NCBI GenBank assembly: GCA_934271235.1
Contig: CAKQQT010000017.1
Location: 7,051 to 71,050 of the forward strand
Reading direction: 5' to 3'
Origin: an uncultured Clostridia bacterium
GTDB lineage: Bacteria; Bacillota; Clostridia; Peptostreptococcales; Anaerovoracaceae
Length of the DNA stretch: 64,000 bases
Shown: positions 1-64,000 of the stretch, one piece after another
How positions within the stretch are numbered: the first letter of the stretch is position 1
Layout of the letters: every line of letters starts with the position of its first letter
Translations under genes and position numbers: made by a program
The notes under the pieces: model-generated
The model's input: only the letters and a program-made list of their open reading frames with translations
Database searches by the model: none
What the model was told of the DNA's origin: nothing

Positions 1-354
1 GGAGAGCCGCGTGAATTCTATATCAAAACTGCCAGACTGGACTTTGGCGGCATTGATCTGGAATATATCGAACCGCTCAACAAGGACGGCGGGGATCCAT
101 ATTCCGACTGGTTGAAAAAACACGGTCCCGGCTTACATCATATCAACCTCAAGGTGGATGACCGTCCGGCCTTGGACGAAGAAATGAAAAAGCAGGGAAG
201 ACCGCAGCATATCTATACGGAGATCGGTGGTCTGGGCTTGGAAACCTATGATTTCCGCGACCTGTTCGGATTTATCTGTGAACTTGGCGATATGGTCGTC
301 GGCCCAATGGCGGAAAGCTACAACAAAGCACATGAAAAAAATTCAAAGAAATAG
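1..354 (+). CDS. VOC-fold (glyoxalase/epimerase-like) protein, 5' end outside window
   Basis: The reading frame is open from base 1, so only the C-terminal 117 residues are present. They match the second half of a vicinal-oxygen-chelate protein, with motifs DFGGIDLEYIEPLN, GPGLHHIN and GFICELGD. The Glu, His and C-terminal Glu in these motifs are where glyoxalase I and methylmalonyl-CoA epimerase bind their metal. The protein is a clear paralogue of the three VOC proteins at 2212, 4492 and 11360. It lies 33 bases before the SDR gene and so probably shares a transcript with it. Substrate unknown; family assignment is firm, the reaction is not. Confidence 0.85.
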   Translation, partial: GEPREFYIKTARLDFGGIDLEYIEPLNKDGGDPYSDWLKKHGPGLHHINLKVDDRPALDEEMKKQGRPQHIYTEIGGLGLETYDFRDLFGFICELGDMVVGPMAESYNKAHEKNSKK

Positions 355-387
355 AAGAAAATGAGAGAGCGAAAGGAGAATCATTTC

Positions 388-1179
388 ATGGGAAGATTAG
401 AAAATAAAGTCGCGATCGTAACAGGCGGCGCAAAGGGCATCGGTTATGTGACCTGTAACACATTCAGCAGAGAAGGCGCATCCGTTGTCATCGTAGACAT
501 GGATAAGGAAGCAGCAGAAAAAGCTGCACAGGAGATCAACGACAAGGGCGGCAAAGCGCTGGCAGTCGCTGCAAATCTGACGGTAGCAGAAGACAGAGAA
601 GCCATCTTTGAGAAAGCGGTTGAAAAATTCGGCAAAGTGGATATCCTGATCAACAACGCAGGTTGGGGCTGCAAAACACCATTCCTGGAGATGACAGAAG
701 AGCCGTTTGAACGATCCATCAACCTGAATATGAAAGCTACATACTTCATGATCCAGCTGGCATGTAAACAGATGATCAAGCAGGGGACCGGCGGAAGGAT
801 CGTCAGCACGTCTTCTACCGCTGCTTTTCAAGGCGAGAAGAACGGAAGCATTTATTCCGGAACGAAGTCCGCGATCATCGCGTTCTCAAGAGCGATCGCG
901 CTGGAAGTCGGCCAGTATGGCATCAATGTCAACTGTGTGGCGCCGGGATTCACCAGAACGAACAATAACGGACATATTCCGGGCAGCATCGATGAAAACT
1001 TCCTGCAGATCACACCGACCAAGAGGATCAATGAAGCACAGGACATTGCGAACGGTTATCTGTTCCTCGTTTCCGACGAAGCGCGTCAGATCACGGCACA
1101 GGTACTGCCGATCGACGGCGGATATTCCGGAACTCGTGCAATGCAGGCAAGTCAGGACACAAGCATGCAGGTAAAATAA
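388..1179 (+). CDS. SDR family NAD(P)-dependent oxidoreductase
   Basis: A 263-residue classical short-chain dehydrogenase/reductase. The Rossmann motif TGGAKGIG is near the N-terminus, followed by NNAG, a catalytic Ser in STSS and the YSGTK active-site Tyr/Lys. The length is normal for the classical subfamily. An upstream in-frame ATG at 361 is rejected because AAAGGAG at 372-378 is correctly spaced for the ATG at 388. It follows a VOC gene and ends just before a strong terminator, so it is the last gene of a transcript entering from the left. It probably oxidises or reduces a hydroxyl group of the substrate handled by this locus; the substrate is not deducible. Confidence 0.93.
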   Translation: MGRLENKVAIVTGGAKGIGYVTCNTFSREGASVVIVDMDKEAAEKAAQEINDKGGKALAVAANLTVAEDREAIFEKAVEKFGKVDILINNAGWGCKTPFLEMTEEPFERSINLNMKATYFMIQLACKQMIKQGTGGRIVSTSSTAAFQGEKNGSIYSGTKSAIIAFSRAIALEVGQYGINVNCVAPGFTRTNNNGHIPGSIDENFLQITPTKRINEAQDIANGYLFLVSDEARQITAQVLPIDGGYSGTRAMQASQDTSMQVK

Positions 1180-1187
1180 GCAAAGCG

Positions 1188-1229
1188 AAAAGGATTATCG
1201 GCGAGTCAAAGGGCGATGATCCTTTTTTT
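1188..1229 (+). terminator. Rho-independent terminator after the SDR gene
   Basis: A stem of AAAGGATTATCG against CGATGATCCTTT with one mismatch runs into a seven-base T tract. It closes the transcript entering from the left edge. Confidence 0.85.
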
Positions 1230-1264
1230 GACCCAAAATATAGTAAAAAACGATTGGAGAAGAC

Positions 1265-2095
1265 ATGAAATACGGAATATGTGAATGGTCACTGCCGGTA
1301 TCCGGAACGCTTGCGATCCGGATGGCCGGAGAGATCGGCTATGATGGGATGCAGCTGGGAGAAGCAGGCGGCAGGAAAATGGGATATCCGCTGAATGACC
1401 GCCGTGTACAGGAGCTGTATCTGCAGATCGCGCAGGAAAGCGGCATCCGGCTTCATTCCCTGAACCTCGGCGCGCTTTTGGCGGAGGGGACACTGAATTA
1501 TGCACCGGAGGCCACGCAGGGAACTCACGCGAGAGAAAGCCTGCGAAAAGGATTTGAAGCTTGCCGGGCTTTAGGGATCGGGACGGTCGTGATCACGGTA
1601 AATTCGCAGGATGAAGAGCAGACTTCCAACGTCTTGTCCCATTTGAACTATGCGGCGCATCTGGCCTCTGAGAACGGCGTGGAGATCGCGATGGAATCGG
1701 CGCAGGAACTGCCGGTCATCCTCGGGATCTTGGAATGTATGCAGGGGAAGATCAAAATCTGCATGGATACACTGAACCCGCTGCGCTTCGGAAGCGGTGA
1801 TCCACAGGAACAGATCTGCATTTTCGGCAAAGAGCGCATCAGTCATTTTCATCTGAAGGACAGCAAAAAAGAGCTTTTCCGGATCGGGGAGCGCGGCTGT
1901 ACCTTACTGGGAACCGGTGACGCAGGCTTTGACGAATCCGTAAAACTGATCCGCAAGATGCGGTATGAAGGCTGGGTGATCACCGAGAACTACTATTATC
2001 TGCCGCCGCTGTACGACAGTAGCATTCCGTTTGCGGAGCTGGCGAGGAAAGACCTGCGGACGATGCGAAACAGTTTCGCGGAGACAGAAGTATAA
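1265..2095 (+). CDS. Sugar phosphate isomerase/epimerase-type TIM barrel (paralogue 1)
   Basis: A 276-residue xylose-isomerase-like TIM barrel (AP endonuclease 2 superfamily). The four metal-ligand positions of the family are intact: Glu in IAMES, Asp in CMDTLNP, His in HFHLKD and Glu in ITENYY. Members include IolI/IolE, hydroxypyruvate isomerase and C-glycoside lyase subunits, so isomerisation, epimerisation or dehydration of a polyol or keto-acid is likely. TTGGAGA precedes the start. Two further paralogues follow at 2706 and 3628. It is separated from the SDR gene by a terminator; no convincing promoter of its own was found. Confidence 0.9.
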   Translation: MKYGICEWSLPVSGTLAIRMAGEIGYDGMQLGEAGGRKMGYPLNDRRVQELYLQIAQESGIRLHSLNLGALLAEGTLNYAPEATQGTHARESLRKGFEACRALGIGTVVITVNSQDEEQTSNVLSHLNYAAHLASENGVEIAMESAQELPVILGILECMQGKIKICMDTLNPLRFGSGDPQEQICIFGKERISHFHLKDSKKELFRIGERGCTLLGTGDAGFDESVKLIRKMRYEGWVITENYYYLPPLYDSSIPFAELARKDLRTMRNSFAETEV

Positions 2096-2129
2096 CCGGA
2101 TGTTATCCGAGGCTATTCCTATTGGGACT

Positions 2130-2158
2130 TTGCACTTTCAAGAAAGAGCAGTTAAAAT
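2130..2158 (+). promoter_or_regulatory. Sigma-A-type promoter for the VOC/TIM-barrel operon
   Basis: TTGCAC and TAAAAT are separated by exactly 17 bases, about 50 bases upstream of the VOC start at 2212. The call rests on sequence match only. Confidence 0.5.
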
Positions 2159-2211
2159 TTTAATATAAGAGTTGTTAATTATGCTACAAAGTTTAGAGGA
2201 GGTAGATGAGA

Positions 2212-2688
2212 ATGGCAGAAAACAAAGAGTGGATGAAACAGATCTTTCAGATCGTCATGGTGGTTGAAAACGTAGATCAGACGATCGAAAACTGGAAACG
2301 TATGGTAGAGTTTGACGAGGCCTCCATTGAAGTCGCGGAAACCTCTCCGGCCATGAAGTGCAGATATAAAGGGGAAGAGATCAGCTGCCCGACACGCTAT
2401 GCGACCTTTGATCTGGGCGGCGTGCAGATGAAAGTCGTCGAACCGCTCAACAAGCAGGCAGGGAATCCGTATTCCGACGCACTGATCCAGAGCGGTCCGG
2501 GGATCCATCACATCGGTTTCTGCGCAGAAGACTATGACACTCTGCTTCAAAAATATAAGGATGGCGGAAAGAATCCGGTATATGAAGAGATCGACGGGGA
2601 AAACCATTACTTGCTGTATGACTTTTCTGAGAAGACCGGCTTTCGGGTCGCACCGTGGAACCACATGGAAGGCCCGTGCGCGCGTTGA
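2212..2688 (+). CDS. VOC-fold protein (paralogue 2)
   Basis: A 158-residue VOC protein. AGGAGGT at 2197-2203 favours the ATG at 2212 over the one at 2206, which is too close. Family motifs are FQIVMVV (Gln as first ligand), VVEPLN (Glu) and GIHHIGF (His). The fourth, C-terminal ligand is replaced: the segment reads FRVAPW where the paralogues have a Glu (for example ILECC at 11360). It may therefore bind metal weakly or serve a non-catalytic role. It is the first gene of a tight run: VOC, TIM barrel, TIM barrel, VOC, two alcohol dehydrogenases. Confidence 0.88.
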   Translation: MAENKEWMKQIFQIVMVVENVDQTIENWKRMVEFDEASIEVAETSPAMKCRYKGEEISCPTRYATFDLGGVQMKVVEPLNKQAGNPYSDALIQSGPGIHHIGFCAEDYDTLLQKYKDGGKNPVYEEIDGENHYLLYDFSEKTGFRVAPWNHMEGPCAR

Positions 2689-2705
2689 GAACAGAAGGTG
2701 AGGAT

Positions 2706-3614
2706 ATGACACGATATAAATTTGGAGCCTGTGAATACAATTTCCCGATGTGGGGGTCCCTCGCGCTGGAGATGGCAAAGGAGGCAGGCTATGACGGGAT
2801 CGAGATCACAGACGGCGGCGGGTATCTGCAGCCGCATCCGATGAATAAAGGGCTGTTTGTGGAATGCGAACGCTTCACACCGGGTCTGGCGCGTTTGGAC
2901 GCGTATCCGCTGACTGACAAGATCATCCAGGATGACTATCTGAACGCAAAGGCCAAAACCGGGATCGAGATCACCGGGGTGCACCTGTATTTTTTGAACC
3001 ATCAGGGCTTTGTGAACCATGAAAACAGTACCGTGCAGGGCCAGGAGGCGCTGACCACGATCAAAAACGCGATCGCCGCGGCTGCGCAGATGGGCATTCC
3101 GCTCGTTACGATCCCGACGAAGGGCATGTTCGGAACTGCGAAGCATCTTTATGCTTATCAAAAATTAGAATACGCCGTACAGACTGCGGAAGCATACGGT
3201 ATCCGCATTGCGAATTCTTTCGATACCGGACTGCAGAGAGAACTCGAGATCATCGAAAAACTCGGCGGCAGACTGAAAGCCGACCTGCATACCATCGATC
3301 CGGTCGTTTTCGCGCAGGAAGCGCCGCAGGATATGATCCGAAAGCTCGGTAAAGAGAAGATCGAACAGCTGAAGATCATGGACCGCAAAAAAGACCGCGA
3401 AGGCTTCATCACCATGGAAACAACGGAGGCGGTATCTTTGGGAAGCGGCGACGCGGACTGGAAGGCCTGTGCCGAAGCGGCAAAAGAAATCGGATTTGAA
3501 GGGTACGTGATCAGCGATACGCCGTTCAACAGCACGGCTTTAAATCGTAACGGTGAAGATTATATCTCGCTGGCAAGAAAAGATCTGGAAACCTTGAAAA
3601 AGGCATTTGCGTAA
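2706..3614 (+). CDS. Sugar phosphate isomerase/epimerase-like TIM barrel lacking metal ligands (paralogue 2)
   Basis: A 302-residue homologue of the TIM barrels at 1265 and 3628, with the same opening (FGACEYNFPMWGS) and length. Every expected metal ligand is changed. The Glu of AMES/GMEC becomes Ser in IANSF, the Asp of MDTLNP/FDTHNP becomes His in LHTIDP, HFH becomes QLK, and the Glu of ITEN/ISEN becomes Asp in ISDT. It is therefore probably not a normal metal-dependent isomerase. A structural partner of the adjacent intact paralogue, or a changed chemistry, are the options. The start at 2706 follows GAAGGTGAGG; an upstream in-frame ATG at 2655 lies inside the previous gene. Confidence 0.88.
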   Translation: MTRYKFGACEYNFPMWGSLALEMAKEAGYDGIEITDGGGYLQPHPMNKGLFVECERFTPGLARLDAYPLTDKIIQDDYLNAKAKTGIEITGVHLYFLNHQGFVNHENSTVQGQEALTTIKNAIAAAAQMGIPLVTIPTKGMFGTAKHLYAYQKLEYAVQTAEAYGIRIANSFDTGLQRELEIIEKLGGRLKADLHTIDPVVFAQEAPQDMIRKLGKEKIEQLKIMDRKKDREGFITMETTEAVSLGSGDADWKACAEAAKEIGFEGYVISDTPFNSTALNRNGEDYISLARKDLETLKKAFA

Positions 3615-3627
3615 GGAGGCGGCAAAC

Positions 3628-4467
3628 ATGGCAAAATTAAAATTCGGAGTCTGTGAATGGGCTCTTCCTGCATGGGGGTCGACGGCAGTGCAAATGGCGC
3701 ATGAAGCCGGGTTTGAAGGCGTTCAGCTCGGTGATGCGGGGGCATGCATGCACGCGCATCCGCTGCGCGACAAGCGCATCCAGGACTATTACCTGAACGC
3801 CGGCGCAAAATATAATATCGAATTCCCGCAGATCCACTTATATACACTGGGGCATCTGTGCTATTACCGTAATGCGCCGGACACGGAAGAGGGCCGGACT
3901 TGCCGGGAGATCATAAAGAACGCGATCATCGGCGCTTCCGAAATGGGCGTCCCGTCCGTGATCATCGACGCGATGAAACTGAATAACCCCGCAAAGAAGC
4001 AGCATGCGCTGGACGTCGCGAAATACGCGGTCCGGGTCGGAGCGGAGTACGGAGTCCGCATCGGCATGGAATGTGATTTTACCTTGGAAGATCATTTTAA
4101 GTTCTTGGACGAGGTCGGGGGCGGTCTCAGACTCTGCTTTGATACCCACAACCCATGCATGTACGGGACCGGCTATCCGCCGGATATGATCCGCGCGCTG
4201 GGTAAAGAACGGATGGATCATTTCCATATCAAAGACAACGCAGGCGACAAGGACGGACTTGTCACCTATGATACACCGCTGGTACCGTTCGGGACCGGCG
4301 TGACCTACTTCCGTGAAACCGCGGAAGCGATCAAAGAGATCGGCTATGAAGGCTGGATCATATCGGAGAATATGTATTATCAGCCGGCAGTAAGACAGGG
4401 TCTGAGCTATGTAGAGGCGGCAAGACGTGATGTGCAGGCGTTGCACAGCGCCTATGGCGAACGGTAA
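3628..4467 (+). CDS. Sugar phosphate isomerase/epimerase-type TIM barrel (paralogue 3)
   Basis: A 279-residue TIM barrel with the complete metal site: Glu in GMECDF, Asp in CFDTHNP, His in HFHIKD and Glu in ISENMYY. AAGGAGG at 3614-3620 selects the ATG at 3628 over 3607. It begins 13 bases after the degenerate paralogue and ends 24 bases before a VOC gene, so it is co-transcribed with both. The likely role is isomerisation, epimerisation or dehydration of a hydroxylated carboxylic acid or sugar derivative. Which one cannot be read from sequence. Confidence 0.9.
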   Translation: MAKLKFGVCEWALPAWGSTAVQMAHEAGFEGVQLGDAGACMHAHPLRDKRIQDYYLNAGAKYNIEFPQIHLYTLGHLCYYRNAPDTEEGRTCREIIKNAIIGASEMGVPSVIIDAMKLNNPAKKQHALDVAKYAVRVGAEYGVRIGMECDFTLEDHFKFLDEVGGGLRLCFDTHNPCMYGTGYPPDMIRALGKERMDHFHIKDNAGDKDGLVTYDTPLVPFGTGVTYFRETAEAIKEIGYEGWIISENMYYQPAVRQGLSYVEAARRDVQALHSAYGER

Positions 4468-4491
4468 TATTTTTAAGAAAGGATGAGCAAC

Positions 4492-5031
4492 ATGACGAAA
4501 TTAAAAATGGATTTAGTCTGCCAGGTGGCAGTGGTTGTAAATGATCTGGAAGAAGGCATCAAAACCTGCAGAGAACTGTTCGGCTTTGAAGAAGACTCCC
4601 TTACCTTCTCCGATTCCAGAGACGCTTACGCAGAAGGCAGACTGAAAGACGTGAAATATAACGGTACCGAAGGCGAGTTCCATTATCTGCAGCACAATTT
4701 CTTTATGGGCGGCATGGACATTGAAATGTTTTCCCCGCTTCCGGGCTATGAGGACGAAGTCAATCCTTTCACGGACTTTTTGAAAGAAAACGGCGGTCCC
4801 GGGATCCATCATCTCAATATCCGGCTGGTAAACCGGGAAGAAGGCATTGACTATATCGAAAAGAAATTAGATAAGGTGGCACTGTATGATGTGACACACC
4901 TTGGAAGAAACTGCAAATACTTTGATTTTCGTAAGGAACTGGGCTGTGTGATCGAGTACGGCATGCGTGTTGTCGGCCCGAGAGCATCCTATCCGGACGA
5001 AGAGATCCGGAAGCTGATCGCCTATCGTTAA
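4492..5031 (+). CDS. VOC-fold protein (paralogue 3)
   Basis: A 179-residue VOC protein. AAGAAAGG places the start at 4492 rather than the ATG at 4483, which touches the ribosome binding site. Ligand-like residues are Gln in CQVAVVV, His in GIHHLN and Glu in CVIEYG. The second ligand, Glu in the EPL motif of the paralogues, is Ser here (MFSPLPG). It sits between the TIM barrels and the zinc alcohol dehydrogenase in one operon. It could be an epimerase, lyase or dehydratase; the function is unassigned. Confidence 0.87.
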   Translation: MTKLKMDLVCQVAVVVNDLEEGIKTCRELFGFEEDSLTFSDSRDAYAEGRLKDVKYNGTEGEFHYLQHNFFMGGMDIEMFSPLPGYEDEVNPFTDFLKENGGPGIHHLNIRLVNREEGIDYIEKKLDKVALYDVTHLGRNCKYFDFRKELGCVIEYGMRVVGPRASYPDEEIRKLIAYR

Positions 5032-5070
5032 AAAACAGATCGTAAGAAAATACATGAGGAGGAACAGATT

Positions 5071-6132
5071 ATGAAAGCGATTTTATATAGAAAAGGCGGA
5101 AGAGCCTATGCGGAATTTACCGATGTACCGGATCCGACACCCGGCGCGAATGATGTACTGGTACGTGTTTACGCGTCTTATATCTGCAAACCGGCGGACT
5201 GCGCGCATGACGGCGGATATTCCGTATTCGGCAGATATCCGCTGATCCCGGGCCATGAATGGTCCGGTATCGTGGAAGGCGTCGGTGAGAACGTGACCGA
5301 TTTCAAAGTCGGCGACCGTGTCACAGCCGATGCGAACTTCCCATGCGGCACTTGTTACTACTGCAAGAGAGGGGAATTCGTTTACTGCGAAAACAATCAT
5401 CCGTACGGACAGCATAAAAACGGCGGATTCGCGCAGCTGATCGCCATTGACCAGAGCTTGGTCTATAAGATTCCGGACAGCGTTTCCCTGCGGAACGCGG
5501 CCATGACAGAACTGGCGGCCTGTGTTTACCAGTGCATGGAAGAATGTGATTTTCACTACGGCGATGAAGTCCTGATCTTGGGAGCGGGCGCGAGCGGCAG
5601 CCTGATCGCACAAATGGCAAAAAGCTCCAATGCGGCGAAGGTCGTAGCCATTGACTGCGTGCCATCCAAACTGGAACGTCTCGAAAAGAAAGGCATCGAA
5701 ACCGTTCTGGTCGACAAAAACGATTACAGCAAGCACGAAGCGATCCTCAAAGAACGATATCCGCATGGATTTGATATCGTCATCGATGCGACCTCCGACG
5801 CGAAACTGATCACCAGATCATTGGAGCTGGTCAAGAGACAGGGTAAATTTATCTGCTACGCATTCGTAAATAATACCAGCGCGGACGATCCGGTCGAGAT
5901 CAATACCAGGATGTTCGTGACCAGAGGCATCCGCTTCATCGGCTCGCCGCTGCAGCATTTTAAATTCCCGCAGGTCCTCACATCCATGGCAGAAGGCAAG
6001 ATGAACTGCGAAGAACTGGCTACCGCGATCCTTCCGTTAGAAGCCTTCTTTGAAGGCATGGATCTTGTCTGGAACGATCCGGATACCGTGAAAGTCTTAC
6101 TGGAACCGAACGGATCTTCCGAAGGCATGTAG
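5071..6132 (+). CDS. Zinc-dependent alcohol dehydrogenase (MDR family)
   Basis: A 353-residue medium-chain dehydrogenase/reductase. The catalytic zinc site is suggested by Cys39 and the GHEW motif (His62, Glu63). The structural zinc cysteines lie in CGTCYYCKRGEFVYC, and the NAD-binding motif is GAGASGSLIAQ. Sorbitol, threonine and galactitol dehydrogenases have this architecture, so oxidation of a secondary alcohol of a polyol or hydroxy acid is likely. TGAGGAGG precedes the ATG. The iron alcohol dehydrogenase follows 14 bases later, in the same operon. Confidence 0.93.
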   Translation: MKAILYRKGGRAYAEFTDVPDPTPGANDVLVRVYASYICKPADCAHDGGYSVFGRYPLIPGHEWSGIVEGVGENVTDFKVGDRVTADANFPCGTCYYCKRGEFVYCENNHPYGQHKNGGFAQLIAIDQSLVYKIPDSVSLRNAAMTELAACVYQCMEECDFHYGDEVLILGAGASGSLIAQMAKSSNAAKVVAIDCVPSKLERLEKKGIETVLVDKNDYSKHEAILKERYPHGFDIVIDATSDAKLITRSLELVKRQGKFICYAFVNNTSADDPVEINTRMFVTRGIRFIGSPLQHFKFPQVLTSMAEGKMNCEELATAILPLEAFFEGMDLVWNDPDTVKVLLEPNGSSEGM

Positions 6133-6146
6133 AAAGGTGCGGGCAA

Positions 6147-7274
6147 ATGGAACTTTTTCACGTAAAACCGGCCGTGCACATGTTTGACCGTTTTTGTGAA
6201 TTTCAGGATGCTTTCGCGCTCAGCGAAAAAGATCTGATCCTGACGGAAACGATCCTATATGAAACCTACTTGAAGAAACAGGATCTGCCATGCAGAGTGA
6301 TCTTAAAGGACACCTATGATCCGGGAGAACCAAAGGAAGAAGTCATCGACGCGATCCTGAAACAAATGGAGCTCTGCGCGCCTGCGCGGATCATCGGCAT
6401 CGGCGGCGGCAGTGTCATCGACATCGCGAAGCTGCTCTGTGTCAAAGACGCTTATCCGATCCGAAATGTGATCGAACGCAGAACGCCGCTGATCATCGAT
6501 AAGGAACTGGTCATTGTGCCGACGACTTGCGGGACCGGAAGCGAGGTCACCTACGGCGGCATTGTAACCATGAAAGACACCGGCTTCAAGACTGCGATCA
6601 TCGATCCGGTGCTTTCTTCCGATCATGCGGTGCTGATCCCGGAACTTTTGTCGACCCTGCCCCAAAAGATCTTTCTGCACTGCTCTGTGGACGCACTGGG
6701 ACATTCCATGGAATCCTATCTGTCCGCGACCCGCGGGAACGAGATCGCCAGAGCGGTCGGCTATCGCGCAATCAGTCTGATCCTGGACGGCTATACAGAG
6801 ATCATCCAAAAAGGCGATACGGTCCTGCCGCAGCTGATGAAACAGTTCCTGACTGCCAGCTGCCTCGGCGGTATGGCGGTCAATAACGGCGGTGCCGGAC
6901 CGGTGCACGCGCTGGCATACCCGTTGGGAGAAGTGTATCATATGTCGCACGGCGAATCGATCTATCAGTTCCTCGTTCCGGTGCTCAAACATTATGAGTC
7001 TAAAAACGATGGAAAATATCTGCGCGAACTGAAAGATCTGATCCGCATCTACCTGCGCAAAGCAGGACTGGACGAGGAGAACGCGTTTGATGGACTCGGC
7101 GTGATGCTGAACATGATCTACCCGGCAAGGAGGCTTCGTGAAGCCGGCATGCGGGAAAGCGATATTGCGCCGTTCACCGCAAATGTCTTTGCGGAAAAAC
7201 AGAGACTGCTTGCGGCAAGCTACGCGGAATTCACGCCGCAGGACGCATGCAGGATCTATCGGGAGCGTCTATAA
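6147..7274 (+). CDS. Iron-containing alcohol dehydrogenase
   Basis: A 375-residue group III dehydrogenase. It has the nucleotide-binding GIGGGSVIDIAK, TCGTGSEVT, and iron-ligand segments VDALGHSMES and HALAYPLG followed by MSHGE. These enzymes usually reduce aldehydes or oxidise small alcohols and hydroxy acids. AAAGGTG precedes the ATG. It ends the operon that begins at 2212; a separate promoter follows at 7309 for the dehydrogenase-complex genes. Confidence 0.92.
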   Translation: MELFHVKPAVHMFDRFCEFQDAFALSEKDLILTETILYETYLKKQDLPCRVILKDTYDPGEPKEEVIDAILKQMELCAPARIIGIGGGSVIDIAKLLCVKDAYPIRNVIERRTPLIIDKELVIVPTTCGTGSEVTYGGIVTMKDTGFKTAIIDPVLSSDHAVLIPELLSTLPQKIFLHCSVDALGHSMESYLSATRGNEIARAVGYRAISLILDGYTEIIQKGDTVLPQLMKQFLTASCLGGMAVNNGGAGPVHALAYPLGEVYHMSHGESIYQFLVPVLKHYESKNDGKYLRELKDLIRIYLRKAGLDEENAFDGLGVMLNMIYPARRLREAGMRESDIAPFTANVFAEKQRLLAASYAEFTPQDACRIYRERL

Positions 7275-7308
7275 TCCTACGGAATAAAATCGTATAAATA
7301 TTGTGTAT

Positions 7309-7337
7309 TTGAAAAAAACATGCAAGACGCATAACAT
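7309..7337 (+). promoter_or_regulatory. Sigma-A-type promoter for the E1-lipoyl-E2 operon
   Basis: TTGAAA and TAACAT have a 17-base spacer and lie 63 bases upstream of the E1 alpha gene, in a 125-base gap. Sequence match only. Confidence 0.45.
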
Positions 7338-7399
7338 ATAAGTAGAGAAACATTTCACAAACCATAGAACAAAATTCATGAGAAACGGAGGAAACATAA

Positions 7400-8368
7400 A
7401 TGGCAGATTTATCACTGTTGCTCGAATTTTACGAGAACTTAGTCAAAAGCCGCAGATTTGATGAGCTGCTCTGGGATGCGTATGTTAACGGCAAGCCGCT
7501 CGGCATGACGCACCTCGGAATGGGTGAAGAGGCGGTTGGAACAGGATCCATGAAGGTATTCCGTGATACCGATATCGTTTGTCCTCACCACAGGGCACAT
7601 CCGCATCTTTTGATGAGAGGCTGCGACCTCAAGAGCATGCTTTCGGAAACATTGCTCAAAAAGACAGGCACTTGTATGGGAAAGGCCGGCGAAGCGCACT
7701 TCATGGATGTATCCAAGAACTGCTACGTTATCGGCGGGACCCTCGGCCCTTGCTTTACCGTACCGCTGGGCTTTGCATATAATTTTAAGCACGAAGGAAA
7801 AGGCAATATTGCAGTTGCTTATACCGGCGACGGATGTACACAGGAGGGTCCGTTCTTTGAAGCTTTGAACTACGCAAAGGCGTTCCGTCTTCCGGTCCTG
7901 TTCATCATCCAGAACAACCATTTCGCGATCTCGGAAGACTTCCGTAAGATGTCCGGACTGCAGCAGCTTTCGCAGCGCGGCGCCGGATTCGGCATCCCAT
8001 ATGAAACCGTGGAAAACGGAAATGATGTAGAACTGGTTTACGAAGCGACCAAAGCGGCCACTGCTTATGTCAGAGAAGGGCACGGCCCATACCTGCTTGA
8101 GTTTAAGACTTGGAGAAAGATGGGACACGCTCCGAATGAATCCGGTACGAAGTACAAGGATCCGGAAGAACAGAAAATGTGGTTGGCGAAGGATCCGATC
8201 GATTTACTGACCAAGAAACTGAAAGAACAGTATCAGGTTCCGGAAGAACAGCTTCAGCAGATCCGGGACAAGGTAGAAGCGGAACTGAAAGAAGCTTGGG
8301 AATACGCAGAAGCAGCACCGTACGCAGATGTGAGCGTAGCAATGCAGCACATCTACGCGGGATGCTAG
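7400..8368 (+). CDS. Thiamine pyrophosphate-dependent dehydrogenase E1, alpha subunit (acetoin dehydrogenase type)
   Basis: A 322-residue E1 alpha. The TPP/magnesium motif runs from GDG (143-145) to NN (172-173), and the HHRAH segment matches the pyrophosphate-contacting region. Short E1 alpha chains of about 320 residues are typical of AcoA-type acetoin dehydrogenase and related 2-oxoacid enzymes. It decarboxylates or cleaves a 2-oxo compound and passes the acyl group to lipoate. CGGAGGAAA precedes the ATG. E1 beta, lipoyl and E2 genes follow without large gaps. The name AcoA is not applied because the substrate in this locus is unknown. Confidence 0.92.
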   Translation: MADLSLLLEFYENLVKSRRFDELLWDAYVNGKPLGMTHLGMGEEAVGTGSMKVFRDTDIVCPHHRAHPHLLMRGCDLKSMLSETLLKKTGTCMGKAGEAHFMDVSKNCYVIGGTLGPCFTVPLGFAYNFKHEGKGNIAVAYTGDGCTQEGPFFEALNYAKAFRLPVLFIIQNNHFAISEDFRKMSGLQQLSQRGAGFGIPYETVENGNDVELVYEATKAATAYVREGHGPYLLEFKTWRKMGHAPNESGTKYKDPEEQKMWLAKDPIDLLTKKLKEQYQVPEEQLQQIRDKVEAELKEAWEYAEAAPYADVSVAMQHIYAGC

Positions 8369-8384
8369 AAAGGAGGCAGGACGA

Positions 8385-9374
8385 ATGGAATTGAAAAAAA
8401 TGACCTATATGCAGGCGATCCGGCTTGCAATGGAAGAAGAAATGGCCAAAAATGAAAAAGTCATCATCGTCGGACAGGACGTCGGCATCCTTGGAGGCGC
8501 TTACGGCGTGACCGGTGACCTTTATCATAAATTCGGCCCGGACAGAGTCATCGATGCGCCGCTTGCCGAAAACGCGATCGTCGGCTTTGGTATCGGCGCT
8601 GCCATGACAGGCTGGAGACCGATCGTGGAAATTATGAAGATGGACTTCAGTATGGTCTGCATCGACCCGATCTGCAACCATCTGGCAAAATACAGATATA
8701 TGTCCGGCGGACAGATCGAATGTATGCCGGCTGTCGTTCGGACCACCATCGGCGGAGGCACGCGTTCCGGCCCACATCACAGCCAGTCGATCTACGGACT
8801 GTTTGCTTGCTTCCCTGGTCTGAAAGTGGTCGTCGGTTCCACGCCGGATGATATCTACGGTTTATTGAAGTCCGCGATCCGCGACGATGACCCGGTCTTG
8901 GTATGCGAGGAAGCCGCAGCGCTCAGAATGAAGGGCGAAGTCCATGTGGATCCGGATTATGTCGTTCCGATCGGCAAAGCAAAAGTCGTATCCGAAGGTG
9001 ATGACATCACCATCGTCGGCATCGGCACCGCGATCCTCAAAGCGACCAAAGCGTTGGATCAGCTGGAAGCAGCCGGTATCCACGCCAACCTGATCGATTT
9101 AAGATCCTTAAGACCACTGGATCTGGAATCCACGATCGCGTCCGCGAAGAAGACTGGCAAAGTGTTAGTCATCGATGACTTTACCGAAACCTTCGGCATC
9201 ACCGGAGAAATTTCTCATCAGGTGACCGAAAACTGCTTTAACGAACTGAAGATGCCGGTACAGCGACTGACCCTTCCGGATACCATCATCCCGGCTGCAG
9301 GCCCGCTGGAAGACTGGGTATTCCTGTCGGCAGACAAGATCGCTGCAAAAGCAAAAGAAATCGTTGGAAAATAA
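8385..9374 (+). CDS. Thiamine pyrophosphate-dependent dehydrogenase E1, beta subunit
   Basis: A 329-residue transketolase-like beta subunit. It opens with MTYMQAIRLAMEEEM, has the conserved DVGILGGAYGVT segment and DAPLAE, and ends with the transketolase C-domain (LIDLRSLRPLD). It forms a heterotetramer with the alpha subunit encoded 16 bases upstream. AAAGGAGG precedes the ATG. The length is normal for AcoB/PdhB-type chains. Confidence 0.93.
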   Translation: MELKKMTYMQAIRLAMEEEMAKNEKVIIVGQDVGILGGAYGVTGDLYHKFGPDRVIDAPLAENAIVGFGIGAAMTGWRPIVEIMKMDFSMVCIDPICNHLAKYRYMSGGQIECMPAVVRTTIGGGTRSGPHHSQSIYGLFACFPGLKVVVGSTPDDIYGLLKSAIRDDDPVLVCEEAAALRMKGEVHVDPDYVVPIGKAKVVSEGDDITIVGIGTAILKATKALDQLEAAGIHANLIDLRSLRPLDLESTIASAKKTGKVLVIDDFTETFGITGEISHQVTENCFNELKMPVQRLTLPDTIIPAAGPLEDWVFLSADKIAAKAKEIVGK

Positions 9375-9416
9375 AAACAGAAGTTAAAATATCAAAATGC
9401 ATAGGAGGAAATGAAA

Positions 9417-9680
9417 ATGGCACAGGTAGTAAAGATGCCTAAGATGGGCGAAGCAATGGAAGAAGGCCAGATCGTATCTTGGTTAGTAGAAGAAGGCGGA
9501 GAAGTTACAAAGGGCGAACCGTTATTTGAATTAATGACAGATAAGTCCACCATGGAATTCCCTGCACCGGCGTCCGGCGTATTATTAAAGACACTGGTAG
9601 ATCTGGAAGAAGACTATGACTGCGGCACCCCGGTTTGCATCATCGGTGAAGCAGGCGAAGACATCTCCGGCTTAGTATAG
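9417..9680 (+). CDS. Free-standing lipoyl-domain protein
   Basis: An 87-residue protein that is a single biotinyl/lipoyl domain: VVKMPKMGEAMEEG at the start and the lipoylation lysine in LMTDKSTMEF. In most complexes this domain is the N-terminus of E2, but here it is a separate gene 19 bases before the E2 catalytic domain. AGGAGG at 9403-9408 fits the ATG at 9417 better than the one at 9411. It should carry the acyl group between E1 and E2. Confidence 0.9.
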   Translation: MAQVVKMPKMGEAMEEGQIVSWLVEEGGEVTKGEPLFELMTDKSTMEFPAPASGVLLKTLVDLEEDYDCGTPVCIIGEAGEDISGLV

Positions 9681-9699
9681 GCCAAGGAGGCAGCGCGCT

Positions 9700-10401
9700 A
9701 TGAAAGAAATCGCAGAAGTTATGAAATACAAGGGCATGCTGAAGTCCATCGGAAAGAGAATGGAGATCAGCGGCGCTTATCCGATGTCCTATCAGGGCAT
9801 TTATGTTGACGTTACCGATCTGCTGGAATTCCGTAAGAAGATCAATGCAGAAAGAAACGTGAAACTGACCGTCAATGACTATATCGTAAAGGCTGCCAGC
9901 ATTTCGCTGCAGAGAGTTCCGATCATGAATTCCGCCTTCAACGAAGATATGACGGAGATCCAGTTATACAAGTCATGTAATATCAGTGTTATGACGGCAT
10001 CCGAAAAAGGTCTGGTTGCTCCGGTGCTGAAAGAAACACAGGACAAGAGTATTTTCCAGCTTTCGGAGGAAATGAAAGTACTGATCGAAAAGGCTAACCA
10101 AGGCAAACTGACGATGGAGGACTATTCGGACGGTACCTTTGGCATTACGAATATCGGTAAACTGAATTCTTTTGATTCGGTTCCGCTGCCGATGCCGCCG
10201 GAACCTGCTATTATGACAGCCTGCACCGCAAAGAAGATGCCGGTTGTTCTGGATGACGGCAAAGATACGATCGCAGTTCGTATGATGATGAAACTTGTTA
10301 TCGGTGGTGATCATCGTATTCTTCAGGGCGTTCCGCTGGCCCAGTTTATCAACAGCATGAAAGAATTGCTGGAAAGTCCGGAACAACTGATCGCCGAATA
10401 G
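9700..10401 (+). CDS. 2-oxoacid dehydrogenase E2 catalytic domain, stand-alone, altered active-site motif
   Basis: A 233-residue dihydrolipoamide acyltransferase core (chloramphenicol-acetyltransferase fold). It lacks both the lipoyl domain, which is the preceding gene, and a peripheral-subunit-binding domain. The family signature DHRxxDG reads DHRILQG: the catalytic His (205) is present but the usual Asp is Gln (209). The GTFGITNIG segment of the family is present. CAAGGAGG precedes the start. No E3 (dihydrolipoamide dehydrogenase) gene is found in the window. The transferase may be altered or only structural. Confidence 0.9.
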   Translation: MKEIAEVMKYKGMLKSIGKRMEISGAYPMSYQGIYVDVTDLLEFRKKINAERNVKLTVNDYIVKAASISLQRVPIMNSAFNEDMTEIQLYKSCNISVMTASEKGLVAPVLKETQDKSIFQLSEEMKVLIEKANQGKLTMEDYSDGTFGITNIGKLNSFDSVPLPMPPEPAIMTACTAKKMPVVLDDGKDTIAVRMMMKLVIGGDHRILQGVPLAQFINSMKELLESPEQLIAE

Positions 10402-10411
10402 GCAGATATTA

Positions 10412-10450
10412 CAAAGACTCTCGAAACAAGTGTTTTGGGAGTCTTTTTTT
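10412..10450 (+). terminator. Rho-independent terminator after the E2 gene
   Basis: The stem AAAGACTC/GAGTCTTT runs into a T tract; the ribosome binding site of the next gene lies directly behind it. Confidence 0.85.
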
Positions 10451-10459
10451 GGAGGTTTT

Positions 10460-11245
10460 ATGAAATTATATGTATTAGATTTAGGGCGGATCATTATGGA
10501 AAACGACAACCCGGTCACCAAAGAGGACGGCACGCGGGCCCAGAAGCCGCAGATTCCGATCCACGCATTTTTGATCGATTCTCCGGCCGGATACATCCTC
10601 TTTGACGCGGGCTGTGACCCGCTGGGCATGAAGGGCGCATGGCCGAAAGAAATGTGCGCTAATCCGTTTGTTTACGACGAGAACCAAACATTGGAGAAGC
10701 AATTGGATACAATTTATGTTAAAATGGAAGATGTGCGGTACATCGTGCTTTCGCATCTGCACCTAGATCACGCGGGGGCTGTACACCTGTTCCCGAACGC
10801 AGAAGTCTTCGTAAACAAAACCGAACTGGAAGCAGTCTATGCGGGACACAAAGACGGCAGCATTGATATTTTCCACCAGAAGTCAGACTTTGAGAACTGG
10901 AACCGCGCAAATGTCAACTGGAAGCCGGTCAGCGGCGATCAGAAGCATTTCCTTTGCAATGACATCGACCTGTTGGACCTCGGCAAAGGCCACTCCTTTG
11001 GCATGCTCGCGTTAGCAGTGCACTTAAAAGAAGGATGTAAGATGCTGGTAGCCGACGCGGCTTATTCCGCGGTGCATTATGGTCCGCCGGCCCAGATGGC
11101 AGGCGTCTGCTGCGACGAGGAAGGATACTTCGCGGCGCTGGAAAAGATCCGAGCCTACGCAAAGGAACAGGACGCAGCAGTCCTGTTCGGCCACGATATG
11201 CAGCAGTTCGAAAGTCTGAAAAAAATCCCGGATTACTATGAGTAA
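10460..11245 (+). CDS. Metallo-beta-lactamase-fold hydrolase, N-acyl homoserine lactonase-like
   Basis: A 261-residue protein whose dinuclear metal motif HLHLDH lies at residues 99-104, with further ligands expected at the His of LFGHD and the Asp of MLVADAA. The opening LYVLDLGR and this motif context resemble the AttM/AiiA lactonase family. In this locus it more likely opens a sugar or hydroxy-acid lactone than quenches quorum signals. GGAGGT at 10451-10456 selects the ATG at 10460; an in-frame ATG at 10430 lies in the terminator. It has no close downstream partner. Confidence 0.85.
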   Translation: MKLYVLDLGRIIMENDNPVTKEDGTRAQKPQIPIHAFLIDSPAGYILFDAGCDPLGMKGAWPKEMCANPFVYDENQTLEKQLDTIYVKMEDVRYIVLSHLHLDHAGAVHLFPNAEVFVNKTELEAVYAGHKDGSIDIFHQKSDFENWNRANVNWKPVSGDQKHFLCNDIDLLDLGKGHSFGMLALAVHLKEGCKMLVADAAYSAVHYGPPAQMAGVCCDEEGYFAALEKIRAYAKEQDAAVLFGHDMQQFESLKKIPDYYE

Positions 11246-11359
11246 ACGTTATAGTTTCATATGAGGTTTTTGAATTAGACGAGAGCTCTGGAGAATGATA
11301 AAATACAGACAAAGTTAAGAAACATTTAAGTAGAAAGAAGACTGCTGGGAGGTGCAAAA

Positions 11360-11917
11360 ATGAGTGAGATGAAAAAGACTTCTATGGATTTGATCTTTCA
11401 GGTTTGCGTTTGTGTCTATGACATGGATGAAACACTGGAGAATTGGAAGAAGCTTTTTGATATCGATGAAAGCAGTATTAAGATCAAATACACAGAAGAT
11501 TATTTAAAAAATGATGATTGGAACGGTTTGAACTATAACGAAAAACCGTGCGAATGGTTCAACAAGTTTTGCAGATTCGACCTTGGCGGAGTTGATTTTG
11601 AAATCATTGAACCACTGCAAAAAGAACCGGGAAATCCGTATTCCGACTTCCTGCATGAACACGGTCAAGGGATCCATCATATCGGTGTCAAGCTTGGAGA
11701 CTTGAATCTTTTCAAAGAAAATATGAAGGAGCTTGGATATCCGAGAATGAATTACGCGGAGATGGGACCGGTTCTTTCGGATGGATCAAGAAAAGGCTGC
11801 TTTTTCTACGACCTGAGAGATCGGTTGGGATGCATTCTGGAATGCTGCAGCATGGTAGTCGGACCGTTGGCAGATGATCCGCGTTCCGGAAATCCGAAGG
11901 ACTTTGTAAACAACTAA
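11360..11917 (+). CDS. VOC-fold protein (paralogue 4)
   Basis: A 185-residue VOC protein and the only complete paralogue here with all four glyoxalase-I-like ligands: Gln in IFQVCV, Glu in EIIEPLQ, His in GIHHIG and Glu in CILECC. It therefore looks like the best catalytic candidate of the family in this window. GGGAGGTG precedes the start. It lies 71 bases before the TRAP transporter genes, suggesting its substrate or product is the transported compound. Confidence 0.9.
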   Translation: MSEMKKTSMDLIFQVCVCVYDMDETLENWKKLFDIDESSIKIKYTEDYLKNDDWNGLNYNEKPCEWFNKFCRFDLGGVDFEIIEPLQKEPGNPYSDFLHEHGQGIHHIGVKLGDLNLFKENMKELGYPRMNYAEMGPVLSDGSRKGCFFYDLRDRLGCILECCSMVVGPLADDPRSGNPKDFVNN

Positions 11918-11925
11918 TACGCAAT

Positions 11926-11954
11926 TAACGAAAAGTTTGAGAAGTTCGTTCTTT
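11926..11954 (+). terminator. Weak terminator or attenuator before the TRAP genes
   Basis: A six-base stem AACGAA/TTCGTT followed by CTTTT. It is weak and may allow read-through into the transporter genes. Confidence 0.35.
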
Positions 11955-11988
11955 TAAAACAAAAATGGAAAGGTAATAGGAGAAAAAT

Positions 11989-13038
11989 ATGAAGAAGAAA
12001 ATTTTAGCCGTTTTATTGGCGATGGTCATGATTTTTTCTTTTGTTGGATGCGGAAGCAACGACAATGGTGCAGACAGCGATAAGGTTTACGATTTAAGCT
12101 TTTCTTTGCTGAACGGTGAGAGCAACTTCCAGTCTGTTGCTTGGACAGATTGGGCGAATGCAGTAAATGAAGCGTCTAACGGACGTCTGAACATTAAAAT
12201 GTATTACGACAGCACTTTGGTAGATTCCTCTGCAGAATATCAGCAGCTGCTTGCAGGTGTAGCTGATATTGTTGATGCACATCGTTATGCATCCGATGGA
12301 TTTGTAATCTCTGAAAACTGGAAATGCATCACCTCCGGTATTCCGGCAGATGCAGTTGTAGATTTTTCATATAGACTTTACAATGAAATTCCGGCGATCG
12401 CAGATGAATACAAAGACGTAAAAGTTCTGGCACAGGCATGGAACGGCGGAACCACTTATCAGCTGCTGACAGTCAGCAAGCCGGTACATTCTCCTGCAGA
12501 CATGAAGGGTATGACGATCTGGTGTGAAGCAGACTGGAACGGCTTTATCAAAGCTTGCGGAGCGACTCCGGTAAATGTACCGTTTAACGAAGTATACTCC
12601 GGCTTATCCAAGAACATGTATGACGGCATTATGATCGCAGAAGAAACCTTGCAGTCCTGCAGCTTTGCAGAAGTCTGCAAATACTCCAATCAGCTGAATT
12701 TATCTTATGCATCCGAGCCGGGACATCTGATGAACCTGGACTCCTGGAACGCTTTACCGGAAGATCTGCAGAAGATCATTGACGATCATGCATCTATGGT
12801 TGAAGAAGAACAGATGGCATCTTTTGTGAAGACAACGGAAGAAGCATTCAAATGGGCACAGGAAACCTACGGCGTAGAACGTGTGGAACTGACCGATGAA
12901 GAGGCAGCGGTATTCCTTGAAACAGTAAGAGCGGCGAACATGGAAAAGGCAAAGGAACTTGATGCCAAAGGACTTCCGGGAACAGAAATCGTAGAGTCCT
13001 TAGCGAAGTGGACGGAAGAGTGGAACAGCAACAAGTAA
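11989..13038 (+). CDS. dctP: TRAP transporter substrate-binding lipoprotein (DctP family)
   Basis: A 349-residue exported binding protein. It has a lipoprotein signal peptide ending in FVGC (lipobox Cys near residue 22) and a mature part with DctP-family segments such as GMTIWCEADWN and FNEVYSGLSKNMYDGI. It captures the substrate, usually an organic acid bound through a conserved Arg, outside the membrane and delivers it to DctQ-DctM. Small and large permease genes follow. A hairpin between this gene and dctQ probably raises its expression relative to the permease. Confidence 0.95.
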   Translation: MKKKILAVLLAMVMIFSFVGCGSNDNGADSDKVYDLSFSLLNGESNFQSVAWTDWANAVNEASNGRLNIKMYYDSTLVDSSAEYQQLLAGVADIVDAHRYASDGFVISENWKCITSGIPADAVVDFSYRLYNEIPAIADEYKDVKVLAQAWNGGTTYQLLTVSKPVHSPADMKGMTIWCEADWNGFIKACGATPVNVPFNEVYSGLSKNMYDGIMIAEETLQSCSFAEVCKYSNQLNLSYASEPGHLMNLDSWNALPEDLQKIIDDHASMVEEEQMASFVKTTEEAFKWAQETYGVERVELTDEEAAVFLETVRAANMEKAKELDAKGLPGTEIVESLAKWTEEWNSNK

Positions 13039-13087
13039 AAAAGTATTCTTTGTAAATTAAAAGAGCGAATAGAACAACAGGAAGAAG

Positions 13088-13130
13088 AGGGTGCATTGCA
13101 AAGGTTTTGACAGCCTCTGTGATGCACCCT
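13088..13130 (+). terminator. Hairpin between dctP and dctQ (partial terminator or mRNA-stabilising stem)
   Basis: The perfect nine-base arms AGGGTGCAT/ATGCACCCT enclose 25 bases and lack a strong T tract. Such stems often protect or limit the mRNA so that more binding protein than permease is made. Confidence 0.6.
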
Positions 13131-13163
13131 CGATTGTAGAATTTTTCTAGAGGAGCAGGCAAA

Positions 13164-13823
13164 ATGTATAATATAAAATATGATCGCTGGAAAATAAGGA
13201 TCAGTAATGTGATTGGTGATGGTTCGGCTATCTTTGCCGGGATATTCTTATGTGCAGCGACCTTCTGTATGTTTGTAAATATGATGACCAGAACCTTCTT
13301 GGATTACAATTTCCAGTGGATTTACGACTTCTGCGGATTATGTGCGGCAGGAATCGCATCATATTCCATTCCGTATACAACTTTTATCCGCGGACATTCC
13401 AATATGGATATTATAATCAGCAAATGCAAACCTCGCACGAGAGGTATGAGTGAGGGAATATCCGGAATCATTACACTTGCAGTTATGGTATTTACCATTT
13501 TTGCAGTTACCAAAATCGCAATTATGAAAACGCAAACAATGGAACTTACGACATCGGCACATCTGCCAACGTTTGTTTTTAGATGGTTATATATTATCGG
13601 ACTGGTGCTGACCGTGTTTGCAGCAGCACTGGAAATGATCGATATGTTCAGAGTTGCTTCCGGCAAGAATGTACTTACCACACAGGAAGAACTTGACGCG
13701 TACGAAAACGGAACTCTTACAGGCACGCATATCTTTGAAAGCGATACAGAGAAAGAACTGGAAGCTTTCGAGAAACAACTGGAAGAGAGTGAAGAAGAAA
13801 AAGAAGAAAAGGAGGGAAAATAA
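13164..13823 (+). CDS. dctQ: TRAP transporter small permease (DctQ family)
   Basis: A 219-residue protein with four hydrophobic segments between about residues 17 and 160, then a highly charged Glu/Lys-rich tail. It pairs with the large permease DctM, whose ATG lies directly at the stop codon of this gene. The acidic tail after residue 175 is longer than in many DctQ proteins. Confidence 0.9.
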   Translation: MYNIKYDRWKIRISNVIGDGSAIFAGIFLCAATFCMFVNMMTRTFLDYNFQWIYDFCGLCAAGIASYSIPYTTFIRGHSNMDIIISKCKPRTRGMSEGISGIITLAVMVFTIFAVTKIAIMKTQTMELTTSAHLPTFVFRWLYIIGLVLTVFAAALEMIDMFRVASGKNVLTTQEELDAYENGTLTGTHIFESDTEKELEAFEKQLEESEEEKEEKEGK

Positions 13824-15137
13824 ATGTCATCCGTAACGATTGGTATTTTAGCCCTTGCGTTATTCTTTATCTTAGCATTAATGGGCGTAAAAGTATGCTA
13901 CAGCATGCTGGTAAGTTCGATATTCGGCTTGATTTTATTAAACAGTTTTAAAGGAGCCGTCTCGGTTGTCGGTACAGCCTTGTTCTCCATGATATCCAGC
14001 TATGACTATGCGGTACTTCCGATGTTTGTCCTGATGGCTTCCATCATAACGGAGACCGGCATGGGTACAGACTTATATGCTTCCTGCAGAACCTGGCTCG
14101 GACATATGCACGGCGGACTTTGCATGGCGACCATTATCGCATGTGCGATCTTTGCAGCGGTAACCGCATTCCCGTGGGCATCCATTATGGCAGTCGGCGC
14201 GATCGCACTGCCGGAAATGCAGAGATATCACTACAATAAGAGAATGGCAACCGGTTCCGTTGCAGCAGGATCGGAATTAGGCGATTTGATCCCGCCGTCG
14301 TCGATGTTTATCACATACGGTATGATTTCCGGGACTTCCATCGGTTCTCTGCTGATCGCAGGCATTATTCCGGGAATCGTGATGGCCGCATTATACTGTG
14401 TTGTAATTTTTATCTGGTGCAAGAAAGATCCGGAAGCCGGACCGAGAGGACCAAAAACGACGGCCAGAGAGAAGCTTCTCGCAGTCAAGAACTGTTGGGC
14501 AATCTTAGTGGTGATCATCTTTGCAATGGGCGGCATTTTCCTTGGTGTCTGCACACCGACCGAAGCAGGAGCGTTAGGCGCTGCACTGGCATTTATCATC
14601 GCATGTGCCCAGAGAAGATTGAACTTAAAAGTTTTCAAAAATATCTTGACCAGTACCGCAAAACTGACCGGTATGATTTATATGATCATTTCCTGTGCGA
14701 TGGTTATGAAGCAGATGATCGCACAGTCAGGATTGCCGGGCGCATTGTCAGGCGTCGTTGCATCCATGTCGTTGTCGAAGTACTTATTGATTGCTTTGAT
14801 CTTGATCGTTTACGTAATTTTAGGTATGTTCGTAGAAACGATGTCCATGATTCTTTTGACAGTTGGAATTTTCCTTCCGATTGTCGAATCGGTAGGCTTT
14901 AGTGCAGTATGGTTTGGCGTGATTCTGACCCGTATGGGAGATATCGGCGGTCTGACTCCTCCGATGGGTATGACCTGCTTCTTCTTGAAGGGCATGGTTA
15001 AAGACATGGAACTGTCCGAGGTGTTCAAAGGCGTTGTGCCATTCCTTGCGGCGGATGCATTGGGATTGGTTTTACTGGTCGCATTCCCGCAGCTCTGTGA
15101 ATGGCTTCCGACTATGTTAGGCTATTCCCTGATGTAA
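13824..15137 (+). CDS. dctM: TRAP transporter large permease (DctM family)
   Basis: A 437-residue polytopic membrane protein with the hydrophobic pattern and motifs of the DctM family, such as GSELGDLIPPSSMF and GGLTPPMGM. It is the ion-coupled translocation channel for the substrate captured by DctP. The AGGAGGG binding site lies in the end of dctQ, so the two are translationally coupled. Confidence 0.94.
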   Translation: MSSVTIGILALALFFILALMGVKVCYSMLVSSIFGLILLNSFKGAVSVVGTALFSMISSYDYAVLPMFVLMASIITETGMGTDLYASCRTWLGHMHGGLCMATIIACAIFAAVTAFPWASIMAVGAIALPEMQRYHYNKRMATGSVAAGSELGDLIPPSSMFITYGMISGTSIGSLLIAGIIPGIVMAALYCVVIFIWCKKDPEAGPRGPKTTAREKLLAVKNCWAILVVIIFAMGGIFLGVCTPTEAGALGAALAFIIACAQRRLNLKVFKNILTSTAKLTGMIYMIISCAMVMKQMIAQSGLPGALSGVVASMSLSKYLLIALILIVYVILGMFVETMSMILLTVGIFLPIVESVGFSAVWFGVILTRMGDIGGLTPPMGMTCFFLKGMVKDMELSEVFKGVVPFLAADALGLVLLVAFPQLCEWLPTMLGYSLM

Positions 15138-15176
15138 AACTAAAAATGACAATTATGTAAAGGAGATGGAATCAAA

Positions 15177-16139
15177 ATGAGCAAAATGGTACAGACCGTA
15201 ACCGGCCCGATTTCAACAGAACAATTAGGATCAACCTTGATGCACGAACATATCTACAGTTCCAGCATGGGTATTGCGATACATTATCCGCAGTTTTACA
15301 AAAAGGACATCGATGAATTCGTATGTTCGGAATTAAAGGACCTCAAAAAAGAAGGCTACAGCACGGTTGTTGATGCAACGCCGGTCGGCTTGGGACGTGA
15401 TGTCAGAGCACTGAAGCGTGTCAGCGAGGCTACCGGCATGCAGATCATCGCGACTGCCGGATGGTGGGGTATGGAACCTCCGTACCTTGGCTTATCCACA
15501 GAGGAACAGTGGGCACAGTGTTTCATTGACGATATTACAAAGGGATGTGACGGCACGGACATTAAAGCAGGATTCCTGAAGGCATCTATGGACGATGTTC
15601 CGACCGAATGGACGAAAAAGATCCATCATGCAGTGGGGATCGCCAGCCAGGAAACCGGCGCAAACATCTTCTTGCATACCTATTGCCCGAAAGAAACTCC
15701 GCGGCATCAGTTAGCGCTGTTAAAAGAAGTCGGTACAGATATGAACAAGGTTGTCGTAGATCATCTTCCGGAAACAACCGACCTCGACTTCATCAAATGG
15801 ATTTATGATCAGGGCGCATGGCTGGGGATCGACCGATTCCCAATCATTCTGTTCCCAGGTGAATACGCAGTTCCGACCGAATCCCGCTTCAAATTCATCA
15901 AAGCAATCTTGGATGCAGGCATGGGCGATCGTGTGCTGATCTCCCACGACTACGCACTGACGTCAACACTGTTCGACAACCAGCCGGAAGATGTGCAGGC
16001 ATTCGTGGCAGAAGAGATTCCGTACCGCCTGCTTTTCTTCAAGAAATATGCAATTCCGAAGTTCGCGGAAATGGGCGTGGATCCGGAATACTTATGGAGA
16101 CTCACCTACGAGAATCCGAAGAAGTTCTTCGAAGGCTAA
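15177..16139 (+). CDS. Phosphotriesterase-family metal-dependent hydrolase (probable lactonase)
   Basis: A 320-residue amidohydrolase-superfamily barrel. The HEH metal motif is at residues 23-25, with later ligand-containing segments FLHTY, VDHLPE and ISHDYA. Bacterial members of this family mostly hydrolyse lactones or, more rarely, phosphoesters. The position after a TRAP transporter and in a locus with a second lactonase-like enzyme suggests ring opening of a lactone formed by one of the dehydrogenases. AAAGGAG precedes the start. Confidence 0.88.
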   Translation: MSKMVQTVTGPISTEQLGSTLMHEHIYSSSMGIAIHYPQFYKKDIDEFVCSELKDLKKEGYSTVVDATPVGLGRDVRALKRVSEATGMQIIATAGWWGMEPPYLGLSTEEQWAQCFIDDITKGCDGTDIKAGFLKASMDDVPTEWTKKIHHAVGIASQETGANIFLHTYCPKETPRHQLALLKEVGTDMNKVVVDHLPETTDLDFIKWIYDQGAWLGIDRFPIILFPGEYAVPTESRFKFIKAILDAGMGDRVLISHDYALTSTLFDNQPEDVQAFVAEEIPYRLLFFKKYAIPKFAEMGVDPEYLWRLTYENPKKFFEG

Positions 16140-16166
16140 ACAAACTTAAGAAAATCAAAAAACTGT

Positions 16167-16205
16167 CTGCATCAATGGATAATTTCATTGATGCAGATTT
16201 TTTCA
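16167..16205 (+). terminator. Rho-independent terminator closing the catabolic locus
   Basis: A perfect 11-base stem CTGCATCAATG/CATTGATGCAG runs into a T tract. Confidence 0.92.
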
Positions 16206-16228
16206 TGTTATTTCAGCACACTGCGGAC

Positions 16229-16257
16229 TTGAAATCCGCGGAGAAATATGTTAAGAT
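16229..16257 (+). promoter_or_regulatory. Sigma-A-type promoter for the LtaS-like gene
   Basis: TTGAAA and TAAGAT have a 17-base spacer, 63 bases before the start codon. Confidence 0.45.
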
Positions 16258-16319
16258 TATGCTAAAATCATGTTAAGAGACCAAAGGGATTTGAGATTTG
16301 GGATCGATAAGGGGAAATC

Positions 16320-18263
16320 ATGAAGCATAAGAGCTATCGGCACTGCGAAAAGCAGGAGCAGACGAAGAAACTTTTTTTCCATGCGGGGATCTTATTTTTG
16401 GTGATCCTGGCGTATGAATGGATCTTGCGGACAGACACAGTCGGAAAACTGCAGGGCGGAGCGCCTTTGCAGAGTTTTCTGATCCTACTTGTGATGTCTG
16501 CTTTTTTTGCGCTTCTGCTTGCAGAAGTCAGCGGACTGTTCAGCCGCCGAGCGGAACGCAATATCCTGACAGCGGGGATCATCACGCTGGCCGTGGTCTA
16601 CGCGTCGCAGATCGTATATTATGACATTTTTCGGACGTTCTACACGACCTACTCCATGTTTAACGGGGGTCAGGTAGCGGAATTTCAGGGCATCATCTGG
16701 CAGACGATCTTGGAGAAATGGCTGCCGCTCCTGCTGATCGCGCTGGCCTGCGCGGCGGCAGTGATCGCGGTCCGCAGGAAACGTTTCCTGCTGCATGGCC
16801 TGAACCGACGGGCGATCTGCTTGACCATCCCGGCACTGCTTTTGTGCTTGGGGCTGATGCAGCTGCTGGTGTTTACCGGAGAACGCGGGAACGGCAGTGC
16901 TTACAGCTACTATACCCAGGTGAACGAGATCAAAGGATCGGTCAAAAGCTTCGGGCTGCTGACGGCGGACGCGCTGGACGCAGGCAGACTTGCGGCGCGC
17001 AAGCTCGATCAGGCTGTCAGTGATGAAGCCGATGAACAGGCGTTGGCGGAACTGGACGCTTGGTCCGCGAAGCGGCAGCCGCAGCAGGCTAACGACAAGA
17101 CCGGCATGTTCAAGGGAAAAAATCTGATCTTGATCACAGCCGAAAGCTTCACGGATTTCGCGGTCAGCCGGACCTATACGCCGACGCTGTACCGGCTGCA
17201 AAAAGAAGGCTTTTCTTTTTCGGATTACTATAATCCGGTCTGGGGCGTCAGTACCTCGGACGGAGAATACCTCAACCTTGTGGGGCTGGTCCCGGAGGCG
17301 GGGATCTGGTCGATGACCGAATCGGCCCAAAACGCGCTGCCGTTTACGCTGGCGCACCAGTTCGCAGAGCAGGGCTATCAGACGAAAGCCTACCACGACC
17401 ACAGCATCGAATTTTATCATCGCACCAAGACGCATCCGAACCTGGGCTACGATTTTGACGGCCAAGGCGGAAGCTATGAATTTACACATACCTGGCCGGA
17501 ATCCGATCTGGAGATGGTCGATCAGACGACCGCGGATTTCCTGACGCCGGACGAGGAAGGGAACATTCAGCCCTTCCACGTGTACTACCTGACAGTGAGC
17601 GGGCACATGGAATATAACTTCTGGGATCAGCAGATGTCGATCAAGCATCAGGCGGAGGTGGCGGATATGCCGGTATCGGAGACCTGCAAAGCCTACATGG
17701 CGGCAAATATGGAGCTCGATCAGGCCGTGGAGCTTCTGATCCAACGGCTGGATGAGGCCGGCGTGCTGCAGGACACGGTGATCGCCATTGCCGGAGATCA
17801 TTATCCGTACGCGCTCAAAGACGAACAGATCGCGGAGCTGAAACGATATGTGACCGGACGCGGACTCGACAATGCCTATGAAAAATTCCGCAGTTCGCTG
17901 ATCATCTGGACGCCGGGCATGCAGGCGGAGATCGTCGAAAAAGTCGGCTCCAATCTGGACATCCTGCCGACCTTGATCAATCTTTTCGGTCTGGACCAAA
18001 CCGCCGGCAGATATCTGATGGGCCGGGACCTGTTCGATACGAGCCGGGAAGGGCTGGCCGTCTTTGAGGATCAGACCTGGATCACAGACCGCGGACGGCG
18101 CGAGGTCCTGGCAGCGGAGGAAGACCCAAAGACGCAGGACTATGTGCGGCAGACGGACGAAACGGTCATGCAGATGTTCCGTTACTCCAAGATGATCCTG
18201 GATGAGGATTATTACCGGCATCTTGCCGAAGATGATTTGCATACATCTAACATAAAATCATAA
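16320..18263 (+). CDS. LTA synthase-like membrane sulfatase-family phosphoglycerol transferase
   Basis: A 647-residue protein with about five membrane helices in the first 185 residues and an extracellular alkaline-phosphatase-superfamily domain. Metal and nucleophile motifs are ITAESF, GVSTSDGEY (candidate nucleophile Thr312) and AGDHYPY. LtaS family enzymes transfer glycerol phosphate from phosphatidylglycerol to envelope polymers. The length matches the family. It is a single gene flanked by terminators. Confidence 0.88.
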   Translation: MKHKSYRHCEKQEQTKKLFFHAGILFLVILAYEWILRTDTVGKLQGGAPLQSFLILLVMSAFFALLLAEVSGLFSRRAERNILTAGIITLAVVYASQIVYYDIFRTFYTTYSMFNGGQVAEFQGIIWQTILEKWLPLLLIALACAAAVIAVRRKRFLLHGLNRRAICLTIPALLLCLGLMQLLVFTGERGNGSAYSYYTQVNEIKGSVKSFGLLTADALDAGRLAARKLDQAVSDEADEQALAELDAWSAKRQPQQANDKTGMFKGKNLILITAESFTDFAVSRTYTPTLYRLQKEGFSFSDYYNPVWGVSTSDGEYLNLVGLVPEAGIWSMTESAQNALPFTLAHQFAEQGYQTKAYHDHSIEFYHRTKTHPNLGYDFDGQGGSYEFTHTWPESDLEMVDQTTADFLTPDEEGNIQPFHVYYLTVSGHMEYNFWDQQMSIKHQAEVADMPVSETCKAYMAANMELDQAVELLIQRLDEAGVLQDTVIAIAGDHYPYALKDEQIAELKRYVTGRGLDNAYEKFRSSLIIWTPGMQAEIVEKVGSNLDILPTLINLFGLDQTAGRYLMGRDLFDTSREGLAVFEDQTWITDRGRREVLAAEEDPKTQDYVRQTDETVMQMFRYSKMILDEDYYRHLAEDDLHTSNIKS

Positions 18264-18269
18264 AAAGCA

Positions 18270-18336
18270 AAAGGGCACGGAGATGCAGAGAAAGCCGGAT
18301 GCGGCGTCTGCAGTCTGACGTGCCTTTTTGTTTTTT
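18270..18336 (+). terminator. Rho-independent terminator after the LtaS-like gene
   Basis: GGCACG pairs with CGTGCC around a longer loop and is followed by two T tracts. Confidence 0.75.
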
Positions 18337-18447
18337 GGCAGGGCGCAAAGAAAGCGAAAAGACCGCGCGGACGGTCAAAATAATCATAGCAATCACGGCA
18401 TCGCTTTGCTATAATAAAAGAAAAGCGGCAGGAAAGGACCGAAAACC

Positions 18448-19176
18448 ATGATCCGAAAAATCAGAAAAAACCTCGTGATACTGCAAAACCGCAGGCCATT
18501 CGCTCCGCAGGTCACGGCATATCTGGAAAGTGTGGAGCAGCTGGACTGGCTGCATTTGAACCTGAAGCTGGACGGAAGTCCGCTGAGCCGTGAACAGATC
18601 CACGGGATCCTGCACGGAGAATGCATAAACGACGCCCGCATCAGCGACCATGTGCTGATCAGCCGGCTTGACGAAGCCAGAAAACGTCTTTACGAATGTG
18701 CGGAAGTCCGGATGCCGATCGGACCGGAGCTGATCCTGGGACTGGCGGGGCTGCTTGCCGGAACCGGCCGCGAGAGCAGCCTGCTGCGAAAAACGACGCC
18801 CCATCTGATCGAATACGGCTATACGCCGCCGCTGCCGTCGGAACTTCCCGAAGCACTGGACGCATACGTTGCCTTCGCGAACCATAAAAAAGACTTTGAG
18901 GATCCGTTCGATAAAGCCGCGCAGCTGCATTTTCGCGTGATCGAACTCTATCCGTTCCGCGAGAACAACGGCTTCCTTGCCAGGCTTTTGATGGAATACC
19001 ATCTGCTGCGAGAAGGCTATCCGTTCTCGGTCTTTGATCTGGACGAGAGTACCTACAACCGCGCGGTCATTGCCTGGCTCAAAAGAAGGGAAAGCGACGC
19101 GCTGACGGAAGCTCTGAAAAAGGCCTGCCTCGCGCGGACGGAGTTTATGATGCGGTTGACCGCCTATGAAAATTAG
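18448..19176 (+). CDS. Fic-domain protein with degenerate active site
   Basis: A 242-residue Fic/DOC-fold protein. The canonical HPFxxGNGR AMPylation motif reads YPFRENNGF at residues 168-176. The catalytic His is Tyr, the first Gly is Asn and the Arg is Phe. The usual N-terminal inhibitory motif, S/T-x3-E-G/N, is also degraded to a segment ending in LDG near residue 43. Surrounding Fic secondary structure is retained (LLMEYHLLREGYPF). It is probably a pseudoenzyme, or one using different chemistry. A TATAAT-like -10 lies at 18410-18415 without a good -35. The membrane permease gene follows 34 bases later. Confidence 0.85.
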   Translation: MIRKIRKNLVILQNRRPFAPQVTAYLESVEQLDWLHLNLKLDGSPLSREQIHGILHGECINDARISDHVLISRLDEARKRLYECAEVRMPIGPELILGLAGLLAGTGRESSLLRKTTPHLIEYGYTPPLPSELPEALDAYVAFANHKKDFEDPFDKAAQLHFRVIELYPFRENNGFLARLLMEYHLLREGYPFSVFDLDESTYNRAVIAWLKRRESDALTEALKKACLARTEFMMRLTAYEN

Positions 19177-19210
19177 GTTATGATAGAAGAGGACAGAAAG
19201 GGGTTAAGGC

Positions 19211-20515
19211 ATGGATGAAAAAAACACGAACAAACTGAAGATCAAAGAATCCTTTCTCAAGCACGGCGTCCTGTACTTCATCGTAGGACTGGGACTGATC
19301 GTCGCGTATTACTGCATCAATCATGTACCTGTGATCGCAGCAGGCGTTTCAAAGATCAACAATATCCTGATGCCGTTTTATCTGGGGATCATCATGGCGT
19401 ATCTGATGTGTCCGCTTTACAACGGTATCGTGCGGCTGCTCTACGGAGCAAGCAGGAACGGAAGCGCGCCGAAGCCGCGGCGTGCGCTGAAACTGGCCAA
19501 GTTCATCGCGACCATCGCCGCGATCGCGGTCATCCTGGGTGTGGTTTCCGGATTTTTCGTACTGATCGGACCGGATCTGTGGGACAGCGTGACCGGACTG
19601 GTACTGGGTATTCCGGACGCTGTCGATAAGGTACAGAACTGGATCACCGAACACATCAGCGAAAATCCGGGATTGGTCTCCCTGCTGCAGAATAAACTGG
19701 ACGATTTATCCAACCTGGCGATCGAATGGGCACAGCAGAAGCTGCTTCCGGGCGCCGGCGCCATCCTCAGCGGTGTCGTCGGGACCTTGAGCATGGTGGT
19801 GAACTTTTTCGTTGCGCTGATTATCTGCGTCTATATCCTAAACAGCAAAGAGATCTTTATGGCACAGAGCAAAAAGCTGGCGCTGGCTGTATGCAAGCCG
19901 GAAAGAGCGGGAAAGCTATTCCGGCTGGGCCGCATCTGCAATGAGACCTTCGGCGGCTTCATCAACGGCAAGATCATCGACTCGATCATCATCGGGATCC
20001 TGTGCTTCTTTGCCATGAGCCTTTTGAAACTGCCGATGGCGATCCTGATCAGCGTGGTCGTCGGCGTGACCAACATCATTCCGTTTTTCGGACCGTTCAT
20101 CGGCGCGGTGCCGTCGATCCTGATCCTTTTGATCGTGGAGCCGCTCGCGGCGCTGAAGTTCGGCATCATGGTACTGGTGCTGCAGCAGCTGGACGGCAAT
20201 GTCATCGGACCGAAGATCCTCGGCAAGACGACCAAACTGGCAAGCTTTTGGGTCATGTTCGCAATCATTGTCGGCGGCGGCCTGTTCGGCCTGCCGGGCA
20301 TGATCCTGGGCGTACCGGTCTTCGCGGTGCTTTACGCGTATACCTCGGAAGCCATCAACAACCGGCTGCGGGAAAAGGACCTGCCGACCGATACGGTGGT
20401 CTATGAAGACTTTGGAAAATATCATATCGACAAGGAGGAACTCTTTGGAAAAGAACGATTTGGATCTGCTCTGCGATCTGGAGCAGACGATACAGAAACT
20501 GCGCAGGGAAAATGA
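19211..20515 (+). CDS. AI-2E family transporter (UPF0118 permease)
   Basis: A 434-residue membrane protein with the paired hairpins of the AI-2E/PerM family and conserved segments such as TNIIPFFGPFIGA and GGGLFGLPGMILGVPVFAV. Members export AI-2 or act as sodium/proton antiporters; the substrate here is unknown. The 3' end overlaps murB by 71 bases when the TTG start of murB is used. AGAAAGGGG precedes its start. Confidence 0.9.
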   Translation: MDEKNTNKLKIKESFLKHGVLYFIVGLGLIVAYYCINHVPVIAAGVSKINNILMPFYLGIIMAYLMCPLYNGIVRLLYGASRNGSAPKPRRALKLAKFIATIAAIAVILGVVSGFFVLIGPDLWDSVTGLVLGIPDAVDKVQNWITEHISENPGLVSLLQNKLDDLSNLAIEWAQQKLLPGAGAILSGVVGTLSMVVNFFVALIICVYILNSKEIFMAQSKKLALAVCKPERAGKLFRLGRICNETFGGFINGKIIDSIIIGILCFFAMSLLKLPMAILISVVVGVTNIIPFFGPFIGAVPSILILLIVEPLAALKFGIMVLVLQQLDGNVIGPKILGKTTKLASFWVMFAIIVGGGLFGLPGMILGVPVFAVLYAYTSEAINNRLREKDLPTDTVVYEDFGKYHIDKEELFGKERFGSALRSGADDTETAQGK

Positions 20516-21464
20516 TCCTGCAGATCCGGAAGATCCGGAGATCGGAGATCCGCATGTGTTCCGCGTGGAATACGATGTGCCGATGGCGGCGTATACGTCT
20601 TTTCGGGCGGGCGGCCGCGCGGCGGCGATGCTCCATGTGGGCACAGATGCGGAACTGAGGATCGCGCTGCGCATGCTCAGCGACGCGGGACTGCCGCACC
20701 TGATGATCGGCAACGGCAGCAATATGCTGTTTCGGGACAGCGGCTACGACGGCGTAGTGATCAAAATGGAGAATTTCGCAGGTGTTGTACAAAAACCGCG
20801 GAAGGCTTTCCCGGGCATGACCCTAGAGGAAAGTCAGCAGGACGATGTCATCGGTGCTGAATGCGGCATCAGTCTGGCGACGCTGGCCAAGATCTTACAG
20901 CGTGAAGGACTGACCGGATTTGAGTTCGCGAGCGGCATTCCGGGCACGCTCGGCGGAGGCTTGTTCATGAACGCGGGCGCTTACGGCGGCGAGCTCAAAG
21001 ACGTGGTGCGCGGGGTGCTGGCGATCTCACCGGACGGCCGTGAGGAGCGGGTCTTTACCAACGAAGAGATGCAGTTCGGCTACCGGCACAGCATCCTGGC
21101 AGATAACGGCTATGTGGCATTGTTCGCCTCGCTGTCGCTCGCCAAAGGCGATCCTGACGAGATCGCGGCGAAAATGCGGGAACTGAACCAGAAGCGCAAC
21201 AGCAAGCAGCCGGTGCAGTATCCGTCCGCAGGCAGCACCTTTAAGCGGCCGGAGGGATATTTCGCAGGCAAGCTGATCGAAGACGCCGGGCTGAAAGGCG
21301 TGGCGGTCGGCGGCGCGCAGGTATCCACCCTGCACAGCGGCTTTCTCATCAATCGCGGAGGCGCGACCGCCACGGACATCCTGCAGCTCATCAGTCTGGT
21401 GCAGAATACCGTCTATGACCGCTTCGGCGTGATGCTGGAACCGGAAGTGCGCATCATCGGCTGA
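20445..21464 (+). CDS. murB: UDP-N-acetylenolpyruvoylglucosamine reductase
   Basis: A 339-residue MurB, reducing enolpyruvyl-UDP-GlcNAc to UDP-MurNAc in peptidoglycan synthesis. Key segments are YTSFRAGGRA, IGNGSNMLF, SGIPGTLGGGLFMNAGAYGG, YPSAGSTFKRP and LEPEVRIIG. AAGGAGG at 20433-20439 points to a TTG start at 20445. An in-frame ATG at 20403 has no binding site. It overlaps the permease gene. The following PHP and rapZ genes match a common clostridial arrangement. Confidence 0.92.
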   Translation: MEKNDLDLLCDLEQTIQKLRRENDPADPEDPEIGDPHVFRVEYDVPMAAYTSFRAGGRAAAMLHVGTDAELRIALRMLSDAGLPHLMIGNGSNMLFRDSGYDGVVIKMENFAGVVQKPRKAFPGMTLEESQQDDVIGAECGISLATLAKILQREGLTGFEFASGIPGTLGGGLFMNAGAYGGELKDVVRGVLAISPDGREERVFTNEEMQFGYRHSILADNGYVALFASLSLAKGDPDEIAAKMRELNQKRNSKQPVQYPSAGSTFKRPEGYFAGKLIEDAGLKGVAVGGAQVSTLHSGFLINRGGATATDILQLISLVQNTVYDRFGVMLEPEVRIIG

Positions 21465-21526
21465 ACCGGGCCGGGATGGCATAGAAGCTCCGGCACAGCA
21501 AAGACAGAAAAGGACAAAACAGCAAA

Positions 21527-22294
21527 ATGGAAAAATACGAAGATATCATCCGAACATACCGGATGACCTACGATCATCATACGCATACGATCTATTCGCA
21601 CGGTAAGGGAACGATCCTGGACAATGTCCGCGCGGCGGCAGCGAAGGGGATCCGTTCGATCGCCATTACCGATCACGGACCGGGCCATCTGACTTACGGG
21701 ATCAAAATGGAGAAGATCCCGCAGATGCGGGCGGACATCGCGGCGGCAAAGGCAGAATTTCCGGAGATGGAGATCCTGCTGGGCGTGGAGGCCAATACCC
21801 TGCGCGTCGCGCCGTATCTGGATGTAAGTCCCGCGCAGCGCGGCGAATTTGACATCCTGCTCGCAGGCTATCACTATGGGATCGCGCATGCGGGCATGAT
21901 TCCGAATTATCTATACAAGCACGCAGGGCTCTTTCGGGGTGAAACATCTTCGCTCCTGGTCCGGAACACCGCGATGATCCTCGACAGCCTGTACGCGAAT
22001 GAAGAGGCGGGCAATCACATCGACATCCTGACGCATCCGGGCGACAAGGGACCTTTCGGCATCGAAGATATCGTGAAGGCCTGCGCGGATACCGGGACGC
22101 TGGTGGAGATCAATGACAAGCATCGGCATCTGACGGTCGAGGAGATCCGTATTGCCGCCAAATATGACGTGCGGTTTGTCATCGGCAGCGACGCGCATGT
22201 ACCGGAAAAGGTCGGTTCCTTTGAGGGACCGCTCGCGCGGGCGTTGGAAGCGGGGTTGGATCCCGCGCGGATCGTCAATATCGAAAAAATCTGA
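21527..22294 (+). CDS. PHP-domain phosphoesterase
   Basis: A 255-residue polymerase-and-histidinol-phosphatase-domain protein. Metal motifs are DHHTHTIYSHG, ITDHGPGHL, LGVEANTL, LTHPGDKG and IGSDAHVPEK. Such proteins between murB and rapZ are common in Clostridia; they hydrolyse a phosphoester that is usually not identified. The length is normal. RapZ starts 22 bases downstream. Confidence 0.88.
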   Translation: MEKYEDIIRTYRMTYDHHTHTIYSHGKGTILDNVRAAAAKGIRSIAITDHGPGHLTYGIKMEKIPQMRADIAAAKAEFPEMEILLGVEANTLRVAPYLDVSPAQRGEFDILLAGYHYGIAHAGMIPNYLYKHAGLFRGETSSLLVRNTAMILDSLYANEEAGNHIDILTHPGDKGPFGIEDIVKACADTGTLVEINDKHRHLTVEEIRIAAKYDVRFVIGSDAHVPEKVGSFEGPLARALEAGLDPARIVNIEKI

Positions 22295-22316
22295 ATGAAC
22301 AGCAGAGGAACAAAAG

Positions 22317-23168
22317 ATGGAAGTCGTCATTATTACCGGACTGTCCGGCGCCGGCAAGACCAAAGCCGCGGACTGGTTCGAGGACAAAGGATATTACTGC
22401 ATTGACAATATGCCGCCGGCGCTGATCCGAAATTTTATCGATCTGACGCTGTCCGGCGCGAAACAGGTGACCAAGGCCGCTTTTGTCGTGGATGTACGCG
22501 GCGGATTGTTTTTCCATGATCTGAAAAACAGTGTCGCGGCACTTGAAAGCGACGAAAACGTGGATTTCAAGATCCTGTTCATCGAAGCGTCCAATGAAGC
22601 GCTCATAAGACGCTACAACGAAACGCGGCGCATGCATCCGCTTTCCACGGCAGCTATCACGCCGGAGGTCATCGACGAAGAACGCCGCCAGTTAGCGGAA
22701 CTCCGGAGCCACGCGACTTACATCGTGGACACTTCGTCCCTGAAGGTCGCCGAGTTCAACGCGGAGCTCGACCGCCTGTTTTCCAAAGGAGACGCCGGCG
22801 ACTCGTTCATCCTCAACTTCATGTCGTTCGGCTACAAACACGGCATCCCGCTGGAGGCAGACTGGGTGCTGGACGTGCGTTTCATCCCCAACCCGTACTA
22901 TGTGCCGAGTCTCAAGAACCTGACCGGCAATAATAAAAAGGTAGCGCAGTACGTACTCAAGCACGATATCAGCAAGGAGTTCATCAATCGTCTGGTGGAG
23001 ATCATCAAACGTCTGATCCCCTGCTATATCAAAGAGGGTAAGTACAGTTTAACGGTCGCGCTGGGCTGCACGGGCGGACATCACCGCTCGGTGGCGGTCG
23101 CGAATGAGGTCTATCGAATTTTTGCGGAAGAAGGACGCAGAGTTACACTTGAACATCGGGACTTATAG
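22317..23168 (+). CDS. rapZ: RapZ/YvcJ family nucleotide-binding protein
   Basis: A 283-residue P-loop protein: Walker A GLSGAGKT at residues 8-15, CIDNMPPALI, and the C-terminal signature GCTGGHHRSV. In Bacillus, YvcJ hydrolyses GTP and affects competence; in E. coli, RapZ controls GlmZ decay and so GlcN-6-P synthesis. It usually precedes yvcK and whiA in Firmicutes, but those are absent here and a BKACE gene follows. The promoter of that gene lies inside the end of rapZ. Confidence 0.93.
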   Translation: MEVVIITGLSGAGKTKAADWFEDKGYYCIDNMPPALIRNFIDLTLSGAKQVTKAAFVVDVRGGLFFHDLKNSVAALESDENVDFKILFIEASNEALIRRYNETRRMHPLSTAAITPEVIDEERRQLAELRSHATYIVDTSSLKVAEFNAELDRLFSKGDAGDSFILNFMSFGYKHGIPLEADWVLDVRFIPNPYYVPSLKNLTGNNKKVAQYVLKHDISKEFINRLVEIIKRLIPCYIKEGKYSLTVALGCTGGHHRSVAVANEVYRIFAEEGRRVTLEHRDL

Positions 23169-23177
23169 TGGTATAAT
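23149..23177 (+). promoter_or_regulatory. Sigma-A-type promoter for the BKACE gene, within the rapZ 3' end
   Basis: TTGAAC, a 17-base spacer and a perfect TATAAT. The -35 box lies in the last codons of rapZ. Confidence 0.7.
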
Positions 23178-23256
23178 GTACCTGTATGTGGGAAAGCTGA
23201 AAGGCGATTAGTAATTATTTTGTTTGCAAAAATGAAATAAAAAGGAGATTGATGAA

Positions 23257-24084
23257 ATGGAAAAATTAATTATCAGTGCATGCATCTGCGGCGCAGAAGT
23301 TACAAAGGAAAACAACCCTGCAGTTCCTTATACTGTAGAAGAAGTTGTAAGAGAAGCAAAATCTGCTTATGAAGCAGGCGCGGCTTTGATCCACCTTCAC
23401 GTTAGATGGGACGACGGAACTCCGACACAGGACAAGGGCAGATTCCAGGAAATGGTCGACGCGATTCGCAAAGAATGCCCGGACGTTATCATCCAGCCGT
23501 CTACCGGCGGAGCAGTCGGCATGACTGACCTGGAAAGATTACAGTCCACCGAGATCACCCCGACCCCTGAAATGGCTACCTTAGACTGCGGTACCTGCAA
23601 CTTCGGCGGAGATGAGATCTTCATCAATACCGACAATACGATCGCAAACTTCGGCGACATCATGCAGGAAAGAGGCATCAAGCCGGAATGCGAAGTATTC
23701 GATAAGGGCATGATCGACCTGGCTCTCAAGGCTGCGAAAAAAGGTCACATCCAGTATCCGATCCACTTCGACTTCGTACTCGGCGTGCAGATGACAGCTA
23801 CAGTTCGTGACCTTGTTATCATGGCTACTTCCATCCCTGCAGACTCCACTTGGACTGCTACCGGTATCGGCAAGAACGCATGGGGCATCGCGGCAGCGAC
23901 CATCGCTATGGGCGGACACGTTCGTGTCGGTTTCGAGGACAACGTATACATGTCCAAGGGCGTTCTGGCAAAATCCAACGGCGAAATGGTAGAGAGAGTC
24001 GTTCAGATGGCAAAACTGCTCAACAGAGAAGTTGCGACTCCGGCAGAGGCAAGAGAGATCTTAGGCTTAGCGCCTCTGAAATAA
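23257..24084 (+). CDS. Beta-keto acid cleavage enzyme (BKACE; 3-keto-5-aminohexanoate cleavage-like)
   Basis: A 275-residue TIM barrel of the DUF849 family. The zinc-binding HLHVR lies near residue 46, and STGGAVGM and ATLDCGTCNFGGDE are family segments. These enzymes condense a beta-keto acid with acetyl-CoA to give acetoacetate and a new CoA ester. Kce of lysine fermentation is the type member, but the family covers many substrates and no other lysine-fermentation gene is adjacent. AAAAGGAG precedes the start. Codon use and a strong promoter suggest high expression. Confidence 0.9.
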   Translation: MEKLIISACICGAEVTKENNPAVPYTVEEVVREAKSAYEAGAALIHLHVRWDDGTPTQDKGRFQEMVDAIRKECPDVIIQPSTGGAVGMTDLERLQSTEITPTPEMATLDCGTCNFGGDEIFINTDNTIANFGDIMQERGIKPECEVFDKGMIDLALKAAKKGHIQYPIHFDFVLGVQMTATVRDLVIMATSIPADSTWTATGIGKNAWGIAAATIAMGGHVRVGFEDNVYMSKGVLAKSNGEMVERVVQMAKLLNREVATPAEAREILGLAPLK

Positions 24085-24120
24085 GTCCGGAACAAGACAG
24101 GACCAAACGATACGATACAG

Positions 24121-24150
24121 AAAAAGGTGACCGCGCAGGTCACCTTTTTT
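24121..24150 (+). terminator. Rho-independent terminator after the BKACE gene
   Basis: A perfect stem AAAAAGGTGACC/GGTCACCTTTTT with a five-base loop, ending in T residues. Confidence 0.95.
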
Positions 24151-24186
24151 GAGGAAAAAAAGGAAAACTGCGTAAGGAAACAGAAC

Positions 24187-25452
24187 ATGATGGGTAGGAA
24201 ATTAAATTTTGATTATGCTATGATACATACGTTCTATTGGATGTATTTTGGCGTGGGAAACGCTTTCGCTTCAGCTTTTTTGCTGGCAGCCGGCTATCAA
24301 AACGGTGAGATCGGCGTGATACTTGCGGCTGCGAATGTGCTTGCGGTTTTTTTGCAGCCGGTGATCGCGGACTTCGCGGACCGGAGCAAAAAGATATCCT
24401 TGATCGGAGTCGTGCAGCTGTGCACGATCTGCCTGCTCGTTCTGGAAGGCGCACTTTTTGTTTTTCAGCACAAGTCCACGGCATTATGGGTCATTTTCGC
24501 TTTGATGACCGCATGGCTGACAACCCTGCAGCCGCTGCTGAACTCTCTGGCATTTAAGCTGGAGGAAGCAGGAGTGCATATCAATTTCGGACTCTGCAGA
24601 AGTGTCGGTTCTCTTGGCTATTCCTTGCTCTGCGCAGTGTTGGGTACTTTGGTCGAGAAGCAGGGCATTCTTGTCATACCGGCCGCGGGAGAATTTGCGC
24701 TGGCTGCACTTCTGGCCGCGCTTCTGCTTGCAGACCGCCGCTTTCAGAAGGCATGCGCCGCGGCGGGAAGAAAGAATCAGGCTTTGCGGAAGCCTTTGCA
24801 CAAAGAAGACGCTGACGAGAAGATCAACCTGTTGGACTTTATCCGGGCGAATAAAACCTTTGCATTCATGCAGTTGGGGATTGCGGGCGTTTATTTTCAT
24901 AATTCAATTTTAAACAATTTCATGCTGCAGATCGTGGAAGATGTTGGCGGAACAAGCGAAGACATGGGGCGTGTCCTTGCCGTGATGGCTTTTTTGGAAA
25001 TGCCAGCCTTGATCTTCTTTGACAAACTTCATCAAAAAGTATCCTGCCAGACGATCCTGCGGATTGCGGCAGTTGCCTTTACCCTCAAGGTTTTTTTGAT
25101 CTATCTGGCGAAGAATGTCACGCTGATCTACGCGGCACATCTGCTGCAGACTTTCAGCTTCGGACTGTTCCTTCCGGCGATCGTAGCCTTTACAAATGAG
25201 ATCATGCGGAAAGGCGAGGCTATCAAAGGACAAGCCTGTTATACCATGATGACAACGGTATCTTCCATTCTGGCATCGATCGCGGGCGGTTTCCTGCTGG
25301 ATACCGCGGGAGCCAAATTTATGCTTTTGACAGCGACGATCGTGACTGCTGTCGGCGCGGCAGCAGTGATCTTGCTCATCGGCCGGATCGGAAAAAGCTC
25401 CGAAGTCATGTCCGAAGATATCGGAGATGCCCACAAAAAGAATTGTGCATAA
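24187..25452 (+). CDS. MFS transporter
   Basis: A 421-residue permease with about 12 hydrophobic segments. An MFS loop signature is seen in DFADRSKK between helices 2 and 3. The family resembles the LacY/NupG-like branch (MFS_1_like); the substrate is not readable. In-frame codons upstream overlap the terminator, so the ATG at 24187 or 24190, after AAGGAAA, is preferred. The gene is isolated between two terminators. Confidence 0.85.
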   Translation: MMGRKLNFDYAMIHTFYWMYFGVGNAFASAFLLAAGYQNGEIGVILAAANVLAVFLQPVIADFADRSKKISLIGVVQLCTICLLVLEGALFVFQHKSTALWVIFALMTAWLTTLQPLLNSLAFKLEEAGVHINFGLCRSVGSLGYSLLCAVLGTLVEKQGILVIPAAGEFALAALLAALLLADRRFQKACAAAGRKNQALRKPLHKEDADEKINLLDFIRANKTFAFMQLGIAGVYFHNSILNNFMLQIVEDVGGTSEDMGRVLAVMAFLEMPALIFFDKLHQKVSCQTILRIAAVAFTLKVFLIYLAKNVTLIYAAHLLQTFSFGLFLPAIVAFTNEIMRKGEAIKGQACYTMMTTVSSILASIAGGFLLDTAGAKFMLLTATIVTAVGAAAVILLIGRIGKSSEVMSEDIGDAHKKNCA

Positions 25453-25459
25453 TTGTAAG

Positions 25460-25501
25460 ATCACCTCATAGACATAGGGATAAAGATGAGGTGATTTTTT
25501 T
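25460..25501 (+). terminator. Rho-independent terminator whose 3' arm carries the next ribosome binding site
   Basis: Perfect arms ATCACCTCAT/ATGAGGTGAT are followed by a T tract. AGGTGA in the 3' arm is spaced correctly for the ATG at 25502, so the hairpin both ends the MFS transcript and would mask translation of the deacetylase on read-through RNA. Confidence 0.85.
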
Positions 25502-26386
25502 ATGAAAAAATTTGGGACAATTCCGTTGATCAGCACGGCGGTCTTCTGCGTCTGCGTCGCGTTGGTCGGACTCTTTTCGCTCGGCGGAAGCGGCAGACCG
25601 GTCATCTTCGGAGGCGCGCCGGAAAATGCGGAGGACGCGCAGCAGGCGCAGCGGGAGGCGGACAGCCGGGCCGTCGCTGCCGCGGCAGACGGGAACTGGG
25701 GTCTTTCCTTTCAACAGGAGGGCAGCGCGCCGGTCGGCAACGCGACGCCGGAATATCTGGCCGGCTATAACGCCTTTTATCTGGCGCCCGGCGACAGCAG
25801 CGAAAAGAAGATCTATCTTACGTTTGATGCGGGCTACGAGAACGGTGTGACCGAAAAACTGCTCGATGTGCTCAAGGAAGAAGAAGTTCCGGCTGCGTTC
25901 TTCGTCGTGGGAAATTTCATCGAGGAAAATCCGCAGATCATCCGGCGCATGGAGGCAGAGGGACATGTGGTCGGCAATCACACCATGCATCACCCGGATA
26001 TGTCGGCCATCGCGGCGGAAGATGACTTTAAAAAGGAACTCACGGAACTGGAAGATGCGTATCGGAAGGCGACCGGAAAGGAAATGAAGAAGTTCTATCG
26101 GCCGCCGCAGGGAAAGTACAGCCAGACGAACCTCGCACAGGCAAACAAGCTCGGCTATACGACCGTATTCTGGAGCCTGGCGTACGTAGACTGGCTGCAG
26201 AATCAGCAGCCGTCACGCGAGGCGGCGCTGAACCTGCTCAATAAGCGGATCCATCCGCAGGCCATCGTGCTCCTGCACAGCACCTCCAAGACAAACGGAG
26301 AGATCCTGCAGGAACTGATCCAAGGATGGAAAGCGCAGGGCTATACCTTCTGCAGCATCGAAGACCTCGGCACCCGCAAACTGTGA
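25502..26386 (+). CDS. Polysaccharide deacetylase, PdaA-like
   Basis: A 294-residue protein with an N-terminal membrane anchor or signal (residues 8-27) and a NodB domain. Motifs are TFDAGYENG (catalytic Asp), GNHTMHHPD (metal His residues), YRPPQGKYS and IVLLHS. TFDAGYENG is characteristic of PdaA-type enzymes that deacetylate muramic acid for cortex muramic-delta-lactam. This fits the neighbouring spore coat genes. Its ribosome binding site lies in the preceding terminator stem. The 3' end overlaps a long inverted repeat. Confidence 0.88.
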   Translation: MKKFGTIPLISTAVFCVCVALVGLFSLGGSGRPVIFGGAPENAEDAQQAQREADSRAVAAAADGNWGLSFQQEGSAPVGNATPEYLAGYNAFYLAPGDSSEKKIYLTFDAGYENGVTEKLLDVLKEEEVPAAFFVVGNFIEENPQIIRRMEAEGHVVGNHTMHHPDMSAIAAEDDFKKELTELEDAYRKATGKEMKKFYRPPQGKYSQTNLAQANKLGYTTVFWSLAYVDWLQNQQPSREAALNLLNKRIHPQAIVLLHSTSKTNGEILQELIQGWKAQGYTFCSIEDLGTRKL

Positions 26387-26408
26387 CAGAGCGGGTGCCG
26401 GGGTCTTC
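26360..26408. terminator. 18-bp inverted repeat between convergent pdaA-like and cotJC genes
   Basis: Arms 26360-26377 and 26391-26408 pair over 18 bases with one G-T wobble and a 13-base loop. No T tract follows on either strand. It overlaps the last codons of the deacetylase and probably serves both converging transcripts. Confidence 0.65.
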
Positions 26409-26413
26409 CGGTA

Positions 26414-27010
26414 CTACAGATCAAATTCCGGGTTGATGGCGTAAAAATTCTTGCTGTTCAGATCATCCTGAACCAGACGGAGGGCTTCGCCGAAACGCTG
26501 GTAATGCACGACTTCGCGCTCCCGCAGGAAACGGATCGGATCCAGAACGTCCGGATCGTCGCACATGCGGATGATGTTGTCGTAAGTGGTGCGTGCTTTC
26601 TGCTCCGCAGCCATATCTTCGGACAAGTCGGTGATGGCGTCTCCCTTGGAAGCCAGACAGAGCGTGTCGAACGGGAAACCGGCGGCAGCCTGCGGGTAAA
26701 CCCCCGCGGTGTGATCCACGAAGTATGCCTGGAAACCGGCTTCTTCGATCTGCTCCAAGGTCATATCGCGCGTCAGTTGATGTACGATGGTCGCCACCAT
26801 CTCCAGATGCGCCAGCTCTTCTGTGCCAATGTCCGTCAGTACGCCGGCTACATTGCGGTAAGGCATTGAATAACGCTGCGACAGATAACGCAGCGACGCG
26901 CCAATTTCACCATCAGGGCCGCCATACTGGCTTACGATGAATTTTGCCAGCGCCGGGTTCGGATTTTTGATATTGATCGGATACTCTAATCTTTTTTCAT
27001 AATTCCACAT
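26414..27010 (-). CDS. cotJC: Spore coat protein CotJC (manganese-catalase-like)
   Basis: A 198-residue ferritin-like protein of the manganese catalase family, with metal-site segments GEIGASLRYLSQRY and GTEELAHLEMV. CotJC is a coat component in Bacillus and Clostridium spores. A GGAGGT site precedes the start. It is the last gene of cotJABC. Confidence 0.95.
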   Translation of the reverse strand: MWNYEKRLEYPINIKNPNPALAKFIVSQYGGPDGEIGASLRYLSQRYSMPYRNVAGVLTDIGTEELAHLEMVATIVHQLTRDMTLEQIEEAGFQAYFVDHTAGVYPQAAAGFPFDTLCLASKGDAITDLSEDMAAEQKARTTYDNIIRMCDDPDVLDPIRFLREREVVHYQRFGEALRLVQDDLNSKNFYAINPEFDL

Positions 27011-27011
27011 A

Positions 27012-27263
27012 TTATTCCGTCACCTCCCATGGCCAAGGTCCCTGTGTCCAGGTCCATCCGTTCTCGGCGTTCACATCGAAGAGCGTCAGCGGACCGTAGG
27101 CAGACGCGTATTGATCGCGGTACTGACGGTAGAGCTGCTGGTTTTCCCGGTAATAGTCCAGAGCCAGACGGCTGCCCGGGTGGGAGTCCAGAAACAGGGC
27201 GGTATCATAAAGCGCGAAACCGATCTCGTCGATCTTTTGCAGAAGTTCGCTGCGGTTCATCAT
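27012..27263 (-). CDS. cotJB: Spore coat protein CotJB
   Basis: An 83-residue CotJB with the family segments LLQKIDEIGFALYDTALFLD near the start and YREN in the middle. AAGGAGG precedes the start, which overlaps the end of cotJA by four bases. It is required with CotJA and CotJC for coat assembly. Confidence 0.93.
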   Translation of the reverse strand: MMNRSELLQKIDEIGFALYDTALFLDSHPGSRLALDYYRENQQLYRQYRDQYASAYGPLTLFDVNAENGWTWTQGPWPWEVTE

Positions 27264-27628
27264 CTGCGCCCTCCTTTCGCTCGTTCACTGAGAATGGTAC
27301 GGCCTTCAAACGGAAGGTCCAGTTCCGGAAAGATCGTTCCGCGCAGAAGTCCCTGCTCCGCGGAATAAACGGTCTTCCACTGCTGCATCGGAGTATAAGT
27401 CATCGCCAACGGCAAGCTGCCCAGGTACATGGCATCGAAACCGCGTGCGTCCGGCTGCTCCTGTCCGCCGGAGCCGGTACCGCTGCCGGTATGATTTCCG
27501 TTTGCGCTGCCGCCGGAGCCGGTGCTTCCGCCGTTTGCAGGCGGCATCTGCGGACGGGAAGGGGGCATCCACTCGCCGCCGCATCCGCCGCCGAGTGTGA
27601 TCGGCATGCCGATATAAGGATCTGTCAT
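27260..27628 (-). CDS. cotJA: Spore coat-associated protein CotJA, extended with a Gly/Ser-rich insert
   Basis: A 122-residue protein. The C-terminal half matches CotJA (LAMTYTPMQQWKTVY, GTIFPELDLPFEG). The N-terminal half has an insert of Gly, Ser, Asn and Pro (roughly residues 15-60) that makes it longer than the usual 70-90 residues. AAAGGGG favours the ATG at 27628 over an in-frame ATG at 27649. First gene of the operon. Confidence 0.88.
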   Translation of the reverse strand: MTDPYIGMPITLGGGCGGEWMPPSRPQMPPANGGSTGSGGSANGNHTGSGTGSGGQEQPDARGFDAMYLGSLPLAMTYTPMQQWKTVYSAEQGLLRGTIFPELDLPFEGRTILSERAKGGRR

Positions 27629-27663
27629 CAAATTAAAATCCCCTTTCATAAAAAGTATAGTTT

Positions 27664-27690
27664 ACAGTATGCAGCGGACAAAAAATGTGT
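27664..27690 (-). promoter_or_regulatory. Possible sporulation sigma-E-type promoter for cotJABC
   Basis: On the minus strand, GCATACTGT resembles the sigma-E -10 box (CATA-n3-T), with an AT-rich element about 14 bases upstream. Weak on sequence alone; cotJ genes are sigma-E dependent in Bacillus. Confidence 0.35.
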
Positions 27691-27827
27691 GAGGGGTCTT
27701 GCAATCGGACCTTCGGGAGATTATGATAGAACTGCGGAAACATTTTGAAGTTTTTTTGCGAAAAACACAAAGATTAACAGCAATTTAACAATTAATAGGT
27801 ATATGATATTAGCAGAAGGAGATCTTT

Positions 27828-28997
27828 ATGAAAAAGAAGCCGGAGACGTCATCCGTGACCAAAAGAAAGCCAGACGCACCGTCCCGTACCGATCTGCTGC
27901 ATGCGCATCGGCGGGATACGTTGTTTTCCATCTTCGTATTTACGGTAACGACCATCGTTTGTTTTTTCTTTAATAAGATGGCGTCAGACCCAACTTTAAA
28001 CATCGCAATGCTTTACACACTGGGCGTGTTCATCATCGCCCGCTATACGGAGGGGTACCTGTATGGGGTACTGTTTGCAGTCACCAGTGTTCTGAGTGTA
28101 AACTTTTTCTTTACCTATCCGTATCAGGATTTTAATTTTTCGCTGGAAGGATACCAGGTCACGTTCCTGGGCATGCTTCTGATCGGCATTGTCACTTCGG
28201 TCATGAGCACCAACATGAAAGAGCAGCAGCGCCAGCTCGCAGAGCAGGAAAAAGCCCTCTTGGAGGCACAGAAAGAAAAGATGCGCGTAAATCTGCTCCG
28301 AGCCGTTTCCCATGACCTCCGCACGCCGCTGACCGGGATCATCGGCAACAGCAGTTCTTATCTGGAAATGGGGGACAAACTGTCGGAAGCAGAAAAGCGG
28401 GAATTGATCGAATCCGTCGAAAACGATGCCAATTGGCTTTTGAACATGGTTGAGAATCTCCTGTCGGTAACACGGATCGACAATGAGACCGCAAAGGTGA
28501 GCAAGTCGCTGGAGGCAGTGGACGAAGTCGCGTCTGCTGCGGTCATCCGCTTTAAAAAGCGGTTCCCGGACGCGGTCGTGCATGTCAAGGTTCCCGACGA
28601 ACTGATCATGGTCATGATGGATGCGATGCTGATCCAGCAGGTGATCCTGAACATCCTGCAGAACGCGCAGCTTCATGCCAAAAGTACAAAACCGCTGGAT
28701 CTTTATATTGATGAGGATGAGGACTATGTCTATTTCCATATCCGTGACTATGGCGTAGGCATAGACGAAAAGCGTGTTCCGACCATCTTTGACGGCGGCG
28801 CATATCATTCCGAGGACGGAGAAACGGACGGATACAAGGGAATGGGTATCGGTCTGTCGATCTGCAAAACAATCATTACAGCGCATGACGGAACTATCAC
28901 TGCAAAAAATCATTCAGAAGGCGTAGAATTCTGCTTCTCGCTGCCGAAGGACAAGGAGGACGAACATGTATCAGAAAATATCGGTGTTGATCATTGA
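27828..28997 (+). CDS. Sensor histidine kinase, KdpD C-terminal type without the KdpD/Usp domains
   Basis: A 389-residue kinase. A four-helix DUF4118-type membrane region spans about residues 32-125. The HisKA H-box is AVSHDLRTPLTG (His162), followed by an N-box region, then DYGVGID and MGIGLSICK ATPase motifs. Full KdpD is about 900 residues with an N-terminal potassium/c-di-AMP-sensing part; that part is absent here. AGAAGGAG precedes the start. It overlaps its response regulator. No kdpFABC is in the window, so the regulated genes are unknown. Confidence 0.88.
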   Translation: MKKKPETSSVTKRKPDAPSRTDLLHAHRRDTLFSIFVFTVTTIVCFFFNKMASDPTLNIAMLYTLGVFIIARYTEGYLYGVLFAVTSVLSVNFFFTYPYQDFNFSLEGYQVTFLGMLLIGIVTSVMSTNMKEQQRQLAEQEKALLEAQKEKMRVNLLRAVSHDLRTPLTGIIGNSSSYLEMGDKLSEAEKRELIESVENDANWLLNMVENLLSVTRIDNETAKVSKSLEAVDEVASAAVIRFKKRFPDAVVHVKVPDELIMVMMDAMLIQQVILNILQNAQLHAKSTKPLDLYIDEDEDYVYFHIRDYGVGIDEKRVPTIFDGGAYHSEDGETDGYKGMGIGLSICKTIITAHDGTITAKNHSEGVEFCFSLPKDKEDEHVSENIGVDH

Positions 28998-29673
28998 AGA
29001 CGAAAAAAGTATCTGCGATTTTATCGGCAAAACGCTGGATTCACACGAGTATAAGGTTACGGCCGCCAACAACGGCAAAGACGGACTGGCGCTGATCACC
29101 TCATCGCTGCCGGATCTGGTCCTGCTTGACCTGGGACTGCCGGACATGGATGGGATGGACATCATCCGCAAGACCCGAGAATGGTCCAGCCTGCCGATCA
29201 TCGTGATCTCCGCGCGAACACAGGAGCGAGAAAAAGTGCAGGCTCTGGATGCCGGCGCGGACGATTACATAACCAAGCCGTTCGGCACGTTCGAACTGCT
29301 GGCGCGGATCCGCACCGCGATCCGCCACAACAACAAGCTCAGCGACGATTCCCAGAACGCCAACCGTCCGTACTCCGCAGACGGCCTGACCATTGACTTT
29401 GAAAGACGTCTGGTGACCCTGCACGGGCAGGAGATCCATCTGACGCGGGTGGAATACAAGATCGTCTCTCTGCTCGCCAAAAATTCCGGCAAGGTCATGA
29501 CCTACGATACGCTGATCGATCAGGTCTGGGGTCCGTATGCCGATGACAACAACCGGATCCTGCGCGTGAACATGGCGAACATCCGCCGTAAGATCGAGGA
29601 AAATCCGGGCGAACCGAAGTATATCTTCACGGAGCTGGGCGTCGGTTACCGCATGTTGGAGGACGGCAACTAA
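28966..29673 (+). CDS. OmpR/KdpE-type response regulator
   Basis: A 235-residue regulator. The receiver has acidic residues EDE at 11-13, phospho-acceptor Asp55 and Lys104. The C-terminal winged helix carries HLTRVEYKIVSLLAKNSGKV. It is closest in style to KdpE. AAGGAGG sits within the kinase gene, so the pair is translationally coupled with a 32-base overlap. Confidence 0.92.
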   Translation: MYQKISVLIIEDEKSICDFIGKTLDSHEYKVTAANNGKDGLALITSSLPDLVLLDLGLPDMDGMDIIRKTREWSSLPIIVISARTQEREKVQALDAGADDYITKPFGTFELLARIRTAIRHNNKLSDDSQNANRPYSADGLTIDFERRLVTLHGQEIHLTRVEYKIVSLLAKNSGKVMTYDTLIDQVWGPYADDNNRILRVNMANIRRKIEENPGEPKYIFTELGVGYRMLEDGN

Positions 29674-29731
29674 TCCGTCGGAACGTCGGAAAACGCGCCG
29701 AACGTGCGTGGAACAAACCCGTAAAACCAAA

Positions 29732-29760
29732 TTGCTATTTCCTGCCGGGTGTGCTATGAT
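29732..29760 (+). promoter_or_regulatory. Sigma-A-type promoter for aroEK nested in the preceding terminator
   Basis: TTGCTA, a 17-base spacer and TATGAT. The -10 lies in the loop of the terminator at 29744-29786, so new transcripts start after its 5' arm and cannot form the stem. Confidence 0.6.
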
Positions 29761-29786
29761 AAACCCATATCACATCCGGCTTTTTT
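29744..29786 (+). terminator. Rho-independent terminator after the two-component genes
   Basis: Arms GCCGGGTGTG/CACATCCGGC pair with one wobble over a 17-base loop and are followed by six T residues. Confidence 0.8.
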
Positions 29787-29807
29787 CGTGCCGGAAAGGA
29801 GAGAGAC

Positions 29808-31088
29808 ATGACAGAGCAGACTTACCAAAAAGACCAGAACGAACAAAAAGAAAAAAGACCTTACGGACTCCTCGGCAAGACCCTGAAGCACAGTTTCAGC
29901 CCGCAGCTGCACGCCGCCATCGGCGCGCTGCTCAAAGAGCCGTATCCGTACGTCCTGTTTGAAAAGCAGCCGGAAGAACTGGAAGCGTTCCTGCGCGGCG
30001 ATTCATGGGCCGGACTGAATGTGACGATCCCCTATAAAGAAGCCGTGATCCCATATTGTGACGAACTGTCCGAGGAAGCGGCGGCCATCGGGGCCGTCAA
30101 CACGATCATCCGCGACGGTGACCGTCTGATCGGGCATAATACGGATTACGCCGGCTTTCGGAGCTTGCTCTGCAAAAATGAGGTACCGGTACGGGGCGCG
30201 AACTGCCTGGTGCTCGGCAGCGGCGGCGCGTCTAAGACCGTGCAGTGCGTGCTGCGGGACTTGGGCGCGGCGAAGGTCACGGTCGTCAGCCGCAGCGGCG
30301 CGGTGAATTACGAAAATGTTTCACAGCAGCAGGATGCGGAGATCTTGGTCAACACGACGCCGATCGGCATGTATCCGAACAACGGAAACGCGCCGCTCTA
30401 TCCGGGCAGCTTCACGGATCTGAAGTGGGTCGTCGATGTGATCTACAACCCGCTGCGCACGAATCTTTTGTGCCAGGCCAACAAAGCGCTGATGGAAACG
30501 GCCGGCGGACTTGGAATGCTGGTCGGACAGGGCGTCGCGGCGGCGGAATATTTTCTCGGGCGCAAGATCCCGGATACGGTCGGGCAGCAGATCGAAACCG
30601 ACATGGTGCAGGAAAAGCAGAACGTCGTCCTCATCGGTATGCCGGGGGTCGGCAAGACCACGGTCGGCGCGGCGATCGCGTCGATGATGGGACGGGAACT
30701 TTACGATATCGACGAGATGATCGTCTATGAGGACGGCAGGGAGATCCCGCAGATCTTTGCCGAGGAAGGGGAAGAATACTTCCGCCAGCTGGAGCAGAAA
30801 GTCGTCCTCAGCCTTGCCAATGTTACAGGCGCGGTCATTGCCTGCGGTGGTGGCGTGGTCACGCGTGAGGAAAACTATTATGCGCTGGCGGAAAACGGCC
30901 GCTTGTTCTTTCTGAATCGCAATTTGGCGATGCTCCCGACGGACGGCAGGCCTATCAGTCAGGCAGTGCCGCTCGCAAGACTTTATCAGGTGCGGCTTCC
31001 GCTGTACCGGAGCTGGTGCGACGCCGAGCTGACGATCACCGGTATGAGTCCGGAAGAAGCCGCTCGTCATATCATAGATATGCTGTAA
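29808..31088 (+). CDS. aroEK: Shikimate dehydrogenase-shikimate kinase fusion (AroE-AroK)
   Basis: A 426-residue bifunctional protein of the shikimate pathway. Residues 18-265 are AroE: HSFSPQLHAA (shikimate binding), NVTIPYKEA (catalytic Lys), GHNTDYAGF (Asp) and LGSGGASKTV (NADP loop). From about 270 it is shikimate kinase: GMPGVGKTT (Walker A), DIDE (shikimate/metal site) and CGGGVV. The kinase part is complete at about 155 residues. GGAAAGGAGAG precedes the start. No other aromatic biosynthesis gene is adjacent. Confidence 0.93.
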   Translation: MTEQTYQKDQNEQKEKRPYGLLGKTLKHSFSPQLHAAIGALLKEPYPYVLFEKQPEELEAFLRGDSWAGLNVTIPYKEAVIPYCDELSEEAAAIGAVNTIIRDGDRLIGHNTDYAGFRSLLCKNEVPVRGANCLVLGSGGASKTVQCVLRDLGAAKVTVVSRSGAVNYENVSQQQDAEILVNTTPIGMYPNNGNAPLYPGSFTDLKWVVDVIYNPLRTNLLCQANKALMETAGGLGMLVGQGVAAAEYFLGRKIPDTVGQQIETDMVQEKQNVVLIGMPGVGKTTVGAAIASMMGRELYDIDEMIVYEDGREIPQIFAEEGEEYFRQLEQKVVLSLANVTGAVIACGGGVVTREENYYALAENGRLFFLNRNLAMLPTDGRPISQAVPLARLYQVRLPLYRSWCDAELTITGMSPEEAARHIIDML

Positions 31089-31133
31089 GCGGCGCCCGCG
31101 TGTGCCCGCGGTACGTTCACACCCTGCAAGCGA

Positions 31134-31205
31134 GTGCGCCCCGCCGCGCCGCAAACTTGTGCATCCCTTGTGCGCCCCGCCGCGCCGCAAACTTGTGCAT
31201 CCCTT
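31134..31205. repeat. Two perfect 36-bp tandem repeats plus a degenerate third copy
   Basis: Copies at 31134-31169 and 31170-31205 are identical and directly adjacent, GC-rich, with a partial third copy from 31206. They lie in a 390-base gap between convergent genes. The 36-base period is a multiple of three, but no supported gene runs through it. Nothing else is seen between 31089 and 31133. Confidence 0.85.
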
Positions 31206-31279
31206 GTGCGCCCGCGCCGCATTCACACGCAGCAAACGCGCGCAGCCCGCCGCGTCTGCGCCGCGATAAGCGATCGATC

Positions 31280-31465
31280 TGCGCAGCACGCTGCAGAGTA
31301 CCGCTCGTTAGGTCCTCGCCCTGTATGATCGCACCAAGTCGCTCACCGTACTTTGGACATTTTGCAAAAACGGTGCAAAATGTCAGCAAAGTACGTCGCT
31401 CGCTCGTTTGGGCGATCATGGACAGTTCTGCGGAATCACTCACGGTACTTGCAGCGTGCTGCGCA
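31280..31465. repeat. 186-bp imperfect palindrome in the aroEK-gerQ intergenic region
   Basis: The outermost 16 bases (31280-31295 and 31450-31465) are perfect reverse complements. They are followed by AGTACCG/CGGTACT, further matching blocks and a central hairpin near 31348-31394. The whole segment could fold into one long hairpin. It sits between converging genes and could be a MITE-like unit or a large bidirectional terminator. Confidence 0.8.
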
Positions 31466-31478
31466 TGTTATGTTTTGC

Positions 31479-32429
31479 TTATCTGCCGCCGTTCGTAAAC
31501 GGAGTGCCCGGAAATACCGGGTCATTGAAATAGACGTACACATATTTGACGCTGTACAGATCGACGATGGCGATATTGCCGTTGCTGATGTCCTGCAGGA
31601 GCAGATAATTGTTGCCGACACCGACGAGGAAACCGTAGCGATCCTGTATGCCGTTGGAACCGATCAGCTGCTCGACGCGCATGGCGCGGCCGATCTGTGT
31701 GCGCAGGAAGCCGTTCATGTACTGCGCAGAATCATAGTCGATGCTCTGTTCGTATTCCGGCGGCACCAGCGGATTGCTCGGCACGCCGAAGCGCGGGCTC
31801 TGCTGCCCGGTATGCGCAAGGGGGTTGACATAATCGGTCATGTGCTGGAAAATCAGCGGGATCGAGGCGGTGCTCGACTGGAACGTCGTATTCCAATCGG
31901 AGTATGTAGGCGCGGTGCTGCCCTGCATGTTCATATGGCTTTGCATGCCCGCGTTGCCTTGCGTATACGCATTGCTCTGCGGCATGTTCGTAGTTCCTTG
32001 CGTATATGCACCGCCTTGCATACCTGCATTGGCCTGCGGACGCAGGCATACGCCGTTCTCGTTTACGGAGCTGTTCTGCGTTTGCGGCATCGCAGCGGCA
32101 GGGACTGCGTCTGCCTGCATCGCTTCGGCTGCGATCTGCTGCGGCGGGACCGGGGCAGAAACCGGAACTGCCGTTTCGGGTGCCGTGTCCGCCGATGCGG
32201 CATTTACCGGCGCCGCGTTTGCGGAGACCGCGCTCGAAACATCCGCAGTTTTTTCCTCTGAAGTACCTCTTTGCGAAACCGCAGCCTCCGCGGAAACGGA
32301 GACGGCTTCTTTTGTATTTTCCTCCGAAACCGAAACTCGCATATCTTCCAATTCGATCTTATCTCCGATCTGTACCTGACCTCTGCGGATCATCCTTGGT
32401 GTGATCACGCTGCCGCTGCATGGTGCCAT
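31479..32429 (-). CDS. Probable spore coat protein with C-terminal GerQ-like domain
   Basis: A 316-residue protein. The first 165 residues are Ala/Val/Ser/Glu-rich and look disordered, and the middle contains Gln/Gly/Met/Asn-rich repeats. The last 90 residues (FLRTQIGRAMRVEQLIG, YGFLVGVGNNYLLLQD) resemble GerQ, the transglutaminase-linked coat protein needed for CwlJ localisation. TAGGAGGT selects the ATG at 32429 over 32486. The cwlJ fragment directly upstream supports this, since cwlJ and gerQ form an operon in some Bacillus. Its promoter was probably lost when cwlJ was cut. Confidence 0.7.
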   Translation of the reverse strand: MAPCSGSVITPRMIRRGQVQIGDKIELEDMRVSVSEENTKEAVSVSAEAAVSQRGTSEEKTADVSSAVSANAAPVNAASADTAPETAVPVSAPVPPQQIAAEAMQADAVPAAAMPQTQNSSVNENGVCLRPQANAGMQGGAYTQGTTNMPQSNAYTQGNAGMQSHMNMQGSTAPTYSDWNTTFQSSTASIPLIFQHMTDYVNPLAHTGQQSPRFGVPSNPLVPPEYEQSIDYDSAQYMNGFLRTQIGRAMRVEQLIGSNGIQDRYGFLVGVGNNYLLLQDISNGNIAIVDLYSVKYVYVYFNDPVFPGTPFTNGGR

Positions 32430-32446
32430 AAAAAACCTCCTATTTT

Positions 32447-32743
32447 TTAAGTATCGGCGTACCGTTCTGTCGGTATGTAAAAACAATGATTGCCGACGCG
32501 GTTGTGGATCACGCCGACTCTTGTCGGAAAGTAGGTCGGACAGCTGTCGCTGTACGGGTTGAAAAAGAACAGCGATTCATCCACGCCTGCCAGCCGGCCG
32601 CCGTCCAGCGCCCAGTCCACGATGTCGTAGTGTTCCTGCGTGGGCGTCATATTGTAGACATTCTGCGCGTTGTACCGGCCGCCGACCGTTTCCTGCATGC
32701 AGACAAACTGCCCGGTGTAGCGGTCGACCATAATATTGTGATA
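32447..32743 (-). pseudogene. cwlJ: 3' part of cwlJ (spore cortex hydrolase), truncated at the element junction
   Basis: About 97 codons match the C-terminal two thirds of CwlJ/SleB-type hydrolases: FFFNPYSDSCPTYF and RVGNHCFYIPT correspond to the family's FNP, CP and HCFY-PT blocks. CwlJ is about 140 residues, and its N-terminal catalytic region (the AEAEGE segment) is absent. Upstream the frame hits a stop at 32753-32755, within sequence belonging to the mobile element. No matching N-terminal fragment is visible at the right end of the element. Confidence 0.75.
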
Positions 32744-32779
32744 AGTTCCATTTCAAGAAACAAAAATGGGACTTTTTTT
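32744..32779 (+). terminator. Rho-independent terminator at the left end of the element
   Basis: AGTTCCATTT and AAATGGGACT pair with one wobble, followed by seven T residues. It would shield the element's first gene from incoming transcription. Confidence 0.7.
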
Positions 32780-32808
32780 GTTGGACAAGACAAAGGTGGA
32801 GGAAAGTG

Positions 32809-33666
32809 ATGGCAGTATTTAGAATTGAAAAAAATAGAAATTATACAACAATGAGCAACTATCATCTACGAGACCGGAGACTATCTTTAAAAGCAAAGGG
32901 ATTGTTATCGCTGATTTTAAGCCTGCCGGATGGATGGGATTATAGTGTAAGAGGATTAGCAGCAATCTGTAAGGAAAGTCCGGATGGAATCGCTACTCCA
33001 TTAAAGGAATTAGAAAAGTACGGATATCTCTTTAGAGAGCAAACCAGAGAAAGCAACGGACGGATGGGGAAGGTCGAGTATGTTATATTTGAGCAGCCTC
33101 AAGAACCTTTACCGAAACGGGAAACACCGTGTACGGAAAAGCCGTACACGGTAAAACCGGATACGGCAATACCGATATCGGAGCAACCGCGTACGGTAAC
33201 ACCCGCACAAATAAAGAAAGAAGAAGAAAATACTGAAAAAGAAAATACTGAGATAAACAATTATCTATCCAATCAATCAACGAAACAGAAAGATGCGGAT
33301 AGGATGAAGATGGAAAGGGATTTATTTAAGAATCGGATTAAGAAAAATATCAGTTATGAAATACTGTCCGCGAATCCGGCGGTCGCAAATGAAGTGGACG
33401 AGCTGGTTGAATTAATGACAGACACCGTTTGTAGTAATGAGCCGTTTGTCCGTATTGCGGGGAAAGAAATTCCGACCGCAGTTGTAGAAGAACGATTCTT
33501 GCGAATAGAGGAAGACCATATTATTTATGTCATCGACAGTTTGCGAAAAGTTTCGGCAAAGATACATAACATACGGCAATATCTGCTCACCGCGCTATAC
33601 AATGCACCGGTAACAATCAGTAATTATTACACGGTTGAAGTTCAACACGATATGAGAGGAGGGTGA
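32809..33666 (+). CDS. Helix-turn-helix replication-initiator-like protein
   Basis: A 285-residue protein. Its N-terminal 95 residues form a winged-helix domain (FRIEKNRNYTTMSNYHLRD, then LSLKAKGLLSLILSLPDGWD) typical of DnaD/RepA-N-like proteins of clostridial mobile elements. A Pro/Thr-rich linker near residues 105-130 repeats PYT/PDT units. GGTGGAGG precedes the ATG at 32809. It is followed by ParA and ParB, suggesting a replication and partition module for the excised circle. Confidence 0.8.
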   Translation: MAVFRIEKNRNYTTMSNYHLRDRRLSLKAKGLLSLILSLPDGWDYSVRGLAAICKESPDGIATPLKELEKYGYLFREQTRESNGRMGKVEYVIFEQPQEPLPKRETPCTEKPYTVKPDTAIPISEQPRTVTPAQIKKEEENTEKENTEINNYLSNQSTKQKDADRMKMERDLFKNRIKKNISYEILSANPAVANEVDELVELMTDTVCSNEPFVRIAGKEIPTAVVEERFLRIEEDHIIYVIDSLRKVSAKIHNIRQYLLTALYNAPVTISNYYTVEVQHDMRGG

Positions 33667-33668
33667 AT

Positions 33669-34496
33669 ATGAAAAAAACAAAAGTAATCGCAATTGTAAA
33701 TCAAAAAGGTGGCGTCGGGAAGACAACAACCGCATTGAACTTAGGAGCAGGGCTTTCCAGACAGGGGAAAAAGGTTTTGCTCATCGACGCGGACCCGCAG
33801 GGTGATCTGACGGTTAGTCTGGGGTATCACGATGCGGAACAGTATGAATGGACCCTTGCTGCCATTATGGAACACATTATGGATGAAAAGTCGTTTTTAC
33901 CGGATCAAGGGATTTTACATCACAAAGAGGGGATAAATCTGGTGCCTGCGAATCTGGAACTGTCTGCAATGGAGATGCGGCTTGTCAATGTCATGAACCG
34001 AGAAAAAATCCTGAAAGAGTATGTCGATTCGATCCGAGAAAACTACGACTACGTACTGATCGACTGCATGCCGTCTTTAGGTATGATCACAGTCAATGCG
34101 CTGGCAGCGGCAGACAGCGTTCTGATACCGGTTCAGGCACACTATCTTCCCGTAAAGGGTATGGTGCAGCTCTTGCAGACGATCAGCCGGATCAAAAAGT
34201 ATATCAATCCGGGGCTGGAAATCGAGGGCATCCTGATGACCTTGCTTGACCGGCGGACAAACTTTGCGGCGGAGATTTCCAAAACGGTGCGAGAAAATTA
34301 CGGCGGCATGTGCAGGATCTTCAAGACGGAGATCCCGGTGGCAGTCAAGGCCGCGGAAACCAGCGCGATGGGGGAGAGCATCTTTTGCTATGACGAAAAG
34401 AGCGCAGCAGCCAAGGCATATATGCAGCTTACAAAGGAGGTGATAGAGCATGGCAAAAAACAAAAGACCCGAGATTACATTGCCGAAGCTCGATGA
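33669..34496 (+). CDS. parA: ParA family partition ATPase
   Basis: A 275-residue ParA/Soj with a deviant Walker A, NQKGGVGKTT, and DADPQGDLT and DCMPSLGM motifs. It segregates the excised element together with ParB. GAGGAGG selects the ATG at 33669. Its 3' end overlaps parB by 47 bases. Confidence 0.95.
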   Translation: MKKTKVIAIVNQKGGVGKTTTALNLGAGLSRQGKKVLLIDADPQGDLTVSLGYHDAEQYEWTLAAIMEHIMDEKSFLPDQGILHHKEGINLVPANLELSAMEMRLVNVMNREKILKEYVDSIRENYDYVLIDCMPSLGMITVNALAAADSVLIPVQAHYLPVKGMVQLLQTISRIKKYINPGLEIEGILMTLLDRRTNFAAEISKTVRENYGGMCRIFKTEIPVAVKAAETSAMGESIFCYDEKSAAAKAYMQLTKEVIEHGKKQKTRDYIAEAR

Positions 34497-35394
34497 ACTG
34501 TTTTCGAGTCAGGAATCAAGAGAGGAAGAACGTTTAAGTAAAATCCGAGACATCCCATTGGAGCTGATCGACGACTTTCCGGATCATCCGTTCAAAGTAA
34601 AAGACGACGAGGATATGATGCACCTAGTCGAAAGCGTTCTGGATCATGGGGTTTTGGTTCCGGCAATTCTGCGCGCGAAAGAGGATGGAAGATATGAGCT
34701 GATTGCAGGGCATAGACGAAAGAGAGCCTGCCAGCTTGCAGGACTTGAAACTTTGCGGGCTGAAATTGTGGAGCTGGACCGTGATGCAGCCACCATCTAT
34801 ATGGTAGACAGCAATCTGCAGCGGACAACGATTCTTCCAAGCGAAAAGGCTTTTTCCTATAAGATGCGATTAGAGGCGATGAAACGACAAGGAAAACGAA
34901 GAGATTTAACTTCGGACCCAGTGGGACCGAAGTTGAGGTCTAATGAAATGCTTGCCAACGAGGTTGAAGATAGTACGACACAAATTAAGCGCTACATCCG
35001 CCTGACGGAGTTGATCCCTGCGATTCTGGAAATGGTCGACGACGGAAAGATCGCTTTGCGTCCTGCCGTTGAGATCTCCTATCTGCCGGAAGAACTGCAG
35101 CAAAGTCTCCTCGAGTGCATGGAGCAGGAAGCCTGCACGCCATCCCATGCGCAAACTGTGCGAATGCGTAAACTTCACGAGAACGGCAGGTTAACGGAAG
35201 AATCCCTTTATGCGATCTTAAGCGAAGAAAAGCCGAATCAGAAAGAAAAAGTTGTGATCCGGGAAGACCGTATTGCTAATCTGATCCCAAAAGCAATCCC
35301 CATGGGAAAAAGAGAAGAGTATATTATCAAAGCACTTACCTATTATGCAAAATACAGAGAAAGGAATCGAGCAGATGAAAAAAACAGCAGATAA
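34450..35394 (+). CDS. parB: ParB/RepB/Spo0J family partition protein
   Basis: A 314-residue ParB. The ParB N-domain includes LIAGHRRKRACQLAG and the TSLAPSEKAFSYKMR-like segment, and is followed by a HTH region. CTP-binding ParB proteins load at parS sites. AAAGGAGGTG precedes the start inside parA. No obvious parS was identified by eye. Confidence 0.93.
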   Translation: MAKNKRPEITLPKLDELFSSQESREEERLSKIRDIPLELIDDFPDHPFKVKDDEDMMHLVESVLDHGVLVPAILRAKEDGRYELIAGHRRKRACQLAGLETLRAEIVELDRDAATIYMVDSNLQRTTILPSEKAFSYKMRLEAMKRQGKRRDLTSDPVGPKLRSNEMLANEVEDSTTQIKRYIRLTELIPAILEMVDDGKIALRPAVEISYLPEELQQSLLECMEQEACTPSHAQTVRMRKLHENGRLTEESLYAILSEEKPNQKEKVVIREDRIANLIPKAIPMGKREEYIIKALTYYAKYRERNRADEKNSR

Positions 35395-35572
35395 AGAAAC
35401 ACTGGGTCTTGCAGTGAGAAATCTTAAAGAGAATGAAACCATATGGATCGAATTTGAAGCGCAGCCGCAAGAGCCCAAAAATGAAGCGGAAAGCGGCAGC
35501 CTGCATTTGGCCCTGCAGACCTTAGAACTGGGTGAAAGCCTCTTGGTCAAATTAAATGAAGCTTATGAATGA
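35375..35572 (+). CDS. Small hypothetical protein of the element backbone
   Basis: A 65-residue acidic protein beginning MKKTADKETLG. The start at 35375 follows AGAAAGGA; an earlier in-frame ATG at 35345 lies further inside parB. Both ends overlap neighbours, which supports a real coupled gene. No family recognised. Confidence 0.6.
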   Translation: MKKTADKETLGLAVRNLKENETIWIEFEAQPQEPKNEAESGSLHLALQTLELGESLLVKLNEAYE

Positions 35573-36464
35573 AAAAGGACTTGATCTGGTGGGGGTACGG
35601 CTTGTACCGGAACGAACGCTTTACAGCACCGAGAAAATCCTTGAACCGGAAGATGCTTTCAAACTTTTAGGCGAAGAGCTTGGGCTATGTGATCGGGAAG
35701 TTTTCTGCGTGCTTCACTTAAATGCCAAAGGACAGCCGATCAGCGCCAGCATTACCAGCGTTGGGGAATTGACCAGTACCATTGTACATCCACGCGAAGT
35801 GTTCAAAAGCGCAGTGTTAAGTTCTGCTGCGGCGCTCATACTTTTGCATAATCATCCGACCGGGGACTTAAACGCAAGCGCCGTAGACATAGGAACCACA
35901 AAACTTCTTGTTTCTTGCGGAGAACTCATGAAAATTCCGGTCATAGACCATCTGATCTTTCATGAAAAAAATTTTCGGAGTATGCGAAAAAACGGATACG
36001 AAGAACTTTTTCGCGGCTCGGTGGATGCGCTACAGAAACTCCGAGAAGCAGAAAAAGAAATGGAAAAAATAAAGATCAAATTGCCAAAAGACTGCGCAGA
36101 AGACTATAGCGCGTTCGACATCCGAAGAGAGATCAACGGAGAAGCGGTGCAGCTTCCGCTGACCAAAGATGAATTGAAAAATGCCTTTTTCAAACAGCAG
36201 CATATTAGGGATAAGAGCTTTGTAACGGATTTCCTGCTTAGCAAAGCAGAAGCGCTGTGCACAAATTTTGAACCGGAAACGAAGCCGGATGACATCCTTG
36301 CATCGTGGTTAAAGTCTGATAAAATGGTTGAAAGGATCGCTGACAAAATGCGGAGAAGAGCGGATAAATACGGAATCCGTGATTCAGAGGCTTTGGAGCA
36401 GGTGATCCGGCGTGCGATGGATAAAAAATTCTGTCGCCAAAAAGCAAAGCCACTTGAGCGTTAA
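35556..36464 (+). CDS. RadC-like JAB/MPN-domain protein with C-terminal extension
   Basis: A 302-residue protein. Residues about 1-150 match the RadC family of mobile elements, with the JAMM metal motif HNHPTGDLNASAVD. The last 150 residues are charged and unassigned. RadC homologues on ICEs may act in element DNA processing, but the biochemistry is unsettled. The start overlaps the small gene upstream and lacks a strong binding site of its own, so coupling is likely. Confidence 0.85.
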   Translation: MKLMNEKGLDLVGVRLVPERTLYSTEKILEPEDAFKLLGEELGLCDREVFCVLHLNAKGQPISASITSVGELTSTIVHPREVFKSAVLSSAAALILLHNHPTGDLNASAVDIGTTKLLVSCGELMKIPVIDHLIFHEKNFRSMRKNGYEELFRGSVDALQKLREAEKEMEKIKIKLPKDCAEDYSAFDIRREINGEAVQLPLTKDELKNAFFKQQHIRDKSFVTDFLLSKAEALCTNFEPETKPDDILASWLKSDKMVERIADKMRRRADKYGIRDSEALEQVIRRAMDKKFCRQKAKPLER

Positions 36465-36484
36465 AACAGGCAAGGAGGAGATTT

Positions 36485-37342
36485 ATGAAGAACCGTCGAT
36501 TTCGCACACTCTTTTTACCGCTGGTCCTAACATTGACCTTAGCTATGACCGCGGTCACATCTGCTTACGCGGCAGAAAGCCCGGAGATAGAGACCGCCCT
36601 CCCAAAGGCAAAGGCTGAAAGCTGTTCGTATCATAAGACCCATTCAAGATTTTCCAAGGTCACCAGCACTTTTGCAAGGCCGGGAAAAGTAAAGAATGTG
36701 AGAGCAAAAGAAAGAATGTCATCACTCTTTCAGATCGACTGGGACAAAAGCGATGGCGCAAGCGGATACCAGCTGCAAGTAAAACCGGCATCCACAGGAA
36801 AATGGTCGAATTACTATCAGAAAGCAGATGGGACGAAGTTCTACCCGATCGACTATTTGGAGCGCTACAACGAAAAACGATATACCAAACATACGACTGC
36901 CCGCTGGGATATGACGCCGGACGAGGCGCAGTATCAATTTCGTGTACGCGCCTATCGAGTAGTAAACGGGAAGAAAGTCTTTGGGCGATATTCCGATCCC
37001 TTTACCTTAAAGCCGGTTTGGAACTCCGGAAAGGAGATCCGGGAATTCGTTCATAACTGGGTCAGCAGCACCTATCCGAACTGGGATCGCATCGCTGCAA
37101 AACAGCTCATCCAAAGCGGCATCAGCCCGAAGGATGCCAGCTGGGGCATTGAATGGGGATATCGAAACGCGATCAGTCAGTATGAAACGAAAGAATATCT
37201 TCTGCAGCACCTATGCGAAGAGAAACTGACCGACTACTTTCAGCAATGGTATTTTGACAATGACGCCGATGCACCGACCGGCATCCTTTACGTGGAGGAC
37301 AAGCCCCATGACGGAAGCTGGAGGATCTGGTGGATCGATTAA
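36485..37342 (+). CDS. Secreted protein with fibronectin III-like domain
   Basis: A 285-residue protein with a signal peptide ending in AYAAES (about residue 32). A beta-rich domain spans roughly residues 60-180 (DGASGYQLQVKP, YQFRVRAYRVVNGKK) and resembles an FN3 fold. A helical C-terminal region follows, without sortase motif or second membrane segment. AAGGAGGAG precedes the start. The neighbouring gene is a giant surface adhesin, so a surface or mating-contact role is possible. Confidence 0.75.
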   Translation: MKNRRFRTLFLPLVLTLTLAMTAVTSAYAAESPEIETALPKAKAESCSYHKTHSRFSKVTSTFARPGKVKNVRAKERMSSLFQIDWDKSDGASGYQLQVKPASTGKWSNYYQKADGTKFYPIDYLERYNEKRYTKHTTARWDMTPDEAQYQFRVRAYRVVNGKKVFGRYSDPFTLKPVWNSGKEIREFVHNWVSSTYPNWDRIAAKQLIQSGISPKDASWGIEWGYRNAISQYETKEYLLQHLCEEKLTDYFQQWYFDNDADAPTGILYVEDKPHDGSWRIWWID

Positions 37343-37352
37343 AAACTTTGCA

Positions 37353-37517
37353 GAATAAAGGAAGGGTTATCGCCGGATGGTTTTCAAACCCCTCCGCTGC
37401 TGCACATTTGCAATGGCAATGACCACATGAACCGAAAAACGTCCGAGGAAAGCATGACGATTCGACGCCACTTCCGAAAGCGTCTGCTTTGCTTTTGCGA
37501 TAATCCTTTCCTTATTC
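37353..37517. repeat. 165-bp segment bounded by 21-base imperfect inverted repeats
   Basis: Arms 37353-37373 and 37497-37517 pair at 18 of 21 positions plus two wobbles. The interior contains a smaller GACGC/GCGTC stem. It is non-coding, between two genes for exported proteins. It could be a structured leader RNA or a small inserted unit. Confidence 0.6.
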
Positions 37518-37557
37518 CATATTCTATCATAATGATCTTATTCAAGATGTGAAGAGA

Positions 37558-37584
37558 GCAGCCAAATGATCTTGGCTGCTTTTA
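37558..37584 (+). terminator. Hairpin with short T tract upstream of the adhesin gene
   Basis: A perfect eight-base stem GCAGCCAA/TTGGCTGC followed by TTTTA, 45 bases before the adhesin start. It may attenuate adhesin transcription. Confidence 0.65.
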
Positions 37585-37628
37585 TCGTGCAGAAAACTGC
37601 ACAAAAATGAAAATCAAAGGAGGATAAC

Positions 37629-40600
37629 ATGAAATTACGAAAAACACGAAAGAAACTAAGTGTTCTGTTATTGGCATTGGTAATGATCTTTACCATGATG
37701 CCGGTGACAACCATGACAGCCGAAGCAACATCCGCGGTTACCGGAACCTTTGGCTTTGGAGGGACACTTTCCGATGCATACGGAAACGACTACCGATTTT
37801 CCGGCAGTGAAGCAACCTTTATGCAGATCTACTTTGTGGATTACAAGGTGCAGGATTTTACGAAAGGAAACTGCCTGGAACTTGCCAATGTTCGTTCCTA
37901 TCGGGTAAACGGACAGGTTGCCTACTGTGTGGAGCATGGCGTGGATATCACGCCGGGAATCAAACTGACGGCAAGGAATCTGGATCAGTCTTATCTGGAA
38001 AAAATCTATCGGGATCGGCATCTGACCTATATTTTGGACAATATCAGTTTGTGCCTGCTTTATGGCAGACAGGAAGAAAGCCGCATTACGGACCTTTTGG
38101 ATTCGCCGGATAAGGGCGGCTTCGGATTCCGCAATTCGAAGTATTATGGGAAGAATGCACAAAAATATAATCTGAATGATTGGGAAGCGGCGACACGCCA
38201 GCTGGTGCATGAATCCCAGCAGCGATTCCGTGACCGAAACTTTCAAAAATTACAAAATGGGCTGGAATATACGAACGGACTCCGCAAAGCGGACGGGACC
38301 CGCTATCCCGGAAACGGCAAGAAGATTCGAGAAAGCCATTATCTGAATCCGCTGAAAGGAAAGGGCGCGGAGGACATTTATAATTACATGGTGTATCTGA
38401 TCAAGAACCATCGAAATATCTCGACCAAGATCGCGGCGGCCAGTGAGACAAAACCGAAAGAAGTTGCCCTGACGCTGGCTGCGGGAACAAAGGATACATG
38501 GAGATCCCAAAAGTTCATCGTAAGCGAGAACGACATTGCCGATCTGAAAGTAGAGTTAAACGGAAAACTTGCTTCCAACATCCGGCTCAAAACCGGGCAG
38601 GACGGAAACAACTGGTACTATCAGTATGAAGTCAAAGGCACACCCAAGAATGGGAAAGTTTATGCTGTGAAGCGAGATCTCCCGGCCTTACGTGATATGC
38701 CGGATGATATGCTGATCTGGGAATGCAAAGACGGAAACGGCGGTCATGTGCAGGCGCTGGCGACCGGTGCAGCCGATCCGATCGCAAGATTTGTAACCTT
38801 TACAACCAAGGAAGCACCGGAAGAACCGGATGAGGGGAATGACCGACCGGAACCGGAATACTTTCCGCCATTCAACATTCCGATCGAAAAAGAAGATCGG
38901 AATGCAGGTTGGGACGGAGACAAGCATACCGGCATGGGAGATGCATCCCTTGGCGCATCTTACACGCTGGAAAGACAGCTTAACGGCGGAGAATGGGAGA
39001 TCATTGACCGCTTGACGTTAGATGATTTCGGGACGGAACAGACTTTTACCGATCAGCCATGGAAGACCGCAGAGGATCTGACGCTGACCGAATCCGGTTC
39101 GTATACGCATACGATCACATCCGGCGACCCGCCGAAAGAATCCGTCCACTGCACCGTGGCACCAACCAAGGCAGAATGGACCGGAAGTGTGCGCTACCGC
39201 GTAACCGAGACGCGGCCGGATGGCAGATTCCTTGCGCCGGACAACGGTATCCGCGAGTACGAAGCAAGTTATTCTGCTGTAACAAACGATCGCAGAACCT
39301 GCGTTGACCTTTCCGAAAACTGGTCAGAAATCGAATACGATATCCAGTTTCGTGTGACCAACGGGGATAACAGCAGCAACAGCGGAAACGGAACCGGTAC
39401 TATCACAGAGCTTGATCCATCCTTAAGCTATGGACTGCAGACCTACTGCAACGACTGCTATCGCGGAAAATTTACGCTGTCAAAATCCTTGGAAAACGAG
39501 GATGTATTCAGTGAGGATAAAGGCGGCATGGCAGGCGGACAAAAAGATTCTCAAAAATCTTTCTGGAAGATCCGACTGGAATCCGGCGGGTGGGAAAATC
39601 ATCCGTATCTTTCCTTTGTCCGCGAAGCTGACGAAAAGTCAGGAACCGCAGTCTACCGCGTCGTGCGCGATACTTCCGGGACGGACAACGCGTCAGAAGC
39701 CATGCAGATCGGCACCAACGGAGATCTGTACGTTTATGATATCCCTTACGGCAGCTACATCGTAGAAGAATATGCAGCGGATGACGAAAGCTATTTGAAA
39801 GAACAATTTTCGCTGGTGATCGGGGAGCATCAAGGCTCTTATACACCGTCCGAAGAAAACGACAACCGCTACGACTATAACATCCGCGACAAAGTGAAGA
39901 CCAATCGGATCAAAGTCATAAAGACGAATGCGGAAACCGGCAAACAGGTAAGGGCGCAGGGAACCAAATTCTATGTCCGCTACATGGGAAATCCACTCAA
40001 GACCGATCCGACTTCTTCCAAAAACTATGGCCGCCTGCTGCCGAATGCAGAAGATATTACAGCAGACGGTCCGTATACGTTCGAAGCCGATGAGAACGGC
40101 GAGATCACGATCCCGTATGAACTGGAATTCGGTACTTACCGTTTGGAAGAATGGCTTTTGTCGGACGGTTATTTTGTCGGAGAATATCATGGCGGCGGAG
40201 CTGCGGGAAACCATGACTACGGGACCGTCGAGGAGGGCCAGAGAAAAGCTCTGTCAGGACATACGTATGAGGACCTTGTCGGCGTCTATGACGATACCGG
40301 AAATCCGGTAAAGTATCGGGACAAAGACAGCTACAAACTGAATGAGGTCTTTAACTTCTACACGTTCCAAGTCGAAAAGCAGGAAACGCATATAGACGGA
40401 AACTTCGGACAGAAAGTGGATAAGGATGGACAGATCACGGAAGCGGACCCGGCCTATGATCCGGATCATTATCCGTATCTTTCGTATTACCAGGCAGTCG
40501 GCATGGCCAACAATATGGTCAAAGGCAAGATCAGCATTGAGAAAAAAGGTGAAACCCTACAAGGCTTTCAAACGGAAGTCAAAGAGGGCAGGACCGTATT

Positions 40601-43600
40601 TACACCGATCTATGCGGCCGTCGACGGACTGAAAGGGGCCATCTACCAGATCTATGCGGCCGTCGATACCTGGCTGAATGACGGATCAGACGGTCCTGCG
40701 ATCTATGACAGCCAGACAGAAAAAGAGCTGACGATCCCGAAAACAAAGTCCACCCATGCAAATCACCTTTGGGAAGATATAAAAAGCGCGCTTTCCAAGT
40801 TTTTCACAGGATCCGGGGATGTCTATGAAACCGGAGAACTTTTGCATCCGTCCGGAGCTAAGCTTTGGTATCTGAAAGACCGAGGCGCAAAAGAAGACGG
40901 ACGCTATACCAGAGTTTATGTTTCGCCGGAACAAAAGGATACGAACTATGCTTACAGCTATGAAAGCACGACGGACGGCTTAAAGGTTCGCTATGATGTT
41001 TTGGTCACGATGAACTATCAGGCGGACGGTACGGCAGTCACCGAGGTGGAGGCGGCAAAGATCACCTCCGTGGAAAACGGCTATGCCGTCAGCATCCCGG
41101 TCACGCTGCCAAATGGATCGGTAGGAGAACAGATCCTTGATCCGATCGAAAACTATCTGACAAAGGATGATCCGCTGGATACCGGCACTGCATCCAGCCT
41201 TTCCGTATCCGAAAAGCGTTATACCTATGAAAGCTTAGGCGGCGAAGATGTCGATCTTGACGGAAACCAGATCGATCTTTCCGCGATCGGCGTACAGGCG
41301 TATGCGGAAAAGGACTATGATTTTTACCGGCTGACGGCAGCGGATGTCGGGGTGGAAGAACGGACTTTGCAGGAAGCAGAGGACAAAGATGGTGACGGGA
41401 TCATCGACGAGACAAAGGGCGATATCCCGGAAGTGAAAGAGACAAAGACCCGCTATGAGTGGGAAAACGGTGCGGAACTTGTTTCCCGGGCGAAAGGAGA
41501 TCGTGCGGTATTGAAAATCGGTTCTGATTTTGCGGTGCAGACGATCGGCTACTATCAAGGCGGCGTCTTCGTCAGTGAAGAATCGATGGTGCGCTCTGAC
41601 CGGCAGGGCAATCCGCTGAAAAGCTATACGATCCCGGAAAGCTGGCAGGAAGTCCCGTTTACCGGAAGTCCGGATGAAACCACGCATCACATTCTGATCT
41701 GCAAAGGCGAGGGAGCAGAAACAGTCTATCAGATCCTGCTTGCAGACGGCAGCTGGCAGCTTTGCGATGAAAACGGCAATTTTCAGAAGATGACGGTGCA
41801 GCAATATAAGGTGAGATATGAACAGGCTGCAGGCGATACGCAAGGCTTTTCTTTCTCTTGGGATGGCTTTATGGTCACTTCGAAAGCATCCCCGGAGGAT
41901 CAAAATGTGGTAACGACGATCACCAAACCGCAGACCAGCATTCAGCCGACCATTGAAGTCGGTGCAGGCTATACCTACGAGGAAAGCGGAAACACGATCA
42001 CATTCACCGGGCAGCAGCCGACTTCTCCGCTTTACTTTTTATCCGAAGACGGTATCCGGACGGAAATGTTCTATTCCGGAAAAACCGTAAAGACGATCCT
42101 TACGCTTCCGCAGTCAGCGGTTGACAAAAACGGTCCGTCGATCGTGCCGACTCTGCATGTCAAAGAAGATGGAAAGGACCACATCATCGACTGGTATTCA
42201 GCCTTGACGCCGGATCAAGCCGAAACGGGCGGCGTGCCGATCCCGGGCGTCAAATGGCAGGCTGCCAGACTGGAATCCGGCAAGACCGGCGAAGCAGAAC
42301 GCTACCGCATTGAGATCATATCAAACCGGAATGCCGATGATCCGCTGGAAATTACCTTTGCGGATGGCTACACCATGACCATATTTGCCGATACTGCAGA
42401 ATCCACAAACGGTGTGGGCGTGCTGGTACTGGACAATGTGTATAAGACAAATCGCGCAAGTCTCGGACAGCTCGTGGATACAATCATCACAGATGAAAAC
42501 GGTAAGGCGGTTTCCAAACTGCTGCCGCTTGGCAAGTATATCGTGAAAGAGATCCAGGCACCGAGCGGATATGTGACGGATGATCAGTCTTATGAGGTAG
42601 AGCTTGCTTATGAAGATCAATTTACGCCGGTCATCTGGCAGAACTTAAACTTAAAAAACGATGCCTTTCCCGTTGAAATCGATCTTACAAAAGTTTTTGA
42701 GACCGCGTATGCATCCGGAAACTATCAGCCATCCGGCGGCGCGCGGTTCGGTCTGTATCATGCGGATGCACTGGAAAGCGCAGGGAACGATGAAAAACTG
42801 AAAACAAAGATCGAAAAAGATACGTTGCTGGATGTCCTTACCGTGCAGGAAAACGGAAAAGCAAAGTCCAAGATCAAGCTGCCGTACGGCACCTACTATG
42901 TCAAGGAACTTGCAGCTAAGAGCGGTTATCTTTTACACGATCTTCCTTTCTATTTCGAGATCGGGGAAGATGATGCAGCAACTTCCCAGCCGTGTGAATT
43001 TGGATTTGGAGAGGATGGCAGCATCGAAGCTTCAGATGGCGTAGCCGGAAAGATTGTACTGAACCGCTATGGCGAGGCGATGATTTTGATCGAAGCGCAA
43101 GTGCGGTATCCGATGCCGGATCTTACGATGGACGATACGGTTTACGATCTTTGCGAAGACCGAAGCGAAGCAGGCTTAAGGATCATCGCGGGCAAAGCGG
43201 TTTCCAAAGCCGAAGTGACGGTAAGAGATGGCGAAGAGCGAAACCTGATCTTGCCAAACGGAAAGACTCTAAAGGTAAAAGTAACCGGAAATACCTATAC
43301 GTACACCTATGACGGAAGCGAGCGTCAGTTTGTGCCGACGGTCAGCTACACCGGCTATGCCGGAACGTATGAAACGGTATTCGAGGCAGCAAAGGGAGAA
43401 GACCTGCGTACCAAGACGCAATCCGGGACAGTCTGTGAAGCGGGGGAAAGTCCAAATCGGGCCATCTTTACCGTGACCCATACGCCGGTGACGAAAGAGG
43501 TTCCTGCAGACCGGGATACTGTAAAGACGGTCGGCGTGTTAGACCAAAACGGCAGCCAAACTTACCAACATACGGCGGCAGTGAGATACCAAACCGCAGA

Positions 43601-44618
43601 CGGAGTCTCTGCGATCGCAGGCGAGATCCTCCGGACACGCGGCAGCAAGACTGTGGCTGAAACGGTTACGGATGAGATTTTCCTGCTTGCAGGTGACCGA
43701 ATCGCGCTGCAGTCCACAAGTGGTGCAAATATCGTGCTGATGCTGGACGCAGACGGAAGCTTGAAAACAAGGATCTGTGATACGCTGGCGGGCAAGCTGG
43801 AAGAAACGGAAACCGTCAAAGCAGTGCTGGATGGTGTGGATAAAACCGCCGATGTGATCTTTGCAAAGTCGGTAACGCTTGCACGTCAGGATCATGCAGC
43901 CAAAATCCTGCAGGTTCAGATCAACACCTTGGATAATTTAACGGCGTCCGGAATCCAAAATGATGCCGTCAAACCGGATACGCCAAGCACACCGGAGACG
44001 CCGCGTGCGGACAGACCGGAAATCCGGACCCTTGCACAAGACAGCAAAACCAAGGATCACGATGCAGCCGCAGGAAAACATACGACCATCTGGGACAACG
44101 TCTTTTTATATCATGTTCCGACCAAGCAGAAACTGCGCCTCGTAGGAACCATTATGGTGAAGTCCACCGGAAAGCCATTGGTACTTGACGGGAAAACCGT
44201 AATGGAAACGCTGGACTTTGAGACCGAAAAAGCGGATACCACGATCAAGATGGCATTTTCTTTCGATGCGACCGGGCTTGCAGGAGACGACATTGTCGTA
44301 TTTGAAACGTTATATAAAGTCACTTTAGATCAAGACGGGACCGAAACGCTGGAAGAAGTCGCAAAACATGAGGACCTGACGGACGAGGGCCAGACAATCC
44401 ATTTTAACCCGGAAGAACCGGAAGAGCCGGACACGCCGGACGAGCCGGAAAACCCAAAACCGGATGAACCGCAAAATCCATCCGAAGTACCAAAAACCGG
44501 AGATGCCGCAAATACCGCACGGTATCTTCTGCTGGCTTTGCTGGCGCTGACCATACTCACCTGCGCAGCATACCGCCGCTATCTATCAGAGGAGGAACAA
44601 AAATATGATGAACTATAA
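37629..44618 (+). CDS. Giant LPxTG-type surface adhesin with thioester and Cna-B (SpaA-like) domains
   Basis: A 2329-residue exported protein. The signal peptide occupies residues 1-33. A probable thioester domain has Cys100 in AYCVEHG and Gln191 in ATRQLV, the pair that forms the internal thioester in Gram-positive adhesins. SpaA/Cna-B-type strands with the pattern P-x-G-x-Y-x3-E recur near residues 703, 825, 1630 and 1747. A Ca-binding-like DKDGDGIID loop lies near 1255. A Pro/Glu-rich wall segment precedes the sortase motif VPKTG (2287-2291), a hydrophobic helix and a charged tail. It is cargo of the element and probably mediates attachment to host or partner cells. Confidence 0.88.
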   Translation: MKLRKTRKKLSVLLLALVMIFTMMPVTTMTAEATSAVTGTFGFGGTLSDAYGNDYRFSGSEATFMQIYFVDYKVQDFTKGNCLELANVRSYRVNGQVAYCVEHGVDITPGIKLTARNLDQSYLEKIYRDRHLTYILDNISLCLLYGRQEESRITDLLDSPDKGGFGFRNSKYYGKNAQKYNLNDWEAATRQLVHESQQRFRDRNFQKLQNGLEYTNGLRKADGTRYPGNGKKIRESHYLNPLKGKGAEDIYNYMVYLIKNHRNISTKIAAASETKPKEVALTLAAGTKDTWRSQKFIVSENDIADLKVELNGKLASNIRLKTGQDGNNWYYQYEVKGTPKNGKVYAVKRDLPALRDMPDDMLIWECKDGNGGHVQALATGAADPIARFVTFTTKEAPEEPDEGNDRPEPEYFPPFNIPIEKEDRNAGWDGDKHTGMGDASLGASYTLERQLNGGEWEIIDRLTLDDFGTEQTFTDQPWKTAEDLTLTESGSYTHTITSGDPPKESVHCTVAPTKAEWTGSVRYRVTETRPDGRFLAPDNGIREYEASYSAVTNDRRTCVDLSENWSEIEYDIQFRVTNGDNSSNSGNGTGTITELDPSLSYGLQTYCNDCYRGKFTLSKSLENEDVFSEDKGGMAGGQKDSQKSFWKIRLESGGWENHPYLSFVREADEKSGTAVYRVVRDTSGTDNASEAMQIGTNGDLYVYDIPYGSYIVEEYAADDESYLKEQFSLVIGEHQGSYTPSEENDNRYDYNIRDKVKTNRIKVIKTNAETGKQVRAQGTKFYVRYMGNPLKTDPTSSKNYGRLLPNAEDITADGPYTFEADENGEITIPYELEFGTYRLEEWLLSDGYFVGEYHGGGAAGNHDYGTVEEGQRKALSGHTYEDLVGVYDDTGNPVKYRDKDSYKLNEVFNFYTFQVEKQETHIDGNFGQKVDKDGQITEADPAYDPDHYPYLSYYQAVGMANNMVKGKISIEKKGETLQGFQTEVKEGRTVFTPIYAAVDGLKGAIYQIYAAVDTWLNDGSDGPAIYDSQTEKELTIPKTKSTHANHLWEDIKSALSKFFTGSGDVYETGELLHPSGAKLWYLKDRGAKEDGRYTRVYVSPEQKDTNYAYSYESTTDGLKVRYDVLVTMNYQADGTAVTEVEAAKITSVENGYAVSIPVTLPNGSVGEQILDPIENYLTKDDPLDTGTASSLSVSEKRYTYESLGGEDVDLDGNQIDLSAIGVQAYAEKDYDFYRLTAADVGVEERTLQEAEDKDGDGIIDETKGDIPEVKETKTRYEWENGAELVSRAKGDRAVLKIGSDFAVQTIGYYQGGVFVSEESMVRSDRQGNPLKSYTIPESWQEVPFTGSPDETTHHILICKGEGAETVYQILLADGSWQLCDENGNFQKMTVQQYKVRYEQAAGDTQGFSFSWDGFMVTSKASPEDQNVVTTITKPQTSIQPTIEVGAGYTYEESGNTITFTGQQPTSPLYFLSEDGIRTEMFYSGKTVKTILTLPQSAVDKNGPSIVPTLHVKEDGKDHIIDWYSALTPDQAETGGVPIPGVKWQAARLESGKTGEAERYRIEIISNRNADDPLEITFADGYTMTIFADTAESTNGVGVLVLDNVYKTNRASLGQLVDTIITDENGKAVSKLLPLGKYIVKEIQAPSGYVTDDQSYEVELAYEDQFTPVIWQNLNLKNDAFPVEIDLTKVFETAYASGNYQPSGGARFGLYHADALESAGNDEKLKTKIEKDTLLDVLTVQENGKAKSKIKLPYGTYYVKELAAKSGYLLHDLPFYFEIGEDDAATSQPCEFGFGEDGSIEASDGVAGKIVLNRYGEAMILIEAQVRYPMPDLTMDDTVYDLCEDRSEAGLRIIAGKAVSKAEVTVRDGEERNLILPNGKTLKVKVTGNTYTYTYDGSERQFVPTVSYTGYAGTYETVFEAAKGEDLRTKTQSGTVCEAGESPNRAIFTVTHTPVTKEVPADRDTVKTVGVLDQNGSQTYQHTAAVRYQTADGVSAIAGEILRTRGSKTVAETVTDEIFLLAGDRIALQSTSGANIVLMLDADGSLKTRICDTLAGKLEETETVKAVLDGVDKTADVIFAKSVTLARQDHAAKILQVQINTLDNLTASGIQNDAVKPDTPSTPETPRADRPEIRTLAQDSKTKDHDAAAGKHTTIWDNVFLYHVPTKQKLRLVGTIMVKSTGKPLVLDGKTVMETLDFETEKADTTIKMAFSFDATGLAGDDIVVFETLYKVTLDQDGTETLEEVAKHEDLTDEGQTIHFNPEEPEEPDTPDEPENPKPDEPQNPSEVPKTGDAANTARYLLLALLALTILTCAAYRRYLSEEEQKYDEL

Positions 44619-45579
44619 AGAATTCTGCAACTATCTTGAGCACCACGTCGCAGACTATTTTCCAAAGGGATCCGGCAAGTATCAGCTGGAAATCCACCAT
44701 GTTGTGAAAAACAACGGGTCGGCAAAAACGGGTATTTCAATTCGCCAGGATGGCATGGACGCAGCGCCGATGCTTTACGCAGAGGACCTTTACGAAGACT
44801 ATATGCGGGGCTTAGCTTTGGAAGACATGCTTGAGAAAATGTTTCAGGCGCTTTTCCATGCGCAGCAGCTGCCTCCAAGCATGCCGAACCTGAAGAATTT
44901 CGAAGAAGTAAAAGACAAAATCGGATTTGGACTGATCAACTATGATCTAAATAAAGAAAACCTACAGGATTGTGTATGGACGCCGATTGAAAACCTTGCA
45001 AAAACCTACAAAGTGTTTTTTGAAAATGAAGAGCATATGTATGCTGCTTCGATTCCCAAAAAACTGTTTCAGGGCTGGGGGATCAGTCTGAATGAACTGG
45101 ACCGGCTTGCAGTGGTGAACATGGAACGGGAGTTTCCGCCGGTCTTGCTGGACTTTATAGAAGTCGATGGAAATGGAGGCAGTCTGGCATCCGAACCAAA
45201 AAATCTTTTGCAAGATAACCCTTGGCGGCGGAAGCACAAAGAACCTATTTTTGTATTGACCAATCTGACAAAGAGCATGGGAGCTGGCGCCATGTTATAT
45301 CCGGGGGTTCTGGAAAACATCAGTGAGATGGTGGGGGATGATCTGATGCTTATTCCGAGTTCTACGGATGAGCTGTTTGTGCTTTCCAGATCCGCAGGGA
45401 TTCCCCCAAAGGAGATCGGGATCGTGCTTCGAGCGATCAATAAGACCCTGCCCAAAGAGAACGTTTTATCCGATCGCATCTATGAGTTTCGCTATGCAGA
45501 GTCTAAGGTACAAGAAATCCCGGAGTCCGCTCCGCCGATAAAAATGCAAAAAAGAGAAAAGGACAGAGGTGCAAGATGA
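44605..45579 (+). CDS. DUF5688 family protein
   Basis: A 324-residue protein that matches the family common in clostridial ICEs; the opening and the segments DLYEDYMRGLALEDML and LTNLTKSMGAGAMLYP are typical. Function unknown. The start overlaps the adhesin gene by 14 bases after GAGGAGG. The stop overlaps the next start. Confidence 0.85.
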   Translation: MMNYKEFCNYLEHHVADYFPKGSGKYQLEIHHVVKNNGSAKTGISIRQDGMDAAPMLYAEDLYEDYMRGLALEDMLEKMFQALFHAQQLPPSMPNLKNFEEVKDKIGFGLINYDLNKENLQDCVWTPIENLAKTYKVFFENEEHMYAASIPKKLFQGWGISLNELDRLAVVNMEREFPPVLLDFIEVDGNGGSLASEPKNLLQDNPWRRKHKEPIFVLTNLTKSMGAGAMLYPGVLENISEMVGDDLMLIPSSTDELFVLSRSAGIPPKEIGIVLRAINKTLPKENVLSDRIYEFRYAESKVQEIPESAPPIKMQKREKDRGAR

Positions 45580-46001
45580 GCAAGGAAGAACGCATAAAAG
45601 CAGTATTTATTCAACCCGGAGAAAAACCAAAAATTGTTGAAATAGAGAATTCGCTAAAAGGCTTTTATTATCTTGTGGGAGATCCGATTCAGGTAGTATA
45701 TCCTTTTGAAGATGATGCGGTTCTTATTTGCAATGATGAAGGCAAGCTGAATGGATTGCCTTTGAACCGCGCAATTTTAGACCGAAACGGAAAAGTAAGT
45801 GATATTATTGCCGGAAACATGATAATCTGCAGAGCGCCAATCGGGAGCGAGGACTTTGCGAGCCTAACACCGGCGCAAGCGAGAAAATATTCTGATAGAT
45901 TCCGCAGACCGGAAATCTTTATGAAAACACCGGATGGAATTATGGTAACAAGATTGAATCTTGTTACCCTTACGAAAAAGGACAAAGAGATAGAGCGGTA
46001 A
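45576..46001 (+). CDS. DUF3846 family protein
   Basis: A 141-residue protein with DUF3846 features: GFYYLVGDPIQVVYPF, LNGLPLNRAI and GNMIICRAP. Function unknown, but it is a usual gene of these elements. It overlaps DUF5688 by ATGA. After it the composition drops sharply in GC at the first cargo cassette. Confidence 0.85.
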   Translation: MSKEERIKAVFIQPGEKPKIVEIENSLKGFYYLVGDPIQVVYPFEDDAVLICNDEGKLNGLPLNRAILDRNGKVSDIIAGNMIICRAPIGSEDFASLTPAQARKYSDRFRRPEIFMKTPDGIMVTRLNLVTLTKKDKEIER

Positions 46002-46013
46002 ACTGCAGGTGGC

Positions 46014-46115
46014 GGCACAGGCCGCTCTGTCTTAGCAAGCAGACCCTTTCTACTCCTGCTGCGAGTAGAAAGGGAGATGCTCAGGGGGATGCCCCCTGCC
46101 CCCCTACAGACAAGA
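46014..46115. other. Candidate origin of transfer (oriT) region
   Basis: A cluster of inverted repeats: GTCT/AGAC around TAGCAAGC, an 11-base hairpin CCCTTTCTACT/AGTAGAAAGGG at 46044-46074, and CAGGGGG/CCCCCTG at 46082-46098, then a C tract. It is non-coding backbone that would lie directly upstream of mobC and the relaxase gene if the 4-kb cassette were removed. No nic site was identified. Confidence 0.4.
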
Positions 46116-46130
46116 GGACTTCCGTCTCCG

Positions 46131-46159
46131 TTGTGTTTTCACTTCTTGTATGATATAAT
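46131..46159 (+). promoter_or_regulatory. Sigma-A-type promoter of the STAND-like cassette
   Basis: TTGTGT, a 17-base spacer and a perfect TATAAT, 22 bases before the small gene's ATG. Confidence 0.65.
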
Positions 46160-46181
46160 TTGAGATAAAAGAGAGTAATAA

Positions 46182-46364
46182 ATGGAATGTGCGGAAGCTA
46201 TAATTATGTGTACAATCATTTCCATCGTGGTAAATGTCATTGATTCTTTAATAGGCTTTTTTCATGGGAACAGGAATGATGAAGCTATGGGTGTGAAAAC
46301 ACTGCTTGCAATGATTGTAGGTTTTGCTTGTAATATTCAGATTATTGGAAATAAGAAACGGTAA
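46182..46364 (+). CDS. Small membrane protein of the STAND-like cassette
   Basis: A 60-residue protein with two hydrophobic segments (about residues 5-27 and 41-55) separated by a polar loop rich in Gly, Asn and Asp, and a basic tail. The binding site AGAGAG is weak. A strong promoter lies just upstream and the large STAND-like gene begins 72 bases downstream. AT-rich like that gene. No family recognised; a membrane effector or anchor is one possibility. Confidence 0.5.
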   Translation: MECAEAIIMCTIISIVVNVIDSLIGFFHGNRNDEAMGVKTLLAMIVGFACNIQIIGNKKR

Positions 46365-46436
46365 TACAATTTTCAATTTGTAAGAGATATAAACTTTCGC
46401 TTATTTATAAACTGTTATTCGGAGAGTGATAAATAT

Positions 46437-49400
46437 ATGCTTGAAATGTTGCTAGGGGCAATTACAGCCTTGGGAACTGCTGGGGCACAGAATGTTCTTA
46501 CTTCAGCTGGAGAAAGTGCAGTAAAGCACTTTAAAGATTCTCATGCTTGGAAAAAACTAATTGTTGGTACAGGGGATTTTTTTATTAAAAATGAGAGGGA
46601 AGAGAACTCTTTTTTCGAAGATTTAGAACTTGTATTGTCAAAAGATAATTTATGCCAAATTGCTAAAGACCTTAAAACTGAAGATGGTTACTTATTAAAG
46701 CAAAGACTGTATAAATCGCTTATGCAACTGATGAATAAATACGAAATCCCGTATGAAGTTGCCGAATCTTATACTATGAGGATTATTTATGCTATACTTG
46801 AACAACTAAAATCTGTCGACCCAATAAAATATGAGCACTATTTCTTGCAAGAATGGCGAGAAGAACAGGAAAGAAATTTTCAGGAACTACAGAAAAGGTT
46901 AGAAAAGATGACTAATGACATTGCTATCTTTAGTCAGGAAGAGATGACAATTTTATCATCTGGACAAATGGATCTCAATCTCAGAAAGAGCACCCAGAAT
47001 CCCCAAATAGGAATAGAGTTCTTTACTGTGGATGATCAACGTTTTCAAGAAGAGTTTGAAGAACGGAGACATGAAGAATTGGTATATGTAAGGGGACGTA
47101 GTAGAGAAGAAACAATATACTGTATTCTAAATGAATTATGGAGACTAGATGAGAAACGGCCTATTTATGTGGTTAAGAGTTTGGATTCTTGGAATAAATT
47201 ACATATTTTGAAAAGTGATAATAATATTTATATTCCTTGGTTTTATGCAGATGAGATTATTGCAATAGAGAATAATACTAATATTTTTGTGCTAGAAGAG
47301 AATACGCCAGCTTTTAATAGAAATGTTATTGAAATGCGTCCTAGAACACGAAATACATTATTGAAATGTCTTAATGATGCAGGTATGGAATATGATAAAG
47401 CATATACACTTTTAAAAGATACCCACGGTTTGTATATCCCAATGAAAAAGAAACTGTTTAGGGGAGAGTGCTTAAAATTACCTGCTTGGCTTGGGAAAAT
47501 TGGTGATAGGGTAAAAAAGATTTGCTTGCTTATAGGAGGTTGGGAGGAGACAGATGGAGATAAGCTTATCATAGAATCTTTATATGGGGATACATATGAA
47601 CATTTTCTGGAAACAGTCCTTCCATTTACAAAGGGAGAGGAGCCGTTTCTATGTGTAATCAAACATAATGGAATGGTAGCTTATTGCTTGGCTAGTACTG
47701 AAAATACATGGAGCTATTTAGACGTTTCTATGAATGAAAAGATATGGGAGCTATTTATAGAAGCAGTTCTTGAGGTGTTCAATGAATCAGAGAATCTATT
47801 TACCTACGATAGTCGTGAAAAACTGATGGCACAATTTAAAGGAGAGAGACTTTTTTGGTCTGAAACATTACGAAAGGGGATGTTAAAGACTTTAATGATG
47901 AAAGGTGCCTATGAAAAAGATTGCGACACACAACTTGTTTTAGATAGACTAGTCGAACAAATTTTTGGATGTGTAAAGAATGAAAAGCAATGGATATATA
48001 TATCCGAGTTTTGGCTTGAATTATGTGAAATCGCACCTACGGTGGTTTTAGAAAGGTTGCATAAGGAAATTGAAGAAGATACTGGTTTGTTGGAATTGTT
48101 CCAGAATCAGACAAGCGATTTTATTTTTGGTAGAAATGCATACATAAATATCTTATGGGGTATTGAGCAGTTTCTTGTCCAGAAAGATTATTTCTGGATG
48201 GCTTTTAGATGGCTGTTAAAATTGGATTCTATGGGGTATGAGTTTAAGTCTAATTCTCCGAAAGATATATTATCAAAAGTTTTTTGTACATGGTTAAATT
48301 TTTCCACGCTTCAAACCGCAAAAGAAAAAATAATAGCTGCGAAAAAAACATTTGAATTGGATTATTGTAATGCATGGTATCATTTGTATGCTGCAATTGA
48401 TAATAAAGGAAGAAGCATGATTGGGGAATTGTATTACCCTAAATATAGAGAGCATGAGATATTGAGAACCACTACCATGGGAGAGATGCGGGATACCTAT
48501 TTAGGATATCTAGATCTTCTTATTAAACATATGGATTTTTCAGTCGAGCATTGGGAAAAAATGCTTCACCTTTCAACAGAACTCCCCGAAGATTTGAAAG
48601 ATGATGTTTTTGATCAACTTTTGTATGAAATCCATCAAATGTCAGATGATGAAGTGATGATTATTAAAAATTCTTTACGCTCTTTGATTTACAGGCATAG
48701 TTATTTCTCTTCTTCATCTTGGACCATGTCTAAGGACAAAGTATGTGAATATGAAGAGTTGCTAAATAGAATTCATATCAACACTCCAGAATATGAATAC
48801 AGTTATCTGTTTTTAAGAAATGGAGATTATCCTCTTTTGCATCCAGTTCCATATGATAAAGAAGGGGAAAGAGAAGATAATGAGAATGCTACACAGGAGG
48901 TAATTCAAGAAAAACTTAAAGAATTTCAAGATAATGGTTATAGCATTGCTATTCTGGCGAAAATATGTGCACGTGAACCGTACAATACTTTAGGTACTTC
49001 TCTTGCAAAGTATTGGAACGATGGTAAATGGAATTTTAACACATTTAAAGAATTACTAACCGTTCAAGAATCTGGAGCCATTGCTATTGACTATTTAGCA
49101 GGAACTGAATGCGGAGGTGAATTATCATATTCTAATATAATTGCGGAATTATCCAATTTAGGATGTTCAGATGAATTATTGGCTAAGATTTATAGAGTAG
49201 AAGCAACAAAAACAAAAGAAGTTCCGATTGTGACAAATTCACCCGAGTCTATTAAAAAAGAGTTCTGGAAAGCATGCATTTTTTGTGAAGAATGTAATTT
49301 TTTTTGGGCGATAGAAGAATGTAAGAAATATGCTGTTCTTGACGTCTATCTAGATCAACTTCACCAAATTCATTATAGAAAATCGTTGGCTGCCGAAGTG

Positions 49401-50162
49401 ATTTTTGCATGTCTTGAGAATATTGAAGAAATGCCACGTTCTCTGGGAAATCAGATGACTGGTTACCACGTTGAACAGTTGCTAAGTGTGTTACAAGAGG
49501 CTTATATGGACAAGCCTAATAAATGTATGAGAATTGCTCACCTAGAAATTTTGTTCATGAATTTACTTGATTGGAAAAATATGAAGTGTTTCCGTCATAT
49601 TATCAAACAATCGCCAGAACTCATGGCCCAGATTGTATCTGTTGTATTTAAGCATGACCATGGAAAATCGGAAAAGTTGGCAATTGATGAAGCATATGTC
49701 CAAAATATGTACACGATTTATGATAAGGCACAATTTTGCCCAGCAGAAAGGGAAGGAGAAGTTCCCGAAGATCAATTAGAACAATGGGTTGTAAAATATA
49801 GAGATTTATTAATACAAAATGATCAGGAGAGTATGATTGGTATCACTCTAGGACGATTGTTTTCATTTGCTCCTATTGGGGATGATGGACATGAACCTTG
49901 CGATTCTGTTAGAAAAATGATAGAAAAGTTTGGCGACGAAAAAATGATAAGTCATTATCAGACGGCTGTATATAATCGTCGTGGTGTTTATAGTCCATCT
50001 GCGGGGAGAGAAGAACTAAGGATAGCCGAGGAATTCAAAGCTAATGCTAAGTATTTAGAGCCGCATTACCCGAAGACAGCAAAGATTTTTTATGGGTTAT
50101 ATGAAACTTATAAACAATTATCTGAGACAGAAAGGAAGGAGGCTGAATATGGATGGCATTAG
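46437..50162 (+). CDS. Giant STAND/NACHT-like protein with degenerate P-loop, putative defence protein
   Basis: A 1241-residue, strongly AT-rich gene. Residues 1-30 are small and hydrophobic. An alpha-helical N-domain runs to about 165. A nucleotide-binding-like core follows: the position of a Walker A loop reads VYVRGRSREETIY (217-229), with no GKT/GKS. The later strands NNTNIFVLEEN and the segment LKDTHGLYIP follow the usual order of a STAND NTPase. From about 420 to the end it is all helical, as in repeat-type sensor domains. GGAGAG precedes the start. It is probably an anti-phage or anti-element sensor, but this is inference; no catalytic effector domain was recognised. Confidence 0.65.
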   Translation: MLEMLLGAITALGTAGAQNVLTSAGESAVKHFKDSHAWKKLIVGTGDFFIKNEREENSFFEDLELVLSKDNLCQIAKDLKTEDGYLLKQRLYKSLMQLMNKYEIPYEVAESYTMRIIYAILEQLKSVDPIKYEHYFLQEWREEQERNFQELQKRLEKMTNDIAIFSQEEMTILSSGQMDLNLRKSTQNPQIGIEFFTVDDQRFQEEFEERRHEELVYVRGRSREETIYCILNELWRLDEKRPIYVVKSLDSWNKLHILKSDNNIYIPWFYADEIIAIENNTNIFVLEENTPAFNRNVIEMRPRTRNTLLKCLNDAGMEYDKAYTLLKDTHGLYIPMKKKLFRGECLKLPAWLGKIGDRVKKICLLIGGWEETDGDKLIIESLYGDTYEHFLETVLPFTKGEEPFLCVIKHNGMVAYCLASTENTWSYLDVSMNEKIWELFIEAVLEVFNESENLFTYDSREKLMAQFKGERLFWSETLRKGMLKTLMMKGAYEKDCDTQLVLDRLVEQIFGCVKNEKQWIYISEFWLELCEIAPTVVLERLHKEIEEDTGLLELFQNQTSDFIFGRNAYINILWGIEQFLVQKDYFWMAFRWLLKLDSMGYEFKSNSPKDILSKVFCTWLNFSTLQTAKEKIIAAKKTFELDYCNAWYHLYAAIDNKGRSMIGELYYPKYREHEILRTTTMGEMRDTYLGYLDLLIKHMDFSVEHWEKMLHLSTELPEDLKDDVFDQLLYEIHQMSDDEVMIIKNSLRSLIYRHSYFSSSSWTMSKDKVCEYEELLNRIHINTPEYEYSYLFLRNGDYPLLHPVPYDKEGEREDNENATQEVIQEKLKEFQDNGYSIAILAKICAREPYNTLGTSLAKYWNDGKWNFNTFKELLTVQESGAIAIDYLAGTECGGELSYSNIIAELSNLGCSDELLAKIYRVEATKTKEVPIVTNSPESIKKEFWKACIFCEECNFFWAIEECKKYAVLDVYLDQLHQIHYRKSLAAEVIFACLENIEEMPRSLGNQMTGYHVEQLLSVLQEAYMDKPNKCMRIAHLEILFMNLLDWKNMKCFRHIIKQSPELMAQIVSVVFKHDHGKSEKLAIDEAYVQNMYTIYDKAQFCPAEREGEVPEDQLEQWVVKYRDLLIQNDQESMIGITLGRLFSFAPIGDDGHEPCDSVRKMIEKFGDEKMISHYQTAVYNRRGVYSPSAGREELRIAEEFKANAKYLEPHYPKTAKIFYGLYETYKQLSETERKEAEYGWH

Positions 50163-50275
50163 CATCTATCCTGAATCTGAGGCGAAGGGTACTGAAAAAC
50201 ATGGTTAGTATCTTATGAAAAAAATCGGCAGTGGTGGAAGAGGAAAAAATTATTAGGTATATAAAGAAATTTATG
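50150..50275 (+). pseudogene. Possible remnant of a second cassette gene
   Basis: GGAAGGAGG followed at proper spacing by ATG at 50150, overlapping the giant gene, opens a frame of only 19 codons. The same frame continues past two stops with gene-like codons. This looks like the start of a decayed downstream partner rather than a working gene. Confidence 0.3.
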
Positions 50276-50351
50276 GAAAATGAATCTTTTAACATACTTG
50301 TCGTATATTTTTACGAACAAGTACAAAAAATGCACATTTGAAATAATAAAT

Positions 50352-50381
50352 ATGCAGCAGGCTAGATGGTCTGCTGTTTTA
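50352..50381 (+). terminator. Probable terminator at the right end of the STAND-like cassette
   Basis: CAGCAG/CTGCTG stem followed by TTTTAT, shortly before the mobC binding site. The 238 bases from 50163 to 50400 otherwise hold only the decayed frame above and AT-rich sequence. Confidence 0.5.
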
Positions 50382-50400
50382 TAATTTTTAGGAGGGAAAT

Positions 50401-50733
50401 ATGGTTCATGGTGTGAAGAAACAGATTTGGCTGACAAAAGAAGAAAATGAATTATTACAGGTTTTTTCCCAGAAGACTTGTTTGACGGAAGCTGATTATA
50501 TTCGCATGCTCCTTCGCAACAGGGTGCCAAAGGAAAAACCGAGTGCTGAGTTCTATGAAACAATGAATCAGCTCAGTCAATTTTCAGAACGGCTTCAGGC
50601 ATTTGCAATTCAGCTTAGGGAAACAGGTGCCTGTGATGAAGATGCTTTGCAGGATGAGATACTTCGTTGGCATGAGTTCCAGTTAGATATTGAGAAGCGT
50701 TTCCTGGCTCCGGAGGAAATGCCATGGCGGTAA
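50401..50733 (+). CDS. mobC: MobC-like relaxosome accessory protein
   Basis: A 110-residue protein with a ribbon-helix-helix N-terminus and the motif TEADYIRMLLRNR of MobC-type mobilisation proteins. It binds oriT and assists the relaxase, whose start overlaps its end by 10 bases. TAGGAGGG precedes the start. Confidence 0.85.
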   Translation: MVHGVKKQIWLTKEENELLQVFSQKTCLTEADYIRMLLRNRVPKEKPSAEFYETMNQLSQFSERLQAFAIQLRETGACDEDALQDEILRWHEFQLDIEKRFLAPEEMPWR

Positions 50734-52019
50734 CTAAAATATGGCCGGTTCGGGGCAGACTTGCTCACCCCATAGCATACGCGATGAATCCGGAGAAAAC
50801 GGATGCCGGACTTGTACCGGACTCCCTCGAAGATGTGATGAGCTATGCGGTTAATGAGGAAAAAACCGAAAAAAAGTTTTATGTGTCCGGTATAAACTGC
50901 ACTCCGGCGATTGCAAGAAGCGAGTTTCAAATTGTAAAGGAGCAGTTCGCTAAGCCTGCAGGAATTATCGCATACCATGCATATCAAAGTTTTTCGGAAG
51001 GCGAAGTCACGCCTGCAGAAGCACACGCAATCGGAAAAGAATTTGCCCAAAGGGTATGGGGTGATAATTTTCAGGTGGTGGTAGCCACCCATTTGAATAC
51101 CCATTGCCTGCATAACCATTTCGTAGTTAATTCAGTATCTTTCAAAGATGGCAGACGCTGCAGACAGAAGCAGTGGACGGAGTTATCAAAAATTTCTGAT
51201 GAAATCTGTAAAGAACATCAGCTTAACATAGTGAAAAAACATGGGAAAGGCTTACCACAGCCTCTTGCAAAAGCAGAAAAAGAGGGAGCGCCCACACGCT
51301 TGAACATAGCAAAAGAAGCGCTGGATGATGCATTAGCTGTGAGCTGCAATTTAAGAGAGCTGAGCTATCGCATGTCGAAGAAGGGGTATATCTGCCAATT
51401 TGACCAAAACAGAAAATATTGGACGGTGCGGCAGAGTAAATGGAAAAGACCTATCAGACTTGTTCGCATGGGAGAAGCCTATACGAATGAGGCTATTAGA
51501 AAAAGATTGAAAAGCAATTCACCGGAAGTAAGGAAAACTGCAGAAGCGCGACCTCGCTTGCCGAAGCGAAAAAAGGTTAAGCTAAAGGCAAGACCTAAGA
51601 AAAAAATCGGAGGGCTTCGGGGATTGTATTATCATTATTGCTATCTGCTTGGATATTATCCGAAAAGAAAGCGGAAACAGAAATTCTATCAGATTTCGCC
51701 AATGCTACGGGATGAGTTAATGAAATTAAACTACATATCGCAGGAAATAAGGCTGCTTCAGCAGTATCAAATTGATACAATGGAGCAGCTTTTGCTTTTG
51801 GGAGAAAGCCTTGCAGAGCGGATAACGCAGACAAAGAAAGAAGCGAAGCAGCTGCCGCTTGAAATGCAGGTGAAGAGCAAAGCCGAGATAAAAATATACA
51901 CGCAGCAGTTGAAAACTTGCAGAAACATCGCAAAGCGTTCAACGCAGATAGATGAAAAATTGCGTCAGTTTGAGAGGAAGGAGAAATGTATGGACAGAAA
52001 AAAGCAGAAAATAAGGTAA
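50724..52019 (+). CDS. Relaxase/mobilisation nuclease (MOBP-like)
   Basis: A 431-residue relaxase. The metal-binding motif HLNTHCLHNHFVVN spans residues 123-136. A candidate catalytic Tyr lies near the N-terminus (YAMNPEK). It nicks oriT and pilots the strand into the recipient. The C-terminal half is very basic. CGGAGGAA lies in mobC, so the two are coupled. Confidence 0.92.
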   Translation: MAVTKIWPVRGRLAHPIAYAMNPEKTDAGLVPDSLEDVMSYAVNEEKTEKKFYVSGINCTPAIARSEFQIVKEQFAKPAGIIAYHAYQSFSEGEVTPAEAHAIGKEFAQRVWGDNFQVVVATHLNTHCLHNHFVVNSVSFKDGRRCRQKQWTELSKISDEICKEHQLNIVKKHGKGLPQPLAKAEKEGAPTRLNIAKEALDDALAVSCNLRELSYRMSKKGYICQFDQNRKYWTVRQSKWKRPIRLVRMGEAYTNEAIRKRLKSNSPEVRKTAEARPRLPKRKKVKLKARPKKKIGGLRGLYYHYCYLLGYYPKRKRKQKFYQISPMLRDELMKLNYISQEIRLLQQYQIDTMEQLLLLGESLAERITQTKKEAKQLPLEMQVKSKAEIKIYTQQLKTCRNIAKRSTQIDEKLRQFERKEKCMDRKKQKIR

Positions 52020-52052
52020 ATTGTTAATATTTTTTGAAGGGAGGCAATATTT

Positions 52053-52634
52053 ATGATGCATGGAGCAGATGCAGCGGAGCAGATGGTGCGCTTGAGTCTT
52101 GAAGGCGCAGAAGTGGCAATGCGAATTAGCGGCGCAGGGGCAAAAAACCTTGCAGTACTTTTGGCAGCAGTTTTAAGGGAAGAGCAGAAAACACAGGGGA
52201 AAACGCGCCTTAGTAATTTAATCAAAAGTGGAAAAGAACTGACGGTATTTACAATACCGGAGGAAGACTTGGCGCTTTTCAAACGGGAAGCTAAGAGATA
52301 TGGTGTCTTATACTGCGACATCAAAGAAAAAGAATACATGGACAATGAAACTGTAGATATCATTGCGAGGGCAGAGGATGCGCCGAAAATTAACCGAATA
52401 ATTGAGAAATCTCAAATGGCAGCGGTTAAGACAGAAGAAAGGGTAGTGCGACACCCAAACGCAGGCAGGACCGAAGATGTCCTTCGGTCCGTGAAAGAAT
52501 CAGAATACAGCAGTCCGACCCGTATCGAGCACGATTTTGATAAGCAGGAAAGACCATCACTAAAGGAGAAAATACGAAGAATGAACCACAAGACAGCAGC
52601 GAAAGGAAGAATAGAGCATGGCAGGGAAAGGTAA
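52053..52634 (+). CDS. PcfB family protein (DUF3801)
   Basis: A 193-residue protein with the DUF3801 core: AVLLAAVLREEQKTQGKTRL and FKREAKRYGVLYCDIK. PcfB-like proteins connect relaxosome and coupling protein in Gram-positive conjugation. The C-terminal 60 residues are charged and probably disordered. It overlaps virD4 by 17 bases. Confidence 0.9.
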   Translation: MMHGADAAEQMVRLSLEGAEVAMRISGAGAKNLAVLLAAVLREEQKTQGKTRLSNLIKSGKELTVFTIPEEDLALFKREAKRYGVLYCDIKEKEYMDNETVDIIARAEDAPKINRIIEKSQMAAVKTEERVVRHPNAGRTEDVLRSVKESEYSSPTRIEHDFDKQERPSLKEKIRRMNHKTAAKGRIEHGRER

Positions 52635-54339
52635 TCGCACAGAGCAAATCGCAGCTGCAGCTTTCGGAATGATTCCGACAATATGGCTTGCGCTGCTTGC
52701 AGCACCGTATATGGGTGGCGGCCTTATCGGACTTCTAAATGGATTTGCAAATAGTATGAGGCAGCCTTTTCAGATTATCTTATGTGAAGATAGTCCGCAA
52801 GCGGTGCTTCTTTTTTTATTTGCATATGCTATGGGTCTTGTCCTTTATTGGAGCATGAAGAAAAATTATCGGCGTGGCGAAGAACACGGTTCTGCACATT
52901 GGGGAAACCCTCTTGAAATATGCAGGAGATATCAACAAAAGCCGCTTTCAGCAAACAAAATTTTCACGCGTAATGTCAAAATGGGACTTGATGGAAAGCT
53001 TCATAAACGAAATCTAAATGTTTTGGTTATCGGTGGGAGTGGAGCCGGAAAGACAAGGTTTTACTGCAAGCCGAACATTATGCAAGCCAATACCTCGTTC
53101 ATCGTGACCGATCCGAAAGGAGAGATTTTGAGAGATACAGGCAGGCTGCTTGAAAAAGAGGGCTACGAAATCAAGGTTTTGGATTTGATTAATATGCAGA
53201 AGAGCCACTGTTACAATCCCTTTGTCTACCTTAGGGATGACAACGATGTGCAGCGGTTAGTCACAAACTTATTCAAGAGCACTACCCCAAGAGGAAACAG
53301 CACGAGTGATCCGTTTTGGGAAACCTCAGCAAGTATGCTTCTTTTGGCATTAATATTTTATCTGCGTTACGAAGCGCCGGAGGAAGAGCAAAACTTTTCG
53401 ATGGTCTTGGAACTGCTCCGCTGCGGTGAGGTGAATGAAGAAGAGGAAGATTGCCCGAGCGTTTTGGACAATCTTTTTTATGATTTGGAGGAGCAAAAGC
53501 CGGAGCATATTGCGGTGAAATATTATAGGAATTACCGAAGCGGCTCCGGGAAAACTTTAAAATCCATACAGCTTACTTTGGCATCGCATTTGGAAAAATT
53601 TAATCTGGAGAGTGTGGCCGCTCTGACCGTGACGGATGAACTTGAGCTGTCATCCATAGGGGAAAAGAAAGTGGCATTTTTTGCACTGATTCCGGATAAC
53701 GATACATCATTCAATTTTTTGGTCAGTATTCTTTACACGCAGATATTTCAGCAGTTATTTTATCTGGCAGACCGAAAATATGGTGGCAGCTTGCCGATGC
53801 ATTGTCACTTCCTGATGGACGAGTTCGCAAATGTCAGCCTGCCCGATGACTTTGACAAAATCCTTTCCGTGATGCGTTCACGCGGAATTTCTGTATCAAT
53901 TATCTTGCAGAACCTGGCACAGCTCAAGGCACTGTTTGAGAAACAGTGGGAAAGCATTGTGGGTAACTGTGACAGCTTTCTTTATCTTGGCGGAAATGAG
54001 CAGGCGACTCACAAATATGTCAGCGAGCTTTTAGGCAAGGAGACGATTGATACAAACACTTATGGAAAATCAAGCGGCAGGAGCGGCAGCTATTCCACGA
54101 ATTATCAGAACTCCGGTAGAGAACTTATGACACCGGATGAAGTACGAATGCTGGATAATCGAAAGGCACTTCTTTTTATTCGCGGCGAACGACCAATCCT
54201 GGACGAAAAATATGACTTGCTCCGGCATCCGAATATCAAATTTACGGCAGACGGTGAAGGTATGCGATACGAGCATGGCGCGGTTACATACGCAAAAGCG
54301 ACAATTAAAATCGAGGAGGTACACGGTAATGAACGGTAA
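52618..54339 (+). CDS. virD4: VirD4-like conjugation coupling ATPase
   Basis: A 573-residue TraG/VirD4 protein. N-terminal membrane helices lie at about 15-40 and 62-80. Walker A is GGSGAGKT (139-146), Walker B is in HFLMDEFANV, and the VTDPKGE motif follows. It recruits the relaxase-DNA complex to the channel. The 3' end overlaps the pilin-like gene by 11 bases. Confidence 0.95.
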   Translation: MAGKGNRTEQIAAAAFGMIPTIWLALLAAPYMGGGLIGLLNGFANSMRQPFQIILCEDSPQAVLLFLFAYAMGLVLYWSMKKNYRRGEEHGSAHWGNPLEICRRYQQKPLSANKIFTRNVKMGLDGKLHKRNLNVLVIGGSGAGKTRFYCKPNIMQANTSFIVTDPKGEILRDTGRLLEKEGYEIKVLDLINMQKSHCYNPFVYLRDDNDVQRLVTNLFKSTTPRGNSTSDPFWETSASMLLLALIFYLRYEAPEEEQNFSMVLELLRCGEVNEEEEDCPSVLDNLFYDLEEQKPEHIAVKYYRNYRSGSGKTLKSIQLTLASHLEKFNLESVAALTVTDELELSSIGEKKVAFFALIPDNDTSFNFLVSILYTQIFQQLFYLADRKYGGSLPMHCHFLMDEFANVSLPDDFDKILSVMRSRGISVSIILQNLAQLKALFEKQWESIVGNCDSFLYLGGNEQATHKYVSELLGKETIDTNTYGKSSGRSGSYSTNYQNSGRELMTPDEVRMLDNRKALLFIRGERPILDEKYDLLRHPNIKFTADGEGMRYEHGAVTYAKATIKIEEVHGNER

Positions 54340-54655
54340 AAAAAGAAAACAAAGAAAAACTAAAAGAAGGGCGGCAATCATGGCGGCCACGACAGCCTTG
54401 CTGATAATTCCACAAGCAGCATTGGCAACGGGAAAGGCGGGCGGCGACCCGATTGCCGTTGTCAACAATTTCTCGGACTTCATGTTTGCATTGGTTAGAG
54501 CGTTCGGCATGATTCTCATTGGCTTCGGAATTGTACAGGTGGGTCTGTCTTTGAAGTCACATGATCCGTCGCAAAGGGCTAATGGGATCATGACAGTTGC
54601 TGGAGGAATTATTATAACTTTTGCTAAGGAAATACTGGCATTGATTACAGGGTAA
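54329..54655 (+). CDS. Pilin/Maff2-like small membrane protein of the transfer channel
   Basis: A 108-residue protein with a basic N-terminus, a signal-like helix (about 14-31) and two hydrophobic helices after residue 45. The pattern GMILIGFGIVQVGLSLKSHDP is typical of Maff2/TrbC-like proteins next to virD4 in these elements. GAGGAGGT selects the start at 54329. The backbone is interrupted directly after this gene by the ATPase/TOPRIM cassette. Confidence 0.85.
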   Translation: MNGKKRKQRKTKRRAAIMAATTALLIIPQAALATGKAGGDPIAVVNNFSDFMFALVRAFGMILIGFGIVQVGLSLKSHDPSQRANGIMTVAGGIIITFAKEILALITG

Positions 54656-54678
54656 TATAATCGCGCGTGTCGAAAAAA

Positions 54679-54697
54679 GCCGTAATTTTTTTACGGC
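54679..54697 (-). terminator. Small hairpin, terminator-like on the minus strand
   Basis: A perfect seven-base stem GCCGTAA/TTACGGC; read on the minus strand it is followed by six T residues. It marks the left edge of the cassette. Confidence 0.5.
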
Positions 54698-54702
54698 AAC
54701 TA

Positions 54703-54731
54703 TTGTAAAGCATGAAAAAATCGGATATAAT
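54703..54731 (+). promoter_or_regulatory. Sigma-A-type promoter of the ATPase/TOPRIM cassette
   Basis: TTGTAA, a 17-base spacer and a perfect TATAAT, 35 bases before the ATPase start. Confidence 0.7.
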
Positions 54732-54765
54732 ATATGAAAACATATATAAAAAGGTGGAATGAGCT

Positions 54766-55908
54766 ATGCTTAAAAAGTTTGAAATTAAAAATTTCAAAAA
54801 CTTTAAAGAAAAAATCGTAATTGATTTCAGTAAAGTTGGGGGCTATCAGTTCAACCCGGAATGCATTTCACAGGATACGCTTGCAAAGATGCTGATTTAC
54901 GGAAAAAATGCAACCGGTAAAACGAATTTAGGAAGAGCAATTGTAGATATAAAAAGAGTCTTAGTATTTCCTATGGCTGTCGAGGAAAGCTCTTTTTTGA
55001 ATGCGGATTCCACAGATGAATACGCTGAATTCAATTACTATTTTCAATTTGGAAAGGATAAAGTACAGTATCTCTATAGAAAAAAGAATGCGAATTTTTT
55101 GAGCTATGAAGAAATGTATATAAATGAGGAACTGTATTTCACTAACCATATTACAGATGAAGGACTCGTTTTCGTACCGGGAACAGAGTTAACAGCTCAA
55201 AATGTGAATTTTGAACGATATGTTGAAGCCCATCGCGAAGGCGATGAAACCGGTCAAGGACGAACAATTCCATTTTTAAGATGGTTAGTCAACAACACGG
55301 CACTGACGGACAATTCTCCTGTTATGAAGCTGTATAACTATGTAAAGGGAATGACATTTATCACATTGAGTCCAAGACAAAGTATGGCAATTCAAAGACC
55401 TTCTGCAGATTTTTTTAAATCCCTAGAAAAAGAGGATAATTTAAAAGATTTTGAGAGCTTCCTTAATATCATGGGGGTTCAATGTGAATTAGAGCTTCAG
55501 AAACTGCCGGATGATACGATTGAACTGTATTTTAAGCACAAAAGAAAAGTGAATTTTCTGCAGACCGCGTCAAGTGGAACGATTGCGCTTTTGGATATTT
55601 ATCGTATGCTGCAGAACTTCAAGGAGATTACGTTTATGTACCTTGACGAATTTGATGCGTTTTATCATTACGAGATGTCAGAAAATATGATTGCCTTTTT
55701 TAAAGCAAAATACCCAGACAGTCAGATTATCATGACAACGCATAATACAAATCTTATGACAAATCGAATTATGCGGCCGGACTGCTTGCTCATTTTGTCG
55801 ACCTTCGGAACACTTACGCCACTTTGTGATGCGACAGGGCGAGAGCTCAGAGAAGGACATAATTTGGAGAAGCTGTATATAAGCGGAGAATTCAAAGACT
55901 ATGAGTAA
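54766..55908 (+). CDS. AAA15/OLD-like ATPase (RloA/AriA-type), putative defence sensor
   Basis: A 380-residue ABC-class ATPase. It opens with KKFEIKNFKNFKE. Walker A is GKNATGKT (46-53), a degenerate ABC signature TASSGT lies near 267, Walker B is MYLDEFD near 292, and a His switch is in MTTHNTNLM near 323. Such stand-alone ATPases partner nucleases in phage defence (OLD, RloAB, PARIS). AAAAGGTGG precedes the start. The next gene starts eight bases before this one ends, so the pair is coupled. It is AT-richer than the transfer genes it splits. Confidence 0.85.
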   Translation: MLKKFEIKNFKNFKEKIVIDFSKVGGYQFNPECISQDTLAKMLIYGKNATGKTNLGRAIVDIKRVLVFPMAVEESSFLNADSTDEYAEFNYYFQFGKDKVQYLYRKKNANFLSYEEMYINEELYFTNHITDEGLVFVPGTELTAQNVNFERYVEAHREGDETGQGRTIPFLRWLVNNTALTDNSPVMKLYNYVKGMTFITLSPRQSMAIQRPSADFFKSLEKEDNLKDFESFLNIMGVQCELELQKLPDDTIELYFKHKRKVNFLQTASSGTIALLDIYRMLQNFKEITFMYLDEFDAFYHYEMSENMIAFFKAKYPDSQIIMTTHNTNLMTNRIMRPDCLLILSTFGTLTPLCDATGRELREGHNLEKLYISGEFKDYE

Positions 55909-56926
55909 CTATGATTTTATAACGCCACGAGACAGGCAGCGACATCTTTTTATCGTGGAAGGCAATCATGAGAAAAATGAATTACTAAGCCTATTGCTAC
56001 AGTGTTTTCCGGAAATGAAGATTAAAGAGGAAAATATCATTATCTATGGAACGAACATTTTTGCGCTAAATGCAAAGCTCGTAAAAGAATATGGTGAAGA
56101 CTGGGAAAGTACGGATGTGGATCTGCCTTATATTGTCAGCAAAATGAAAGACCTTGGGACAACTTGGCATAAAGATAATTTTATTGACATTTTCCTGATC
56201 TTTGACTACGAAAGACAAGATACTTACTTTTCTGATGAAACGATTCGCAAAATGCAGCAGTATTTTTCTGATGAAACTGACATGGGAAAGCTATATATTA
56301 ACTATCCTATGGTGGAATCTTATTTAGATTCTTTTGATGGTTTACAGCAGCCTTTCGCTGAAAAGAGGGTCTTGCTTCCGTTTAAGAGAGGAAAGTCATA
56401 TAAGTCACAAGTTGCCAATAGTCCCATTCTGAAAGCTGTTGAGCTGCCGCAAATAGTCGACGATATATTGGAAAAAGAATGCGGAATCGGAGATGATCCA
56501 ATTCGCAAAAAATGTGTAGAAGAAATTTTGGCATTAAAAGAAAATGATACACTGATTGAAAACATACAAAACATTTTGGCAGGAAAAGCTACAGAGAATT
56601 CCTTAGAAACAAAGAAGCGACTTATTTGCAGTAAAATCAAGGAAATCGGATATACAGAGCAAAATACTACATACCTTGCATATATGAGAAACGAATTCTG
56701 TAAGATTATCTGCAGGAGCATTCGTAAAGCCAATCTTATCCAAAATGGTAATTACAATATTTCGGATGCACAGTTAAAACAATCCCTGATAGATATGAGT
56801 GCCATGAAAATACTGCAAGAGCAGAATCGATGCAGTGAAGATGAGCAAAATGGATTCATTTGGGTGCTGAACACAAGTGTGTTGATTGTACCTGATTATG
56901 CTTTTGACTTAGTAAAAACAGAATAG
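55901..56926 (+). CDS. TOPRIM-like partner of the ATPase, putative effector
   Basis: A 341-residue protein. Its N-terminus has a TOPRIM-style arrangement: FIVEGNHEK (Glu20) and later IFDYERQD (Asp102, Glu104), then LYINYPMVES. This resembles DUF4435/RloB-like TOPRIM nucleases paired with AAA15 ATPases, but overall similarity is not enough for a name. The C-terminal half is helical and unassigned. It overlaps the ATPase gene by eight bases and ends before a terminator. Confidence 0.7.
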   Translation: MSNYDFITPRDRQRHLFIVEGNHEKNELLSLLLQCFPEMKIKEENIIIYGTNIFALNAKLVKEYGEDWESTDVDLPYIVSKMKDLGTTWHKDNFIDIFLIFDYERQDTYFSDETIRKMQQYFSDETDMGKLYINYPMVESYLDSFDGLQQPFAEKRVLLPFKRGKSYKSQVANSPILKAVELPQIVDDILEKECGIGDDPIRKKCVEEILALKENDTLIENIQNILAGKATENSLETKKRLICSKIKEIGYTEQNTTYLAYMRNEFCKIICRSIRKANLIQNGNYNISDAQLKQSLIDMSAMKILQEQNRCSEDEQNGFIWVLNTSVLIVPDYAFDLVKTE

Positions 56927-56933
56927 TAAAAAC

Positions 56934-56966
56934 AAAGAAGGCGTCTTGGAAAGAGGGTGCCTTTTT
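56934..56966 (+). terminator. Rho-independent terminator after the ATPase/TOPRIM cassette
   Basis: The stem AAGGC/GCCTT with an inner TCTT/AAGA pairing runs into a T tract, directly before the TrbL-like gene's binding site. Confidence 0.65.
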
Positions 56967-56982
56967 ACTTGGAGGTGATATC

Positions 56983-57819
56983 ATGTCAGATAACTGGGTA
57001 GTGCAGAATCTACAGCGTGCCCTTGACACATGGAACGAAAAATTAGCAGAAATCTGGACGCTGCTGCTGCAGTCACCAGAAGAATTTAAGAACGGAAGAA
57101 TTTGGAGTGTCATACTCGATATCCACAGCGCTGTGCAGGCAATTGGAATTGCTTTGCTGGTGCTGTTTTTTCTTGTCGGCATTATGAAAACATTTGGAAG
57201 CCTCGCCGAGATAAAAAGACCGGAGCAGGCGGTACAGCTGTTCCTGCGGTTTATTCTAGCGAAAGGAGCCGTTACCTATGGCTTAGAATTGATGCTAGGG
57301 ATCTTTGATATCATGCAGGGGCTGCTGTCTGCCATTATGCGAGCAGCAGGGCTTGGGCGACAAGGAATATCCATACTGCCGGGTGAAATGATCACCGCGA
57401 TCGAGGAGTGCGGGTTCTTCGAATCTATACCGCTGTGGGCCGTTACCTTGATAGGGAGCCTGCTGATCACGATTCTATCGTTTATCATGATCCTTACCGT
57501 ATACGGACGATTTTTTAAGCTTTATCTCTATACCGCCCTTGCGCCGGTGCCGCTGGCGACGTTTGCAGGTGCGCCGACCCAGCAGGTGGGGATCAGCTTC
57601 TTGAAATCGTATACCGGTGTGTGTCTTGAGGGCGCTATCATTATCCTTGCCTGCATCATTTTTTCCCTGTTTGCGGCTTCGCCACCAACCATCAACACAT
57701 CCGATGCCGTTGTTTCTATGGTATGGTCCTACATCGCAGAACTGGTTTTTAATATGTTTGTATTAGTCGGAACCATTAAAATGGCGGATCATGTGGTAAA
57801 GGAAATGATGGGGCTGTAG
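56983..57819 (+). CDS. TrbL/VirB6-like conjugation channel protein
   Basis: A 278-residue membrane protein with about six helices, matching the VirB6/TrbL-like family of clostridial elements. A polar N-terminus (about 45 residues) is followed by helices from residue 48 on. Segments YGRFFKLYLYTALAPVPLAT and LKSYTGVCLEGAIIILACI are typical. TTGGAGGTG precedes the start. In undisturbed elements it follows the pilin-like gene directly. Confidence 0.9.
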   Translation: MSDNWVVQNLQRALDTWNEKLAEIWTLLLQSPEEFKNGRIWSVILDIHSAVQAIGIALLVLFFLVGIMKTFGSLAEIKRPEQAVQLFLRFILAKGAVTYGLELMLGIFDIMQGLLSAIMRAAGLGRQGISILPGEMITAIEECGFFESIPLWAVTLIGSLLITILSFIMILTVYGRFFKLYLYTALAPVPLATFAGAPTQQVGISFLKSYTGVCLEGAIIILACIIFSLFAASPPTINTSDAVVSMVWSYIAELVFNMFVLVGTIKMADHVVKEMMGL

Positions 57820-57849
57820 CTAAATCTATATAAAATATTCGTAATTTGA

Positions 57850-57878
57850 TTGATACTCTTGAAAAAAGAGTATATAAT
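57850..57878 (+). promoter_or_regulatory. Promoter of the AbrB/PIN toxin-antitoxin operon with operator in the spacer
   Basis: TTGATA, a 17-base spacer and TATAAT. The spacer contains an inverted repeat TACTCTT/AAGAGTA (57854-57872) that a repressor could occupy. Confidence 0.75.
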
Positions 57879-57906
57879 ACAAGTAGGAAAATCCCTACTT
57901 GTATTA
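57875..57906. promoter_or_regulatory. Operator-like palindrome at the AbrB/PIN start site
   Basis: Perfect 13-base arms TAATACAAGTAGG and CCTACTTGTATTA around six bases, overlapping the -10 box and start point. A likely autoregulatory site for the AbrB-type antitoxin. Confidence 0.7.
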
Positions 57907-57934
57907 TGAAAGGGATGGAATGGAGGTGCAGTTT

Positions 57935-58210
57935 ATGATTGCGAATACATTTATTGATAACGCAAAAGTGATGGCAAAGGGGCAGGTTACAATCCCGAAA
58001 GACATTCGGGAGATTCTCGGCATTACCAGTGGCGACCGGGTTACTTTTGTTGTAGAAAACGGAAATGTAAGAATCATCAATTCTGCGGTATATGCCATGC
58101 AAATGCTGCAGACACAAATGAGCGGAATGGCGGAAAGCGCAGGACTTGATTCTGACGATGCAGTCATGGATTTGGTTAAGGAAATCCGTGCAGAAAGTGA
58201 GCAGGAATGA
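57935..58210 (+). CDS. AbrB/MazE/SpoVT-type antitoxin
   Basis: A 91-residue protein with a swapped-hairpin AbrB domain (AKVMAKGQVTIPKDIREILG) and an acidic helical tail that should bind the toxin. GGAGGT selects the ATG at 57935. It overlaps the PIN gene by ATGA. The operator repeats upstream fit autoregulation. Confidence 0.88.
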   Translation: MIANTFIDNAKVMAKGQVTIPKDIREILGITSGDRVTFVVENGNVRIINSAVYAMQMLQTQMSGMAESAGLDSDDAVMDLVKEIRAESEQE

Positions 58211-58617
58211 GAGTACTGATTGATACAAATATCCTCATATCTGCGGCATTAAGTAGTCAAGGGACACCATATCGCGCATTTGTCAAAGCTGTCAGCTATC
58301 CAAATCATGGGTTAGTATGTGAACAAAATATTGATGAAATGAGGCGTATTTTTAATCGTAAGTTTCCGCAAAAGATACAAGCCCTAGAAGGTTTTTTGTC
58401 GCTTGCACTTTTGACCCTTGAGGTGGTTCCCATGCCGTTAGAAGAAAATATCCTCGAAGATAAAATTCGAGATGTGAATGACAGACCGATTTTGCGAGCG
58501 GCTCTCAATGCCAAAGCAGATATTTTGCTTACCGGAGATAAGGATTTTTTGGAATCCGGCATTGATGCTCCGAAGATTATGACAGCCGCAGATTTTGCCG
58601 CAATTGGTGAATCTTAA
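58207..58617 (+). CDS. PIN-domain toxin
   Basis: A 136-residue PIN-fold RNase of the COG1569/PF13470 type. Acidic active-site residues lie in LIDTNILISA, VNDRPILRAAL and LLTGDKDFL. It probably cleaves RNA when free of the antitoxin. It stabilises the element or serves in defence. Confidence 0.88.
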   Translation: MRVLIDTNILISAALSSQGTPYRAFVKAVSYPNHGLVCEQNIDEMRRIFNRKFPQKIQALEGFLSLALLTLEVVPMPLEENILEDKIRDVNDRPILRAALNAKADILLTGDKDFLESGIDAPKIMTAADFAAIGES

Positions 58618-58690
58618 TAACCCAACGACCCAGCAGCCCGCGCAGGCTGCTTTTCTTTTAGGTAAAAGCGGAAAGGAGAGTAAAACATAA

Positions 58691-59038
58691 ATGGAAATAA
58701 AAATGAATAAGGAAATCAGAGACTATGCGGAGACGATGTTTTTCGGTTTGTCGCTGCGGCAGTTTCTCTTTTCAGGATTAGGGTGCCTGATGTCAATCGG
58801 CATCTTTTTTTTGTTGAAAGACAAAATCGGGACAGAGGCTGTCACATGGGCGTGCATTCTAGGCGTATTTCCCTGTGCAATTTTTGGATTCGCAAAGTAT
58901 AACGGTATGAACGCAGAGCATTTTCTATGGGCAGTGATAAAATCACAAGTACTTTATCCAAGAGCGTTTGCCTTTCACAGCATCAATCTGTTTCAGGAAC
59001 TTAGGATGGGAGGAAAGAAAAATGTTAAAGTCAGTTAG
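58691..59038 (+). CDS. PrgI family protein (VirB3-like)
   Basis: A 115-residue protein with two adjacent membrane helices (about 22-62) and the family segment EIRDYAETMFFGLSLRQFLF. It forms part of the inner-membrane transfer complex with VirB4. AAGGAGAG precedes the start at a long spacing; a second ATG at 58703 is possible. It overlaps virB4 by 17 bases. Confidence 0.88.
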   Translation: MEIKMNKEIRDYAETMFFGLSLRQFLFSGLGCLMSIGIFFLLKDKIGTEAVTWACILGVFPCAIFGFAKYNGMNAEHFLWAVIKSQVLYPRAFAFHSINLFQELRMGGKKNVKVS

Positions 59039-61361
59039 ACAAACGATGAAGATGGACAGGGAGAAAATAAAAATCCCGCGAAGCGTGCAGGATTTGATTC
59101 CCATTAAGGCTGTTTATGAGGACGGTATCTTTCAGGTAGCGAAGAACAAATACAGCAAGTCATGGAAATTTACCGATATCAATTACGATGTGCTGTCAGA
59201 TGAAGAACGACTGGAAACGATAAGAAATTACGGAGCATTTATCAATTCCTTTGACAGCAGCGCGACGACTAAGATAACCGTCAACAATCGCCGTATCAGT
59301 CAGAAAGATTTCGGCGAGCGGATTCTTCTTGAAGAAAAAGAAGATGAGCTGAACAGATTTCGCAAAGAGTATAATGAGATGTTGAAAGCGAAAGCGGCGG
59401 GCAACAATGCAATTCTGCAAGAAAAATATCTCACCGTTTCCGTTCATAAGAGCAGCATCGAAGAAGCGAGGAGTTTTTTCAAGAGGGCAGGAAGCGAGCT
59501 TTCCTCAAGACTCGGAAAACTTGGGAGCAGATGCAGGGAACTGGATGGAATCGAGAGACTACAGATTTTGCACAGTTTTTATCGTGTAGGAGAAGAGGAT
59601 AACTTTCATTTTGATTTGAAGGAATGCAGAAAGAAAGGGCACAGCTTTAGAGACTATATCTGCCCAGACAGCATGGGATTCCATACGGACTATTTTCAGA
59701 TGGACAGTCGTTTTGGCAGATGCCTGTTCTTAAAAGATGTGGCAACTTATCTGAAAGATACGATTGTGTCGGAGCTTACTGCGTTGAATCAAAATATGAT
59801 GCTTTCCATAGATATTCTGCCAATTCCTATGACAGAAGCCATCCGGGAGGCAGAGAACAGACTTCTTGGAGTTTCGACGAATATCACGACATGGCAGAGA
59901 AAACAAAATGCGAATAACAACTTTGGGGCAATGCTCCCTTATGATATGGAGCAGCAGCTGAATGACAGCAAGGAATTTCTCGATGATTTAACCATCCGAG
60001 ACCAGCAGATGATGCTGGCATTGACAACCATCGTACACACTGCAGACAGTAAGAAGCAGCTGGATGCGGATACAGAAACGCTCAAATCCATTATGCAGGC
60101 GAGACATTGTCAGATGGGAGTTTTGCGTTTTCAGCAGCTCGACGGTCTGAATACAGCTTTGCCTGCAGGACAGAGAAAAATTGATGCCTTGCGAACCTTC
60201 ACAACCGAATCAATGTCGGCGCTGATGCCTTTTCATGTGCAGGAAATCAGCCATGACCACGGAATTTACTATGGACAGAATGTGATAAGCAAGAACATGA
60301 TTATTGCAGACCGCAGACAGCTTCTGAACGGCAATTCTTTCATTCTTGGAGTATCCGGCTCAGGTAAATCCTTTACTGCAAAGAGTGAAATTCTCAATTT
60401 TGTTATGGCAACGGATGCCGATATCCTTATAGCAGATCCCGAGCGCGAATATGCACAGCTTGTACAGGCGCTCGGCGGTGAAGTGATTGAAATCAGTGCG
60501 ACGAGCAAGAATCACATCAATGCTATGGATATGAGCAGCACCTATGGGGACGGCGACCCGGTGGCAGAAAAATCACAGTTCCTGCAGTCTATCTGCGAAC
60601 AAATTGTAACCGGACACAAGTTTGCGAAAGGCCAGCAGTCTATCATCGACCGCTGCACCGAACTGGTATATCAAGCCTATCGCAAACGCAACTTTGAAGG
60701 GGAGCCGCCGACTTTACAGGACTTCAGAGAAGAACTTATGAAGCAGCCGGAACCGGAGGCAAAAGATTTAGCTTTGGAACTTGAGATATTTACGCGAGGC
60801 TCCTTGAATACCTTCGCGAAACAGACAAATGTAAACACAAGCAATCGTTTGATTTGTTATGATATTTTGGAGCTTGGAGAACAGCTGATGAGCGTAGGAA
60901 TGTTGGTGATTTTGGACAGCATTCTGAACAGAGTGACAAAAAACAGAGAAAAGGGGAAACAAACGGTTATTTTTATTGATGAGTTTTATATTTTGTTCCA
61001 ACACGAGTATTCCGCACAGTTCCTATCAAAGATGTGGAAACGGGTCAGAAAGTATGGCGCATTCTGCACCGGAATTACACAGAATTTAGATGAGATTCTG
61101 CATTCTCAGACCGCCAGAACGATGCTATCCAATTCCGAGTTTCTCGTGATTTTAAACCAAGCGGCGACCGACCGCAAAGAGCTTGCCAGGCTGCTTCACA
61201 TATCGGAGCGGCAGCTGACATATATTACGGATGTACCGGCAGGCTGCGGATTGCTTAAAGTCGGGAATGCACTTGTGCCATTTGAAAATAGTTTCCCGAA
61301 GAATACAGAACTATACCGCCTTATGAGCACGAGACCTTATGAGACAATTCCACTGAAGTAA
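59022..61361 (+). CDS. virB4: VirB4-like conjugation ATPase
   Basis: A 779-residue ATPase of the CD1110/TraE type. Walker A is GVSGSGKS near residue 443; Walker B is in VIFIDEFYI, followed by arginine-rich C-domain motifs. It energises the type IV secretion channel. GGGAGGAAAG selects the ATG at 59022. The full length suggests the transfer channel is intact at this gene. Confidence 0.95.
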   Translation: MLKSVRQTMKMDREKIKIPRSVQDLIPIKAVYEDGIFQVAKNKYSKSWKFTDINYDVLSDEERLETIRNYGAFINSFDSSATTKITVNNRRISQKDFGERILLEEKEDELNRFRKEYNEMLKAKAAGNNAILQEKYLTVSVHKSSIEEARSFFKRAGSELSSRLGKLGSRCRELDGIERLQILHSFYRVGEEDNFHFDLKECRKKGHSFRDYICPDSMGFHTDYFQMDSRFGRCLFLKDVATYLKDTIVSELTALNQNMMLSIDILPIPMTEAIREAENRLLGVSTNITTWQRKQNANNNFGAMLPYDMEQQLNDSKEFLDDLTIRDQQMMLALTTIVHTADSKKQLDADTETLKSIMQARHCQMGVLRFQQLDGLNTALPAGQRKIDALRTFTTESMSALMPFHVQEISHDHGIYYGQNVISKNMIIADRRQLLNGNSFILGVSGSGKSFTAKSEILNFVMATDADILIADPEREYAQLVQALGGEVIEISATSKNHINAMDMSSTYGDGDPVAEKSQFLQSICEQIVTGHKFAKGQQSIIDRCTELVYQAYRKRNFEGEPPTLQDFREELMKQPEPEAKDLALELEIFTRGSLNTFAKQTNVNTSNRLICYDILELGEQLMSVGMLVILDSILNRVTKNREKGKQTVIFIDEFYILFQHEYSAQFLSKMWKRVRKYGAFCTGITQNLDEILHSQTARTMLSNSEFLVILNQAATDRKELARLLHISERQLTYITDVPAGCGLLKVGNALVPFENSFPKNTELYRLMSTRPYETIPLK

Positions 61362-61383
61362 AGCCCTGCAAGGAGAAAAATCC

Positions 61384-62457
61384 ATGGATAATAGAAAAAT
61401 ACGCTGCATAAAGCGCGAAATAAAAGTAAAGAAGCTATCACAGCAAGCTGCAGCTTATCGGCAAAACTTCCGCATAGAGCAGAGGAAGCAGGAGGAGGAA
61501 ACACCGGAGCACTATGCGGAGCGGAATATAGCAGGCTATGGCCGAAAGTATGCAAATACGGTAAAGGCGCAGGGCAGGAAGCTGTTCATACAGCAGGCAG
61601 AAGGCAGAAAAAAGACAGAAAGGCTAAGAATGCAAGGCCTGAAGGAAGAAGCCTTCAGCCATCCTTCTTCGGAAGGCTTTTCTTGGCAGCCTGCCGAAAA
61701 GAGAGCAGGCGTGCAGAAAAACAGCAGAACTACCACATCAAGCATAAAACAGCGGCAGAATTTACAGGATCGGCGAAAAAAGCAAGCCCATATTTCCTCT
61801 GTCCTGCGAGGAAAAGGCTATGTCGATAGGAAGTATGCCTTACCGATTTTCAGCCGCAAATCGAAAAACATAGGCGTGGCAGGAGTAAATACCGCAAAGA
61901 GGCTGTCACGAGGCACGAAAAAGGTTATTTCTTTTATCCTAACAGGCGGCGGTGCGATGCTTCTTCTGCTTGCGGTGATTATTCCTCTCTGTGCCGCGGC
62001 AGCCGTCCTTGGAAGTGATGACGACAGCGAAGTGAATTCCAATAACGCACTGGTTGCGATTGCTCAATCGCAGATAGGAAATGAGGGCGGCGAAACCTAC
62101 TGGCGGTGGTACGGCTTTGAGAACCATGTGGACTGGTGCGCCATCTTTGTGAGTTGGTGTGGCGACCAAGCGGGCATGCTCAAAGAGGACAGTTTGCCGA
62201 AATATGCTGTCTGCGATGAGGGGATTCGGTGGTTTATACGAAACGGGAAATGGTATAGCCGCAGGATAGAGCCGAAAGCAGGCATGATAATATTTTTTGA
62301 TTGGAACGACGATGGCGTATCAGAACACACAGGTATCGTTGAAAAATGTGAGGACGGGATTGTCTATACGATAGAAGGAAACAGCCATGATGTCTGCAAG
62401 CGCAAGTGGTATGCGATAGGCGATAAGACGATTATGGGCTACGGCGCAGTCCTCTGA
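61384..62457 (+). CDS. CD1108-family protein with CHAP peptidoglycan hydrolase domain
   Basis: A 357-residue protein. A basic cytoplasmic N-terminus is followed by one membrane helix (about 183-209). The external CHAP domain has catalytic Cys252 (DWCAIFVSWC), a His in SEHTGIVEK and Asn in EGNS. It opens the wall for the mating channel. A short remnant resembling its last codons recurs at 63202-63233. Confidence 0.9.
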   Translation: MDNRKIRCIKREIKVKKLSQQAAAYRQNFRIEQRKQEEETPEHYAERNIAGYGRKYANTVKAQGRKLFIQQAEGRKKTERLRMQGLKEEAFSHPSSEGFSWQPAEKRAGVQKNSRTTTSSIKQRQNLQDRRKKQAHISSVLRGKGYVDRKYALPIFSRKSKNIGVAGVNTAKRLSRGTKKVISFILTGGGAMLLLLAVIIPLCAAAAVLGSDDDSEVNSNNALVAIAQSQIGNEGGETYWRWYGFENHVDWCAIFVSWCGDQAGMLKEDSLPKYAVCDEGIRWFIRNGKWYSRRIEPKAGMIIFFDWNDDGVSEHTGIVEKCEDGIVYTIEGNSHDVCKRKWYAIGDKTIMGYGAVL

Positions 62458-62506
62458 CAGAGGTTGAAAATACCCTCCCATGCGACACGAAACTGTAAAA
62501 TAATGA

Positions 62507-62535
62507 TTGAAACATTATCATAATTATGATAAAAT
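62507..62535 (+). promoter_or_regulatory. Promoter with palindromic operator for the Phd/RelE operon
   Basis: TTGAAA, a 17-base spacer and TAAAAT. An 18-base perfect palindrome TTATCATAATTATGATAA (62515-62532) fills the spacer and fits an autoregulated toxin-antitoxin promoter. Confidence 0.7.
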
Positions 62536-62572
62536 AAAGCCATACTATAATAGAAAAGGGGGCTTAATAACT

Positions 62573-62833
62573 ATGATTAACATCCGACCTGTTTCCGATT
62601 TGAGAAACAATTTTACCGAAATAGAAAGCGTTGTGAAAAAAGGCGAGCCAGTCTATCTGACAAAAAACGGCTATGGCTCAATGGTCGTCTTGAGTTTGGA
62701 GCAATATGCGGCGCTGACTGACGAAATTGAACTGCGGCTTGATGAAGCAGACCGTGCAGCGGAACTTGATTCTGCGCGTTACACAGAGGAAGAAGTGTTC
62801 GGAAGGGTTAGGGCGCGAATCAATGACCGATAA
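62573..62833 (+). CDS. Phd/YefM-type antitoxin
   Basis: An 86-residue protein with the Phd/YefM fold start (IRPVSDLRNNFTEIESVVKK) and a helical tail for toxin binding. The start at 62573 follows AAAGGGGG. It overlaps the toxin gene by 11 bases. Confidence 0.9.
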   Translation: MINIRPVSDLRNNFTEIESVVKKGEPVYLTKNGYGSMVVLSLEQYAALTDEIELRLDEADRAAELDSARYTEEEVFGRVRARINDR

Positions 62834-63137
62834 GAAATATAAATTGAGATTTCTACCACTTTTTGAGCAGGACTTAAATGATACCGTAGACTATATCTCG
62901 CTGAAACTGAAAAATCCGAAAGCAGCGCGAGAACTCGTAAATGAGGTACAGGCAGCAATCCGAAAAAGACAGGCGTGTCCGAAAAGTTTTGAGCCTTATC
63001 ACTCCGAGAAGGAACGCAGATACCCATATTACCGCATTTATGTGAGAAACTATACCGTATATTATGTTGTGATTGATGACACCATGGAAGTGCGGCGCTT
63101 ACTTTATCAGAAGCGGGATAGAGAAGCGCAGATATAA
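62823..63137 (+). CDS. RelE/ParE-type toxin
   Basis: A 104-residue protein with the RelE/ParE beta-sheet pattern (RFLPLFEQDLNDTVDYIS, RIYVRNYTVYYVV, VRRLLYQKRD). It is either a ribosome-dependent mRNA interferase or a gyrase poison. It is the last gene of the element before backbone remnants. Confidence 0.9.
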   Translation: MTDKKYKLRFLPLFEQDLNDTVDYISLKLKNPKAARELVNEVQAAIRKRQACPKSFEPYHSEKERRYPYYRIYVRNYTVYYVVIDDTMEVRRLLYQKRDREAQI

Positions 63138-63173
63138 GCAAAAGACATTAAAAACATCAGACAAAGCTCGAAG

Positions 63174-63195
63174 CAAAAACGCTCGGGCTTTTTGC
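63174..63195 (+). terminator. Rho-independent terminator after the RelE-type toxin
   Basis: AAGCTCG/CGGGCTT stem with one wobble and a following T tract. Confidence 0.65.
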
Positions 63196-63295
63196 TTGCA
63201 CAGAGAGTGTTCTGGGCTATGGCGCAGCCCTCTGACTTTGCCCTCTGCCGCCCGCACACCCAAAAATCCTTCCAAACCCCCTAAAAAAATTCCCC

Positions 63296-63324
63296 TTTAC
63301 AAGTCTCTTTAATTCGTGTAAAAT
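63296..63324 (+). promoter_or_regulatory. Sigma-A-type promoter reading toward the CGAC repeat
   Basis: TTTACA, a 17-base spacer and TAAAAT, with terminators about 120 and 180 bases downstream. It could drive a short RNA. Confidence 0.4.
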
Positions 63325-63404
63325 AAGAATAGATTTTGGAAAGGAAACCCAAGGAATGTACGCAGAAAAAAGCGCGGAAAAAACTAAAGTTGGCATGATT
63401 CTTG

Positions 63405-63444
63405 CGACCGACCGACCGACCGACCGACCGACCGACCGACCGAC
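63405..63444. repeat. Ten perfect tandem copies of CGAC
   Basis: Forty bases of uninterrupted tetranucleotide repeat between the promoter at 63296 and the terminator at 63446. Tracts of this kind change length by slippage. A 57-codon frame starting at 63356 runs through it but also through both terminators, so it is not called as a gene. Confidence 0.95.
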
Positions 63445-63445
63445 T

Positions 63446-63472
63446 CTACAGACTTATAGCTCTGTAGTTTTT
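63446..63472 (+). terminator. Rho-independent terminator after the CGAC tract
   Basis: CTACAGA/TCTGTAG stem followed by five T residues. Confidence 0.7.
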
Positions 63473-63506
63473 GCGTGCAATAAAACCGAATATTTAACGA
63501 AATCAG

Positions 63507-63550
63507 GACTTCTTTTGCCTGGCATTTAGCCGGGCAGGAGAGGTCTTTTT
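63507..63550 (+). terminator. Second, longer terminator hairpin
   Basis: TTGCCTGGC/GCCGGGCA stem with outer GACTTCT/AGAGGTC pairing, then a T tract. TTTTTGCGTGC occurs after both this and the preceding hairpin. Confidence 0.75.
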
Positions 63551-63619
63551 GCGTGCTTGAAATCAGGCGCGCGGATAGAAAAAACTGAATAGCATGGCTT
63601 TTGTGGCAAATGCGCGACC

Positions 63620-63920
63620 CGAACAATCGGACACGCATGCTTGTTCGCTGAACAAGGGAATCGGGTGAGAGTCCCGAACATGGAAAGAATCTGCAGCGCC
63701 CCGCAATCTGTGAATCTGGGATTGGATGGATGCAGACAGAATTCTGAAAATAGCTGTATTTCTAAAGTATTGTTTCCGTGCAAAGAAAATTTGTGCGCGG
63801 TGAAAACCGGTCATTGGAGGAGCTGTCATGGCTCTGAGAGAAGGCTGAAGCAATGCGTTTGTGCGAGGGGGAATCCTCCGCACATGAATGGATCAGTCAG
63901 AAGACCTACAAACCACCGAA
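63620..63920 (+). ncRNA. Cobalamin riboswitch
   Basis: Conserved blocks occur in order: AAGGGAATCGGGTGAGAGTC near 63652, GCGCCCCGCAATCTGTGA near 63696, the GAGAAGGCTG block near 63838, and the closing GTCAGAAGACCT near 63896. These correspond to the GGGAA-GGUG-UCC, CCCGCNACUGU, GAAGGC and GUCAGGAGACCUGCC elements of the class. The outer limits are approximate. The controlled gene starts at about 63994 (AAGGGG, then ATG) and is cut by the window; a cobalamin transport, synthesis or B12-independent isoenzyme gene is expected. Confidence 0.88.
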
Positions 63921-63932
63921 ACGAAAGACGGA

Positions 63933-63970
63933 GCTGTCGCATTAACGGAAAATAACCGTTAGGGCGCAGC
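63933..63970 (+). promoter_or_regulatory. Expression-platform hairpin of the cobalamin riboswitch
   Basis: Arms GCTGTCGCATTAACGG and CCGTTAGGGCGCAGC pair closely over a seven-base loop, then a pyrimidine-rich stretch, just before the ribosome binding site at 63982. It is placed to act as terminator or sequestering stem. Confidence 0.6.
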
Positions 63971-64000
63971 CCTCTTTCTTTAAGGGGCGGCCTATGAAAT

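Follow-up and report, generated by a model that had tools for sequence, protein, structure and literature searches.

Through which partner would a giant STAND-like protein act when it carries neither an ATP-binding loop nor a recognisable effector domain? The question is raised by a locus in a window of 64,000 nucleotides (the whole stretch of DNA that was analysed) from an uncultured Clostridia bacterium, for which an initial annotation had described a putative defence cassette made up of a small two-helix membrane protein, taken as the effector, and a giant protein following the order of STAND NTPases. The two open reading frames (ORFs) lie where that annotation placed them (46182-46364, 60 aa, and 46437-50162, 1241 aa). 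We arrive at a different partner: with a probability of roughly 0.6, the giant and an overlapping Hanks-type kinase form a two-gene phage-defence module with an inactive-STAND-like sensor, the kinase of which has decayed in the window. The features of the locus are as follows:

45576..46001, + strand, DUF3846 gene of the element backbone, to the left of the insertion
46182..46364, + strand, ORF of 60 aa in which two hydrophobic stretches were seen by eye
46437..50162, + strand, giant sensor-like protein, 1241 aa, intact
47091..47123, + strand, pseudo-P-loop RGRSREETIYC, residues 219-229 of the giant
50092..50244, + strand, relic of the 5' end of a Ser/Thr kinase gene, starting within the giant's final codons and containing an in-frame stop
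50354..50377, + strand, terminator-like hairpin (pattern match only) bounding the cassette on the right, before nikA
50401..50733, + strand, NikA-like mobilisation gene (Pfam score below the curated cut-off), right flank, element backbone

The cassette as cargo of an integrative element

The GC content is 0.335-0.368 across positions 46001-50000, lower than in both flanks (0.445-0.530 in the preceding 12 kb and 0.406-0.441 in the following 5 kb), and the cassette is therefore AT-rich as first described. Related elements were located via the relaxase in 18 of 299 genomes (E 1e-80), and 11 regions were compared. Two related elements (L065 and L067) have the order DUF3846-nikA-relaxase with gaps of approximately 170 and 260 bp between DUF3846 and nikA, where the window holds 4.4 kb; the site is thus empty in these two. 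DUF3846 is absent from the compared stretch in nine of the 11 regions, which are consequently uninformative on the empty site. The 4.4-kb cassette is cargo of an integrative element, and the proposed location in a mobile element holds. A promoter belonging to the cassette itself had also been claimed and was not recovered: positions 45950-46182 are free of sites in a consensus scan, and 14 sites were found in the whole region against 17.7 expected. An extended -10 sequence (TGATATAAT, 46151-46159) was spotted by eye only. Neither the terminator-like hairpin nor the kinase relic had been noted in the initial annotation. Positions 54766-56926 hold another cargo pair, assigned to the candidate defence type PDC-M12.

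The giant protein and its family

A search of 5.8 billion proteins returned 129 matches to the giant, and the family counts given here rest on the 120 clusters listed of these 129. The protein belongs to an undescribed family: nothing in Pfam or NCBIfam came near the cut-offs (best E 0.1 and 0.2, respectively), no PADLOC family matched at E ≤ 1, and the 42 members aligned (alignment A1) are 41 to 68% identical to the window giant. Pfam found no effector domain either, in line with what had been noted from the letters. AlphaFold models suggest a helical N-domain (residues ~1-167), a STAND/AAA+-like core (~184-345), a winged-helix-like part (~357-427) and a long helical, solenoid-like array reaching to the C-terminus. 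When residues 1-520 were compared by Foldseek, chains of the apoptosome, SAMD9, Sso1545, AVAST5 and CED-4 were among the top matches, none at E ≤ 0.001. The Walker A pattern GxxxxGK[ST] occurs in none of the 111 giants of at least 1200 aa (that of the window and those of 110 among the 119 remaining listed clusters) and in 0/42 sequences of the alignment, so that the STAND-like order with a dead P-loop (RGRSREE, no GK[ST]) proposed earlier finds support of moderate strength in the Foldseek matches and these counts. At the corresponding position, G220 is present in 109 of the 111 giants, E224 in 111, E225 in 110, T226 in 104 and C229 in 111, and the three arginines of RGRxREET in 97, 98 and 77. 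Since Walker A is missing family-wide and G-x3-E-E is nearly invariant, the dead P-loop is a conserved family feature and not damage to this copy.

Full-length giants are rare and scattered. They were found in 2 of 397 sampled genomes of the L001 family and in 2 of 392 of the L001 order (the same two), in 1 of 296 genomes of the L003 family, and in 1/13 and 1/58 genomes of two genera. No giant relative was detected by tblastn among 50,697 phage records (E limit 1e-5) or in two pattern scans of viral contigs; the PHROGs profile phrog_18693 matches giant residues 303-1226 (E 1.5e-27).

A Ser/Thr kinase gene overlaps the giant gene

At three loci (L001, from Ruminococcus turbiniformis with the intact pair within 8001-13050, L002 and L003) the giant gene shares its last 68-71 bp with the next ORF on the same strand. 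The product of this ORF is a Ser/Thr kinase of 463-464 aa, recognised by a local profile at all three and by Pfam Pkinase at L001 (E 6e-16) and L003 (E 6e-15). A fourth full-length giant (L025, genome G321) has the kinase behind it in two frames, possibly through decay or a sequencing error; the kinase is accordingly present at 4/4 full-length giant genome loci. Across 12 genomes, kinase-profile matches above 300 bits occur in four, exactly those with a full-length giant, followed by a C-terminal relic in G276 (55 bits), a second piece in G321 (50 bits) and matches of at most 48 bits in the others. In 130 sampled genomes of the family, the kinase was found at E ≤ 1e-40 only in G001, which carries the giant.

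The clusters from separate protein searches with the giant and the kinase provided an indirect comparison, in which one contig (the longest) stands for each cluster. For 27 of the 120 listed giant clusters (129 in all), the longest contig is exactly as long as that of one of the 120 listed kinase clusters (128 in all, the end of the list being other kinases, P0239-P0241, of 735-749 aa); moving the lengths by 1-20 bases either way gives 0-3 such coincidences, and the remaining 93 giant clusters are uninformative on the link. The link extends to giants at 42% identity (P0111 and P0230). Two kinase-giant fusions (P0225 and P0215) resembled natural ones at first, but consist of broken-off gene pieces with abrupt joins; deletion or chimeric assembly is the probable origin of both, and neither was counted as functional evidence.

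The partner kinase has the AIK lysine, HRD and DFG within its Pkinase domain and is of the Hanks type. K75, D171 and D188 are invariant across 16 chosen aligned kinases, and under strict patterns 91 of the 96 kinases of at least 430 aa have an HRDIKP-type motif, 90 DFG, 81 a GxGGNG-type and 76 an AIK-type motif. The true partner of the giant is this overlapping downstream kinase, the link between sensor and kinase being established at the level of genomes. Among the literature-search matches listed, the pair goes unnamed in titles and abstract openings.

The kinase relic in the window

With the L001 kinase as query, tblastn found positions 50092-50244 of the window (46% identity over the first 52 residues, E 0.001). 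The L002 kinase matches as well (E 0.011), the L003 kinase does not, and all remaining kinase hits in the window are no better than chance (E ≥ 1.2). The relic may continue weakly to ~50338, and the remaining kinase is gone. Because the relic partly overlaps giant codons, the portion behind the giant stop was scored alone; its best score among 93 kinases is 80, compared with at most 53 for 300 shuffles, and 91 of the 93 alignments begin within the first 40 kinase residues. One of 300 random control peptides from the window scored higher (202), which is probably explained by the chimeric cluster P0225.

Relaxed selection on the giant is not measurable by dN/dS, which is saturated at synonymous sites, and deviations at near-invariant columns were counted for this reason. 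The window giant deviates at 7 of 249 such columns (median 4, rank 23 of 111), and its sequence gives no clear sign of decay. As judged from the reading frames, the window carries the complete sensor gene, and of the kinase gene a short, stop-containing relic is left. The copy in the window, which keeps its sensor intact but only a 5' relic of the kinase, is most likely disarmed, one half of the system. At three other loci (L026, L028 and L031) the giant is broken or cut and a full kinase is absent.

Distant relatives, defence neighbours and N-domain swapping

Defence proteins typically swap domains around a constant sensor. Relatives of the giant at 20-25% identity are present in 16 plasmid records, and in a profile comparison L027, whose genome belongs to the L001 family, aligns over 964 columns (probability 100) that start at residue 218 and end close to the C-terminus. 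A Schlafen AlbA_2 N-terminus was found in two of the five distant relatives scanned (L032 and L034) and in none of L027, L004 and L005. Among 11 distant proteins, GxxxxGK[ST] occurs in one, L027, at residue 80 and outside the core. A pattern resembling PD-(D/E)XK nucleases was seen by eye near the N-terminus of L004-L007 and L027; since a Pfam scan of L004, L005 and L027 showed no nuclease, it remains a lead.

Among the full-length giants, that of L001 has a TIR/SEFIR protein in its neighbourhood, that of L003 a DpnII restriction-modification (R-M) system and that of L025 HsdR. Of the distant relatives, L030 and L032 both lie beside type I R-M genes, L032 also beside an AbiJ_NTD3-kinase fusion; L034 follows PsyrT (E 9e-274) and PsyrA (E 2e-103), and L004 lies upstream of a PD-lambda-4_A homologue (E 8e-66). 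That homologue was rejected as a family member (profile probability 0.2; one short motif in common with the L004 giant relative, E 3e-6). These neighbours and relatives make the defence role in the initial annotation plausible, while its pairing of the giant with a membrane protein does not stand.

The N-domain of the giant (residues 17-165) is also found on the DSR2-like proteins L033 (Dsr2 E 5e-53) and L029 (E 8e-82), and L073, which is DSR2-like by similarity to these two, carries an N-domain of the same type. Pfam detected no SIR2 in L033 and L029, and no kinase of the giant-linked family stands alongside them. A hint of a paralogue in G001 was dismissed, the N-domain being all that it has in common with the giant.

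Proposed mechanism and alternative readings

In the two-gene module, an invader product would be bound by the C-terminal helical array, and the resulting change relayed, without an ATP switch, through the P-loop-less core and the winged helix; the helical N-domain would release or recruit the kinase, which may then phosphorylate a host or phage target and so stop growth or phage production. A fuller version, to which we give slightly less than even odds, is an immune relay built from an NLR-like sensor, whose ATP binding would have been lost in the family ancestor, and a Ser/Thr kinase that it switches in trans; the helical-array sensor would be modular, with AlbA_2 or other N-termini elsewhere, and the N-domain a portable adaptor used also by SIR2-less DSR2-like proteins.

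The original proposal, in which the giant acts through the 60-aa two-helix protein as its membrane effector, now appears highly improbable. Its ORF adjoins the giant gene on the same strand, 72 bp away, but no match was found near the giant at five related loci (L001, L002, L003, L025 and L026), and in the protein collection it recovered only itself at E 0.001, a search of limited sensitivity for a 60-aa query. The proposed co-occurrence of the two genes fails at these homologous loci, and a general partnership is refuted by the same absence; to judge by sequence, the reading frame is an orphan putative ORF and not a conserved partner of the giant family. Two chance matches to it (E 0.2-0.6) lie away from the giant.

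Two further readings accept the kinase. The pair might resemble a toxin-antitoxin system in which the giant keeps a toxic kinase inhibited and sensing amounts to no more than the release of this inhibition; the fixed order from giant to kinase with overlapping genes would fit, as would the broken kinase beside an intact giant in the window and at L025 (where a sequencing error is possible) and the finding that none of the three decayed loci (L026, L028, L031) has the reverse, an intact kinase with a broken giant. We consider this unlikely, however, since an inhibitor as large as 1241 aa would to our knowledge be unusual, and since L034 and L030, which have another N-terminus, are without a kinase in the stretch examined, so that the sensor type does not serve solely to hold a kinase. 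It is also rather improbable that the orphan giant of the window works alone or with another host kinase, in which case loss of the kinase would not be loss of function. Its frame is fully open, with conservation similar to that of the other members, and a protein differing by one residue (P0001) is found on other contigs; yet it has no recognisable effector domain with which to act, and the relic is still visible, which means that the kinase may have been lost too recently for the giant to decay. The preferred reading remains the sensor-kinase module, probably disarmed in the window.

Comparison with known systems

A P-loop-less precedent is provided by the inactive STAND (iSTAND) modules of vWA-MoxR ternary conflict systems, which, as far as the descriptions in PMC7159879 and PMC8195603 go, likewise combine a STAND-like module lacking NTP-binding motifs with a variable N-terminal helical or effector part and are proposed to sense invaders. 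The partner of the giant, in contrast, is a separate Ser/Thr kinase, the named genomes carrying it are Firmicutes (one cluster is labelled Gastranaerophilales), and no vWA or MoxR was found among eight neighbours scanned, besides the two kinases, at L001 and L003, upstream direct neighbours included. In BREX, BrxB is an iSTAND protein and PglW joins kinase and iSTAND in one protein, according to the account in PMC12839542, so that an active Ser/Thr/Tyr kinase together with a P-loop-less STAND module is found in defence there too; our pair differs from PglW in being two genes, in the long helical array of the giant and in the lack of a PADLOC match for the giant. Avs proteins have a layout of N-terminal part, NTPase-like core and C-terminal repeat sensor similar to the one that the models suggest for the giant (AVAST5 being among the top Foldseek matches), whereas the giant has no GK[ST], its effector would act in trans, and PADLOC offers no Avs match at E ≤ 1. 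The L001 kinase matches the PADLOC kinases mad6 (MADS, E 1e-21), PD-T4-6 (E 4e-19) and Stk2 (E 3e-15), but these matches cover the kinase domain, and it is its own family that is tied to the giant gene. In L033 and L029 the N-domain of the giant occupies the position of SIR2 in DSR2 (as outlined in PMC11087589), although the giant itself matches neither Dsr2 nor SIR2 and has the N-domain alone in common with these proteins.

Implications

The decayed copies (the window, L026, L028, L031 and perhaps L025) suggest a cost of carrying the kinase, or the module as a whole. Inactive STAND modules are already known within larger defence machines; a compact pair of sensor and kinase would make ATP-free sensing testable with two genes, and would give bacterial NLR-like systems a phosphorylation-based output.

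The helical N-domain of the giant protein and its distant relatives

The helical domain of the giant protein (the 1241-residue STAND-like protein) is shared with the N-terminus of DSR2-like proteins at three fetched loci:
L029, 1636-5160, DSR2-like protein with giant-type helical N-terminus
L033, 3622-7083, DSR2-like protein with giant-type helical N-terminus
L073, 3385-6774, DSR2-like protein with giant-type helical N-terminus
SIR2 was not found by Pfam in the two proteins of L029 and L033. In protein clusters P0215 and P0225, the N-terminal part of the giant appears joined to pieces of the Ser/Thr kinase; these apparent fusions are probably deletions or assembly chimeras.

Distant giant relatives were found in the following settings:
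L034, 2646-9220, AlbA_2-bearing giant relative with PsyrT and PsyrA genes
L004, 4816-12843, HTH-bearing giant relative with PD-lambda-4_A homologue
L032, 1885-8291, AbiJ_NTD3-Pkinase fusion and AbiJ_NTD4 protein, adjoining AlbA_2-bearing giant relative
In L034 the giant relative immediately follows the PsyrT and PsyrA genes. In L004, a plasmid region that also holds transposition genes, the PD-lambda-4_A homologue lies immediately downstream of the giant relative and the two proteins have a short motif in common. The L032 fusion is a further case of a kinase adjoining the giant's sensor type.

Other reading frames of the integrative element (window coordinates)

46182-46364, 60-aa ORF, the membrane partner proposed in the initial annotation
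37629-44618, 2329-aa protein with signal-like start and C-terminal PKTGD-type anchor (both by eye)
54766-56926, AAA ATPase and partner gene, matching candidate defence system PDC-M12A/B

In the protein collection listing, the 60-aa ORF cluster covers 19 contigs (largest 71 kb) and the giant's own cluster 3 (largest 12.6 kb); the ORF may occur without the giant. The element's 2329-aa protein is large and probably located at the cell surface. The PDC-M12-type pair (PADLOC models, E 3e-92 and 6e-32) is inserted among the conjugation genes of the element that carries the giant and is a second defence cargo, of a candidate type.
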